A stretch of DNA of 64,000 nt from Trichobilharzia szidati (lineage: Eukaryota > Platyhelminthes > Trematoda > Strigeidida > Schistosomatidae): NCBI GenBank assembly GCA_944472155.2, contig OX235273.1:33763204-33827203 (forward strand). Direction: 5' to 3'. Within the stretch, counting starts at the first letter, position 1. The number at the start of each line of letters is the position of its first letter. The notes under the pieces are model-generated. The model saw only the letters and a list, made by a program, of their open reading frames with translations. It was not told where the DNA came from and did not search any database. Shown here piece after piece: positions 1-64,000 of the stretch. A program made the position numbers and the translations under genes.

Positions 1-499
1 AAATAAATTATAAATTTATTTTAATAGTTTGTACCCACTGCTCATCATCCCGAACAGTAATTGTGCTCGAGTTAGTAAATCTTATTTACCTATAACTCTG
101 GTATTTTCCTCCCTTTAGTTCAGCCACGTGAGTCATGTTTTGTTCTACTGTTTCCTCTGTTTTTGTAATTTAGAAGTTCTCATTTAACAAGCAGAAATAT
201 TTAAACTGACTTATTTTCCAGCATCTTTTTGTTGTACAGTAACGAACCCTAAAGACCTTCGTACTAGCACCTACTTTAACATTCAACTTTAACCCAAGAA
301 ATTTGACTTCTGATTACTAGTATGTACACCGCATATCTTTGTAGGTGAAGTGGAACCATATTTTGTTGATTATATATATCAGTGAATGGTTCGCATTGAA
401 ATTTCATTTGGAAGAATGACAATAACGGAGTCTATTTTCAAACCTTCAACCTGGGTAAAAATGTTGTTGTTAATCTTAACTTGTACGTTCTTCATACGT
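1..499. other. Intergenic, no gene seen
   Basis: AT-rich DNA with no ORF or repeat I can recognise before the SINE that begins near 500. Confidence 0.5.
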
Positions 500-670
500 G
501 CGTCGGTGGCACAGCGGTAGAATGTTTGCTAACCACACATGCGGTCCAGTGTTCGATCCCTGGCCAACGCACTCCTTAACTCGCTAAGCCAGTAATAAGA
601 TTGGTAAAGATTGAAGGTTGGACATGAGTCTATCAACCGCATCCTGTAAAATTAAACACAATTGCTACCG
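500..670 (+). repeat. tRNA-derived SINE, type 1 (diverged copy)
   Basis: The head has a polymerase III A-box-like stretch (TGGCACAGCGGTAG) and a B-box (GTGTTCGATCCC). A GCGTCGG acceptor-like 5' strand is mostly complementary to the 3' end of the head. The body matches the better-kept copy at 57469-57690, including the 'ctcgctaagccagtaat' segment just after the head. Many substitutions suggest an old insertion. It is not a functional tRNA gene, because the head runs straight into SINE body. Confidence 0.75.
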
Positions 671-1865
671 ATGAATGAAATAGATTTTCTCAAACAATTT
701 GCTCCGAAGACCAAAAGTGTCACCTTGGTGAACAAAATAAGGTCACCACTCAATGTAGCTTCAATGCAGCTTAGATCTTTTGATAACTGCCTCAGAGGGT
801 TTAATTCGAACTATAGACAACTCAAACGCCGGGTTTTATATCGAGAAGAGCTGTACATGGATCTTTAAATACTCACAGCTGTATTCCACTTAAATCTATC
901 AATCTGACTGATCCCAATTTCACGTTTGAAAGACTGGATATCTCATTCATTCATTCAAACGAACCAGTGAGTGTGAAATAAAGAGTTTACATGAATTCAG
1001 CTGTCAGTGGAACGCTAAAGAGGCTGATTCCTACCGAGAAATATAATAAAAGAAATCTGTAAATCCCAGTCAGTTTCACTTACAAAGGATACCAACTTTA
1101 CTAAGCAAAATATGTCTTCGTCTTAGGTATCCCTCATTGATATTCCAAAATATATACGTGTTTTTTTGGTTTTCTGTAGACATTGAAGGCCTTCGTTACG
1201 CAAAGAATTCATGACCACTCAAACCAACTAGAGTAGTAATCAGCTAGTGCTGATTACTTCTCTTTATCAGTATAAATAGTTTTGATAAATATGGACTCAG
1301 ACATCTTCCTCTCATTCGCATGTAGTGATGATTACGCCCCATATACTGAAAAAATAAGCTAAACTAAATATTTGGTAAGTCGATGAGGATGGATAAGAGT
1401 TAATCTTCAAACATAATGGTTAAAGCGTAATACTACTGAGTTAATCTCCAAACAGGTTACATAACTGACCGACGGCAGTGATTGCACCTTTTAAATGTCG
1501 CACTTTGCTAGCTTGTACCTGCTTTAAATATATTGAGTGTGGCGTTTGACATGATTAGCAGTTAGTGTATTCACATTACAACATCTAGCTAAGATAAATC
1601 CGGATACTCATATCATCTGACTTACGAAGTGATATGCCGGGTGGTCCCTTGCAGGCAAGTTGACACGCATACTTGGATGTGCAACGCCTTTCGTTGTTAT
1701 GTTCTTTGAGACGTAGTGGGGGAAGTGTCAATATATTACAAGTTGATACGTCGTGCTATATACATCATAAATCTTACTATTCTATAGTTTGGTTTGTAAC
1801 GACAATGGTTGGGGTCGCGCTAAATCACGAATTGGTAGAAGTTAGAATTCATGAGCCATTGAATC
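671..1865. other. Intergenic, no gene seen
   Basis: Short open frames only. The 68-codon frame at 662-868 starts in SINE tail and has no recognisable domain. Confidence 0.45.
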
Positions 1866-2049
1866 GGGTCCTAGTGGCTGAATGGTATACGAGCTTGCCT
1901 TGTAACCGGAAGGTCCTGGGTTCGAATCCCAGTGGGTGCATACTGCCGATGATTCCCAAAACAAGGATGGAACAGCAGCTGTCCAGTACTCCCTGGTTTT
2001 CAATGGTTCTCTAACTGATATCAGTCCGTGATCAACTCGTAATATCATA
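1866..2049 (+). repeat. Smalpha-like SINE with hammerhead-derived body
   Basis: The head resembles a tRNA-Thr(UGU): A-box region AGTGGCTGAATGGTATACGA, anticodon loop CTTGTAA, B-box GGTTCGAATCC. Next comes a segment laid out like a hammerhead ribozyme: a CUGAUGA-like core (here CCGATGA), a TTCCC...GGA-like stem II, a GAAA-like box (here GGAAC) and a GCTGTC cleavage site. The tail reads to 'gatcaactcgtaatatcat'. The core changes make catalysis unlikely. The same element recurs at least eight times in the window, whole or in part. Confidence 0.8.
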
Positions 2050-4382
2050 AATCTTAGCATTTCTCATACAAACAGGTGTCATGAATAGATCGAACGATTT
2101 GAGAAGAAGGAATTATTTTCAGAATAATAAGATCTCATGTCTTTCAGACACAAATAATCTATTAAAGATAATCACAATTAATTGAACATTACAACCATCG
2201 TATCAAATAAATTCCTATTTCCCATGGACTGCATTGCTGTAACACTTGACTCAGTCCTTATTATTTGTCTTTAATTTTGTTTTCTCTGTTATTTTATGAC
2301 TTCTATTTGCTGTTTTGTGACAGTGTTGATAATAAGTTGTCTAGCGACTACAATTTTGTTTTAATGATGGCATGGTTATTCGGTGTAGTGATGTCTTAGC
2401 CTTGAGCTGTGTGCGTGAAACACTCTGCTTTGTCAGACTCTTGCAGAAATATGTCTGATCCAGGATAAGCAGAAGAATGTGGCATCACACCGAAGAAAAG
2501 TGTCATTGAGGATTTTCTCGTGGAGAAAAGTAAGAAAACGGTTATTTCATGCCTTATGATAAACTCGAAATTAATGACTAGTTGTGTGTTGTATGGTTCC
2601 GCTTTATCCAATCACTCTCATGCATTTCCTTTCAATAACTGTCATCAATCAAGTGGACATTCTCAATATCAGTTGTTTAGCTATTACCAATGAAAAATTC
2701 CATCAAGAGTTGTAAATCACGTTTATTTCACTTAGGCATAATGAAAACGAACAAAATTTAATCTTAAATTCAAAAGTCGAAACAGTATTACCAGAAGTGA
2801 AATGAACAACTGTTATTAAGCAGGAACATTAAAAGTTAGTTCAACAAATAAACAGGAAAAAATCAATGACACTGGATAATCAGTTTCGATAAGAAGAAGA
2901 TTAATAATTTTGTTTGTGTTCCGAATAGAATTCACTTCTATCAGCTAAAAAAAGGGAGAATATTTTATAAGTTATTGGGGAGAACTGAATGCACTTTGTT
3001 TGGATAGAAATACAGAAACGAATATCACAATCTGGAATTCCTAACAACTTTCACTTTTCTCATTTAGTAATCTTCAAATCGTCATTTACGTATTTAGGAA
3101 AATCAACAGATTGAGAAAAGAAATACGTTCCAAGACGATGATGTGGATCGAATTGCAAAGGAAAATAATTCTTCGATCAGCCTGCTGTTTTCTCTTATTA
3201 AGATAGTCATTTGCAGTAAATTAAATTAAAGGATTCTTAAAGAAGGTGTTTTCGTGATTCTCTCCGTGCATGCACATCTAATCTATTATTTTTGTGTCCC
3301 TCGGGCAGTATTCTGAAATCAACGAACACATTTCACTGGCCAAAAGTCGATTAGCTGATACAAGCAGAATAAGTGCAGCGTTAGAAGTGAATGAGATTTG
3401 CTCAGAGAAATAGAAGACATTTTTTCTGAGAATTCTCTGATTTGTGATATTTGGTGATTCGCGTTACACCAGAACATTAGTGAAGTTAGTACTGAAGATA
3501 TGAGTTCGTTTAGAAAAAAGATTATCTATTGTGGTTATATTCTCACTATCTGGAAAATGCAGGCTAATTTTCTGAAACGTATGAGGAAGCATTCGACAAA
3601 TGTCGTTTGGTAGACGATTAAATATGGAAAACGATGTCAGAATTCGTAATGGAAAGCAACTTCATTTTCGCTTCTATTATCTACTTGTTTATTTCGCAGT
3701 TTATTAAATCAAACGATTCTACTAGGGATTATTCCCTCAAATCTCTCCGGAATTCAGTGAGACATCCTCTCTGCAGTGAAAAAAGTGACCAGCGTTTCAC
3801 ATTTGATCACTGATGTTATATCATATGACACGTTAACTGTGTGCTGATGTCACTAACTCTGGTAATCCGGTATTCACGAGTATCAGAGGATATCAAGCGA
3901 ATTTATCTCCATAATGAGCTACTGACCCTTTTCATTAGAAAATGAACTTCTTGAAGCCTAAGACATATACTGTTGATAAGTGACAACAAGTGAGAAAACC
4001 TATAAACCACAGTTCACATGCAAAATAAATATTGTATTTAAAAGTTATGCAATGCTATTTAACTGTGAAAAACGCGGTCACCATGGACAACCTGTTAATT
4101 AATGCTGGTAAGAATTTTTCGAAGGTACTTAAGCTGGATCGTACATAAACCTGACTATATTCAGGCCTCGGCATATTTGAAGAAAGACGGATGACGATTC
4201 AAGGATGAGAGTGAATAAATGATCAAACAAGTGCATAGGCAATCCACCCGTGAATACGTTGCGACCAAGTTTTTCATTGAGATTATCAAAAACTTAATTA
4301 ACTAGCGTTATTCACATACACTTCTATTGCAATTTCACATATCCTGTTTATTTGGATCACACATAGTCCTACAGGAAGCCAA
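2050..4382. other. Intergenic, no gene seen
   Basis: About 2.3 kb of AT-rich sequence. I found no coding frame, domain or repeat match I can support. Confidence 0.4.
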
Positions 4383-4540
4383 TTGCGAGCTTGGGTAGAT
4401 CAATTGAAACGTCTCTGACTGCAACACAGGGTGACGCCAGTTTGAATTGCAGGAGAGGTACGAGTTCCTTAAATGTTACAGATACGCCTTGCTGATCAGT
4501 GCCAACTAGCACGAAACCTAGATTGAAGGCTTCGTGATGA
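4383..4540 (-). repeat. Dispersed short repeat, type 3
   Basis: Reverse complement of the family at 57748-57905. Shared landmarks are 'cgccttgctgatcagtgcc' and 'aactagcacgaaacctag', read on the plus strand here. The 4369-4575 minus-strand frame is a shadow of this repeat. Confidence 0.55.
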
Positions 4541-5899
4541 CTGGATTGAACCATCTGGTATTGAGTTTCAACCACAAATATTTCGAATTATTATTTCGTG
4601 TGGTATTTTTCGGCAGATGGACGGACAAAACAGCAAGTGATCTAAGAAGATTCACGTAGTATATTCCACAAGTGTTACCACCTTCTGTGTGGTTAAATGT
4701 CAATTACTTAAAATTATTCGCATCCTCCTATACGTGTCAAGGCAAAAGATCATGGCGTACTACCTCACTCTCTAGTCATAGAGAATAAAACCAATGTGAG
4801 AAAATGATACCAATGTTACTAAATTGACGATCAACCTACCATATCAGTATTATTTGAAATCAACGCGACAAGTTATATCTGGAATTGAAGGAGACTATGG
4901 ATCAGTACGTGAAAACGATATGCAGGAATATATGACTTGATGAAACTGACACTGATTCAACACTGCAAAAAAAGATATTTGAAGCACTCTGTTCAAAATA
5001 AAACTGTTAATGATTACATGAATTTGGGTGGACCTTTCTCTGTCGCCCTGGGTGTGCCTGTTTGATATTATCACTCAGATGGAAACTGACATCATAGAAA
5101 GCTTTGTATGTATGTCTGATTTTCGAAGAAACATTTTGACTTCTTCTCTAACTTGAAAGTTTTATTATGGGATATGCATAAATAAAAGTGAGGTGTATCC
5201 TTTCTGTCGTCATTTAACTCGTAAGTGAATCAATAATGTTGCTAACAATTTGAAGAGCTCATCCATTCCCTGAATTATTATTGTAGGTCGAATTTCTGTA
5301 GGATAACACGATCTGTCTACCTTAATTTCACCGAATCAACAACCGCGAGATTGGAGTTTGCTCACTAAAATAATCCATTGAGAGTCACACAGAAAAGATG
5401 TTTCAGTATAAAATGCAAGACACTGAGTGATGATATCATCAACCCCAAAGTCGACTTATTTTCTTTAAATGGGAATCAGAAACTATCTGTACCTATTTGT
5501 CTTATATGTAACAATGAACAAAATAGACATTTAACACAAGTTAGTTCAGTATCATTGAGGCAAATTTATTTTAATTTTTACATTTAATGTAGAATTTCGA
5601 GAATATAAATGTTTAATTCTATTTGACATAAGCCCAAGGGAGCTTAGATATCAGTATTCAGAAGAAATCATTTCATTGTAATAGAATTTCAGATACAGCT
5701 ACTTCATTTGATGAAAAAAAAGTTGGCACATCTTAGAAAATTTAATGAAAAGCGTCAAAATGAACTTCTTATGAATATCTGACGTGTATGACCACATGCG
5801 TTTTGGTATAATTTCCATGTGAAATGCTTATTCGATGTGTTCAGCACCATGTCAGCGTGGAAAATATATAACGATAATTCGCAAAATTCCACTCTGAAA
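4541..5899. other. Intergenic, no gene seen
   Basis: Only short frames, for example 5378-5587 with 69 codons and no recognisable domain. Confidence 0.4.
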
Positions 5900-7340
5900 A
5901 TAATCTCAGCTTCCATTGATTCTTCTCATGCGTTCGGTTTTATCAGTAACACGTGTCACCTGATTCTAGATTGACGCTAATATTCACTGTGTGATAAATT
6001 CATAATAAACAGTAATATTATGATATCAGAAACTGAGGCAAATACTTAAAATGATATTCATACTATTCATGCAATGTTACGTTAATATCAGAGATGGTAA
6101 GAGGAGAATGGACGAAATTTGTCATTCTTACTGACTAACATTGCAGAAACGATCGAGAATAACTCTGACACGTGAGGCAAAGAACAACATTTCCAGAAAT
6201 ACTCTTTTGAATGAAATCCACAACATGTCATTAGATCGAAATATCCTCAGACTCTCCCACATTCAACTATCAGCAGAAAGCGTTGGATTCTTATCTGCAG
6301 TAATTCAACGCCACCCATGTTTGGAATATTCCTTTTTATTCACGAGAGAAAATGCTAACGGTTATTGTTTATTTAGCTAATTTGGTTTTACAGTACTCAT
6401 TTCGTAGGTGAGACCGCCTTGTACGGTACGGCTGCATAACGGCACTGTTCAGGTGACTTCGAAATGCCATTATTATTATTATCTATTTAATAATATCACA
6501 CATCGAATCGCATATAACTGTCTCTTTGCTGCCATTGAGACAACTTGGGACTGCGAGTCGCTCGAGGGTGTTTTAATAGCATCTACTGGTTCATTGCGTT
6601 CTACCTAGCATACTTGAATTTCCCAATACTGGAGGCAGTTAACTTGAGCATTCTTATATCGGTCGTATCGAGCGAATCACACATTCCGAACTGAATACAT
6701 TAACTGGCGAGTGAAAGCAAGTGAATTCCACATTCATGTGGGTCATTTACAATGAATATAATGGGACTGAAACATTCCTGAAGAAACAAACTGTAGACTG
6801 CAGGAAGCTTATTTTAAAATATCACGAGTAGCTGTGTCTTCCACACCCAATTTTCATCAATAAACTGGAATGATTCACCAAGTCAAATATCGAAAGGAAA
6901 GAACGATAGTCGCTTTAGCGAACGAAGCTTCACAAGTGAGTGAACACAGAGTTCACGAAAACATTCTCAAATTTAGAGAGTACGTTGCAGGCAATGCCTA
7001 CACCTCAAGATTAAAGGATAAAAATATCTCTAATGCAAAAAACATTCTAAATTTCTGGTCAATAAAAACAGAAAAACATCTGAGATACGCACGCCTAATG
7101 CAAACATGTTTTGACAACTCCAAACAAAATGCTTACTACGATAAACAACACTACAAAACATAAGCCGAAGTAAACAACATCAACTGTTGAGAAAACAAAA
7201 ACAAATAAATCAGTCAGAACTCACAACGATGTAAAGTCAATTGCTTAGCTGCGTGGATTTGAAATTATTCTATTAATAGCAACATATTCATTGAGAAAAT
7301 GAGTGATGGAGTGAAACCTAGATATAATTTGATATTGTAA
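5900..7340 (+). repeat. Diverged copy of the 18.55-20.25 kb sequence
   Basis: Several blocks align by eye and in order with 18550-20250, in the same orientation. Examples are the 'aaatttgtcattcttactga' block (6116 here, 18616 there), the 'aaatttagagagtac' block, and the 'agctgcgtgg' block before 7260. The later part of the partner lies in the left arm of the large inverted repeat, so this is a third, more diverged relative of the arms. A PLE end sits immediately downstream. Confidence 0.6.
6870..7163 (+). CDS. Unidentified 97-codon ORF in repeat
   Basis: Lysine/asparagine-rich open frame beginning MIHQVKYRKERT, inside the repeat above. The matching positions near 19.8-20.1 kb and in the right arm carry stops, so the frame is not conserved among copies. 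I recognise no domain. It is most likely a chance open frame, or a remnant of an unknown repeat-encoded protein. Confidence 0.15.
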   Translation: MIHQVKYRKERTIVALANEASQVSEHRVHENILKFREYVAGNAYTSRLKDKNISNAKNILNFWSIKTEKHLRYARLMQTCFDNSKQNAYYDKQHYKT

Positions 7341-7384
7341 TCATCAGTCATAAGTCTTGTTCTTCTACCTCAATTTTAAATCGA

Positions 7385-8147
7385 ATGAATGAAGTCCAGA
7401 ATAGCATATCACTTACATCTGTAGAAGAGGAAGATAACTGTTTATCTTTCCTAGACATATTTCTTAGTCGACGGCTTGATGGGTCAATAAAAGGATCTAT
7501 TTATAGAAAACCTACCTGGACAGGACAGTATCTTAATTACCACAGTTTCTGCCCTGTTCGGTACAAAAGAGCCTCAGTAAGGTGCCTCTTCAGTAGAATA
7601 CAACGAATATGCACTGAAGACACACTTGATGCGGAAGAAAGAAAGTTGACACAAACTCTGGTTGATAACAATTATCCAGACAAGTTCATTAGGAGATACA
7701 AAGTAGTCAGAACACGAAGACCCACTCTCCAACTCGCCCCTAAGAAAGACGTGTACATCAAGCTACCCTATATGGGGCATCAAAGCAGCTTGATAACTAG
7801 ACAAAACTGAACGCTGCTGTCAAAAAGACTTTTATGCAGTCAATATCATAATAATAGAGAATGTAAAGCCAATATATCTATCTAAGCCCTTAGAACATGC
7901 GAAAAATGACGCCACATCCCACTGTATTTACCAATTTGAATGTACGTGTGGACACACATACATAGGGAGGACTCATCGATCTCTGCAAGTAAGGGCTTCA
8001 GAGCATATTCCTAAATGGCTCCAGAAACAAATGGAATCTTCAGAACCTATTAACGGTGAGAACAGGAGACCTAGCTCTTCTATTGCGAAACATATTATAG
8101 AGACAGGACATAAAATTGACGTCAGCAGATCTGTTACAGTCAATTGA
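7385..8147 (+). mobile_element. Penelope-like element, 3' part (RT end and GIY-YIG)
   Basis: The frame at 7385-7810 encodes the region after the RT palm of a PLE. It contains LSFLDIFLSRRLDGSIKGSI, then YRKPTWTGQYLNYHSFCP and an IRRYK-like end, all typical of schistosome PLEs. A second stretch, from about 7909 to the stop at 8147, encodes the GIY-YIG nuclease: CTCGHTYIGRTHRSLQVRAS, then SSSIAKHIIETGHKIDV. The two parts are in different frames and the RT palm and N-terminal domain are missing, so the copy is dead and truncated at its 5' end. PLEs copy themselves by target-primed reverse transcription, with the GIY-YIG domain cutting the target. Confidence 0.85.
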
Positions 8148-10077
8148 TTCGGTTATGTATACGCCTAGAACTGACGATTTCTCAGTTTATAGCCACTGAT
8201 ATCATAGTGAGAAGGATGCATACCCCCCTCTAGTCATTTGGCAAACAAGAACAAATCATCCTTCCTGCCTTATTTGAATTCCAGGGAATAGTAGTGAAAT
8301 GAGCTGTCATGAAATATTTTTATCTGTACTTACCTTCAAGGACACTTTAATACAAGAGCAGGAGGTGTTAGAGTGAATCACATCTTTGTAAGCTGGCACA
8401 GAAGTACTGGAGAGGTGGTCAGGCTTTCTGTGTGGAAATGAATTTGAATCTATATACTCAGTGCTATAATACACATATGTTCGCCCCTAGGTGAATTCTG
8501 TGCGGATTGAAATGCATTGAAATAGTGCTAGCCTCTTCACAAGCAGTAGGATAGTATTGTCCGAATCGAAAATTGCTCTTAATCCCATGTAACTGCATAG
8601 TTCAGCGAGGTGATAGGTGGCATACAAGCTGTTCATGCACACGACGTTAAACTCACCTCTGAGGCTGTGTAATCTTGTAGGAACAAGTTATTTTCCCCCA
8701 TAAACAAATGAATCATCCCGAAACTGGGTGGAATATCCACAACGACACTTAGTAATGATTAGGCTTTCAGTGATTTGCTGTGAGGAGGACGCAATTATTT
8801 ATTCTTTGTAACTAAATTGTACTGTGGGAAACAAATCGATCTTGCATAGCATGTGAAAATGAAATAAATGAAAGATGTTCTGACAGTTACAAGAGTGGTC
8901 AATGTCGAGACTAAACTGTTAGAATAAAAAATACATAAGAATTACAATGATTCTGTAAGTGTCAATCAGTGTGTGTCTGAGCGACAGCGAGTGAGCAAGA
9001 GAATCAGCATGCCAGCGATGGACAACAGGAGAGAGAGCGAGGGAAGGAGATGTGGATCGTTTGAACCTCATTGAAAGTGTGAGTCTGCAGAGAATTCAGT
9101 GTGTCAGTGACTTCATCTTGTATGTGAATCAACGTATGTATAGGTGCACATATCCTTATGTGCATGTGCATGTGTATGTGTGTTTGTATGTACATTTATT
9201 ATATATCTATCTTTCTATACATATGCATAAGCGTAGGCTATTTAAATAAACAGGATATTTCCTACTCTTTTCTAGTTAGTTAGTTAGTTAGTGGATCTTA
9301 ATCGGTGGTAGAATCGGTCCGAAGTGAGTGAGTACTAGTCACATTCGGTTTTATAGGCAGGATGACAAGACACGAGGAAGAAGAGAGATTCTATGTGGTG
9401 GAAATTAGTCGTGTGGTAGGAGAATAGTGAGCGAAATTCACACCAGAGAACAGGAATTCGAGAAGATCGAAATACAACTACCCTTTAAATACAATTTTCA
9501 TTCATCCATTCTCGCATTCATTCATTCATTCAAAAATATCATTAACAATAACAATAACGATAATAATCAGACAGCAGGCCTGGTAATACTGCGTTAATTA
9601 ATTAATTGATCAATTAACTAATTAATTAATTAATCAGTTGATTAATCAATTAAGAGAACTAGAATTAGACATTTTCACCTGAATGAGAAGAAGAGAGTGA
9701 CAGAGGAGAGAGGGAGAGGGAGAGAGAGAGACGGGGCGGGCCGGAAAACAAGTGTACCGGTAAATAATTCCCCAAATGTTTTGACCACAGCAATCATCAC
9801 TGAACATTGGATGCTGACTGTGACTGTTCAAGTCGACGACTTGTTTATCTGAAGGCTTCCGGTGAAGCATCCATCCACGCCATTTGGTACTCCGTCGTGT
9901 CACCTTCATGCACGATCCCTAGCCAGCCAGCCAGCCAGCCAGCTAAGCAATCATCTCGCACTCAGATTTCGTCCCGAAATGTATCTCGTAATTTGGACGA
10001 TCCACCCATTGGGGTGTTTTGCTTTGTCTTCGGTCCACGCGGAACGAATACTATGAAAGTTGTGGGTATTAGATCTT
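8148..10077. other. Intergenic, simple-sequence rich
   Basis: No gene seen. It contains a (TTAG)n run near 9277-9292, an alternating TTAA/ATTAATTAATC stretch around 9590-9655, a GA-rich purine run near 9700-9735 and (CCAG)n near 9921-9943. Small frames here are low-complexity shadows. Confidence 0.5.
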
Positions 10078-10591
10078 AATAATAATAATAATAATTTACT
10101 TTATTCCAAAAACAGTACTTGTGGTACAGAATGGAATTTTCAGCATTAATCACAATATTGCATCTAATTTCCTCAAATTATAAATAAAATTAATCACAAA
10201 GAAAATTTTTCTACATTTACAATACGGTTAATATAAAAATAAATAAATAAAAAATAAAAAAAAAACATGCAGCATATAAAATGGAAATAATAATAATGAT
10301 AGCAGCTAAGGTTATGATAATAATAATAATAATACAAGTGAAAATTGCCGTCGGCTTGTTTCACACAGTATTGTCGATGCGGTATACGAGTCCTTGCATG
10401 ATTAAAAATATTGAATTTGATGTTCTCTTTACATGATATGGTGAGGGGAAAAACAAAGATTACAGCAGTCATAGAGATAAGTTGGTGTTTGCAGTTATGA
10501 AAGTGAGAACAAGAAGCAACAGGACCATAAATATAATAGAAATAATAAAAGTAAAACTTGAAGGTATTTAAGGATGGATGGAGAAGATTGT

Positions 10592-10927
10592 TTATTTACT
10601 AGATGAAAAAAGGTTAGTCAATTCTTGCCTGACGCTATTTTCATCACATAAAATACGTGCAAAGTATGGTATCATAGAAATTTTATACTTAGACGTGCGA
10701 GCATACAGTTTTCTGAAGTTACTTCTCGTTCTACCTGAGGAGATGCAAGGTGAAAGCTGACGGTGAAGTGGATGCTCCAAGTCAGACAAAATCCCTTTGG
10801 CAAATATACTGCACGAAGTCAAATGCCTATCGACAACGACGTTAACTATGTAGTCCACTGGGACACCACTCACTCTGCTGACAGTCTTCAGCATTCTATG
10901 AATTGTGACAAAGTCCCTTTTAAGCAA
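10592..10927 (-). pseudogene. Displaced C-terminus of the CR1-like RT
   Basis: Frame containing LLKRDFVTIHRMLKTVSRV and KLYARTSKYKISMIPYFAR. Copy 2 encodes the equivalent at 28735-29028 (RKLYARTGKYKNSTIPYLAR), where it follows the ILPI...LYCPPLVFPG segment directly. In copy 1 a SINE of about 100 bp separates these parts and shifts the frame, so the 870-codon frame ends without its proper tail. Confidence 0.8.
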
Positions 10928-13500
10928 ACCAGGAAAGAATAAGGGTGAACAATAAAGAAGAAGTCGGTGGCACAGTGGTTAGGACTCTCGCCGACCATGC
11001 ACATGGTCCGGGGTTCGAACCCCTGCCGGCGCACACCGATATCTATGGTATGCTGAATTGCATATATAGGTAGGATGCAAGAGTTTATAAACTGTAAGAG
11101 GAGGGGTTGAGTTATACCCCAGTGCCTTAACTTCTTAATGTAAAATGTCAGGCGGAATATTTTACTGGAGATCGCTGAGACATGGGAAGACCAGGAGAGA
11201 TCAGAAGAGAGAATAAGTCCAAGATACTTAATTTCTGATTTAATTCCTATATCATTGTCATCAATCTTACAACTGTCATAAGAATCGACGGCTTCTTTTA
11301 ACTGCCGTTTACACCTTAAGCTAAAATTAACAGTTTGACATTTAGAAGGATTCAGTTTAAGACCGTTAGACTCAGACCATTTACTGACTTCCGACAGAAA
11401 GCTATTTATTTTGGTACAATCTAGCTGGGAGTTAACAGCCATTGAAACAGTTAAATCATCAGCGTACTTCACAAAATTTATTTCATCGGACTGAGGCAAG
11501 TCATGTAAGAAGAAAGAAAAAAGAAAAGGAGAAAGGACAGCGCCTTGAGGGACACCAGCTTCAGTAGGTAATGAAGTGGAAGACTTCCCTTTATACACGG
11601 TGTACTGCTTTCTTTCTGAGAAATAAGAGTGTAACCAGTTAACAGCCCAACATTCTGTTTGACTTACAGCAAGTTTATTTAACAAGATGTCCCTAGGGAC
11701 CGAGTCAAAAGCAGATGTATAGTCTAGGAAGGCACAACGGACAAATTTGGCCCCTTTGTCTAGACTGGAAGCAATGTTATGATATAAGACGGCAGCTGCA
11801 TCTAAAGTGCTTCTACTGTGCTTATAAGCAAACTGTTTTGGGTCATTAAAGGATTTAAGAGAGGGTGCAAGACTAAGTAAAAGTAGTTTCTCCATAGTTT
11901 TCAAAAAAGGAGAGGTAATAGCAATGGGTCTAAATTTGACACATGCTCCAGTAGACGATTTAGGTATGGGTACAACTTTAATGTCTTTCCAAACAGCAGG
12001 CACAATATTACTGGAAAAAGATTTGTTAAACAGATCAGTGAGAGGGTAACATAGAATATCAGAACATTTTTTGAAAATAATACTAGGTACATGATCTGGA
12101 CCTAAGCTCTGGGAAGGGTTCAGAGACTTGAGGCACTTTTGAACATCATTTGTGTTAAAACCTGGAAAGGGGCTATTATTAACACTAGTGATACTGGGAA
12201 GCATGGAATTTGAGGGGGAATAAATAAAGGATTTATTAAGAGTACTTACATCAGAAGAATACGGAATATTGTTAATCTGCTTACCACCAGTGATCTCCTT
12301 AAATAGTTTCCATATATTTGAAGCATTTTTGCAGGATATGAATTTCTGGCTATATATAACATTCAATCTCTGCATTTCAGACTTGATAAGGAAGTTAGTT
12401 CTTTTTACGCCACTTTTATCTTTCATTTTATATAGCTTTTCCTTCTCTCTACGAAGCTTTTTAAGTTGAGGGGAGGAGAAACGGTCGAATTTGACGAATA
12501 ATGTTTCTTTTGGGCAGCAGACTTCAAAACAGAATTTCAGATAAGACGTAATATTAGAGATTGTGTCATCAAGTGAAACATCATTAAACAGATCCCATCT
12601 TGTGTCACTGAGCATGTTTCTAAGATGTTGTACATTCTCATTTGAGTAACATCTGTGAACAACTTTCTTGGACAAGTTAGAGAAGGCTTTTTTGTGTAAC
12701 TTTCCGTAAACTTTAGGTAGAACTCGTACAATACAGTGGTCAGAGTTTGAGAGTGGAGCTCTTTTACGAGCTTCGTATATTCCAGAATCATTTATGAATA
12801 CTAAATCAAGCGAAGTATCTTGTCGAGTTGGGAAGTTAACCACATTTTCATGACCCAGCAGTGTAATAAAACTGTAGTCACTGGCGTTGAAGTCACCAGT
12901 TACTACAGACAAGGCGTTACCAAACGAAGAAGCAGCAAAAATAGTGAAAAAATCGGCAAAGATCGATAGTTCTGAGGGACTGCAAGAAGGTGTGACATAG
13001 ATATTTGTGACAAAAATGCAGTTATACTTAGATAAGTGTTTAGGTCGGCATTTAATAGTTATACAATCAATATTGTCATTTGAGAATTTGAAGCAGACGT
13101 TGTTGGCAGTAGACCACTGAGAATTAATAAAAGTGGCCACACCTCCACCTCTCTTCTTCTTTGAGCTACATCGGTCTTGTCTGTACATTGTAAAATCAGG
13201 TAAAGAGACCAAATTATCGTCATATGAATCGTGCAGCCAAGTTTCTTGAAGAGTAATTACAGCAGTGTTACAATATACATTTGAGTATAATAGAGAATGC
13301 AAATAATTAATCTTGTTTGGTAGAGATCTGCAATTTGTGCTCATAATCACAGGAACAGTCATCAGATGCATCGGAGTACGCTTTAAAGCTCGTTGCCATC
13401 CACCATGAGGCTTTTTCTTAAGTTTGTTAGAAACGAGTAAATTAGCCGGTTGGAAACTTTTTAAATAACCGCGAGAGTAAACAATGCGATTAGTACACAT
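10888..13500 (-). CDS. Endonuclease/reverse transcriptase of CR1-like LINE (SINE-interrupted)
   Basis: An 870-codon frame. The N-terminal 265 residues or so are an exonuclease-endonuclease-phosphatase type nuclease: LQETW near residue 85, GDFNASD near 202 and SDHCIV near 254. The reverse transcriptase follows: FRPIAITSPFLK, AFLDYTSAFDSVP, GVPQGAVLSPFLF, the catalytic KYADDLTVS near 678, and KYLGLILSSDLSWSSH in the thumb. Residues of about 822-843 are translated SINE, not RT, and after that the frame is wrong. The true C-terminus continues in another frame (10592-10927). The nuclease nicks DNA and the RT copies element RNA at the nick. The long clean frame suggests a fairly young copy, now disabled by the insertion. 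Confidence 0.85.
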   Translation of the reverse strand: MCTNRIVYSRGYLKSFQPANLLVSNKLKKKPHGGWQRALKRTPMHLMTVPVIMSTNCRSLPNKINYLHSLLYSNVYCNTAVITLQETWLHDSYDDNLVSLPDFTMYRQDRCSSKKKRGGGVATFINSQWSTANNVCFKFSNDNIDCITIKCRPKHLSKYNCIFVTNIYVTPSCSPSELSIFADFFTIFAASSFGNALSVVTGDFNASDYSFITLLGHENVVNFPTRQDTSLDLVFINDSGIYEARKRAPLSNSDHCIVRVLPKVYGKLHKKAFSNLSKKVVHRCYSNENVQHLRNMLSDTRWDLFNDVSLDDTISNITSYLKFCFEVCCPKETLFVKFDRFSSPQLKKLRREKEKLYKMKDKSGVKRTNFLIKSEMQRLNVIYSQKFISCKNASNIWKLFKEITGGKQINNIPYSSDVSTLNKSFIYSPSNSMLPSITSVNNSPFPGFNTNDVQKCLKSLNPSQSLGPDHVPSIIFKKCSDILCYPLTDLFNKSFSSNIVPAVWKDIKVVPIPKSSTGACVKFRPIAITSPFLKTMEKLLLLSLAPSLKSFNDPKQFAYKHSRSTLDAAAVLYHNIASSLDKGAKFVRCAFLDYTSAFDSVPRDILLNKLAVSQTECWAVNWLHSYFSERKQYTVYKGKSSTSLPTEAGVPQGAVLSPFLFSFFLHDLPQSDEINFVKYADDLTVSMAVNSQLDCTKINSFLSEVSKWSESNGLKLNPSKCQTVNFSLRCKRQLKEAVDSYDSCKIDDNDIGIKSEIKYLGLILSSDLSWSSHVSAISSKIFRLTFYIKKLRHWGITQPLLLQFINSCILPIYAIQHTIDIGVRRQGFEPRTMCMVGESPNHCATDFFFIVHPYSFLVCLKGTLSQFIEC
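10963..11065 (+). repeat. Type 1 SINE head inserted in the LINE ORF
   Basis: Contains the tRNA-like head: TCGGTGGCACAGTGGTTAGG, then GGGGTTCGAACCCC. In the opposite strand it translates as part of the LINE frame (residues RRQGFEPRTMCMVGE). Homology to LINE copy 2 stops at ILPI on one side and resumes at YCSPLFFPG on the other, which defines an insertion of about 100 bp. Only the head is present; the SINE body seen at 57.5 kb is absent. Confidence 0.75.
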
Positions 13501-13599
13501 AATTGAATGATTAAAATAAAATAAATACGAGGAAATAGATGCAATATATAGGATGGAAATTTTGGTAGCCCAAGGTTTAAGCAGGCGTTAGTATAATTC

Positions 13600-14400
13600 G
13601 TACTATCCGTGAACGTCAATACCGTCAGCCTCTAAACAAGCGATAATGAGTAGTGTGTTCACGTGAACATCACTCGCTGAAGACGTGTTCAACAAAACAA
13701 GCACCTACCTTATTCACGCAATCATTACTCAATGAAAGAGTGCTCTATTAAAAATCTGGACATTTCATTATGTAGTTACTTGCATAATCACTTGCTTGCT
13801 TGGTGGCTGCCTGGCTGGCTGGCTGGCTTCCTTACTCAATTACTCTTTAACTGACTTGATTACGTGCTTACTGACTGACTGACTGACTGCCCGCCCGCCT
13901 GCCTGCCTGCCTGCCTGACTACTGAATGGCTGAGTGACCATTTTGGATGGATGGATGCTGGTTTATTTGCGTGAATATCTGAATCATATTTTCGTATGCT
14001 TTAAATTCCATTCAGCAGAGATTTACGCCTCAATTCAACTGGTAGAAATCAACACGCCACATCATTCACTGCCTAGCTGACCAACTCCCTCACTGACTCA
14101 CTCCCTCCCTTACTTACCTACTTACTTAGCCACTTACTGGCTTTCTCTCTCTCTCCCTCTCACATTGGCTGACTGCCCGCCTACTCGACTGGCCAACAGC
14201 CTGACGAACTGTCTCACTGACTAAATGACCAACCGATGAAGCGACGAAGTATCTGGTTGAGACACAGAGGAATTTACGCAAGATGGTTGGAGGCTGATTT
14301 CGGTGAGCGGGAGGCGAGGTGAGGTGAGGGGAGGGGACGGGAGAATCAGAGCTTCGCTGATTCACAGACAATTGACTGAAAACGAGGAAGATGTCTGAAA
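13600..14400. repeat. Tetranucleotide-rich low-complexity DNA
   Basis: Contains (CTGG)n near 13808-13826, (ACTG)n near 13871-13888, (CCTG)n near 13898-13916, and purine/pyrimidine-biased stretches. No credible coding frame. Confidence 0.6.
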
Positions 14401-14426
14401 GGTGTGATTTGAGTAATGCAAGTGTA

Positions 14427-14432
14427 TTTATT
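14427..14432 (-). terminator. Poly(A) signal AATAAA of the Cys/Gly-rich peptide gene
   Basis: Canonical AATAAA on the minus strand, about 155 nt downstream of the stop codon of the 14586-15184 gene. That is a reasonable 3' UTR length. The assignment is inferred from position. Confidence 0.5.
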
Positions 14433-14585
14433 ATTAGTAAGTTGTACAGAGGATATCTATCTAAAAGTACACATTGTCCACCGTCTTCAGATCAATGATG
14501 ACAGGATTTTGTTCACGCAGGAAAGCTTGTTTGAATAATGAGGTGTTCTGTTTCATTAGTCAATTGATGTCTGCTGCGTTAATGT

Positions 14586-15184
14586 TTAATGTCTTCGGCA
14601 GCCTTTACAGCAGCCTCCTGGACAATTTCCACCTCGGCATCCACGGCATCCACAACACCCTCCACGGCATTTAGGGCATCCACCAGGACAGCCAGCACAA
14701 CCACTGTTTGCTGCCGCTGCTGGTTCTGGAACTGGACCTGCAATAACTGAAATCACAAAACAACAAAACACCACAATTAAATACTCAGTCATTACTCGCT
14801 TCATACATTCACTCACTCAACCACTCACTCTATCACCACCTCACTCACTCCTTCATTCATTGTCTCATCAACTGAGGTAGCATGTAATGACATCATTTCT
14901 ACTGAGTGAATGTATTATTTGTCGGTCTGCCCAATTGTCTATCTCTTCTCTTATGTATGTGAACGAGTGATCATGGTCATGACGTTGATGTTGATGATGA
15001 CGTGGAGTAGGAAGAGGAGCAGGAGGAGAAGGAGGAGACGCAGGAGGAAGACTTACCTCCCATTTCGAATCCCAGTGATGCAACGAGTACAACTAAGACA
15101 AGCTGAAATGAAAATGCCCATCAGGAAGGAAGGCATAGAATATTACACAACCAGAGTATTCTAACATACAGTGAACATCTGCAT
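14586..15184 (-). CDS. Small secreted Cys/Gly-rich peptide, three exons
   Basis: Proposed exons on the minus strand are 15184-15170 (15 nt), 15102-15057 (46 nt) and 14746-14586 (161 nt), giving 73 residues plus stop. Donors are ACT|GTATGT and GGGAG|GTAAGT; acceptors are tttcatttcag and ttgtgatttcag. Intron 1 is 67 bp. The spliced N-terminus is a classic signal peptide (MQMFT, then LVLVVLVASLG), ending near IAG or the PVPEPAAAAN segment. The last 40 residues hold 12 Cys and 13 Gly in C-x2-C, CC and C-x3-C arrangements with Arg/Lys/Pro, ending KGCRRH, with no Tyr or Trp. Every junction keeps frame. A TATA box lies just upstream and AATAAA downstream. An unspliced start at 14816 would also give a hydrophobic leader, but it reads through an excellent acceptor. 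I do not recognise a named family. Candidates are a structural, eggshell-like or metal-binding secreted peptide. Confidence 0.7.
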
Positions 15185-15246
15185 TGTCGTTTACTGTGAA
15201 GAACTGTTTACTGTCAACTTGAAGCTGACTACTCACATACACCGTG

Positions 15247-15306
15247 CTTTTTATACTCCTCGAAGTTAACCTCGAAGTCGAGCGAACCCGTGGTCACACT
15301 CGAAGT
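15247..15306 (-). promoter_or_regulatory. TATA box and three ACTTCGAG repeats
   Basis: TATAAAAAG (minus strand, 15255-15247) lies about 63 nt upstream of the proposed ATG at 15184, placing a start site near 15220. Immediately upstream, CTCGAAGT (plus-strand reading) occurs three times, at 15259, 15271 and 15299. The spacing and tight clustering suggest a cis-element for this gene. The factor is unknown. Confidence 0.5.
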
Positions 15307-15309
15307 CAG

Positions 15310-16240
15310 CTGATCAGTAATCAATCAATCAGCAGAATCAATGAGTACGCGTCATGTGAAATGGTTTGATTGATATGCTCACTCGAACGATCGACCACTC
15401 CTCACTCGTTTGGAGGATCGATGACTTGTTCACCAGGTGGCTGAATCGCTCGCCCGCTCGCTCGCTCACTCGCCTGCCTGCCTGACTGGCAATTCGTTTT
15501 TCTCTTTCACCTATTCACTATGTGATCAACAAATAAGTCATCCTTGTATTTGCGACTCAGTCCGTCATTGCATCTGGTTTGTTGATTGGTTGGTAAGTGG
15601 GTTGGTTCGTCCGTCCGTCCGTTGGTTGATTAGTAGTTCCTCAGCTCGTTGGTTATTCATTTAGTTGATGGGTCGATGCATGTGTCTTAATCCCCACTTT
15701 GGAATAGCTTCAATTGAATGATTGACTGATTGACTGGTTGACTGACATGCATAAATTGGAAAGCACTTTGCATTCTGCAATTCTTAAATGCAAACTTTGC
15801 TTAGTCGGCGTTATTTGGCGGACAAAGTGAGATAGCTGGCTAGCTGGCTAGCGGGCTAGTGAGCTAGCTGGCTAGCTGGCTGTGTGAAAATTCTCAGCGA
15901 AATCTGGGAACAGACAGTCTTAATAATTCTAGTATAAATCGGATGCATTCCAGAGCTGTGAATCAATCTCACATTCACACACACACATACACACACATTG
16001 ACTGCTCTGTCGCTTCCTCTCCACATCTCACATTCATCGACAAGCTATTCACACACTCACCACATCCTTCCTGTTCTCTGTCTCTGTTTCAAACCCTGTC
16101 TCCGCTCTCTCTGTCTCTTTAATTCATTGTAGTTATGCATCAACTGGTAGGCGATGAAGATGTACAATGAAGAATCACATTGATGTGGAGATATATTTGA
16201 CAAGATAATGTGTGAAGATGATGAGTGTGTAGAAGGAAGA
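15310..16240. repeat. Low-complexity flank, no gene
   Basis: Has (CGCT)n near 15449-15470, (CCGT)n near 15609-15622, (GGCTAGCT)n near 15837-15880 and (CA)n near 15975-15997. No supported coding frame. Confidence 0.6.
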
Positions 16241-16443
16241 ACAGTTGTGCGCGCTGTTTTCTAAAGGGAGTGCTTTTTTCAGGTTTTTTCACGTTTTTGA
16301 CATATCGCTGTTTTTGTTGTGTTATTCACTTCAAGAACATTTTTTAAAACTTTGTCTTTACTTTGTCGGTTAAGTTTTGATTTTAACCACTTATATTGAC
16401 TATATTGTGTAAATTGTCTTGGCTATTCCAGTAGAAGTTCATT

Positions 16444-16851
16444 ATGTCAAAAGTTACACATAAATGTAATAGGGCGGAGTGTTACTTTTTGGTAGATGAT
16501 GGAATACAGTGTAATAACTGTAAAATGTGGTATCATAAGATGTGTACTGGATTACGTCCAGCTGCATACAAACGTTGTAGTGCTCCAACATCCCACTGGA
16601 TGTGCAGAATGTGTTGCTCCCCAAAGATGACTTTAATAAGGGAGGCTCACGAACTACTGTCTAAAGCCATGGAACTTTCTGATGATAACGTGGCTAGTAA
16701 GAGTTACGGGGACTGTCCGTCTGAAGATAACGCAGTAAGTACCATCATGAATGTTATCACATCAGCGGCTACTACTTCTACTGATTTTATTTGTAATTTG
16801 TCTGTCTTTATTGCATTTCACTTCGAAATTAACAGGTTTTTGAAACAATGA
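16444..16851 (+). CDS. PHD-finger-like ORF, probable LINE ORF1 remnant
   Basis: A 135-codon frame. Residues 8-57 carry a C4HC3 zinc-finger pattern: Cys8, Cys13, Cys23, Cys26, His31, Cys34, Cys54 and Cys57, with KMWYHKMCTGL and HWMCRMCC as in PHD fingers. After that the sequence is low in features and ends in a hydrophobic stretch. PHD-type fingers of this compact kind occur in ORF1 proteins of CR1-like LINEs, where they accompany RNA or chromatin binding. No RT follows, so this is probably a 5' fragment of such an element rather than a host gene. A domesticated copy cannot be excluded. Confidence 0.55.
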   Translation: MSKVTHKCNRAECYFLVDDGIQCNNCKMWYHKMCTGLRPAAYKRCSAPTSHWMCRMCCSPKMTLIREAHELLSKAMELSDDNVASKSYGDCPSEDNAVSTIMNVITSAATTSTDFICNLSVFIAFHFEINRFLKQ

Positions 16852-18549
16852 TCATCTTCGCAAGTTACTACTTTTCTTTAATAAAATTACTTAGTGTCTG
16901 TATTAAGCAATCGCGATAAATTAGATTGCTTCCGTGTGATTTCTTCCCAGATCTCTGTCTATGTGCCTAGCAATAAATTATGTAGTTAAGATTTGATGGA
17001 TAGTGAAATCTATTACGAAAAAGTTTACAAACTGTCTCTCATTATGCGGTCCATCATTTAACGCAAAAAAACTCCTGTGAAAATATTTCTCATTTCTTGT
17101 GGCTGGGAAAACCTTGAAAATATCTCTTGCATCACGAAAACGATTATAAACACTTTTCTATCATTTGAATCACTGAAAATGTATACTGTTCTCGTTAATA
17201 GCCAAGTGCATGATTTCGTGACCCAGTCTTTATGAGTATAATAAAGTAACAGAAATGTGAAAGGCGTAATATTTTAGTGATGTTTTAATTGAAATATTTA
17301 ACTTACAACAACTATCCAAGCTATTCCAATTTACTGATAAACTTCCGAAAATTATTATAAAATCTTGTTATCCTGTGTTCACGCTGAATGTTAGATCTGT
17401 TGACGTTGTCAGTGTTGACCACAATTACCAGTTACCTTGTAAGAAACACACTGAAATGATTCGAAACTCAGCATCGTTTTGTATCTTCAAGTTTGCACAA
17501 AATAACAGAACAGAGTTTCAGAAAGAAAATATTTTCACTTAATCCAGCAATTATTTTTCTATACTTATGGCAGTCATACCTATAGATATCTGAATTCATT
17601 TTAGAAAGCATGAAGAATTGAGCTGAACTCTTGTTTACATAAGCGATTCCAACAAAGATTATCAGTCAGAGATGAACCACGTAGAACGTGAGAATAAAGC
17701 AAGGATAGTGCAGTATAATCCTGGCCTTCTTTGAAAATTTCAATCTCATTTATCTTTACACCATATCTAAAGGCTGGCTACATTTTCAAGTGACCAGTGT
17801 TTTGAGTTTATTTTCATACTATTACTACAGAAAGGAAGGCTTGATTTAATCGCTTCGATTTCTCTATCTTGACAGAAGTGTAGTTAGGTCTACTTGCCTG
17901 TTAAATATGACATTGGCAATCGGAATTATGTCAAGGTAGACCACTCAAATACCAATTTAAATGATGACTACTAGGGCGTCGGTGAAAATGAAGCCTTTTT
18001 GTTGCAATAGGCCATAAATACTGTAGTTAAGCCCTGGAGATGCAATGTTGATATGTTCAACTCTGTAACCTGACGGATAGGTATGACTATTAAAAAGCAT
18101 TTACTACCGCAGATTAACAAGACTCGATAAAAGAAAGTGATGTCTGCTGGGTGGTCGGGGGAATGCTTTAATATAACCATAAAATGTAGCGGTTGTCGAA
18201 TTCATTTGAGACACAGAATACTAAGAGCCAAGACTTCAATTATTTGAAATAAATGCATTTAACTTTCGCATACCTTACTCGAAATCGGTACTGCGATTGC
18301 GTGTTGCAAATATAGACTCGTATTCGCAATCGACGAAGGTCTGGAAATTAGGCCTTGTACACCACGTTAGTTAACTAGAATATCTGTCAGTCTGAATTGA
18401 ATGTGCCTTCATTAGCACATAGAATTGTAGCATTAGACAAATATAGCTAGATATCATGTGAAAATTGTTCAGTAATAAATACGTTTCTTCTTACGGACTG
18501 TAACGCACGAATGTGAACCTGAAAGTGAAAAGTTGCAACACAGAATCAG
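16852..18549. other. Intergenic, no gene seen
   Basis: AT-rich, with only short frames (for example minus strand 17971-18180) and no recognisable domain. Confidence 0.4.
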
Positions 18550-21344
18550 AATAACTAAGAAGCGCTACTCATATTATTCATGTAATATCACGTTGTGGTC
18601 ACAGATAGTATGAGGAAATTTGTCATTCTTACTGAATAATATTCAAGAAAGGAATCAGAATAATTCGTAACCTTTAGGCAAAGAAAAATGTTCTCTAGAA
18701 ATACTGTTCCAAGTTAATTCTGTGTCAGGTCATTAAATCGAAGCTAATTTCAGACTAACTGTTGAACCTTGTAAATAGTACTATTTGAAACTGTCCATGT
18801 TGGAATATGCAGAAAGTATCACAGTTTACTAACTGAAAGTCGTTACATGCAGGTTGACTTTGTTGAACCAGTGCGTCTAGTGGAAGGGATCAGATAAAAA
18901 ATGGTGTTTATGAGACTTACTGAACATTGTCAATAAAATACCAGAAAGGTTATTGAGAGGAATAGTTGATTGGAAAATCCCTCCCTAACAATGAATACAC
19001 AACAGTATTGCTGATTTGAGTATGCCACCTAGTGATGTAATTATGTACGCGTGTATCATCCTCCCAGTGTGTTCAAGTACTCTTCTGATCCAATCCCCAT
19101 GATTGGTCTCTGTATGTCCTTGAATGTTATTCCTCATTTTCACTGGTTAACGGTTGGTGGTGACGTGTTGTTTTACGACTGAGATTTTGTGTGAATGAAT
19201 TGAAGGTTATGTCATGTGGACTGTTTGACATTGGACTGTTAACAAAAAGTATTAGATTCCTACCGACAGAGATTCGACACCAGCTTGTTTCGAATATTCT
19301 ATTTCATTTATCACAGATAATACTTACTGTAGTTGTTCACTTAGCTAAAACAATTATTTAGTAGTTCTTCTGCAAGTGAGAAACTCTGGCATTATATGGC
19401 CATCTAAAGGCATTTCTGAGGTTATTCTCATATTCTATTATAACTACTCAATACTCAACACACATTTTGTAGCATAAAGTGTCTTTCGCTTTCGAGTATT
19501 GTTTTGTTAGCAACGACTGGTTCCCTACATTCAGACTGGTACCCTTGTGTTTCCGTCATTGAAGGATAAAATCTTCCGTTTTCTTATTTCAGTGATATCA
19601 AATGAATCACATAGTGTCGACTGATTACTGACTGTACTTAGCAGGTGGAAACAGGTGAATTTCACATCCAAGTGAGAAGTTTACGAAGATTGGAAATGGG
19701 ACTAAAACATGCATGAAATAAGCAGACTGAAAATTTAAGAAAACTTAGTTCAAAGGTGGAGCATAAGTTGTCCATTCTACACATAATTTTATTCAATTAA
19801 CTAATTTTTTTCCAAGAGAAATATCTCGCGTATATGTCGACAGGCTCTTTGATGGACGGAAATTCAGGAGTGAGTGACTAAATTTAGAGAGTATTTTGCA
19901 AGAAAGTTTTACGTGGTATGATTTAAAGATAAAACATATCTCGCGTGTAAAGTAATAAATCATTAAAATATTTCAACTAATTAAAACAAAAGTAAATCTG
20001 TGATAGACACGCCTGATGGATAAATGTCTTGACTTTCTCCGACAATCAGGATGTCTAAGCATTGGCCAAAATTGTTAATAACATCGATAGTGCAGAGAAA
20101 GCAAATTGATATCAACACACAGACAAGTCAAGGTGATACCGTAGCTGCGTGGTTTTAAAATTGTTCAATATGTAACACCATATGCATTGATCACAGGAAT
20201 GATAGCATGAAATATAGAGGGAATTTGAAGTCTGTAGTCTGCAGACTGAAGCCAGATATGCATTGAATCCTGAATGCTCATCACAGGTTTAAACTTAAGT
20301 TTGGCTTAATATCGTTGGAATTCCATGAGATGAATATCGCTCATCAAGTGGCTTTCAAGTAGGCAATCATTTGTGTTGAATGAAAATCTCAGCATGCGAC
20401 CAACTCATCTCCAATTTCTTCAGAATATTCGTGGAACCGAATGATTTAGAATCGTTTGTTTCCAAAGTTGTTTGTTACAAATGCTCTCATGACCGTCTCA
20501 CCTGCAGTATGGAACCAATCAACTGTTGATGGACGATATTGTCTACAGATGTGAGATGCATCAGAGACTTTTGCTCATGGTTTTCATTGTTTAGATAACT
20601 TCATCTCCTCTGTCTCTTCCAGTGGTTGTCGTCTGACCACAATAGATTACTGACTCCCCAGGTCACAATTTTGATAATCCCCATTGATTCCATCTGCTCT
20701 CTCAGATTCACAGCACTTCTATGTCATATATTCTGGTTTCTTAGCTACCTAATTAGGCTTCTAAGCCAGCCTCGCACACTGCACGGACATTTCAAGTACC
20801 CGGTCGTATTCTTGCTCTCATCGAGGAAAGACTCATCGGTTCACTGGCTGACTAGATTCCCGAAGGCTGGCTTTAATCATCGTGTTGTTCCATTTCGCCT
20901 CAACGATTCCACAGATGAGTTAGTTCCTGTTTGATATTCTTAGTACTTTTAATATTTTTCTCGTGCGTTGCTGTTTCTGTAGCAGGTTAGTTGGTTTTGT
21001 GTTGCAGGGTTGATTTCTACACTCCGAACCCTCCTTCTTCACCTCAGTTTAGCACGGCTAGAAAACAAGCCAAATCTTTCAAACTGCTTATGCAAGAAGA
21101 ATGATTTATTGAATATCTCATTCGAATAATGAAAAACATAAACAGCTTTCCGTAACTTATGTAACAACATGTTTTAGTTTCTAATCTTTCTCACTGTGGT
21201 ATTGAGAGGTAAATAATTGAATTTCAACTCCTCGGTATTTCTTAATGAATGTTATCTGACACATATCGTGTTTAAGACCTGAAACTAGAATCTCAATAGT
21301 CTGATTCCCTTCGTTTCTTTTGTTACTCTGTCTTTTGTATTTTC

Positions 21345-21425
21345 GAGTTTGCCCACGGATTGATATCAGTTAGAGAACCATTGAAAACCATTGGAGTACT
21401 GACAGGCTGTGTCGTTTTCGTGTTA
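21345..21425 (-). repeat. Headless Smalpha-like SINE tail
   Basis: Matches the 3' half of the SINE ('gatatcagttagagaacc' followed by a GGAGTACTG box) without a tRNA head. It is present at the mirror position in the other arm (52805-52885), so it predates the inverted duplication. Confidence 0.65.
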
Positions 21426-22891
21426 CACGTTTTACTACTCACTACTAGTAAGTAATATTTTGTTACTTCAAAAATCATAATCGATGTTTGTTATAGAAGT
21501 TTAACCCGTTGAATATCATAATCTTCTATTTGCTCTCCTCATCATTACACAGTATCTGGTGTATATGCTCTATTCATATACTCCTTTCTGTCGAACTCCA
21601 TTTATCCTAATCCATTTATTCTTCATCTCTACACTCATGCATTATTTCAACTAACCACACACAGCATGGCTGAAATGTATCCCTTCCTAGAAATAATTTA
21701 ATTACTCAACAGGCTATTCATTCTATTCACTGTTAGCACTTGCAATATCTGAATGCCTGTGTAAATATCTGTGCTCATAGTAGGTCTTATGCAGAACCGA
21801 TAATTCATCGTTTATAATACATTCATGTAGAGTGAGACAAAGTGTGTCAACATAACTAAATGAAACGTAAACTCTCAAGTAGTCAGTAAACAACAAATCA
21901 CTTCATAATCTGGAGACTTACCCCATTTCTACATGGGCAATCCGGCCGCCGGGTGATTAGACCTAGCTGGCAGGCCACAGTGGCTGATAAAAGTGGTATG
22001 AAACTGCTCATCTTGATCAACCACTGGTTTATACTTTCACACAATTACACTTCTTTTCTTCCTTACCATTTATGCTATCAAGCAGATCACTTAATCTCTG
22101 TGATCGGAATAATTTTGGTTTCAAAAGGAACTGGTGGTGAGATTTCACCATCTCGAACTGTGTAAATTGCAAACTGTGAATCTGACTTGTGGTGTTGCAT
22201 CCTTCTCAAGAAGAGACCAGATAATCAGGCGGTTTCAACTGGTTCACTTCTCTGAGCTGAGTTCAACTGGGTATATCGCGTATGAGCCCGAGCTCAAAAG
22301 AGGGGGAGTGGCCATCCAGGGTTCGGAACATCTTCATCTCAATAGAAATCACTGGTGGTTAATATAAGGCGTAGTATGTAACTACTCATCTCAGACAATC
22401 AGTAGTGTGTGGTTTTCATTGATGAAAAGTTACTTCTTCAATAACTACAATTTATTTCATGTCACAGATTCCTTCCCTTTACATTCATATTACTCATATG
22501 CCTACCAGTCAAGCGTGCGATATGACCAACAGACCAGATGGCTTCCCATCACCATGCACACTGAATTGATGTTATTAGACAGCAAATCTGACTGACGGAA
22601 TTGAGTCTGCATCAAACAAAGCAATGGATGCATGACGTTAATCACTGGACAACGTCCAATCAAAGTATCCAAAACAGTCGTTAATGAGCTCGATCACCAG
22701 GCTGAATAGCTCGGTGGTGACGTGTCTGACAACAGTGCTCACACGTTGACATGGGTTAGTATCTCACAATGGGGACATGAGTGCCTTCAGGATTGTAGGC
22801 TGAAGGCTTCTTTAAGATTGCCTCCAACCTTTTCTTAATAAACTCAATTCTTCTCAAGTCTAAATTGTGCTGACTGAATACATTCTATGTA

Positions 22892-23071
22892 TTACGAGTT
22901 GATCACGGACTGATATCAGCTAGAGAACCATTGAAAACCAAGGAGTACTGGACAGCTGCTGTTTCATCCTAGTTTGGGAATCAACGGCAGTACGCACCCA
23001 CTGGGATTCGAACCCAGGACCTTCCGGTTACAAGGCAAGCTCGTATACCATTCAGCCACTGGGACCCGATT
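22892..23071 (-). repeat. Full-length Smalpha-like SINE with target-site duplication
   Basis: Complete element on the minus strand: tRNA-Thr-like head near 23070-22990, hammerhead-derived body near 22990-22930, tail to 22892. It is flanked by direct repeats CATTCTATGTA at 22881-22891 and 23072-23082. The right arm has a single uninterrupted version of the site, so the insertion came after the arms were duplicated. The core reads CCGTTGA where CUGAUGA is needed, followed by an intact GATGAAAC box, so catalysis is probably lost. Confidence 0.85.
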
Positions 23072-23383
23072 CATTCTATGTACTCAGCGATGTTCATGAC
23101 ACTACGGACGGCTGACGCTGGTAAACGTAGTTCAGTATGATTTGAAACCAAACAGTCACACCTTAGCACGGAAAAATCAATCGTTTAACACAGAAATAAA
23201 GTGACATATTTTTCAAACTACAGACACAACACAAAAATTCAGCCCACACTCGGTTACTTTATTGTAGGTCACTGCAGTCGTTCGATGTTGGCTAATTCTA
23301 TTGATTCTAGCTAGCACATATGAATAATTACCAGATTAATTAGATAGTCTTAAGGTCACACTGACAAAATCACTCGATTCTTT

Positions 23384-23384
23384 G

Positions 23385-23421
<37 letters not shown>
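23384..23421 (+). promoter_or_regulatory. (TA)n tract in the MEG promoter region
   Basis: TA dinucleotide run ending 36 nt before the ATG of the signal-peptide exon. It could serve as the TATA element. The mirror site near 51030 in the right arm has a shorter, interrupted version (tacacatataaat), so the run has expanded here. The promoter role is inferred from position only. Confidence 0.4.
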
Positions 23422-23422
<1 letters not shown>

Positions 23423-23456
23423 CACAAGTAAACTGCTTTCAAATACTTTGTTCACA

Positions 23457-23520
23457 ATGTCAAACCCTGCACTCCGCCTGTGTACTGTCGTCTTACTCCT
23501 AACATCATTTTCGCTGAAAC
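23457..23520 (+). CDS. Signal-peptide exon of a candidate micro-exon gene
   Basis: ATG at 23457, then 21 codons plus one base, ending at a strong donor (AAAC|GTAAGTATC). The peptide begins MSNPALR and has a hydrophobic core LCTVVLLLTSF, a good secretion signal. It ends in phase 1. Schistosome micro-exon genes typically start with one signal-peptide exon followed by short symmetric exons whose lengths are multiples of three. The plus-strand exons listed below fit this phase. The next 2 kb is filled by a PLE on the opposite strand. Start chosen because it is the only ATG between the TA tract and the donor that gives a signal peptide. Confidence 0.7.
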
Positions 23521-23624
23521 GTAAGTATCAAAATTGATATATAACTTTTTATTTTAATATATGTTTAAAACTTGCGCACCTTGGTACTTAGTAATTCCAT
23601 GTTAATTTGTTTATTAGATATATT

Positions 23625-23740
23625 GCAGAGTGAAACAGTATTATTCACTCGACGACGTTTCAAACAAAATTTATTATTATTCATAATCATATCAGCTATA
23701 ATCACGCGACTTCGAAACGAGTTGTATAGTTTTCTTTCTT
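23625..23740. repeat. PLE terminal-repeat-like sequence
   Basis: Contains the order 'cgacgtttcaaac', then 'tattcataatcatatcag', which recurs in the palindrome at 27686-27856 and, more distantly, near 61500 and 63080. It lies just beyond the 3' end of the PLE on the minus strand, consistent with a PLE terminal repeat. Confidence 0.45.
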
Positions 23741-23876
23741 CTCTCCTATTTGTCGTAGGGGTAGCAGAATTTTCCAGATATCTGAAACAGGTGTTGAATC
23801 ATTCCTAATACACGTGTTTGCAGTTGATTCGATAAACAAAGCCTCTGTTATCAATCTCTGCCTCCACCCTGTCACA

Positions 23877-25560
23877 TTAGATTTTAAAACTGTCATCATA
23901 TTCCATCCATCCTATGGTATGGTTGCGTGTAACTGCATGTAGTGCTATAGCTGAACTATTCTCTAGAAATCCTATCGTATTCGGGTCAACCTGTCTAGAT
24001 TTTTCTAGGTTTTTATGTTCAGCTAGTCTGACTGCCCCTTTTCTACTAGTTTCACCTGTGTATTTGACCTGACAGTCATTCCAGCAGGGTATGAGATAAA
24101 CTAAATTGTTTTGTTTTAAATTCTCCACAGGATCCCTTAACCGACAAAGCTCGTTTATAATTGAGTTTGTGGGTTTGAAACCCGGCCACTTTTATTCCTG
24201 CCTTGTTAAGAATTTTCCTGCGTAAGGTTTCCGAGGTTCCTTCCTTGTATGGAATTACTACTGATGATTTAGATTCCTTATTGTTGGTGTCGTCATTATC
24301 ACTATTACTATTATCATTATTATTGTTATTATCACTATCACTACTATCATTATTTATTTTATTTTTACATTTCCCTACATATTTCCTGACTAATTTATCA
24401 GGGTAATAATCAAGTTTCAAAGCTTCTCTTATTTGCCTCACTTCATGTCTTAGATTTTCATTGGTGCTACTTAGTTTTTGTGCTCTGTCACTTAAACATT
24501 CCACCAATCCTATTTATACTGACATAGGATGGAACGATCGGAAGTTCGAATGTCTGTTTGAATGTGTGGGTTTCCTGTTAACGCTAGTGTTTAACTTCCC
24601 ATCTTCTTTCCTTTTTACGATTCAATCTAACATTGGAAACTCCCCTTCCTGACTTTCCGATTCATAAGTGAATTGAATTGCCTCCGCCTTTGGCTTAATT
24701 TGTTCGAAAAATCTATTTATATCCTGTGTTCTAAGTACAGTGATTGTGTCATCTACATACCTCCACCATACTTTTGGGGTGAGGCTGGACGTTTCAACTG
24801 CTATGTTTTCCCACCTATCCATGAATATATCTGTCCAAGTCTGGAAGATCGGTGACCTCATGGCAACTTCCACAGTTTGTTTGTATATTTTCCTTTAGAA
24901 TTTAAATACTGTGAAAGTCAGGCATAACTTCAACCCCAGCATTATGTCCTCAAGTGGCAGTTCCGTCCTAAGTTCGAGTTCTTGATCATAAATGAGTTCG
25001 TTTCTTACTGCCTTTATAGCCATATTTATTGTCGGTAGACGTGTATATTAACTGACAATGTCAAAACTAACCATTTTTTCTTCATTATCTAATTTTAAAT
25101 TATCCAATCTATGTTTTAATTCATAAGAATTTGTTAGTATCGAATTCGACTGGCTTTTAAGGGGATTTAATACCATAGCTAAATATTTAGATAATTCATA
25201 AGTAGGTAAATTTCTAAAATCAACTGTAGGTCTAATATGGTATCCTGACTTATGAACCTTAACAACACCATACATCCTACTGGGGTTATTAGTTTTGGAC
25301 ATTAAATAAAAACCACTAAGACTCACCTAAAAACGGCTTCATTCAGCGTATTCGGTCCACTGTGGATTTCTTAACCATATTTATAACGGTGTCTTCATAT
25401 GGTCCTGTTGGTATGTGAGTATTCACATTGTCCAAATATTCTGTTTTGTCTAATATTACTGTTGCATTTGCTATGTCTTATTAGGTGATTACTAAGTCCT
25501 CGTTTTTCTTAAGGTGTTTTAAGTCTTTGTCAGGTCAGGCTTTCCTCGTTTTTGTCGTTT
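23877..25560 (-). mobile_element. Penelope-like element, nearly full RT and GIY-YIG, frameshifted
   Basis: In order on the minus strand: NEDLVIT and DKTEYLDNVNTHIPTGPYE near 25.5-25.4 kb; YGVVKVHKSGYHIRPTVDFR (25326-25048 frame); the RT catalytic WWRYVDDTITVL (24873-24622 frame); a KPTHSNRHSNFRSFHP-like segment; KLDYYPDKLVRKY; an Asn/Asp/Ser-rich linker near 24350-24290; and the GIY-YIG nuclease (VYLIPCWNDCQVKYTGETSR). Several frameshifts and stops make it inactive, but domain order is intact. It occupies the first intron of the candidate micro-exon gene, antisense to it. Confidence 0.85.
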
Positions 25561-25860
25561 CCATGTCAGTGGACATTGTGTCCGCACTTCATCAATGGTT
25601 GTTTTGTCTATCCAAATCAGTGGTACTTCTGTTTTAAAGATGATGTACTTCACATTTCGACAAACAAGACTTTTATATTCATGTAAGTGTTGAGAAGTTG
25701 CCATCAGTGCATTAACTGTGAACAAGTCATTGTTTTCACGTATTTAGACAGTGAATGTGCTGAAATGAATGACCGTAAAAATAAAAATCAGACAAAGATG
25801 CAGTAGAATTGAATTTGCTTTCAGTTTATTTGGCATGTCCTACAATGAAGAAGATTTCAA

Positions 25861-25911
25861 GACAGAAAGGAGATTTCACGTCAGAGATGTATCAAATTGA
25901 AAACCCAGAAA
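25861..25911 (+). pseudogene. Cassette A copy of the 51-nt micro-exon, acceptor lost
   Basis: Aligned base for base with the cassette B exon (31845-31895). In phase 1 it reads QKGDFTSEMYQIENPE and keeps the donor GAAA|GTAAGTTG. The bases where B has the acceptor CAG are CAA here, and the nearby AGs would break phase. I infer this exon is skipped or mis-spliced, while the B copy remains usable. Confidence 0.5.
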
Positions 25912-26061
25912 GTAAGTTGATCCCTATCCACTGATGCCTAGTGTATGTCGTTTGTTAAACTCGATACCGGTGAGTCAGTCACTCACTCAGATCAGGCCGA
26001 TGAACACACACGCACAGAGTCATGCACATATCCCATTGATTCACCACTTCTCTTCATTTAG

Positions 26062-26082
26062 CTAACACTAACACGTTAACAA
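26062..26082 (+). CDS. Candidate 21-nt micro-exon (cassette A)
   Basis: Acceptor cttctcttcatttag, then 21 nt ending CAA|GTATAAAG. Phase 1 to phase 1, open (NTNTLT). The 40-nt intron that follows has a TACTAAT branch-site match and a pyrimidine tract ending cttag at 26122, the compact intron type of schistosomes. The next exon would begin at 26123 and read MNSHIFHLPKETVQKAK then stop, a possible alternative 3' end. The donor is only moderate. Confidence 0.4.
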
Positions 26083-26929
26083 GTATAAAGTGTTTACTAA
26101 TCTCTCCTGTCTATCCACTTAGTTATGAATAGTCACATTTTTCACTTACCAAAGGAAACTGTTCAGAAGGCAAAATAAGCTTGTATTGGCATTCACTTCT
26201 GAACATCAACGACGAATGTGCTGTGAGTTCAACTGAACTTCAAGCCGATCCATTCATAAGCCATTCATAGCTGATGATGCCTGCAGTAAGGAGTAAAGGT
26301 TGGATTTGATTCCAGAAACGGCATCGTACACTCACAAGAAAGCACCTCTATTACTCAAACTTCAAAGCTTAAGCAAGAAGCCTCATATACCACCCTGAAA
26401 TCGAAGGAATGCAATGCACCGAAATATTACACACAGCATAAAGTTGATTCATGTTCTGATTTTCTAATATTCTTCTTCATCACACCTTTATCAGACAGAA
26501 ACTCGAACATTTCATATGTGATTGAGAAGAAATTGAGCTATCACAAAAGTATGTTGAATCGATATTATATAAATATTTGTGCACAATGTGATGAAGACAT
26601 TTACTGTATGATAGGCAGAAATGCATTGCAATTTATGACAAGATTAGAATTCGATCACGCTCAGCAGACATTCCTCAACCAACCAGAAATGATCTTCATA
26701 TCCAGACTGTGTCAAATGCATTTCCATTCGTTAATCCATTAATTCGTTAACTACTTACAAAGTAATTCTCGAGAAGTGATCTAATGCTTGTAAGTGAGTG
26801 ACTACAATACGAAGTTGGCTGGAGAAGGCGTACTGAGAAGGCACAATCAGAGGGGGCCACCTGGTCGGATGTGAGGACGAATGATCGTCGAAGATACTGG
26901 CTTTCAATGATTTCTAAACTCGAGTAACG

Positions 26930-27003
26930 AAGCAGCTGTCCAGTACTCCTTTGTGGTTTTCAATGCTTGTCTAACTGATGTCAACCCGCGGACAAACTAT
27001 AAT
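26930..27003 (+). repeat. Headless Smalpha-like SINE tail (cassette A)
   Basis: Matches 'cagctgtccagtactcc' through 'gatgtcaacccgcggacaaa'. The same fragment is at 32914-32987 in cassette B. The inverted cassette C keeps the whole SINE, including the head, so A and B derive from an internally deleted version. Confidence 0.65.
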
Positions 27004-27144
27004 ACCTGTTCGCATATTAGTCACGGGACAATTCCGGAGACAGGGTATTTATATATTTAAAGCTGTGTTGACTATTTTGTGATGAAACTGTCCCCCATTT
27101 GAAATTTCAAGCTACTTCGAAGAGGAGGAATGAAACCATTTCAG

Positions 27145-27171
27145 TATGTGAGGAAATAATCAAAAATGAAA
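27145..27171 (+). CDS. Candidate 27-nt micro-exon (cassette A)
   Basis: Acceptor gaaaccatttcag, 27 nt, donor GAAA|GTGAGTTG. Phase 1 in and out; in-phase codons read CEEIIKNE. Homologous exons of the same length and phase are at 33129-33155 and, inverted, at 45505-45531. Conservation of length, phase and both splice sites across three copies is the best evidence that these are real exons. Confidence 0.6.
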
Positions 27172-27646
27172 GTGAGTTGATACTTGTTAATAGATGCTTG
27201 TTGCGTCACTCCAGTCGCACAGGTTTTGCGCAACGTTATTTGTCCGCTGGTCTTATGCCAGTGAACTCACAAACAATGTAATAATGACCATCATTACTCA
27301 ATTGGGTACTGAGTGGAATATAAAGCTTGATCGTAACACCATCATTTCACTACCTTCTCTGCAATCTGTTTAACCTGCCTACACGATAACCAATAATTTT
27401 CTGCTCTCACCACACATGGTCTCCTGCATCTGCCCTCCCCTCCTCTTCCTCCATACACAACCACACCTTGCTCTTCGTTCTTCCCATTCATATTCTATTT
27501 GACGACCTGTCACAAGATATCAGTCTGTTGTGTCTTCATCATATATGTAATCTATCTGCATTTTCTTTGGCATATTTATCAGCCAATAGATTGTTGTTTT
27601 GATGGTTTGTTCCTTACCAGAGTTTTGCGCTTCTCATCGTTTCCAG

Positions 27647-27882
27647 GTGACTATCCGATCTTCATTATAGATAAAATTTTATTTTGATATATTACACGGT
27701 GTTAAACAGTAATATTAACTGATGACCACGTTTCGAGCACAAAACATTGCTCATAATCATATCAAGTCACTCACACTTGATATGATTATGAGCAATGTTT
27801 TGTGCTCGAAACGTGGTCATCAGTTAATATTACTGTATAACACTGTGTGATTCATCAAAAGGAAATCTTATCAGTAATGAAG
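27647..27882 (+). pseudogene. MEG exon apparently split by a palindromic insertion
   Basis: Acceptor cttctcatcgtttccag followed by codons GDYPIF in phase 1, resembling the intact 66-nt exon at 37328 (GDYIKG) and its upstream pyrimidine tract. After about 25 nt a palindrome begins (27686-27856). Past it, 'tcagtaatgaag' leads to a GTATAC donor at 27883. I infer an ancestral exon interrupted by a PLE terminal-repeat hairpin. Confidence 0.4.
27686..27856. repeat. Near-perfect 171-bp palindrome (arms about 81 bp, 9-nt loop)
   Basis: Left arm 'ctgatgaccacgtttcgagc' is exactly complementary to the right arm 'gctcgaaacgtggtcatcag'. The centre is CATATCAAG, a 9-nt loop, then CTTGATATG. Outer 20 bp carry a few mismatches. 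The sequence resembles the PLE terminal-repeat-like segments at 23.65, 61.5 and 63.1 kb. Confidence 0.85.
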
Positions 27883-28161
27883 GTATACTCTGTCACAGTG
27901 CACAAGTTTTATACTTATATCGAGTCTTCATTAATGATAGTAAGTAGCTGTTGGTGAATGTTTGCAACAACCATTTGGAAGTAAATTCCGTGATGCGGCA
28001 AGTCTCACCAGTCTTACATGCTATAAAAAGGACGGACTGTCTAGTCAACCTATCTCAAAAAATCAATCCATTAGCTGCACAAACTTTGCCTCCTCTAATC
28101 GTGCTAATTTTAATTCATATACGCTGTCAAGGAACTTAATCCTAAAATTATGTTATTTCAG

Positions 28162-28274
28162 AGGACGCTACAAATCGAAAAACACTAAGCACAGATATTG
28201 AATTTAATTCCTTAAACACAATGGATGACAAGAGATTGTATTCTTCGATAGTTAAAATCAATATTCTGTACTAA
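28162..28274 (+). CDS. Candidate terminal exon of the first MEG transcript unit
   Basis: Strong acceptor (ttatgttatttcag). In phase 1 the exon runs 36 codons (DATNRKTLSTDIEF...) to a TAA at 28272-28274. The peptide is hydrophilic, with many Asp, Lys, Thr and Asn. It lies after cassette A and before the CR1-like copy 2, so a transcript using exon 1, cassette A and this exon would end here. No clear poly(A) signal before the LINE. A chance open stretch of 36 codons is possible. Confidence 0.35.
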
Positions 28275-28349
28275 GTTTAAAATCAAGTGTTTTTAAAAGG
28301 AATGTACTGTACTTTTAATCGTATTCTGTCATCTTCTTTAAGAACAAGA

Positions 28350-31300
28350 ATAATAATTTGCTTCATTCCAACACAGTACTTGTGATACAGAGTGGAATTC
28401 TACAGTATTGCATCCAGTTAGTACATTATCAGTAAATAGAATTCCACATAGATTATGGAAATCTCAGTTCATTATGACAACAATATATTGGCATGTCGGT
28501 AGCAAGGCTAAAGTTGAACAGTGTTTGAAGGTGTTAGAAAAGTAGGTGCTATCATATTTACTGGTGTGAGCGGGAGAAAGAAACAATGCAGCACATAACG
28601 AAAAAAGAGAGAGAGGGAGAAGGAAAAGAAAGAAAGAAAATGTTGTACCTATAGGTGATATGAGTTAGGAAGACGAGGTCCAGTTGTAGTACTGACTGTT
28701 TAATAAATCATAGGTGTCACGGCTAATGGTTTCTTTATCTCACACGAGCTAAGTAGGGTATGGTTGAGTTTTTGTACTTGCCTGTGCGAGCATATAGTTT
28801 TCTATATAGGCTTCTGGTTTTGCCTGATGAGATGCAAGGAGAGAGTTGTGAGTGAAGAGGGTGGTGTGAGTAAGATAAAATGGATTTGGCCCATTTTTCA
28901 CATGAATCCGTGTCCATATTAACAAGCTGGTTAAGTGGCACGTTGCTCACCCTGCTGACAACCTTTAACATCCTGCGTAATAAGGTATAGTCTTTCTTAA
29001 GTAGCCCGGGAAAACTAAGGGGGGACAATAAAGAATAATAGGCAGAATGAGAGAGTTAACGAATTGAAGGAGTAAGGGTTGGGTTACACCAGAATGTCTT
29101 AACTTCTTGATGCAGGAGGTAAGACGGGATATTTTCTTAGAAATCGCCAAGATATGAGAGGACCAGGAGAGATCAGCAGATAGAATGACGCCTAGGTTTT
29201 TTAAATTTCCGACTTGGTCTCTATTTCAGTGCCATCTATGTTGCACTCCTTGTGAGAGCCAACCAGTTTGTTTAGGTTGGATTTATGCCTAAAGGTGAAA
29301 TTGACTGCTTGGCATTTGAAGGGGTTTAAGGTAAGACCATTTTCCTTGGACCACAGGCTGATTTCTGATAGAAAGCCATTAAGTTTAGAGCAGTCGCTTT
29401 GACATTTGACAGGCAAAGATACAGTCAGGTCGTCAGCATATATGACGAAATTAATGTCATTTGAAGATGGTAAGTCATGTAGAAAGAAAGAAAAGAGAAG
29501 TGTGGAGAGTACAGCACCTTGGGCGAAAAAACTACAGTGAGCACAGCAGAGGAGGATTAACCTTTATATACGGTGTACTGCATTCTGTAAGAGAAGTAGA
29601 AGTGCAGCCAGTTAGTGACCCAGGACTCAGTTTTTGCCATAGAGAGCTAATTTAGCAGGAGACATCTAGGTCCAGAGTCGAAAGCAGAAGTGAAGTCGAG
29701 AAACGTGCAGCGGACGTATTTGGCACCTTTATCTAATGATGAGACGGTGTTGTTGTGTAAGACGGCTGCAGCGTCTAAAGTGCTCCTACCCTGTCTATAG
29801 GCGAATTGTTTGGGGTCTTCAAAGCTTCTAAGGGACGGTTCAAGTTTGAGAAGTACCAGTTTTTCCATAAGCTTAAGAAACGGGAAAGTGATGGCAATGG
29901 GTCTGAACTTTACGTTATTGCTATTTCCAGGTTTAGGGACAGGGACTATTTTACTGTCGTTCCATGCAACAGGTACTACATTTTTTGGAGAAAGAATCAT
30001 TTAGGACGTTAGTTAGTGGAGAACATAAAGCACCTGCACATTGTTTTAAAACATATGCACGTATACCATCAGGGACAAGGCTACGTGAGAGCTTGAGCGT
30101 TTTAAGACATTTTAGAACATCGAGAGCATTAAAGTCATGAAAGTTATCAGCTACATGACTGGTAACATTAGAAGTGGTTAAAGTAGAAGGACAGCGTATA
30201 AAAGACTGATTAAGAGCATTAACATCATAAGAGGGAAAGCCATTACGACGCTTACTATTGCCAGTAAATTCATTAAAAAGTTTTCACATGCTGATTGGAG
30301 ATTTACATGATAAAAGTGTATCGTTATAGATAGCATTAAGATTTTTGATTTGATTTGGGCACTGTTCTTTTTGAGTCCTAACTTATCTTTGGATTTGTGT
30401 AATGTTTCTTTTTGCCTGCGAAGTTGTTTGAGACAAGGAGACGAGAAGCGGTCTAGGCGTTTGAATAGTGTTTGTTTGGGACAGCATATTTCAAGGCAGA
30501 ACTTAAGATAATCCGTTATATTGGCAATTGTGTCATCTAATGTTCTTTCATGGAATAAATCAAAGTTAGTATTTTTTAACATGCACCTTAGATTAAGTAA
30601 GTTGTCAGATGAGTAGCATCTTTGTTGTGCTTTCATCGACAAGTGTAAGAAAACTTTAATTTGTGTTTTGCTGTGTATTTTTGGTAAAACACGAACAATA
30701 CAGTGATCAGAGTAAAGGATCGGTGTACTTTTACGTGTTTCATATACTCCTTCGTCATTAGTAAGAACTAAATCGAGTGTTTTGTCAAGTCGAGTGGGAA
30801 ATTTGACTATGTTTGTATGACCAAGTACTTCAAGGAAGGAGTAATCTGACGAGTTGAAATCACCAGTAATAACAGATAGAGAGTTGTCGAAGTTGCCAGC
30901 GGCAAACATGGTGAATTCGTCAGCAAAACTTGAAAGATCAGATAGTGTGCAACTGGGAGAAATGTACATGTTTGTAACAAACATATGTTTATATTTGGGG
31001 AGATGTTTGGGACGACATTTGACGGTGATACAGTCTATGAAGTCATTTGAGAATGAGAAGTAAACATTATTAGAAATAGACCATTTGGAGTGAATAAAAG
31101 TTGCCACGCCGCCCCCATTTTTCTTATTACAGCGTTGTCGGTCTTGTCTAAATAGGACGAAGTCCTTTAGTGAGATGAAGTTGTCATCATACAGTTCATG
31201 TTACCGCGTTTCATGTAATGTGATTATGGCAGTATTATGATAAGTGTCAGTGGACATCAAAGACTGTAGGTACATTATCTTGTTAGGCAGATAGGGGCAG

Positions 31301-31566
31301 TTGGTGTTCATTATGACAGGGACCGTAGTTAGGTGTATTAGTGTACGTTTTAGAGCTCTCTGCCAACTACTACGATGCTTCCTCCTTGATTTCTTGGGAA
31401 TATGAAAGTCATTGGGTCGTAAATGATTAATAAAGTTACGAGAGTAAATGATCCTGTTAGAATTCATATTTAGGTGATAAATAAATAGGAGTAAACAGTA
31501 GATTGGATGCAGTATGTAGATATTATAATAGCAGGCCCAAAAATTCGAACAGGCCGCCATGGTCAA
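28350..31566 (-). mobile_element. CR1-like retrotransposon, copy 2 (pseudogene)
   Basis: Same family as 10078-13570 and same 3' end ('cagtacttgtgatacagag'). The N-terminal frame starts MNSNRIIYSRNF near 31467. An in-frame stop follows LHETR, replacing the Trp-Leu expected from copy 1. The endonuclease (TGDFNSSDYSF, SDHCIVRVLPK) continues to a frameshift near 30350, then RT pieces FRPIAITFPFLK, FLDFTSAFDS and IYADDLTVS, and the C-terminus at 29028-28735. Several frame breaks make it inactive. It lies in the MEG locus between cassettes A and B, antisense to the candidate exons. Confidence 0.85.
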
Positions 31567-31844
31567 TATTCTTCCGACTTGTACACGATAGAATCACTCG
31601 CGCCTTCAAGTTGCCTGCCAATGGCCACCAAAGCCAATAAACAAACGTTCAATGATCATAATCACTGACATACGCGCTTGAGTTATAACCACTGTCTTAG
31701 AGAATATCACAAATTCCGTTTTCAGCATAACTGATTAAAATTTGGTGATTAGTTAATATTACTGATAACACACGACTATGAAGAAAGTATACTTTTTGAT
31801 TTGTAATAAAACCTCTTCTCAATGGAAATTTCAAGCTCTTTCAG

Positions 31845-31895
31845 GAGCAGAAGAGGATATCACGTCGGAGAGGAATCAAATTGAAAACCCAGAAA
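31845..31895 (+). CDS. Candidate 51-nt micro-exon (cassette B)
   Basis: Acceptor caagctctttcag, 51 nt, donor GAAA|GTAAGTTG. Phase 1 at both ends; in-phase reading is AEEDITSERNQIENPE, acidic and hydrophilic. Spliced to the signal-peptide exon it would give Arg at the junction. The flank before it ('ggaaatttcaagct') also precedes the 27-nt exons, which suggests that the 51- and 27-nt exons arose by internal duplication. Confidence 0.6.
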
Positions 31896-32045
31896 GTAAG
31901 TTGATCCCTATCCACTGATGCCTAGTGTATGTCGTTTGTTAAACTCGATACCGGTGAGTCAGTCACTCACTCAGATCAGGCCAATGAACAGACACGCACA
32001 GAGTCATGCACATATCCCATTGATTCACCACTTCTCTTCATTTAG

Positions 32046-32066
32046 CTAACACTAACACGTTAACAA
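32046..32066 (+). CDS. Candidate 21-nt micro-exon (cassette B)
   Basis: Identical to the cassette A copy at 26062, including the acceptor, the CAA|GTATAA donor and the 40-nt intron with TACTAAT. Phase 1, reads NTNTLT. Confidence 0.4.
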
Positions 32067-33128
32067 GTATAAAGTGTTTACTAATCTCTCCTGTCTATCC
32101 ACTTAGTTATGAATAGTCACATTTTTCACTTACCAAAGGAAACTGTTCAGAAGGCAAAATAAGCTTGTATTGGCATTCACTTCTGAACATCAACGACGAA
32201 TGTGCTGTGAGTTCAACTGAACTTCAAGCCGATCCATTCATAAGCCATTCATAGCTGATGATGCCTGCAGTAAGGAGTAAAGGTTGGATTTGATTCCAGA
32301 AACGGCATCGTACACTCACAAGAAAGCACCTCTTATACTCAAACTTCCAAGCTTAAGCGAGAAGCCTCATATACCACCCTGAAATCGAAGGAATGCAATG
32401 CACCGAAATATTACACACAGCATAAAGTTGACTCATGTTCTGATTTTCTAATATTCTTCTTCATCACACCTTTATCAGACAGAAACTCGAACATTTCATA
32501 TGTGATTGAGAAGAAATTGAGCTATCACAAAAGTATGTTAAATCGATATTATATAAATATTTGTGCACAATGTGATGAAGACATTTACTGTATGATAGGC
32601 AGAAATACATTGCAATTTATGACAAGATTAGAATTCGATCACGCTCAGCAGACATTCCTCAACCAACCAGAAATGATCTTCATATCCAGACTGTGTCAAA
32701 TGCATTTCCATTCGTTAATCCATTAATTCGTTAACTACTTACAAAGTAATTCTCGAGAAGTGATCTAATGCTTGTAAGTGAGTGACTACAATACGAAGTT
32801 GGCTGGAGAAGGCGTACTGAGAAGGCACAATCAGAGGGGGCCACCTGGTCGGATGTGAGGACGAATGATCGTCGAAGATACTGGCTTTCAATGAGTTCTA
32901 AACTCGAGTAACGAAGCAGCTGTCCAGTACTCCTTTGTGGTTTTCAATGCTTGTCTAACTGATGTCAACCCGCGGACAAACTATAATACCTGTTCGCATA
33001 TTAGTCACGGGACAATTCCGGAGACAGGGTATTTATATATTTAAAGCTGTGTTGACTATTTTGTGATGAAACTATCCCCCATTTGAAATTCCAAGCTACT
33101 TCGAAGAGGAGGAATGAAACCATCTCAG

Positions 33129-33155
33129 TGTGCGAGGAAATAATCAAAAATGAAA
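33129..33155 (+). CDS. Candidate 27-nt micro-exon (cassette B)
   Basis: Acceptor gaaaccatctcag, 27 nt, donor GAAA|GTGAGTTG. Phase 1, reads CEEIIKNE, the same peptide as cassette A despite two nucleotide changes at or near the exon start (TATGTG versus TGTGCG). Confidence 0.6.
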
Positions 33156-33200
33156 GTGAGTTGATACTTGTTAATAGATGCTTGTTGCGTCACTCCAGTT

Positions 33201-35099
33201 GCGCAGCTTTGCACAATTATTTTTTCTCTGAATGGGCTTTGTTTCTGGATTGTGTTTGCAGTTTTCTACATAGCATGAAGAGCGAATCCAACAGTTGGTG
33301 AAAGTCTGCTACCTGTTGGAAATGTTTTCCATGGGGCGTAGTGCGAATTTCTGACCCACATAGATGAACTGATTGACTCACATTTATGCTGAAAATCCGA
33401 ATCTTGTTTCTATGCTATAGAGTGCAGATGACAACCACACAGATTTCACATTGATTACGGTCTGTCTTGTCTTTCCAATTCTGGCTCCTTTTGACTTGAC
33501 ACGTTCCGCCTCTAGTTGATACTGGCCGGATAACTGAAGGAAGTAACCTCTGTCAGATCTTTCCTGTTGATAGTGGTTACTGCTACTTGTTGTTGTTGTT
33601 GTTGTTGATTGGTTACCTTAGCCACCTCCATCTTCCCAGCATTCACCTGAAATCCTGTCTTTGCTGCCTGCCTACCTCTTCTGCCAGTTTGTTAGTTTTC
33701 ATTTGTAAGTCTCCTAGTTTGCGTGGCATCAAAAATAATTCATACTTGTGCGAAATCCAGATCTTCTAAAGTCTTCTTATCGGTTAGTGCAGCGTATTCC
33801 TGTCTTTTCAATCCCAAATCACATTCTGACGTATAATCCACTCCACCACAACTAAGAATATCATCGGTGATAATAGAGAGCGTGCTTATCTTACTCCTAT
33901 ATCCACTCAAAACACCTCGCCGACGTTTTTGTCGATCACATGAAACGTGCCAGTGTCATGTGGTTAGCTGTTCAGAGAGTTTGATTTAGGTTTTGTCACT
34001 GCATTCGATTGTGTCGAATAAGTTTCCAAATTACTAGGCAGTCAACACTGTCTGGTGAAGGTGATTTTAAAGTGGGTAAAGTTGGAATAGATATTTGACT
34101 TCCATTCCATGCTCTGTTCAATGGTGATGCGTACATCTGCCTGCCATTTGATCAGCACAGAATTTGACGTAAGTTTCGAAAATCCATAGATTGTACCCTA
34201 TTCTCTATGCTACAGATAAAGCTAAGTAATTCGTTTAGAAAGAATATATGCGGTAACTATGGAGGGAAATATATACTTCCATCCACACATCTGCCAAAGT
34301 AATATTCACCAAAAAGTTGGCTTAAACGATGCTTTCGAAATGTCTATTTCCTCATAGACTTAACACAGAAATACCTACGCATTGCAAAAGACGCTGGATC
34401 ACAATGGAGACAGGGACAAAGTTGGTGGAAATCAGTTTTCTATATTTTTGTAAAATGTGGTTAAGGCAAATATCGAATGACTGGTTAAATGCAGTACACT
34501 GCATGACGTCAGAACATTTTCATCAGAAATTTAACTGTGATTTCCAAGTTTACTAAGTGACGAATAGCACTTTCCGCATATGTCATACTTGTTGTAGAGT
34601 TAAATACAATTTCGGAATTTCATTTCATAATGCGTGATGCCATACATATTACTTACTGACTGACTAATTGATCGATATGAGTAGCTGGACACAGGCTTCG
34701 ACAACCAGTATTGCCTTCTAGCTGCATCAATAAGACCTATATGCTGGATTGCCGATTCAATCGTTTACGGGCTAAGCTTCTCAATGGTGTATATGTTTCG
34801 ACTCAGCTCAGAGTGGCGATTCAGTTCAAAGCAACCAAAATCTACCTGCCTAGCTGGATGAAATTGTAACACACGAATAATCAAATTCATAATTCATGGA
34901 ATTATACAGCTTGAGGTGAATGTTTAACACCGCTTTCTTCGTCGAAAACTGAAATTATTCACACCACAATTTGTGATCTGCTATTAAATAGGTTAGTAAT
35001 CTTCAATGTGATCAGACCAATGCTGTCTGAAATAATTCACCTGAGTGTCTACATACAATTGTACAGTATCATCCATCTAAATTCATTTCTCATTTTCAG
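33201..35099. other. Intronic/intergenic, no clear gene
   Basis: Contains a (TTG)n run near 33588-33606. No recognisable domain. The stretch near 33980-34020 faintly recalls an RT motif but is too decayed to support. Confidence 0.35.
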
Positions 35100-35147
35100 A
35101 GAATATCGACAGAAAACTGGCCTATCAAAACAAAACAATCGGAGTCT
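35100..35147 (+). CDS. Candidate 48-nt micro-exon
   Basis: Excellent acceptor (ttcatttctcattttcag), 48 nt, donor GAGTCT|GTATGTT. Phase 1 at both ends; reads NIDRKLAYQNKTIGV. If the donor is not used, the phase-1 frame continues VCMFQ then TAA, which would make it a terminal exon. Joined directly to the 66-nt exon at 37328, the junction would form TGA, so the two would have to be alternatives. Confidence 0.45.
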
Positions 35148-36059
35148 GTATGTTCCAATAAATAATGCCATTCATGAGGATTTCTTTTATAGATCTCAGA
35201 TGTAAATGTGAATATTATGCAGCTAGTTTTCTGACGGATGCCTATGAAGGTTCGGTCTTTTGGAAATATTATTTCATGATATAACATTATGCATCATAAA
35301 TCGCTATAGCTATCATCTCACACATACAACTCAGTGCAAATACTGATGTGTACATGCCCAGCATGAAAACGTCTACACCGATTCACTTATAACTGCGATG
35401 AATGAACAAGAAGAACAAAGTCTTGATCATTTCTATTGCTGCATTTGCTTGGCTACATAAGTCAATTCCCAAATGGGCAATGAAGCTATTGTCTAGAATG
35501 ACAATGAAGGCTTCGTGATTAGGCCAGTTAATCCAGTGGACACACCAATGTTAATGTAGTTCATCTGAGGTACAAATCATCACCAAATAGTGTGTGCTCA
35601 AGCAGTCATAAACCTTACTGATTACTGTGTTATATTCTATGTTTCTGACTGTGCCACTTTAATTGACTGCTTCAAAATCTTCTCTGAATGCCACACCTTC
35701 AAGTGAGAATAATATTCAGAATGTCGAAATTGTAGTTAACTCTTGACTGATGGTCAATGCATCTTCTCTGCAGTCTTTCTGTTAGAAGAAATTCATTTGA
35801 TTTTTCATTATTTTGTGTTTTGTGAATAATTTAGGCCTACTGGTGTTTATGAATAAAGTGAAAAGGCTGTATGGTACGACTTTACAATCTTTCTTCTGTA
35901 CTTTCCTGTCCAGTGGGGAGAGAATCTTTTAAGCTTTTGCCTTTATCTGTTCACTTCTTCAAAATCTACTGGTTACACAGGTACTAAACACTTTGAAAAA
36001 CACCCATAAAAACAACTTTTACAGGAAATAAACTGAAGACAATTTACATTAAAGCTTTT

Positions 36060-36700
36060 CATCAGCCGCATAAAATTAGAATAATAAAATGTATGAGGAA
36101 TGCATCACTTATCTAGGCAGCATCATTTGATATACAGGTGGCGGTGCGGTTGGGGTTGTGAAAACCGGAATCGGGAAAGTGACGCAAACCGCCATCATTT
36201 TGTGATTAGTTTAGAAATCTTCAGCATAAAGAACAAAATGTGGATTTTCAACATCAGTGTGAAGTCAGTCAGCTCTTCAATATGGGTCACACAAAATATT
36301 TACAACAGGCTTCAGATTTCTATTATCAACTGTAATCGCTTCCTACTGAAGATTAGATGGTCAGTCAGGAAGAATTAGCAACAAGGAACTCTGGGAACGA
36401 ACGAAGAAATCAAGAAACTATTGCCCGAGAAATATACCAAAGGAACGGAAAATGGATCGGGCAAACTCTGAGGAGACGATTCAGTGACATCACACGCTAG
36501 ACAGACTATCAAAATAAATTCAAAGGACAAAAAGTGAGTTGGACATGGGTCCAAGGGAGCTGTGGAGGGGATCGTATGAGAAATTGATAAGAGCTAATAG
36601 GCGATTGCGGAGCCAGCTAGTAAAGACTCTGGTAAAGAGGATATAATGGTGAGGAACCACGTTTACTCGGAACCCAAGGGAACAAAAATAACAATAAGCA
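36060..36700 (+). mobile_element. RTE-like LINE 3' end, decayed
   Basis: Frames contain remnants matching the better copy at 46.0-47.3 kb: 'MWIFNISVKSVSSSIWVTQN' against its IRIFNTNVKSVLLYGSETW, and NRLQISIINCNRFLLKIRWS against NRLQTFINNCIRSILKMRWP. The end 'ggaacccaagggaacaaaaa' matches the RTE 3' terminus. Stops and frameshifts throughout. Confidence 0.75.
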
Positions 36701-37043
36701 ATGAATATGTGTTAACTGAATAGGCAGTTCATCTCATCTTAGTCTCATTACATACCGAAGATACAGACGAGGTGTACACAACACAGGAACTTACAATATT
36801 CAAATTGTGACCAAAATAAACGCATTCAATGCATTGAAAAGCCACGACTATACTGGAATTCAGGGTTTACTCGAACATAAGTGAAGACGTTTACACAATC
36901 ATGTGAAAACTCGCTCAGCTGAAGTGAAAGAGATCGAAGCTAATTAACAAAGGGATATAACTAAGGGACGAACTCAGTTTCCAAATGACGTCATAGAAAG
37001 TGAAATTTCGAAGAGTTAGAGTGAAAGAGTCATCAATGGTCAC

Positions 37044-37055
37044 GGGGGGGGGGGG
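37044..37055 (+). repeat. Poly-G run
   Basis: Twelve consecutive G in otherwise AT-rich DNA; may be length-variable. Confidence 0.9.
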
Positions 37056-37327
37056 TAATAAGTTAGTACTAACACCCATTTTCCGCACATAACTATGGTT
37101 TCACACTTTAGATTGTCACAGCTTCAGAAATCCGAGGTGGTAGTCATGAAGGGATTTGTGTCTTCACCATCTTGAAAAATTTTTCTGCGCACTGATGTGT
37201 GAACCTGTATGTTCCTTTATTGAAATCTATCCCAGGAAATTACTATTTCCGGTATCGCAAACAATGTTTACCCTACATGTAGATCAGACCAGTGTATATC
37301 TCTTATTTTTCTCATCATATCCTCCAG

Positions 37328-37393
37328 GAGATTATATCAAAGGCTACGAAGAATATGTTTCACAGTATCAAAATGACTTCAATTATTTTAAAG
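37328..37393 (+). CDS. Candidate 66-nt micro-exon
   Basis: Long pyrimidine tract and acceptor (ttttctcatcatatcctccag) and consensus donor TTTAAAG|GTGAGAAA. Phase 1 at both ends; reads DYIKGYEEYVSQYQNDFNYF plus a junction-dependent residue, rich in Tyr, Asp and Asn. Resembles the interrupted exon at 27647. A decayed PLE follows within the intron. Confidence 0.6.
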
Positions 37394-37479
37394 GTGAGAA
37401 ATTTCATTAACGCAATACAAATACCGAACATTTATGTGATAGAAATTTATTTGAAAACCCCCATTGAATCATATGAAAG

Positions 37480-38760
37480 AATTGGCGTTCAGCGTAGAAC
37501 TCCTAATCTTTTTGACGCTTCATTCTCAAGCTGTACACTAAAAAGGTGCATGTATAGAAAGTCGATGTGGAACGAACAACTTACTAACTTTCATAGTTGA
37601 GTGCTTCTATTAACAAAACGAAGCGTGATGTGTACATTAAGCCAAGGAGAATCCGTACCATTTGCAGTCCTAACACTACAGAAGAGGAACTGAACACTCT
37701 GAAAAGACTTCTTCTTGGAGGTGGCCTCTCGAACGTTTCATCGCAAATTCCGTGAAGCCAAAACCACTAAGACCACGTACACTTTCTGCCCGTAAAGGAT
37801 GTTTCTACAGTTCGGTTTGGACTCATCATCAGAAATATGAAGGAACTGTTTACGCTAGTCAATCAGGGAAAACGTCTCCCCAGCCGAACTTCGAATAACT
37901 TTCTCTATGAGGAAACGACCTATCTCAAAAAGAAACAGCAGAAATAGGTCAATCAACATATTCAAATAGATCCATAAGAAGGGATTAAAAACACCATGGG
38001 CTCTATTATGCATAAGGTCAAAATATCTCCAGGGGAACTAGTACGCCGTATGAAGTCATCTTTAAGTGAGTCAAAATGATTTAATCTAATGCCTACAACT
38101 AATTGTTCTAGTAGAATGCAGGGCACTATCGAAATTCATAAAGCGGGATATCCTATTAGGCTAACAATTGATTTCATTGACACCCGAACATACAAGTTTA
38201 CTAAGTATTTAGCACTAAATCCTGTATAATGGAACAGAAATTGGAGGAAATTCAATAGGATAAAGATGAGAAAATGATTGGTTTTGACACAGTCACCAGT
38301 TAGCACACTAATATTCACATTAATGCAGCTCTGAAGACACTTAAGAATGAACTGAACATTCATCCTTAACTCCAAAGTACGATTAGACTCTCGACTGATG
38401 AAGTAATGTTAGGTATCCGGTTATATCTAACCTCCACTGTATTCAAATTTCAAAATAAACTGTATCAACAAACAGATGGGATGATAATTGGATCATCAAT
38501 AGTGGCAGACATATTTATGGACAGCTGGGAACATGAAACTCTTAGAACGTTTAATGCTGCTCCTAGGTTATGGTGAGGATATGTAGATGACATACTTCAT
38601 CACTGTGTTGAAATCTGAACATATCCCTCACTTTTTCTTACACAAAAGCTCAAAATTAGACGGGATTCAAGGCCCGTGTAGTACTGCTGCATGAAGGAGG
38701 GACATCAGAGGCCTAACAATGGATTCTCAATGAGTATGGAATTAGCGTGACACTTAAAAC
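37480..38760 (+). mobile_element. Penelope-like element, decayed
   Basis: Shuffled-frame remnants of a PLE RT in order: TTEEELNTLKRLLL near 37675; TIEIHKAGYPIRLTIDFIDT near 38125; KLYQQTDGMIIGSSIVADIF near 38460; then the GYVDDIL catalytic motif near 38578. Many stops. It lies in the MEG region, sense orientation. Confidence 0.8.
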
Positions 38761-38873
38761 AACCAACCAACCAACTTCATTAGGGATAAACTTTATCGGC
38801 TTAAACCCCTGATGAAAGATCCAATTAAGAAAGCATAATATAATTTACTGACATTTAGCAACATCACTTAGAG

Positions 38874-39000
38874 AACCATTGAAAATCAGGGTGTACTGGG
38901 TAGCTATTTCGCTCTAGTTCAGGACTATTCAGTATCATGCAACCATGATTTTGCTGATGATCGAACGTATCACCTTCAGTTGACGAGGCTATTCCTTCAT
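38874..39000 (-). repeat. Smalpha-like SINE fragment
   Basis: Diverged tail and hammerhead-derived body ('gagaaccattgaaaatcag', then a TACTGGGTAGC box); head hardly recognisable. Confidence 0.5.
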
Positions 39001-39400
39001 TCATTCAGCTATTATGACAGGATCCAATGTCCGGACAATTAATTCAAACTTCTGTCAATTCAAGATTCATCACAACACAGACAGTCACTATTATCGATGA
39101 ATATTTGGCCTCATAAGCGACTATGTAAACTCCACTGATCAAGAATTGCCAGCTGCATTTCAGAAAACTTCCTCAGTCATTAGTATGTTATTTGCAGGTC
39201 AGAATAATTACTCAATATCTGACGGTTTCTCACCAACGCCATGGAAAGTGCATTCTCTACTAAAACAATGAAATGTACACATTATGATCGGATACTCCAT
39301 AGTAAATCCTCTCTGTTTCATTTCACTCATTCTAGTGTAACATTCTCTGCATGACGAACTTTAAATTTAGTTCTTACCAAATTTTCTTTCCAATTTATAG

Positions 39401-39424
39401 GTCAAAGTCTGCATCCCGTGTATC
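39401..39424 (+). CDS. Candidate 24-nt micro-exon
   Basis: Very good acceptor (attttctttccaatttatag). 24 nt to a weak donor TATC|GTAGGT. Phase 1, open (QSLHPVY). Weaker than the other candidates because of the donor. Confidence 0.3.
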
Positions 39425-39429
39425 GTAGG

Positions 39430-40685
39430 TGTATGGATTATCTGCCTATAAAAATGAATATAGGTAGTTTTCTTATATTAATAATATTAACAGCTTTATT
39501 CTGATCGCTGTTGATATGATGGCACAATGTCCAGCAGAATTTATTGCATAAAATCCCCTTCTCGTCTATGATCTTGAAATAAGTTAGTAACGGTAGAACG
39601 CGTTACACAATACTGTCTGAGGAACAATATACTTAGTCCAACTTAAATCATACGATTGGAAACGTTTATTTCCCGATGCGAATTTAAAATAAGCAACACA
39701 AGTTAATAAAGCTGGATTAAGTGAATTGATCAAATTTCAGTAGAACTCTTGATAGAAACAAGGGACAAACTAACTTACACTTTATCAAATGGGAGTGACG
39801 TTAAAGGCAAAGACTACATAATTAAATGGAAGAGTGAATAAAGATACCCGGTCACCAGGGCAAGGAAACACTGATAACTGCTTCCTGCCGAATACATAGG
39901 CAGGGTTTCTGATGTGTTTGCTAGAGATTGCTACTGCAAACTAGGGGAGAGTTGAAATATTTTGTCCGCGCAGCTGATGAGCAACCAATGAAATAGATAA
40001 TGTTACCTTCTGATTACGCATAAATTGTTGTTCTTGCTTTACTCAAATGCAAAGAAGGGAATAAACATATTTACTAAGTCTCCAGATTATAGAATTTGCA
40101 GGGATTTAATTGCTAGGTTTCCATCACAAAGCGAACAGAAGTAGAGTGGTCATTGAGAATCGATCATTGAATCCCCTTACTATCAGCTGAACACTGAGTG
40201 AGCTTAGTCTCGTAAGGTGAAGGTTTCGTTTTGAATCCTTAAGCGTTCCAACAACAGACACCATTAGATATATTATGTATGTCTAAACCAAGTACACTTT
40301 GAACAGTTTGAAAACATATGGTCATTTGTGTGAATAGCATTGATTATTATAAAAGCTTTTGTACTTCCTATCGAATGTATAAAAAAACGATATTGCTGTT
40401 TATTACTGGCATCTGGCTATTTAATACTGCTAATAACTTTATCATAGGAGAAATATTAAACCAAAATTTTCAAAATTTGAGCTGATACTTACAGTGACTT
40501 AATCATCGTTCGTTGACATGAAATAATTTTTATGTTATCGTCAAGGTGGACAATCAGTAAACATAACAAAACCGAGTGTTGATTGTTACATTTGATAAGT
40601 GTATAGAATTATAAAAACAGCATATGATTACATCGTGAAATGTCTGATCACGTTCGTGTTGATTTCGTCACTGCAGGTGGTGGGA
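39430..40685. other. Intronic/intergenic, no gene seen
   Basis: AT-rich, with no supported frame or repeat. Confidence 0.4.
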
Positions 40686-40689
40686 TAAA

Positions 40690-41380
40690 TGTTGCTACCA
40701 AGCTGTCTTAGTCCATCATTCCTAATGAGAAAATGTGGATTCCATTTGATATGAAGTGTTTCTGATTGATATTAGACTTTCTTTGTGACCTCTGAAATTT
40801 CAGTGTTGTCAGAATCTATATTATGACCTGATGCTATAGCGTGTAGACAGATCTAAGGATAATGAATTTTCAAGCTCTCCTAGCTCAACTGAATTTCTCA
40901 GTGGTCGATCAGATACTCTATGGCGTTCATTTTTTCTGATCTAGATTTCTCTCTGACAATGTTTATCCGATGTATTTCACATCACATTCCAAGTGAGCAC
41001 TTTATTTTATAGACTCAACTAGATTAAGAATCCTTTGGATGTTGGTTTGGACATGGACAAGGTTTCTTTTTAGTGTGTCTGATGTTTTGAAGAAAACTAT
41101 GATGTTGTTTTTACTCTTATGATATCCTCTGACCTTTCTGATTTATATGGCATGATTATTGTGGAGGCCCATATCCTCAGAATCCTTTTTGCACCATAAT
41201 TAATGTCGATGTTGATTTTGTTAAGTAAGTTCTTTGGGTGGTTATTCTACTTGAGAGTCGGAGTAATCTTTGAAAATTCTTCCTCTTTTCCCTTCTCATC
41301 CTCTGATATCAAAGAGTGTGCTTGTCTCAGAAGACTTGAAACTACTGAAACCGTGTAATAACCTGAAGTCTGAATATTTT
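40690..41380 (-). mobile_element. Penelope-like element, decayed GIY-YIG end
   Basis: Minus-strand frames give a VYKIKCSLGM...CEIHR stretch with the layout of the PLE GIY-YIG start, and downstream GHNIDSDNTEISEV, matching the TGHKIDV region of better copies. Before it, a segment similar to the linker (IIMPYKSERSEDIIR). Frames are broken. Confidence 0.6.
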
Positions 41381-41632
41381 CTGGAGTATATTTTCTTCCT
41401 GAATGTGAGATATATTTTCCATTCAGTCAATATGAACACTCTCTCTTTCAAATTGGTTCTTCAGCGACTGATTTTAATATTTGAGTGAAAAGATCGCATC
41501 GTCGATAAATCACAAACAACGATGAGGAGTACACGTTATTTTTCAGCCACATTAGTGTCATACGGTATACAATCTGCATTCATGTTCATTTCAAAAGATA
41601 TTTATTATTAAATTTATCTCAATACATTTTAG

Positions 41633-41701
41633 CCGTCGCACAAACCACTAGAATGCTATATTTCGAATGTCTACGAGCTTCGAAGTATATGAAGCACAGT
41701 T
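41633..41701 (+). CDS. Candidate 69-nt exon, penultimate
   Basis: Good acceptor (tctcaatacattttag), 69 nt, strong donor CAGTT|GTAAGTTC. Phase 1 at both ends; reads VAQTTRMLYFECLRASKYM then KHS. The next acceptor at 41875 would create TGA across the junction, ending the protein with KHS. Confidence 0.5.
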
Positions 41702-41874
41702 GTAAGTTCTATAAAAAAAATGATAAGGTATTTCTCATTATGATACGCTTCTGCTACATCTGGGATTCCTGTTTCACTTGTGCATATAAGAGTAAAGAGT
41801 TGAGCGAAGACAATCTCCCCAGCAAGTTCATTCATTTAGCTATTCAATACTAAATGTCATTTGTTGATTTCCAG

Positions 41875-41882
41875 GAACTTGA
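41875..41882 (+). CDS. Possible terminal exon start (stop at junction)
   Basis: Excellent branch and acceptor context (atactaaatgtcatttgttgatttccag ends at 41874; 173-bp intron). After the 69-nt exon, T joins GA to make TGA, and the phase-1 frame here has another TGA at 41880. This fits a last exon that is almost all 3' UTR. No canonical poly(A) signal seen nearby. Confidence 0.3.
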
Positions 41883-41924
41883 TAAGCTGCAGGATTTGAT
41901 CAATAGGTATTCATCTGCAGTATA

Positions 41925-41998
41925 CACCCACCACCGGCAATCAAACCGAGGACCTTCCAGTTACAAGACGAGCTCATAGACCACTCGTCACCTACAAA
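41925..41998 (-). repeat. Smalpha-like SINE, tRNA-like head only
   Basis: Reverse complement carries a B-box-like GGTTTGATTGCC and an anticodon-loop CTTGTAAC. Diverged, no body recognised. Confidence 0.5.
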
Positions 41999-41999
41999 T

Positions 42000-43045
42000 A
42001 CACACATATGTCACTACAAAAAATGAATGACTAATTGTCAAGGGTCAGAATGCATGCACCACTGGTGTAGGTCTCCCTGGCATAATGGCTTACGAGGTCG
42101 ATATGAGAATGGATATGTCCTCAGAAATGCTGAGTGTAAATAAGCATACAGTTTTCTGGAGGTCAATTCGAACGGATTTCCCCTAGACATTGAGTGCCCA
42201 GTGTTTGATTACAGCACTCTATATGGACTTATTGGGACTTTTTCTGCAGAAATGCAACATAATGTTCCTTGCCTCCTTTACAGGAAAAAAGCATCAAACG
42301 ATACATATTTCTCGCCAGCCAGGACTGGGTGAATTGTTTGACATACAGAGAAGTGGTCAAATTCGACTGTGCATCTTCCGAGTTATTAGAGAATATTGGG
42401 TGACAGGAGGATATCAGTTTCAATATAGACACAATGAATGTTGTCAAGAGACATAATCAGGCTTCGTTAGCGATTTATGCGAATCGAACTCCACTTGTTT
42501 TTCAGCTGACTGTTCCATATAGGCTTTCCGTGTATCGATTTGTTCAATGCCCAATCTGGATTTTTCTGTTAGTTGGAAGTTGAGAAGCGAAATTGTCTGT
42601 TCGGTTTCTACTTCAATAGCAAAATTTCACGGTTAGGTGGCAACTATTAAGAACTTGTAAGACACATTTAAGTGTCCATTCTTACATGTTCCATTTGACA
42701 CTAAATGCTTATTTTCAAATTGAAAGCAAGCAGGCATTATTGACATATGCCTTCTGTTTGTAGACAGCTGTACTTTCCCTGTCACATCCATTCTTCTTCT
42801 TTGTCTTCTTAGGAAGTAAGTGTCCGTGCAGTTAAGTGTTATCGCTCATTGGTGTGGTGTTTATCGAACTCACATTTTCAAGCATCCAATCAGTACCTTT
42901 TGATAACACTTCAAGAGTTGTCATTTAATTCAATTCCGACTTTTCCGTCGACTGATTGAACTAGTGGGCTTGGCCACAGTTTGACTCCTTGTGCGAAAGC
43001 CTCGTAGATTTCTGAGGTATTAACTTGAAGTGATTTGATGGAAGA
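42000..43045. other. Intergenic, no gene seen
   Basis: The 88-codon frame at 42190-42456 has no domain I recognise and an overlapping antisense frame of similar length. No supported feature. Confidence 0.4.
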
Positions 43046-43048
43046 TGA

Positions 43049-43425
43049 CGAGCAGTGGAATCAAGGACAACGTGCAGTCCGTCCTATGCGGGACTCACCT
43101 GCTAATTGGTGTACCTGCATTCCCCAGTGAGTCAGTGATGGTGTCCTCACTGAGGTTCGAAAGCTTTCCCGTAGTTTCAAATGCCAAAGCGTTTCCACTT
43201 GACCACTTGGGTTAGGAGAGTCATCTCTTTCTCGTGCAAAAGTGGTCAGTTGTTATTAAATTCAGTGAGGACTTTCTCGTCTCGTTGGTAACCCACTGGA
43301 TAACGCTTTGGCGTTTGAAACTTTGGTTACCGGGTCCAAGATTCAATATAGACACCACTGACTCACTGACAAGTCCCAAGTAGGGTGGACTGCACGTTGT
43401 CTTGGATTCCGCTGCTAGTCACAAT
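43049..43425. repeat. Inverted repeat with paired hammerhead-like relics
   Basis: Arms 43049-43220 and 43287-43425 are complementary by eye, for example 'gacaacgtgcagtcc' and 'ggactgcacgttgtc'. Each arm holds a decayed hammerhead pattern. On the minus strand of the left arm it reads GGTGAGTCCC, a short loop, then AGGACGGAC. On the plus strand of the right arm it reads CTGACAAGTCCC, a loop, then GGGTGGAC. Both differ from the CUGAUGAG...GAAAC consensus at catalytic positions. Confidence 0.55.
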
Positions 43426-44882
43426 CCCCTAAATTGCACTTTAAGAGTATTCAAGAAAAGGGAATTACTAACTGTAAAACTGATTGATGTATACACACAC
43501 AAAAAGGCTGAATTTATTTCTCTTTGACTAATTGATTCAGCTACCTGATTACTAATGTGCCATGATTTCTGAATTACTATTACAGTGATCACTGACCATT
43601 ATCAGATCATTGCTCAGGCGATGGAAGTGAGTTCATTTCATTTAAACAAAGTAGGCTGTGACCTCACATTTAAACTCATTGACTTACTTTTGCTATCACC
43701 TCACTTCTACAGTTGCTTAATTCCAATTACCAGATAAAGGTGATAAAGCCAAGACTGAGCTCCAATATTTCCACAAACATCACAACTCACTCAAAAGTAC
43801 AAATTACTAAAGATGATACATCCTTAGATAAAGTTCGATATAATTATGGAGTTGAAAGCTCCTAAGTCTCACAGTCTCAGAGAGAGTATGTGAAAGTGAA
43901 GTCTTTTCTTTTTCTTTTTCCACAGGGATGTTCCACTTGTTCAGTTTTGCTCATTCACTCAATAATTTGTGGTAATTTCTATTTTAGGGAAACACCAAAG
44001 GGCATGAAATCAGAAAATAATGAAAATATAGATGACAACACATGGAAGGATACTGATAGTTCACCTCACTATCTGGCATTGTGGTGTCGTTAATATTTTG
44101 CAGCACGGAAATATAAAATTCCTACAGGAATTCACCTCGTTCTGATTTTTCGAAAGAACAAGTGGCTGGAATCTACACAGAGTGTCAGTAGACTGACTTC
44201 GTTTGTACACATGTACCCTAAATATTTAAGGGATTAGTAATACTTTCCCGAGTCACATTATTCTTCTTAAAATGTCTTAAAACTATCATCTGGTACTGTA
44301 GTCGTATTATTCTGGCTAGTGTGCACTACTGGCCCTTGTGACCTGTATTCAACTAGTCATATCAGCCAGTTAGTAGCAAACAGCATCATGCATTATGAAA
44401 TGTGATTTGAATTTTGACTGAAATTTAGAACAAGTGAGATGGATATTGAAAGCGCCACTCATCACTGATTAAACTTTGACAGAGTCAGCACTATACCAAA
44501 CGGGAAAAATCACAGTAGAAATTTGTTGACACTATAATTTCATCATGCAGCAAATCCCATTTAATCGATAAAAAACGTATTTTCACACACTTTGTCTCCG
44601 TCTATATTGTTCTTCATCCTTGTTCGCACCAAGTCGGTATTTCTGTGATAAATCTATGAGAAAATAAAACACTTCGAAAGGAATGTTTAAGGCATCCCCG
44701 TGGTGTGTGTTACTCGAACAGGTGTGTGGATTGCGGGGTATATTTTCCTCCACAGTGGCTTCTTAAATCCCTTTTAAACAAGTTACTTCGATTCTAGCCA
44801 AGAACAAGCGCCAATCACCATCAACCGGAGGAATCCTAAGAAAGTTTCCTCTTTCATTTATTTCGTCAGTGTATTGTACCAG

Positions 44883-44888
44883 CTACAG
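44883..44888 (+). CDS. Possible 6-nt micro-exon
   Basis: Acceptor 'gtgtattgtaccag', CTACAG, then a consensus donor GTGAGG; a second donor GTGAG follows 12 nt later and would make it 18 nt. Both sizes are multiples of three and open in phase 1. Six-nucleotide exons are known in schistosome MEGs, but a match this short is weak on its own. Confidence 0.2.
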
Positions 44889-44989
44889 GTGAGGGCACAG
44901 GTGAGAATTTCAAAGTCAGACAGAAAAATCTTCATTTCTCTGAAATTAGCATGGAAATTGACAGCATAGTGGATAGCGTACAATATTTG

Positions 44990-45330
44990 AATTTAGTATG
45001 ATTCAGAGACTGACAAACGCATCATGAAAAGCATCTGCTGCAGGCCACTGCAGAGTTTCATAAAACAAAATACCTCCAACTGAAGATCGCATGATATTTG
45101 AAAAATCCAAGCAACAAATAACCGTAGAAACGTAATTATGAAGGATCCATCCCACAATAAATTCGCAAATGAGATGGAAATGGATTAGACGTAGGCTGGG
45201 GAGACCATGACATATAATGGAAGTAGACTAGGAAACGATGAATTGTGGATGAGTCCAGGAATGACACTGAGAAGACGGTGTGGTAAAGAGATGAAAGCTT
45301 GTGTGATGTGCTTGAGATAGATTAAAGAAA
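44990..45330 (+). mobile_element. RTE-like LINE remnant
   Basis: Contains 'gatggaaatggattag' and a following RRLGRP-like reading that match the MDWTLAEEAVG/RWIG region of the copy at 47.0 kb. Heavily decayed. Confidence 0.4.
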
Positions 45331-45504
45331 AATGGAGAATTCAGAGCGAAATAGTGATATTGTAATCAAGACCCATATTCCACATAAAACTCATGAGAGT
45401 AGATGTCGTCAATGGCTGACGATCAGCGGATATATATGTGACGCTATCCGAAACGGTACAACAGGAAAAATATTACAAGCACTTGTCGAAAAGTATCAAC
45501 TTAC

Positions 45505-45531
45505 ATTCACGTTGTTTGACTTGATGAATTC
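45505..45531 (-). CDS. Candidate 27-nt micro-exon on the inverted cassette C
   Basis: On the minus strand: acceptor 'gaattcacctcag', 27 nt, donor GAAT|GTAAGTTGATAC. Phase 1 at both ends; reads IHQVKQRE. Position, length, phase and the intron start 'gttgatac' match the exons at 27145 and 33129, but the peptide has diverged. Keeping splice sites and frame while the peptide changes suggests a paralogous MEG on the other strand. Confidence 0.5.
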
Positions 45532-45659
45532 CTGAGGTGAATTCAATATCCTTTAATGAAATCGTCTGAAATTTTAAGTGCGGGGACAGTTTCATCACAA
45601 AATAGTTTAGATAGCATTAAATGAAAACATTACTCGGAATCATAGCCGATGCTCGGAAG

Positions 45660-45815
45660 TTATGGAACCATCGAAAACCACGAGAGAATACTGAATAGCT
45701 GTTTCGTTACTCGAGTTTAGAACTCATCGCAGTACCCATCCACCGAGTTCTGTACTCACCATTCCAGTTACAAAACAAGCTCGGAAACCATTCAGCCAAT
45801 GAGATCCCACTCAGT
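45660..45815 (-). repeat. Smalpha-like SINE in cassette C
   Basis: Complete but diverged: tail 'ggaaccatcgaaaaccac', hammerhead-derived centre, B-box complement near 45750 and head near 45800. Cassettes A and B hold only its tail at the matching place. Confidence 0.7.
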
Positions 45816-46031
45816 AGCCAGCTCACGAATCCCCCATCTAGCAATTTGCCAATTTAGCGCCACCGAAAGCCAGTATCTTCAGCGATTATTCGTCCTCACG
45901 CCCGACCAGGTGAAGCCCCCTCTGAATGGGCCTTTTCAGTACGCCTTCTCCAGCCAACTTCGTACTGTAGTCAGTCACTTGTAGGCATCAGATAACTTCT
46001 TGAGAATTACTTTGTAGGTATTTAACGAATT

Positions 46032-47316
46032 GTGCGTTGAAGCTTTTGTAGCAGTTTGGTTAAATTTGGGGGTGGAGTTGATAGCACTACGCCCCAACCC
46101 TCTCTCCTTATCCGGGCTTGGGACCGGATGGAAAACTAGTGACCCAGTAATCTAATCTAGTAATCTACCTAAACTTTATAGACTTTGAGAAGGCCTTCGA
46201 CAGCGTTGACTGCGAAGTAATTTGGAAACTACTCAAGTACTACGGCGTACCCCAAATATTGATCAACCTTATTCAACAGCTGTACGACAACGGCACATGT
46301 CAAGTGATCCAAAATGGAAAACTCAGCGGAGCGTTTGGAGTAAACATAGGAGTCAGACAAGGGTGCTTATTACCACCAATGATATTCCTAATTGTGGTGG
46401 ACTGGATTATGCGTCAGACAGCAGGAAACGAGAAGACAGAGATATCCTGGACCGATGTGAAGAACCTAGAAGACCTGGATTTCGCGCGTGGATGATTGAT
46501 ATTTGATGTCACACAAAATCAAAGACTTACAAGCGAAAACCGACAAACTGGTCGAAGAAGCAGCCAGAGAAGACAGGACTCCAGGTGAACGTAGACAAGA
46601 CGGAGTTTATAAAAATAACCAACCAACCAACCAAAACAGTAGCAACAACATACAGCGCAAATCACCATCAACGGGAGGGATTTGAAAGAGGTTGCTTCAT
46701 TCACTTATCTAGGGAGAATTGTCTCAACTACAGGAGGAACGGACGAGGATGTCAAATCGAGAATAGGGAAGGCGAGAAACACATTCATCAACCTGAAACC
46801 AATCTGGAAATCTTCGTCACTCAGCATCAACAACAAAATTCGGATTTTCAATACAAACGTCAAGTCAGTTCTTCTATACGGATCAGAAACTTGGCGGGTC
46901 ACCAAATATATTTCCAACAGGTTGCAAACCTTTATCAACAACTGTATTCGTTCTATACTGAAGATGAGATGGCCAGAAAGAATCACTCACCAACAAGAAA
47001 CTATGGGGACAAACGAAACAAGAACCAATCGCTCAACAAAAATGCAGGAGAAAGTGGAGATGGATTGGACACTCGCTGAGGAGGCCGTTGGGTGACATCG
47101 CGCATCAGGCCCTCGAGTGGAACCCGAAAGGGAAGCGGCGAGTAGTGGGACGTGCAAGGGTGACATGGAGGAGATCGTGTGAAGAAGAGTTGAAACAGTA
47201 TGGACTAACCTGGATGCAAGTGAAAAGTACAGCAGAAGACAGAAGCAAGTGGAGACGTGCAGTTGAAGCCCTATGTTCCACTAGGAACTCAAGGGAACAA
47301 TAAAATAAAAATATAA
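46032..47316 (+). mobile_element. RTE-like (SR2-type) LINE, truncated, with target-site duplication
   Basis: Flanked by TATTTAACGAATT at 46019-46031 and 47317-47329. Cassettes A and B have one uninterrupted version of this site. Coding remnants in order: DFEKAFDSVDCEVIWKLLKY near 46170; GVRQGCLLPPMIFLIVVDWI; a break near 46490; SHKIKDLQAKTDKLVEEA; VNVDKTEFIKI; SFTYLGRIVSTTGGTDEDVK; NTNVKSVLLYGSETW; and the C-terminus at 47088-47303 ending EALCSTRNSREQ. The RT fingers and endonuclease are missing: a 5' segment of about 130 bp of other sequence joins directly to mid-RT. Frame breaks mean it cannot move itself. Confidence 0.9.
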
Positions 47317-47799
47317 TATTTAACGAATTAACGGATTAACGAATGGAAATGGATTTGACACAATCTGGATATGAAGATCATTTCTGGTTGGTTGAGGAAT
47401 GTCTGCTGAGCGTGATCGAATTCTAATCTTGTCATAAATTGCAATGTATTCCTACCAGTCATACAGTAAATGTCTTCATCACATTGTACACAAAATGTAT
47501 AATATCAATTGAACATACTTTTGTGATAGCTCAATTTCTTCTCAATCACATATGAAATGTTCGAGTTTCTGTCTGATAAAGGTGTGATGAAGAAGAATAT
47601 TAGAAAATCAGAACATGAGTCAACTTTATGCTGTGTGTAATATTTCGGTGCTTTGCATTCCTTCGATATCAGTGTGGTACATGAGGCTTCTTGCTTAGGC
47701 TTTCAAGTTTGAGTAGCAAAGGTGCTTTCTTATGGGTTTACGATGCCGTTTCTGGCTCCAAATATAATCTTTGCTCCTTACTGTGGTTTCTGCCAGCTA

Positions 47800-48340
47800 A
47801 GAAAAGCCTAGGATTTCGTCCACTAGGTGTCCAACTCACACCATGTGCTTGGCTGTTCTTTGATTGAATACGCCATACCAGTTACTGCTCACATCTTCTT
47901 AAAAAACATTTTCTTCAGTTTATGAAACGTTAAACGTTTATAACTGAGTTTATATACTAAGAAGATTGGTGAGCGCTTCGTATTTATTTACGTATTTGCA
48001 TCAGCTGAAGAGAAAGTGTAAACTACTGGTGTTTTTTCAATGTTTGTGTGACTTCGTCAGATTAATTGCAACGAATGACTGACGCTGTGCTGAAAAGCTG
48101 TTCAAGAGAGAGATGTGAAGCATGCGCTGACAAGCATCAAATATCACTCATGTATCGTTATTTAGTGTACTGCTGAGGTGATTTCAGTTTCTGCCTCTGA
48201 AACTTCTTGAAGTTTCAAGTAGGGAAAGGTTTTATCACACCTAGTTTGATACCATTAGGTATATGAATTCTTCATGATCAAATGTAGTCACAAAAATTAA
48301 GTATGCACGAGTGAGGCTCTTAAGGTGAGCCTAGTGATGT
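47800..48340. other. No gene seen
   Basis: AT-rich with no supported feature. Confidence 0.4.
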
Positions 48341-48349
48341 AGAGAACAA

Positions 48350-48490
48350 TGGGGAGGTAATGGGAGGAGGAAATGGAAAGTTACGAGCAATTATTGAACT
48401 AGCTAATAGAGACTTCAGAGATGAGAATGGGGTGGAAACATGCTACTGAAGCTCATTGTTACACTTGGAACTCAAAGGAACAATAGTAAT
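48350..48490 (+). mobile_element. RTE-like LINE 3' end fragment
   Basis: Ends 'cttggaactcaaaggaacaa', matching the RTE 3' terminus, preceded by a GWKHATEAHCYTW-like reading of the ...RRAVEALCSTR segment. Confidence 0.55.
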
Positions 48491-48564
48491 TAAAGCAAAG
48501 TGGTGAGTAGGCATTAGAAAACATTGTTATTTTGGGATCTCACGAATAAATGCATGAGGTAATA

Positions 48565-48789
48565 TTAGTATTCTCTTCGGTTCCGAGTGGAGCAAAGGGT
48601 TTCAACAACACATCTCCAGTTTCTTCTATTCTTTGATGTCCTCTTCAGCTTGCCTGAGGATTGCTCATATTCTCTCATCACCACCTCACCACGCAATCTC
48701 CTCCATTTCACCCTCGGATCAATGCCCCGCTTATCGCTTCCTATAGCCCGCACTGCGCGCGATGTCATATGACGGTCACTTCGATACAT
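48565..48789 (-). mobile_element. RTE-like LINE 3' end fragment, opposite strand
   Basis: 74-codon frame ending NWRCVVETLCSTRNRREY, homologous to KWRRAVEALCSTRNSREQ at 47.3 kb. Its start contains a counterpart of the GRARVTWRRSCEEE region (PRVKWRRLRGEVVMRE). Lies back to back with the fragment just upstream on the plus strand. Confidence 0.7.
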
Positions 48790-48799
48790 CTCCGTTTTC

Positions 48800-50950
48800 T
48801 CCTATATATTTATTGATCAATCGACTCGTGGTGTGAATTAATATGTTTACACCAAAACGACAAACGATTTACACCAGTCGACAGACACATTTTGATCTGT
48901 TTCGCAAATTGTGATACGACAAAATTTTGTGTATCACACCTTTTGTTAAGTGACAGTTTTAGCGGATATTTAATTCTTCAAACAGTGAATACTCTGATGT
49001 GAGCAAACATAAATTGAAATTCAAAACACAATGTGAAATGAATTTTGTGCTGAATTGAAGTATAGTGTTATGACTTCACTGAAATGAATAACCCCATCTC
49101 CACTTTGTTATAGCCGCGCTGAACAGAATAAAAGTCCCGTCGCTTATTTTTTCAAATGCACTTTTCACTTGGTATAACGGTGATAATGGTAATGAACTCG
49201 ACTGGTACGCTGATATGCCTATTTGTTGGCTGTACGTTCTAATTCACCGAGCCACGCAAGTACCAAGAGACAAAGACCTTGCCTGTAACTGTTTGGTACT
49301 GCACTGTACATGTAATAGGAAAACGGCACATGACATTTATACATTTTTACAAGAATAAAGTGGACTCACAGCCGTCAGAAGTGATTGATCGCATTATCAA
49401 CCACAATACACATGAGAAATGATTGATCAGAATATGTATGAGAAAGGATGATATACTATTTAATGCTGGATCCTATCTTAGCGCCAAATGAATACAAGTG
49501 AATTTTCTTTCTGAAAACTGTGATATTTGCGACTCAAACCAGCGTGACTTATTTTCCAACAAACTTTGCCAAATGCAGTAACACAAATCGACAATTCATC
49601 CCTCACATATTCAATGATTACTGACCATATGTGGAAACTAAGTAACGGCTCAGCGGATACGAATGTTTCACTCAGCCATCTGGATAAGCGGTTCTCTAGC
49701 ACCTTTCCAATATACAGCCTGCAGATTCAATGTTTTTGGGACAGCTAGAATTCCTTCAGAATTCCGCTTTGGAGGATTAGGAGTAAACAGGTTTCTCTTT
49801 ATCCTCAGAAGTATTTAAAAATGGAAAAACGATTTTTAGCCACTTCATTTTAATTTCCCGTACCTTCACATCTGCTTATCCACGAGTCATCTCAAAGTGC
49901 ATTCATCTGATATTCTGACGTGAAGTTAATGGCAATTATTGAAATCCTCACATAGATAGCGGGAACTTATTCACATTTAGTGAATGTTTCATCTATCCAT
50001 CATCGGTACCTATAAAAACTCTGTACTTTGTTATCAACCCCATGTTCTAGACTTTCCATGAAGTAGTCTACAATTAGGACAATTGATGACGGCCGAATAA
50101 TCACACGGTATTCTCCTTTATATACTGAGATACTGGAGTTTAAATTTACATTGAAAGTGCAATTCTGTATAATCCTGTATTGTGAAGCTGACGTCTTAAT
50201 TATTATTCTCGACTACTTTCCATAGAAAGCAAACAGATGTAGTCACATGGACATTGTTGGTTAGAAAGACAAGAATCAGAGATATTATCATTACCATTAT
50301 CAACATCATCCTGGATACGCTGACATCACTTATTCCGTTGGTGAATTCAAATGAATCTGAGGCATAGTGATGACTGAGACGAACGTCTACTGAACTTTCA
50401 GGAACAATTTTGTATGATGAATAGCTCGGATTGGAAATTAAGTGGAATGACAGCTTCTCTGTATGTACTCTCGATAGACCATATGGAAGGAGAATTACCG
50501 AAATGAAGGGCTATTTTTGTTGAAACATTTCTAGTGAAGTGATCGATTCATTCTCCATTTCACTAGGTGTTTGCTGTAGGTATTTTTCCATTTCTTCAGT
50601 TTGATCTTCCCGAGTAGTTTCTTACGCCAATCTGTTTTCGTCTTATATGGCAGATGGTAGTTTATCGATGTATACTCTATGATCTATTAGAACGATGTTA
50701 GCACCTTCATCTGAGCAGATCAACATCAAGTGTTTATTTTTTAGGTCTCATGTTGTTTGTTGACTTATGTGTTCGCGTCGAATTAATCCTTTGAGATTTG
50801 ATTCGGCGATGATAGCTTCTGAAAAATTACGTCAAAGTTAAACTCTTATTTATCAAACATGAAAGAGTCATTGAAAGTAGAGACCGTTTTATATCGATTT
50901 CGACACTCAAATTTTGATGAAGATAATCTCAAAGGTCACACAGCGACTGA
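48800..50950. other. No clear gene
   Basis: If the inverted arms reflect an inverted MEG duplication, exons on the minus strand would be expected here. A 60-nt phase-1 open candidate (50330-50389, minus, weak donor GTGATG) is the only one found, and I do not call it. Confidence 0.35.
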
Positions 50951-50999
50951 TAGAAGACACAGTTTATTATTTTTCACTGTGACAAAATAATATATTGAT

Positions 51000-53900
51000 G
51001 TTAGGAATGTTACTTGTGTTATTTATATGTGTATAAGCAAGAATGGAGTGATTTTGTCAGCGTGACCTTAAGACTACCAAATTAGTCTGGTAATTATTCA
51101 TATGTGCTGGCTAGAATCAATAAAATTAACCAACATCAAACGATTGCACTGACCTACATTAAATTAACCGAGTGTGGGCTGAATTTTTGTGTTGTGTCTG
51201 TCGTTTGAAAAATATGTCACTTTATTTCTGTGTTACACGATTGATTTTTCTGTGCTAAGGTGTGACTGTTTGGTTTCAAATCATACTGAACTACATTTAC
51301 CAGCGTCAGCTGTCCGTAGTGTCATGAACGTCGCTGATTACATAGAATCTATTCAGTCAACACAATTTAGACTTGAGAAGAATTAAGTTTATTAGGAAAT
51401 GGTTGGATGCAATCGTGAAGAAGCCTTCAGCCTACAATCCTGAAGGCACTCATGTCCCCATTGTGAGATACTAACTCATGTCGACGTGTGAGCACTGTTG
51501 TCAGACACGTTACCACCGACCTATTCAGGCTGATGATCGACCTCATTAACGACTGTTTTGGATACTTTGATTGGACGTTGTCCAGTGATTAGCGTCATGC
51601 ATCCATTGCTTTGTTTGATGCAGACTCAATTCCGTCAGTCAGATTTGCTGTCTAATAACATCAATTCAGTGTGCATGGTGATGGGAAGCCATCTGGTCTG
51701 TTGGTCATATCGCACGCTTGACTGGTAGGCATATGAGTAATCTAAATGTAAACGAAAGGAATGTGTGACATGAAAGTAATTGAAGTGATTGAAGAAGTAA
51801 CGTTTCATCAACGAAAAGCACACACTACTGATTGACTGAGATGGGTAGTTGCATGCTACGCCTTATATGAACCACCAGTGATTTCTATTGAGATGAAGAT
51901 GTTCCGAACCCTGGATGGCCACTCCCCCTCTTTTGAGCTCGGGCTCATCAGCGACATACCCAGTTGGACTCAGCCTAGAGAGGTGAACCAGTTGAAACCG
52001 CCTGATTATCGGGTCTCTTCTTGAGAAGGATGCAACACCACAACTCAGATTCACAGTTTGCAATTTACGCAGTTCAAGATTGTGAAATCTCACCCCCAGT
52101 TCATTTTGAAACCAAAATTATTCCGATCACAGAGATTAAGTGATCTGCTTGATAGCATAAATGGTAGGGAAGAAAAGAAGTGTATTTGTGTAAAACTATA
52201 AACCAGTGGTTGATCGAGATCAACAGTTTCATACCACTTGTATCAGCCACTGTGCCCTGCCAGTCAGATTGAGGTGATCTAATCACCCGGCGGCCGGTTT
52301 GCCCATGTAGAAATGGGGTAAGTCTCCAGATTATGAAGTGATTTGTTGTTTACTGACTACTTGAGAGTTTACGTTTCATTTAGTTATGTTGACACACTTT
52401 GTCTCACTCTACATGAATGTTTTATAAACAAGGAATTATCGGTTCTGCATAAAACCTACTATGAGCACAGATATTTACACAGGCATTTGGACATTGCAAG
52501 TGCTAACAGTGAATAGAATGAATAGCCTGTTGAGTAATTAAATTATTTCTAGGAAGGGATACATTTCAGCCATGCTGTGTGACCCATGGTTAGTTGAAAT
52601 AATGCATGAGTGTAGAGATGAAGAATAAATGGATCAGGAGTTCGACAGAAAGGAGTATATGAATAAAGCATATACACCAGATGCTGTGTAATGATGAGGA
52701 GAGCAAAGAGAATATTATGACATTCAGTGAGTTAAACTTCTATAACGAAAATCGAATATGATTTTTGAAGCAACAAAATATTACTTACTAGTAGTGAGTA
52801 GTAAAGCGTGTAACACGAAAACGAAACAGCTTTCCAGTACTCCAATGGTCTCAATGATTCATTAACTGGTATCAATCCATGGGCAAACTCGAAAATACAA
52901 AACAAAGGGTAACGAAAGAAACGAAGGGAATTAGCCTATTGAGATTCCAGTTTCAGGTCTTAAATACCATATGTGTCAGATAACATTCATTAAGAAATAC
53001 CGAGGAGTTGAAATTCAATTATTTACCTCTCAATACCACAGTGAGAAAGATTAGAAACTAAAACATGTTGTTACATAAGTAACGGAAAGCTTTTCATATT
53101 TCTCTGTATTCGAACGAGATATTCAATAAATCATTCTTCTTACTTAATCAGTTTGAAAGATTTGGCTTGTTTTCCAGCCGTGCTAAGCTCAGGTGAAGGT
53201 AAAGGATTCGGAGTGTGGGTAGCAACCCAACAACACAAAATCAACCAACCTGCTACAGCAACATCAACGCACAAGAAGTGAAGTGAAGTGAACCAAAAAT
53301 ATAAAACAAAAACTCACTCATCTATGGAATCGTAGAGGCGAAATAGCACAACACGTTGGTGAAATCCAGCCTTCGGGAATCTAGTCAGCCAGTAAACCGA
53401 TGGGTCTTTCCTCGATGAGAGCAAGAATACGAACGGGTACTTGAAATGTCCGTACAGTGTGCGAGGCTGACTTAGAAGCCTAACTAGGTAGCTAAAGAAA
53501 CGAGAATATATTACATGGAAGTTCTGGGAACCTGAGAGAGCAGATGGAATCGATGAGGATTATCAAAATTGTGTCCTGAGGAGTCAGTAATGTATTGTGG
53601 TCAGACGACAAACACGCGAGGAGGCATAGGCGATGAAGTTTTCTAAACAATGAAAACCATGAGCAAGTTTCTGATGCATTTCACATTTGTAGACAATATT
53701 GCCCATCAACAGCTGATTGGTTCCATACTGCAGGTGAGACGGTCATGAGAGCATTTGTAACAAACAACTTTGGAAACAAACCGTTCTAAATCATTCGGTT
53801 GCACAAATATTCTGAAGAAACTGGAGATGAGTTGGTCGCATGCTGAGATTTTCATTCAACACATAAGACTGCCTACTTGAAAGCCACTTGATGAGCGATA

Positions 53901-55204
53901 TTCACCTCACGGAATTCCAATGATATTAAACCCAGCTTAAGTTTAAAACTGTGATGAGCATTCAGGATTCAATGCATATCAGGCTACAGTCTGAAGACTA
54001 CAGACTTCAAATTCCCTCTATATTTCATGCTATCATTCCTGTTATCAATGCATATGGTGTTACATATTGAACAATTTTAAAACCACGCAGCTACGGTATC
54101 ACCTTAACTTGTCCGTGTGTTGATATGAATTTACTTTCTCTGCACTATCGATGTTATTTTCTTATTTACAATTTTGGCCTATGCTTAGACATCCTGATTG
54201 TCGGAGAAAGTCAAGAAATTTATCCATCAGGCGTGTCTACCACAGATTTAGTTTTGTTTTAATTAGTTGAAATATTTAAATGATTTAATACCTTACACGC
54301 GAGATATGTTTTTAAATCTTTAAATCATCCCATGTAAAAATTTCCTGCAAAATACTCTCTAAATTTAGTCACTCACTTCTGAATTTCCGTCCATCAAAGA
54401 GCCTGTCGACACATACGCGAGATATTTCTCTTGGAAAAAAACTAGTTTATTGAATAAAATGATGTGTAGAATAGAAAACATATGCTCTACCTTTGAACAA
54501 ATTTTTCTTAAATCTGCGGTCTCCTTATTTTATGCATGTTTTAGTCCCAATTTCATTCTTCGTAGACTACGCACTTGGATGTGGAATTCACCTGTTTCCA
54601 GCTGCTAATTACAGTCAGTAATCAGACGACACTATGTGATTCATTTGATATCACTGAAATAAGAAAACGGAAGTTTTTATCCTTCAATGACGGAAACACA
54701 AGTGTGCCAGTCTGAATGTCGGGAACCAGTGGTTGCTAACAAAACAATACCAGAAAGCGAAAGACACTTTATGCTACAAAATGTGTGGTGGTATTCAGTA
54801 GTTATAATAGCAGATGGAAATAACCTCAGAAATGCCTTTAGATGGCCATATAATCTCAGAGTTTCTCACTTGCAAAAGAACTGCTATATAATTGTTTTAG
54901 CTAAGTGAACAACCATAGTAAGTATTATCTGTGATGAATGAAACAGAATATTCGAAACAAGCTGGTGTCGAATCTCTGTCGGTAAGAATCTAATACTTTT
55001 TGTTAACAGTCCAATGTCAAACAGTCCACACGACATAACCTTCAATTCATTCACACAAAATATCAGTCGGAGAACAACACGTCATCACCGATGGTCAACC
55101 ACTGAAAATGAGGAATATCACTCAAGGATAAACAGAGACCAATCATGAGGATTGGATCAGAAGAATACTTGAACACACTGGGAGGATGATATACGCGTAA
55201 ATAA
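51000..55204 (-). repeat. Right arm of the large inverted repeat
   Basis: Reverse complement of 19036-23385. The inner end is near 51000. Here, read on the minus strand, the promoter-like sequence before the left arm's signal-peptide exon is still recognisable ('aaaatcactccattcttgct', then 'acacaagtaa'), but similarity fades at the position of the ATG. Lacks the SINE found at 22892. The outer end is cut by the N gap. Confidence 0.85.
52805..52885 (+). repeat. Headless Smalpha-like SINE tail (right arm)
   Basis: Mirror of 21345-21425: 'gaaacagctttccagtactcc' start, then the intro to 'ggtatcaatccatgggcaaa'. Shared by both arms. Confidence 0.65.
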
Positions 55205-55219
55205 NNNNNNNNNNNNNNN
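55205..55219. other. Assembly gap (15 N)
   Basis: Fifteen N followed by a C-rich start (ccccacccccaaccc). The sequence after the gap does not match the continuation expected from the left arm, so the join may be inaccurate. Confidence 0.95.
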
Positions 55220-55654
55220 CCCCACCCCCAACCCATTGACTGTTCCCACCTAGACCTAAGCCCAGTGCACATCAGTTGAAACACCAAATTGTTATCCACT
55301 GTGCGATGACAAGCATTTCTTGTGCAATCGGTATACTTTGAAATTACTCATTCGTGTTTCTCATATTTCTTGTTGAAACACTCTCTTTAAAACACTGAAA
55401 TGATCAGCCCCATCCTGGTAATATTCGCCGGTAGAAGGAGATGCGCAGTCTGGATTCTACGTCAAGTTATTTTATCCTGTGAATACACTGATGAATTGCT
55501 TGACTTGAAAACTGCAAACATCGATCTAGAATAGAAACAAACTGTGAACAGAGGCAAAACAGTTATTCAGTAATGACCAAGATAATAATAATAATGATAA
55601 TAATAGAGAATAATTTTCTATAGTTTGGTTTGTAAAGGCTCGTTTTGTTTTTAC

Positions 55655-55870
55655 GAGTTGATCACGGATTGATATCAGTTAGAGAACCACCAAGGAGTAT
55701 TGGACTTGACAGCTGTTTCATCCTAGTTTGGGAATCATCGGCAGTACGCACCCAATGGGGTTCGAAACCTTGATATCCAGTAACAAGGCAAGCTCGTATA
55801 CCATTCAGCCATTGAATCGGGTCCCAGTGGCTGAATGGTATACGAGTTCGCTAGCCTTGTAACCAATAGA
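55655..55870. repeat. Two Smalpha-like SINE heads, head to head
   Basis: A full SINE on the minus strand (55815 down to 55655) meets a plus-strand head beginning near 55818 ('gggtcccagtggctgaatgg'). The junction forms a hairpin of about 45 bp arms. The minus-strand copy has the best-preserved ribozyme relic of the window: CCGATGA (one change from CUGAUGA), TTCCC...GGA, GATGAAAC and a GCTGTC cleavage site. Confidence 0.7.
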
Positions 55871-55969
55871 TGTAGCCTAGAGGGTGTGAAAACACACAAA
55901 TACAACCAATCACGTTCACGGTCACCCACCAGGAAAGATGACTAATAAACTCGTAAAGAAATCCAAAAG

Positions 55970-56460
55970 TTCACTTCATCAAATTGTGGTGTATGCTCTG
56001 AAGATGTCGCCTAGTAGGGCAATGAAAGCTTCGCAAACAAATAAACCATCCAGCTGCTCAGAGAACACAACTACATCAAGAAGAGAAGAATTCTTTTCTA
56101 CTCTGTCTTGATCATATGTTTTTAATAATGAACTTTTCAGGGTAGCTGTTTCCAATTCACGTGTTGTATACACCTTTAAGTTCGTCTTCAATCACATCTT
56201 CTGAAGAAATAGAGCTGAACGTATAGCTGAGGGTCTTCACCAAATTTCTTTCATATGCCGGAGAGGAACAAAGCTGTGAAAATGTGTCATATTGATGAGT
56301 TGAAGAGCTTTTCAAGTATTGGTTTTTAAGGGATTTGATTGATTGGTTACAGGATTTCATCATGAGCTGATATCGGTTGGTTCTGTAACCGAGTCAGCTC
56401 ATGATGAAATCCTGTAATCAATCAAATCAAATCCCTTATAAACCAATATTTGAATATTAG
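55970..56460. repeat. Repeat ending in a 143-bp hairpin
   Basis: Arms 56311-56370 and 56394-56453 are almost perfectly complementary ('caggatttcatcatgagctga' against 'tcagctcatgatgaaatcct'), with a 23-nt loop. The upstream part, with 'ctctgaagatgtcgcctagt' and 'gcaatgaaagcttcgcaa', resembles PLE-tail sequence common in such genomes. The small frames here are shadows. Confidence 0.65.
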
Positions 56461-56749
56461 TGAGATGCTCACTTGCGACTGGCCCTATTCAGGTTGGTAG
56501 TTACATGGGTGGGCTGCATATATATATAGCCAAATTATGTACACTTTATCTTCAATGCACCATCTGAACACATCTTCCATGTTGTGCCTGCTACTTCTGC
56601 CCTCCCTTCATCTGGAGTACGTTTCTTTGTGTTCCTTTCACGTCTCCCATGTATCTATCTCCACAACGCTGTATCATTTGTTTTTTCTGACATCAAAACT
56701 ATCTGCTTGTTATTTGATGTTTATATGCCGATGAATATCTCTTTATATA

Positions 56750-57013
56750 CTACTGATGGATCTTTTCAGTAGCACACGCCACACTTCCACTGTAGCTAAA
56801 TAGAACTGTTGCTGAAATCATTAGATCACCAATAGACCACCTGATATTAACAGGCCATAATTTCAGTATTGAAGGATCTTTTTCCATCATATATCTTGTA
56901 CCAAATACATTGTCAAAAGCCTGCAGATATAGAATACTCCAACCAGCACAGGTTGTTACAGTTCGCTTAGAACAACTGGAGGTTCTGTGTACAAAAGAAA
57001 CAGGTGTAGACAC
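56750..57013 (-). CDS. Unidentified 87-codon ORF, possible exon
   Basis: Minus-strand frame starting MSTPVSFVHRTSS and containing AFDNVFGTRYMMEKDPSILK and WSIGDLMISATVLFSYSGSV. The composition looks coding-like, with mixed hydrophobic and charged residues, and there is a possible acceptor (tttcttttgtacacag) just inside. No stop within 87 codons and no repeat match in the window. I do not recognise the family. It may be a host exon, a processed fragment, or chance. Confidence 0.3.
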   Translation of the reverse strand: MSTPVSFVHRTSSCSKRTVTTCAGWSILYLQAFDNVFGTRYMMEKDPSILKLWPVNIRWSIGDLMISATVLFSYSGSVACATEKIHQ

Positions 57014-57332
57014 GCCTACTGCCCAGCTGGCCAGCTGCGTAATCTATAAACTCATAAATTCTGTATTGTTTTTCTAAATTTACCTGATATTCAGTTTGAC
57101 GTTATATAACAATAAATAAAGTAAATAAAGAGCTTTATTCTGAACAGAATGTTTACAAAGAGTAAAGAATTCTCAACATGATAAGGTGGCACTTTATAGT
57201 ATATCACGTGATGCAGATCTGAAGCATAGACTAATTATAATCCCTTAAGATATTTCTCCTCCGTCGCCGCGAAATGTGCACCAGTAGTTTGAAAGCCAAT
57301 TGCAAATAAGTATGAGCACATTTTACGAGGGT

Positions 57333-57468
57333 CCCAGTGGCTTATTGGTATACGAGCTCGCCTTGTAATCCATAAGGTCCTGGGTTCGAATCCCGGTGGG
57401 TGCGTACTGTGAAGAGTCCCAAACTAGGAATAACCGCTGCGCAGTACTCCCACGTTTTGCGTCGGTGG
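57333..57468 (+). repeat. Smalpha-like SINE, truncated, next to a second SINE
   Basis: tRNA-Thr-like head (CTTGTAA loop, GGTTCGAATCCC box) and hammerhead-derived body with altered core (CTGTGAAGAGTCCC). Ends at 'gcagtactccc', where the type 1 SINE begins at once. Confidence 0.75.
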
Positions 57469-57690
57469 CGCAGCGGTTAGGACGCTCGCCGACCATACAC
57501 ATGGTCCGGGGTTCGATCCCCGGCCGACGCACTCCTTTACCTCGTTAAGCCAGAAATAATGCTGGTGAAGAGGAAAGGTTGGGTGTGAGGCTAGCAACCT
57601 CATCCTTTGAAATAAACACTGCTACAGAAACTTCAATCCACTAGCTTGAAGCCCTATGTTCCACTGGGGAACGTGAAGGGAAAAAAAAAA
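57469..57690 (+). repeat. Type 1 SINE, best-preserved copy
   Basis: Head GCGTCGG...CCGACGC with a 7-bp acceptor-like stem, A-box TGGCGCAGCGG and B-box GGGGTTCGATCCCC. The T-stem is one pair longer than in a normal tRNA, so it is tRNA-like rather than a tRNA gene. The body continues to 'gaagccctatgttccactgg' and an A-rich end; that tail copies the 3' end of the RTE-like LINE (47261-47300), suggesting the LINE supplies the machinery. Confidence 0.8.
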
Positions 57691-57747
57691 ATTTTACGAC
57701 TCAAGAATATAATTCATTGGTTAAACAAATATGATACACTGTATTAG

Positions 57748-57905
57748 ATAGCTGGAGGCAATCGGTGGGAAGCCTTGTGCGACCTAGGTTTCGTGTTAGT
57801 TGGCATTCATCAGTCAATCAGCAAGGCGTATTTGCAACTGCCTTGAAGCAACTCATGTCCCTTGTGAGATTGGAACCCATGTCACCCAGTGCCACCTGCA
57901 GTCAG
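57748..57905 (+). repeat. Dispersed short repeat, type 3
   Basis: Same family as 4383-4540 and, in part, the 'gaaggcactcatgtcccca' segments in the arms near 22790 and 51440. Landmarks: 'gtgcgacctaggtttcgtgt', 'agcaaggcgtatttgcaact'. Confidence 0.55.
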
Positions 57906-58284
57906 TCAGAGACGTAGTCAGAGGTCTATAAAACACAAAATAATCGAGCAAAGAATATTCTTTTCGATAAATTCCTCTTCCAGGCTCTACAATTATATAT
58001 ATGTTTTTATACACAGAATATTTTAAATTAGTAGTTAATAACAATATTAGCGTTTTTTCAAATAATATCGATTTGTAAAGTTTGATCAATGCTATTGCAG
58101 TTCATTAAAGATGCTTAAATTACAATAATAATAACAAAGATATAGTAGCTAATAGAATATCAACTGAAATTAGGGAAATTTCACAAAAATTCTGGATTAT
58201 TCAAACCTGGATGGCCAAGGTAATGATAATGACTGAACTAACTTCTTTTGGGTGCATAAATTAGGCTTATTAATATGAATCCCC

Positions 58285-58480
58285 ACAGCCTCAGCAATAT
58301 TTAGAAGTCGAACTCTTAAAGCGAAATTGAGATTCGTTGGTATGATTAACGTCAATCTTGTGTTCCGTCTCCATAAGATGAGACAGAATAGCGCTATATG
58401 AATAGATTTCGTTTGTCCTTTGCTTAACCACGCAGGGTGATGTTCGGAAATTCGACGAGAGGTGACTGAAAGAATTCATT
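58285..58480 (-). mobile_element. PLE GIY-YIG tail fragment
   Basis: 62-codon minus frame with TNEIYSYSAILSHLMETEHK followed by IDVNHTNESQFRF, matching the conserved TGHKIDV region of PLE nucleases. The same sequence, inverted, begins again at 63.85 kb. Confidence 0.75.
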
Positions 58481-58941
58481 CTGCACTAAACAAAGGACTA
58501 GACACATTACACTAGTTACTGACTAGTGTCCAGTCAAAAATGATACATTGTGTTAGGTAGCCTAGTGATTCAAGCAGTCCGCCATATGCACATTATCATT
58601 TACAAATGCTTTTGAACTTTAGTCTGTTAACATTTTTCATTCAGTGTAATTTGAAACTACATTAATATTTCGAATCATCGAAAATACTCATTGAGTAATG
58701 AAGAAAATAAAAGACAATTCAGAGATGAAAATTATCTTTGTCAACGAAATCATCTCTTTAGAGGCTGTACAGTCGTATTTATATTTACCGAAAATGTATA
58801 GTAGTCCATTATTGAGTAATAGGAGATGACATAATTGATATAATTACTTAGAGGTGGCCGATTTACGGATCACTTTCTACAGTTGACAAATGATCAATGA
58901 ATGTGTGGAGGATAAACTGCCGCTTTGAACGAGACACTTGA

Positions 58942-59244
58942 GTGTGCGTCTACAAATTTACCTGCTCCTGCGGACCTAGTTATATTGACCACACAAAGCG
59001 CAAACATCCCAAACGCATCTCTAAATATTGTCTGGCATGGTTAGCAAAAGGACAATGCAAAACAGTTACTAGCTCATTCCTTGAGCACTTGGTGAACTCA
59101 AGCTACGCAGCTCCACCAGAGTCGTCTTTCAAGATTATTTACAAGGTGAAGCCAAATGGTACAAAAGGCGTTAGGTTTCGTTATTTGCGTATGGTGGAGG
59201 CGTTGGCGATTCGTCGATACAACTCCAAACTCTGTACACATTAA
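58942..59244 (+). mobile_element. PLE GIY-YIG nuclease fragment
   Basis: 100-codon frame: CVYKFTCSCGPSYIDHTKRK (the catalytic GIY-YIG region, with YIG changed to YID), then SSFLEHLVNSSYAAPPESSF and a RFRYLRMVEALAIRRYNSKL tail. Close to a complete GIY-YIG domain; no RT upstream. Confidence 0.8.
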
Positions 59245-60450
59245 AAGTTTGTCCAGTCTCTTATTCTACCATGGTCTTAACATCTTCATTAGTTGTCCCC
59301 TGTAAATTTTTCTATTTTTAATGACAACTTCGCTTCGACTTTAATAATTAATTCAGAATTACCACTTTCACATGTTCTTTTTGTACATTTCCTCACCCTC
59401 TTCACACTTGTTAAACGGACAATCAGCTACGTTTCGTCTCACTCAGTAACAAGCCTGACCTTATGGAGATTCTAAAGCCTTCTTCCTTCAGCCGTCGAGT
59501 GTTACGTAATTTAATAGTTTTATTTTTCACTTCTGAAATCACTTCTGAGTAACTATATCAATTATGTCACGCCCCTATTAATCAATAATAGACTACTATG
59601 CATTTTTGAGGTAAATCTGAATGCAACTGTAAGGCGTATGAAGAGATGATTTCGTCAATAAGGAAACTTTTCTCCTCTGAATTGCCTTTTATTTTCTTCA
59701 TAATATTAGTGCTGTTGAGAGCAATAATTCTGGAACTACTGTGGATATGTATGACTTTAGAATGTGATGAGGACAATTCCCTAAATGATAATGATTCAGA
59801 ACGAAATCTTCAGGGATATTTATCGAAATCCTGACAAACCTAAATATTTGAAAAGGGTAGGGATTCTGGTCATTAGGATAGGGAGAAGGGATATAATCAG
59901 CATAGGCATTTTTTCAGTGTCGGTGAACATTGAGTAGTTTGTTTGTTCGAACTGGTCTCCATATTGGCGGGAGACAAGAAGGCGGTCATTGCTTAATTGT
60001 GTAGTGGTTGGCAGAAGATTGGAGAAACACGATCAGAAGTATTTTTTTATATTATATTGACGTTTATTCACAGATTTCGGCACTGATCAAGCAATGTAAA
60101 TCTGTTTCGTTATCGCCTGAAGAATAAATAATCGTGTTGTTCAACCGTTTTCTGTTGTTCCGCCTCAGTTACAGTGCATTGTGTTCTACGTATTAAGTTT
60201 AATCTGTTCAAACCAGCGATAGGTCCAGGATCTCAGCGATCTGGATATTTGACACATTTACATGAAGATGACCAAGTCTAAGAAAGTGACTAATACAAAT
60301 TTCTTATGAAGACAAAGGTTAATGTAATTCAGGAGAATTCACTGTTGTTAGTATATCGAGGCGGCCAAAATTGGACGGCACAGAACAGATAACAATATAG
60401 ACATGCTAATGAAATCCTTTGTTCCACTCGAAACCAATGGGCAAGAATAA
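59245..60450. other. No gene seen
   Basis: AT-rich, with PLE-tail-like sequence near 59880-60140 that I cannot delimit. Confidence 0.35.
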
Positions 60451-60457
60451 ATCTTAT

Positions 60458-60485
60458 ATATATATATATAAATATATATATAAAT

Positions 60486-60516
<31 letters not shown>

Positions 60517-60517
60517 C
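60458..60517. repeat. (AT)n microsatellite with AAA interruptions
   Basis: Runs of (AT)4-6 separated by 'aaat'. The frames across it are artefacts. Confidence 0.9.
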
Positions 60518-60529
60518 AATAAACTCCAG

Positions 60530-60680
60530 TTTTGTCCTGTTGTCTGTTGCCACTTTCCATATCTCCGGTATAGGCGATACGTTGCGTCATTCCGATAGCA
60601 CGTGTGCGATGTTCAATCAATGAACAAAATTTCAGTGAATAACCTCCCTTTGTCTCCGCCTAACCATATTACTTTTTAAT
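60530..60680 (+). repeat. Copy of the PLE-associated 'ccatatctcc' repeat
   Basis: Shares 'ccactttccatatctcc', 'tataggcgat' and 'gttgcgtcattccgat' with 61625-61760, and inverted with 62885-63000. Confidence 0.75.
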
Positions 60681-61804
60681 ATTCAGGATCCAAGTGACTG
60701 CAGGATGGTGTTCGGAATTCCGACTAGAAATTTATGACAAACACGAGTGAAATTCATCTTAATGTATTGATCATCAGCAATCGATATCTGATACTCGCTG
60801 TTATCACTTCTGTAACCTATACAACTCTTGGATTGTTTGGCAGTAATTATTTAATGTACAATGATACAATGTTCATCGGTATACGCGAAAGTTTCAAGGT
60901 CCGATTCCCGGACGCCTCACCCCCACTTCTAAAGCTCGCCATAAGGTTTCCCAGCCAGTATTAAGTCGGGAAAATGGAGAAAGTTGCGAATGGAGCTGGT
61001 TATCCCACTCCTTATGAAAGCACCACAGCTAATGAAAATTCAAAGCTTTTTCAAGTCCCCTGTCCCACTTTAGAAGTAAAGAACGGAATAAGCATGTATA
61101 AAAGGCATTACTATTGTTGACAAACGATTATTCCTTAATTAATATGAATAGACTACTGTACATTGGGAAGTAGAGATTATTGAAAAACAACGTTCATTCA
61201 TTCATCACTAATTAGCTTTACCAATAACAGTGATTTCCACAATAGTCAATACAAAAAGTTATCAAAAGTATTTATTAAACGTATGAAAACCCTAATTGGC
61301 TAAACCTAACCGAATCGATAAAAAGTATTATTATTATTATCATTATCATTATTATACTACCACTCATTTTTTGCCTTCTGAGTGGAACTCAGGGTTTCAA
61401 TGGGACATTTTCACTGTCTTCTACTTGCTGCCATCACGTTTCCACATTAGATAAGTTTATTTTAAATATCACAAAGTATTAACAACTGGATGATGAGGCA
61501 GTTTCGAGCACAATTTACTGATGCTCATAACAATATCAGTTTTAGTCACACGGTTTCACAATTTGTCTTATACGTATATTTTCTCTCTTTCTGTCTCTCC
61601 GTCCAACTTCCCTTTGTTGTTTGTTACCACTTTCCATATCTCCAGTATAGGCGATGAGTTGCGTCATTCCGATTGGACGTGTGCTGCGGTGTTGCATCAA
61701 TAAACAAAGCTTCAGTGATTAACCTTTCTTAGTCTCCACCCAACTATATTACTTTTTGATAATCTCACCTTGTCCCAACCAAACTATTTTGTTACCACAC
61801 TCAA

Positions 61805-62015
61805 ATGTATGCAATGCAATGGCTGAGCTCTGTTTTTTCTAGGCTGTGTAACTTACCCGGATCAATCATCATTCTAGGTCCAGCTAAAGTTTTATGTTCC
61901 AATGATCTAGTTGATCCCAATCTACTAGTTTGTCTGACCCGTATAACTGACCTAACTAACAGTCATTACATGGTGTTTGGTAAATTATATTATCACTCTT
62001 AATTTGGTCCTTAAG
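61805..62015 (-). mobile_element. PLE GIY-YIG fragment, left arm
   Basis: Minus-strand reading matches the right-arm nuclease at 62640-62830 through 'taatgactgttagttaggtc' and the LEHK..LA region. Frames broken. Confidence 0.65.
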
Positions 62016-62282
62016 CCGACAAGGTATATATATATATGTATATAATGTCAAGTCGTTGTTTCCATGTTGTTTAAAAATTTGGGATGCACGTCATGAGAAA
62101 CGTTTCCAACTAGGTACAGCAGATTTTCGTCAACATCTTCCCCATCTACTACCTCACTACAGAAAATCAAATGGCAGGTCAGGAGGGATATATATATATA
62201 TAAGAAGAAACTCTGTTAGAAACAGAAACAGTCAGCAACCTATTTGCAAACAAGTGTGCAGAAAGAATTCGGTGTAAGATGA

Positions 62283-62420
62283 AGGATACTCTGAGGAGAG
62301 TGTTGGGTGATAACACACCTTGGATAGGCCATCGAATTAAGTCCTAATGGGAAGTGGGTGTTTGGTGCTTCGTGCGAGTGTAACTTAGAGAATATCATAT
62401 GAAGAAGACGTGAAAGCTAG
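62283..62420 (+). mobile_element. RTE-like LINE remnant
   Basis: Reads DTLRRVLGDNTPWIGH, comparable to the HTLRRP..DIAHQALEW region of the 47.1 kb copy, then 'gaatatcatatgaagaagac' as in its CEEE segment. Confidence 0.5.
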
Positions 62421-62445
62421 AAGGAAGTTGTAGACCTAGGCAAGA

Positions 62446-62830
62446 ATGATCACTAATAAAAATGGCAAAAATCACGAAGATTATATTGAATTCAAAGCCT
62501 CTCTTACATTACCGTATAAAGGAGGAATGTCACAGTCCTTATTTAGGATTCTCAATGAAACTGGAATTAGGGTAGCATCTAAACCAAAAAGCTCACTCAG
62601 AGATAAACTTCATCAGTTTAAGGACACAATAGATTCAATTAAGAAAAATAATATAATTTACAAAATACTATGTAATGACTGTTAGTTAGGTCAGTTACAT
62701 GGGTCAGTCAAACTAGTAGATCAGGGTCAACTAGATTATTGGAACATAAAAATTTAGCTAGACCTAGAATAATCGACCCTACTAAGTTAAATAACCTGAA
62801 AGAAAGCCCAGCCATTGCACTGCGCTGCAT
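62446..62830 (+). mobile_element. PLE linker and GIY-YIG, frameshifted
   Basis: Frame at 62446-62685 carries the linker (LPYKGGMSQSLFRILNETGI) and the start of the nuclease (NNIIYKILCNDC). A stop and shift follow; the next frame reads QTSRSGSTRLLEHKNLARPR and ESPAIALRCIHLH, the central nuclease. Same layout as the PLE at 24 kb. Confidence 0.8.
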
Positions 62831-63849
62831 TCACTTGCATGTAATCGTCACACAGTGGGGTGAGACAGGTTGAGAGAGAGAACGGGTTAATCACTGACTG
62901 AAGCTTTGTTTGTCTATCCAACACCACACATGTGCGATCGGAATGACGCAACGCATCGTCTATACCGGAGATATGGAAAATGGCAACAAACAACAAAGGG
63001 AAGTTGGACGGAGAGACAGCAAGAGAGAAAAAATATATAAGACAAACTGGGAAACCGTGTGACTAAAATTTATATGATTTTGAGCAGCAATATTTGTGCT
63101 GGAAACTGCCTTGTCATCCACTTGTTAATACTTTGTGATATTCAAAATAAACCTATCCAACATGGAAACGTGATAGCAGCAAATGGAATCCAGTAAAAAT
63201 GTCCCATTGAAACCCTGAGTTCCACTCAGAAGGCAAAGAATGAATAGTAGAATAATAATAATGATACTTTTTATCGATTCGGTTAGGTTTAGCCAATTAG
63301 GGTTTTTATACGTTTAATAAATACTTTTGATAACTTTTTGTATTGACTATTGTGGAAATCAGTGTTATTGGAAAGGCTAATTAGTGATGAAAGGAAGAAC
63401 ATTTCTTTTCAATAATCTCTACTTCCCAGTGTACAGTAGTCTATCCATATTAATTAAGGAATGATTGTTTGTCAACAATGGGAATGCCTTTCATATACAT
63501 TTATTCCGTTCCTTGCTTCTCAATTGGGACAGGGGAGTTAAAAAACCTTTGAATTTTCATTGGCTGTGGTGCTTTCATAAGGAGTGGGATAATCAGCTCC
63601 ATTCGAAACTTTCTCTATTTTCCCGACTTATTATTGACTGGGAAACCATATGGAGAGCTTTAGAAGTAGGGGTGCGGCGGCTGGGAATCGGACCTTGGAA
63701 CTTTCGCGTATACCAATGAACATTCTATCATTGGACATTAAATAATTACTACCAAATAATCCAAGAGTTTCTTAGGAATAGAAGTGATAACAGCGAGCAT
63801 CAGATATCGATTGCTGATGATCGATACGTTAAAATGAATTTTCACTCAG

Positions 63850-64000
63850 GTTATTCATAAATTTCTCGTCGGATTTCCGAACACCATCCTGCTTGGTGGT
63901 TAAGTAAAGGACAAACAAAATCTATTCGTAGTGCTATTTCTATCTCATTTTGTAGATACAGAACACAAGATTGATGTTAACAAGGTAGGTTTCAAAGTCA
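63850..64000 (+). mobile_element. PLE GIY-YIG tail fragment at window end
   Basis: Plus-strand copy of the 58285-58480 fragment ('acacaagattgatgttaac', encoding the EHKIDVN motif). Continues beyond the window. Confidence 0.65.

Follow-up and report, generated by a model that had tools for sequence, protein, structure and literature searches.

The window, by which we mean the whole 64,000-nucleotide stretch analysed, contains one member of a gene family present in several copies, whose predicted product is a small, basic, secreted protein and which likely yields protein variants through in-phase inclusion or skipping of short exons; we put the probability of this reading at about 0.7. We read the locus as a diversifying, multicopy secreted-protein gene that is like a micro-exon gene (MEG) in its working and is not a MEG by exon size. 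MEGs are credited with variation at the interface between blood flukes and their hosts, and in these genes tiny exon size and uniform phase are hard to disentangle. If a family works in the manner of MEGs without micro-exons, then exon size and exon symmetry, two traits that define MEGs, would be separated, and symmetry would be suggested as the trait under selection. Across nine or more loci of one genome, the family follows the phase rule with exons that are not small.

Exon anatomy of the gene

The gene model was drawn from paralogous loci together with a Trichobilharzia regenti database protein, and places the gene at positions 23457–44020 on the + strand. The gene opens with a signal-peptide-like exon; 13 symmetric phase-1 exons (39–87 nt) come next, among them two copies of a three-exon cassette, and a 41-nt exon and a terminal exon complete it (Table 1). 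Thirteen of the 14 internal exons are multiples of three with phase 1 at both ends, and all 14 start in one phase. The nearest AATAAA after the stop lies 643 nt downstream, which counts against the model, as does the weak donor of the 57-nt exon.

Table 1. Coding exons and cassette copies of the gene. A is the window locus; B32, C471, D81, E76, F817, G10133 and H10048 are the compared loci; P0001 and P0002 are two T. regenti proteins.
Feature	Position	Strand	Observations
First coding exon, 64 nt	23457..23520	+	opens with ATG; codes for a hydrophobic, signal-peptide-like stretch; phase-1 end at donor GTAAGT
87-nt symmetric phase-1 exon, first exon of cassette copy 1	25825..25911	+	AG/GT and open in A, B32, C471
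Three-exon cassette, copy 1	25855..27233	+	right limit approximate; shares 97.9% identity with copy 2
54-nt symmetric phase-1 exon, cassette copy 1	26495..26548	+	in neither T. regenti protein
60-nt symmetric phase-1 exon, cassette copy 1	27112..27171	+	in neither T. regenti protein
Three-exon cassette, copy 2	31839..33222	+	right limit approximate
51-nt symmetric phase-1 exon, cassette copy 2	31845..31895	+	intact in A, B32, D81, E76, G10133
54-nt symmetric phase-1 exon, cassette copy 2	32479..32532	+	intact in A and 6/6 other aligned loci
60-nt symmetric phase-1 exon, cassette copy 2	33096..33155	+	intact in A, B32, C471, D81, E76, G10133
63-nt symmetric phase-1 exon	34358..34420	+	intact in 6/6 aligned paralogues; in P0001, not in P0002
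48-nt symmetric phase-1 exon	35100..35147	+	intact in 7/7 aligned paralogues; T. regenti match
57-nt symmetric phase-1 exon	35193..35249	+	intact in 7/7 aligned paralogues; T. regenti match; weak donor (GTTCGG in A)
39-nt symmetric phase-1 exon	35835..35873	+	intact in 7/7 aligned paralogues; T. regenti match
66-nt symmetric phase-1 exon	37328..37393	+	intact in 7/7 aligned paralogues; T. regenti match
63-nt symmetric phase-1 exon	39401..39463	+	intact in 6/6 aligned paralogues; T. regenti match
69-nt symmetric phase-1 exon	41633..41701	+	intact in 6/6 aligned paralogues; T. regenti match
41-nt exon, phase 1 start, phase 0 end	43586..43626	+	intact in 5/5 aligned paralogues; T. regenti match
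Terminal exon, coding part (10 codons and stop)	43988..44020	+	10 codons and stop in A, B32, C471, D81, E76, F817; C terminus of T. regenti protein similar

According to the initial annotation, symmetric phase-1 exons lie on one strand in a gene of a schistosome-like genome, and exon skipping would preserve the frame. This description agrees with our model and with two T. regenti proteins that differ by exact exons. The proposed signal-peptide-like exon is also present, with the donor and phase given in Table 1. The list of exons held up in part. Its lengths of 51, 48, 66 and 69 nt correspond to supported exons at 31845–31895, 35100–35147, 37328–37393 and 41633–41701, all symmetric in phase 1, an assignment made by length because the list gave no coordinates for individual exons. 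Two further intervals, either of which is possibly the one listed, were unsupported: a 51-nt candidate at 25514–25564 contains a stop in D81 and has another length in E76, and a 48-nt candidate at 40945–40992 has lost its splice sites in B32, D81 and E76. The exons of 24, 27 and 21 nt were not borne out. A 24-nt candidate (39401–39424) has the right acceptor, but its donor reads AT in D81 and E76 and the supported exon is 63 nt long (39401–39463); a 27-nt candidate (35223–35249) uses the donor of the supported 57-nt exon (35193–35249); and one scan found no 21-nt candidate within 23457–41882, whereas another gave 36117–36137, which is open in phases 0 and 2 only. Exons of 87, 54, 60, 63, 57, 39, 63 and 41 nt went unlisted, as did the terminal exon. 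The gene had been taken to end at 41882. We rejected a terminal exon at 41875 because joining 41701 to 41875 creates an immediate TGA at the junction and because the T. regenti protein continues into exons 43586–43626 and 43988–44020.

The T. regenti protein A0AA85KFY5 (P0001), labelled ‘Uncharacterized protein’, matched the joined window exons over 100% of the 211-residue query with 65% identity (E = 4.7e-75), and in an exon-by-exon comparison 158 of 200 compared residues agreed. On the strength of this match, the genome is likely that of a blood fluke of birds. P0002, the second T. regenti protein, is P0001 minus exactly 50 residues (one 87-nt and one 63-nt exon) and is identical elsewhere, a difference that would fit precise skipping of two exons. 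These proteins belong to the same gene family and share with the window gene the signal-peptide-like start, the exons of 87, 63, 48, 57, 39, 66, 63, 69 and 41 nt and the terminal exon. P0001 differs in carrying the 87-nt exon twice, with identical residues, and in lacking the 54- and 60-nt cassette exons. Neither T. regenti protein contains any of the 51-, 54- and 60-nt exons, and a query built on them gave no match.

Single-sequence and profile searches returned only the two T. regenti proteins and no Schistosoma relative. No numbered MEG family was returned by these searches, which are of limited sensitivity, need shared five-residue words and of which the profile search scored 7994 candidates; membership in such a family is unsupported. 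The TsetseEP domain named in the UniRef label of P0002 is likewise unsupported: a Pfam scan at E up to 10 assigned neither P0002 nor the window protein to a family, and for P0001 it gave LST1 alone (E = 0.2), below the cut-off of that family. A PDB profile search gave two insignificant matches (E = 0.18 and 0.72), the predicted structure of P0001 was too poor for use (mean pLDDT 44.6), and Rfam found nothing in the window at gathering scores. The model in Table 1 supplies annotation at the level of single exons for what is a candidate family of secreted proteins; its T. regenti records carried only the name ‘Uncharacterized protein’ and the TsetseEP label.

Paralogous loci and the duplicated cassette

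A genome search gave nine genomic matches in one genome, a lower bound that comes from a single search (the region of the 66-nt exon as query gave five). Four paralogous loci align along the gene, and two more, together with a 10-kb piece of a third, align partly. C471 is a 57-kb contig that may be an alternate haplotype; three C1 matches scored equally, and of these one was compared over 37 kb and a second over 10 kb. The reading frame is intact in A, B32, C471, D81 and E76.

The first exon aligns in four of the seven other loci (B32, C471, D81 and E76), with frame and donor intact in all four, and is one codon longer in D81 and E76. It also matches the start of P0001, and the hydrophobic N terminus that it encodes is kept in five loci and in P0001. 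It was unmapped in F817, G10133 and H10048; the compared sequences of F817 and H10048 lack their 5′ parts, and a simple scan of part of the G10133 locus did not find the exon.

Two cassette copies occur in the window and in B32, and a single one in C471, D81 and E76. The breakpoint of the duplication, at 25855, falls inside the 87-nt exon, the acceptor AG of which is absent at the aligned place in E76; G10133 has a weak match to this exon (53 bases at 72%, at an upstream, out-of-order position), and AG is present there. Both observations bear on how the 87-nt exon arose. In the second cassette copy, the 51-nt exon has lost its acceptor in C471 (AA) and was unmapped in F817 and H10048, and the F817 version of the 60-nt exon is 59 nt long and contains a stop. 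The loci offer a natural series in which the cassette is doubled, single or has one exon broken, and with long-read RNA this series would let exon skipping, exon duplication and amino-acid change be separated.

Conservation and substitution across copies

Across the paralogues, 51 of 56 instances of the eight T. regenti-defined internal exons could be aligned and five were unmapped; AG, GT, length and open frame were kept in all 51. Indels in these exons affected 0/438 positions against D81, 0/438 against E76, 0/438 against F817 and 0/398 against G10133, compared with 54/2475, 54/2468, 46/2300 and 58/1871 in the flanks. Taken from one sequence alone, the initial list of exons is weak as an observation, and bare conservation of AG/GT pairs was rejected as evidence for exons, as it did not separate the strands: with splice strength ignored, 63 symmetric pairs open in phase 1 were kept in diverged copies on the + strand and 57 on the − strand. 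A scored splice scan gave 18 phase-1 intervals on the + strand and 2 on the − strand; with F817 and G10133 added, the numbers at rising thresholds were 14 versus 2, 7 versus 2 and 7 versus 0. Beyond the supported set, few small phase-1 intervals remained on the + strand in the scored scans, near the number on the − strand.

Compared with D81, E76, F817 and G10133, the T. regenti-defined exons carry slightly more substitutions than the flanking introns. The difference is modest (p = 0.010, 0.002, 0.098 and 0.006, from comparisons that are not independent), and unaligned flank was left out, which favours flank identity. Between subfamilies, dN/dS was 0.84–1.29 in seven pairs, and all seven ranges include 1. 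In the recent pairs, exon change was below that of introns or flanks, and dN/dS between recent copies was 0.24–0.28 (three pairs). The codon alignment was gapped in F817 at the 51- and 60-nt exons and in G10133 at the 41-nt exon, and retained the C471 51-nt exon despite its lost acceptor. Given the modest difference between exons and flanks and the between-subfamily ranges that all include 1, relaxed constraint is a possible explanation of the substitution pattern.

Likeness to micro-exon genes and other readings

In one account (PMC4671649), the central coding part of MEGs consists mostly of micro-exons shorter than 36 bp, and 26 of 33 internal exons in MEGs 26–32 are symmetric. Two other papers give micro-exons as typically 6–36 bp (PMC12998952) or, more widely, as 3–81 bp (PMC10526429). 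In the window, none of the 14 supported internal exons (39–87 nt) is shorter than 36 nt, so the gene falls outside the MEG size class; 13 of the 14 fit the wider range, and 13 of the 14 have the symmetry of MEG exons. The earlier proposal of a MEG locus stands for the signal-peptide-like first exon and the symmetric phase-1 exons, but not for micro-exon size. Like the MEGs described in PMC4671649, PMC10526429 and PMC4350168, the gene begins with a signal-peptide-like exon, has long introns and internal exons most of which are symmetric, exists in duplicated copies and harbours retroelements; when diverged genes are compared, its dN/dS may likewise lie around 1 or higher. For mature proteins of three MEG families, the values were 1.10–1.14 (PMC4350168). 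MEGs carry the signal peptide mostly or wholly in the 5′ exon, produce variants by alternative splicing and are expressed in glands or surfaces that face the host. The window gene differs from MEGs in having no internal exon below 36 nt and no MEG relative among the results of the sequence searches. MEGs have two long flanking exons; in the window gene the coding parts of the first and terminal exons are 64 nt and 30 nt plus stop.

Splicing any two of the symmetric exons together would leave the frame unshifted. Because the exons are uniformly symmetric in phase 1, exon skipping and cassette duplication or loss would both alter the protein modularly. Variation then probably has two sources, splicing inside a locus and gene duplication after which the amino-acid sequences of the loci change fast; this change might be driven by a function at the interface with the host. 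A fuller version of this reading, which we hold tentatively and at somewhat less than even odds, is that the family, found in this analysis only in the window genome and T. regenti, is MEG-like without micro-exons: its phase-1 modules of 39–87 nt would be interchangeable, its cassette would duplicate and collapse as a unit, intron DNA would have been joined to an exon at one duplication breakpoint, giving rise to a new 87-nt module, which T. regenti shares and has doubled, and its exons would outpace introns between subfamilies.

These features might instead belong to an ordinary multi-exon secreted-protein family with constitutive splicing, in which the uniform phase would be a legacy of exon duplication, with no part in generating variants. 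Such a family would fit exons of 39–87 nt, which are not extreme, and dN/dS near 1, which may reflect relaxed constraint, as well as the two T. regenti proteins, which lack all three extra cassette exons. We consider it unlikely, as it sits poorly with two T. regenti proteins that differ by exactly two whole exons, with a single starting phase in 14/14 internal exons and symmetry in 13/14, and with duplication of the cassette as a unit. It seems more improbable still that the locus is a true MEG whose exons below 36 nt are absent from our model and from the T. regenti annotation. The T. regenti protein is continuous, with no residues that need another exon, and the small phase-1 intervals left over in the scored scans are few and near the − strand number, although the 57-nt exon does contain a conserved 15-nt alternative (35193–35207) and MEGs are reported to be troublesome for annotation pipelines (PMC10526429). 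That intergenic AG/GT pairs gave the listed exons by chance, or that the gene is dead, is scarcely credible and is already contradicted by the full-length match to A0AA85KFY5, the mapping of T. regenti exons and the 51 of 51 aligned instances kept, to which can be added the lack of indels in those exons and the low dN/dS between recent copies. Bare AG/GT conservation does fail to tell the strands apart, and the listed exons of 21, 24 and 27 nt do resemble chance.

The preferred reading, a MEG-like gene without micro-exons, has a parallel of gene design, with no claim of kinship, in the bicycle genes of aphids, which are described in PMC9168663 as fast-evolving putative effectors whose internal exons are, almost without exception, small and begin at codon position 2. 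All 14 internal exons of the window gene start at that position. The bicycle genes differ in belonging to an unrelated organism and in having about 17 exons on average.

Exon model and genomic copies of the gene

To define the exons, we used a splice scan that accepted AG..GT intervals whose splice scores were upheld in aligned copies, whose length was a multiple of three and which were open in some phase. The plus strand gave 20 intervals from 134 conserved pairs, 18 of them in phase 1, and the minus strand gave 4 from 135, 2 of them in phase 1. When the paralogous loci F817 and G10133 were included, phase-1 intervals on the plus and minus strands numbered 14 versus 2, 7 versus 2 and 7 versus 0 at three thresholds; the same scan with splice scores ignored was uninformative (63 versus 57). 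The eleven exons first modelled, when joined, matched the Trichobilharzia regenti protein A0AA85KFY5 (P0001) along the whole of the joined sequence. Single-sequence and profile searches recovered protein relatives in T. regenti only, which suggests that the source is a bird schistosome related to Trichobilharzia. Mapping this protein back onto the window confirmed the exon ends, added 87- and 41-nt exons and located the terminal exon, which contains ten codons and a stop in the window's own copy (A) and in the paralogous loci B32, C471, D81, E76 and F817. The full reading frame is unbroken in A, B32, C471, D81 and E76. The first AATAAA lies 643 nt past the stop (44020-44663), yet the D81 and E76 alignments end near 44263.

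The genome searched for copies comprised 1,113,721,179 bases in 907 contigs, with the window at C3:33763204-33827203. At least nine places, counting the window, were hit by a 231-base query that spans the 48- and 57-nt exons: those at 97-100% were two on contig C3 and one on contig C471, and those at 82% were three on contig C1 and three further ones on C3. The 66-nt exon region (91-base query) matched five places. We compared 50 kb around each of B32, C471, D81 and E76 (four of the eight non-window matches), together with 37 kb at G10133 (C1), 27 kb at F817 (C3) and 10 kb at H10048 (C1), bringing the total to seven of eight. B32 and C471 align with the window in long blocks of 93-96% over 23.1-46 kb, and D81 and E76 in collinear blocks of 67-87% over approximately 21.5-44.3 kb, past which D81 has three short aligned blocks.

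Retention was assessed on eight internal exons 3' of the cassette, a three-exon block, as defined by the T. regenti protein, in seven paralogous loci. AG, GT, length and open frame were kept in 51/51 aligned exon instances; 5 of 56 instances were unmapped, four of them from H10048. T. regenti-defined exons contained no indels against each of four diverged copies, versus 46-58 events per 1871-2475 positions in the flanks. The 51-, 54- and 60-nt exons are unbroken in most copies but are less certain, because C471 has lost the 51-nt acceptor, F817 has a frameshift in the 60-nt exon and all three are absent from both P0001 and P0002, a second T. regenti protein of the family. Within the 57-nt exon lies another conserved donor that would give a 15-nt phase-1 micro-exon, although its conservation may reflect coding constraint only.

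Possible exon choice and cassette duplication

Compared as database protein records alone, P0002 equals P0001 minus one 87-nt and one 63-nt exon, the remainder being identical (54 residues before, 138 after). This is the pattern that frame-neutral exon skipping predicts, although two near-identical loci could also produce it.

The cassette block spans 1.38 kb; the window and B32 each have two copies of it, and C471, D81 and E76 have one each. The window copies are 97.9% identical. In C471 the left side is that of copy 1 and the right side that of copy 2, which would fit loss of the intervening DNA by recombination between cassette copies. The left breakpoint of copy 1, at 25855, falls within the 87-nt exon, whose first 30 nt are upstream DNA that aligns in E76 without an acceptor AG; G10133 has a weak, out-of-order match that does contain an AG. 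The 87-nt exon occurs two times in P0001, its residues the same in both, and the fused exon is therefore likely to predate the split of the two species.

Sequence evolution and relation to micro-exon genes

In T. regenti-defined exons, substitution relative to D81, E76, F817 and G10133 was 22-24%, versus 18-20% in flanks, counting aligned flank only (P = 0.010, 0.002, 0.098 and 0.006, respectively; the comparisons are not independent). Across all eleven exons, exon substitution exceeded flank substitution in nine of ten locus pairs, with P < 0.05 in six, these pairs again not being independent and the flank again being aligned flank only; D81-E76 was reversed (exons 0.047 versus flanks 0.076). 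Seven between-subfamily pairs, that is, diverged copies, gave dN/dS of 0.84-1.29, every range including 1, and two codon models gave approximately 1.05 and 0.99. Three recent pairs gave 0.24-0.28, with the range below 1 in two of the three, and A showed less change in exons than in introns against B32 or C471. We read this as suggesting bursts of amino-acid change after duplication, with constraint later; the main alternative is relaxed constraint in the older branches. In passages of PMC4350168, mature parts of three families of published schistosome micro-exon genes (MEGs) have dN/dS of 1.10-1.14, similar to our between-subfamily values.

The initial annotation had proposed a MEG. As described in sections of PMC4671649, MEGs have a central coding part made mainly of micro-exons below 36 bp, a 5' exon that encodes the signal peptide, and mostly symmetric exons. 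Exon symmetry agrees with the proposal and the first exon resembles a signal-peptide exon, but the exons are not of micro-exon size, and for that reason we say that the gene appears to work like a MEG without classing it as one. Aphid bicycle genes, as described in portions of PMC9168663, are likewise built on a single phase, their internal exons beginning at codon position 2, and no kinship is implied. Part of PMC6362228 reports MEG transcripts from Trichobilharzia that have no close relationship to the MEGs of S. mansoni; among listings and selected passages on Trichobilharzia and micro-exons, we recognised no paper describing the present family.

Predicted protein and other frames in the window

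A Pfam scan of the protein gave nothing above cut-off, and the UniRef name of P0002, 'TsetseEP domain-containing', had no support in it. No relative with a solved structure was found and the structure model was unusable. The predicted mature form has a pI of 9.1-9.6 and a GRAVY of -0.74 to -0.95, making it basic and hydrophilic. Gene design and evolution together point to a possible secreted role at the host interface. Other features of the window are tabulated below.

Coordinates of the gene, its parts and other frames (window positions)
Feature	Position	Strand	Remarks
Gene	23457-44020	+	
87-nt exon	25825-25911	+	
Cassette copy 1	25855 to ~27233	+	
Cassette copy 2	31839 to ~33222	+	
Alternative donor, would give 15-nt micro-exon	35193-35207	+	within 57-nt exon
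Terminal exon, coding part	43988-44020	+	
Frames resembling a Penelope-like element end	7328-8147	+	GIY-YIG-like part
Long open frame, 899 aa	10888-13587	-	resembles non-LTR retrotransposon endonuclease/reverse transcriptase
138-aa frame	16435-16851	+	PHD-finger-like cysteine pattern, by eye
Broken reverse-transcriptase frames, akin to 10888-13587	28346-31600	-	inside gene, between cassette copies; part matches another place in E76, 89%
More reverse-transcriptase fragments	46151-47303	+	downstream of gene; repeated elsewhere in D81 and E76
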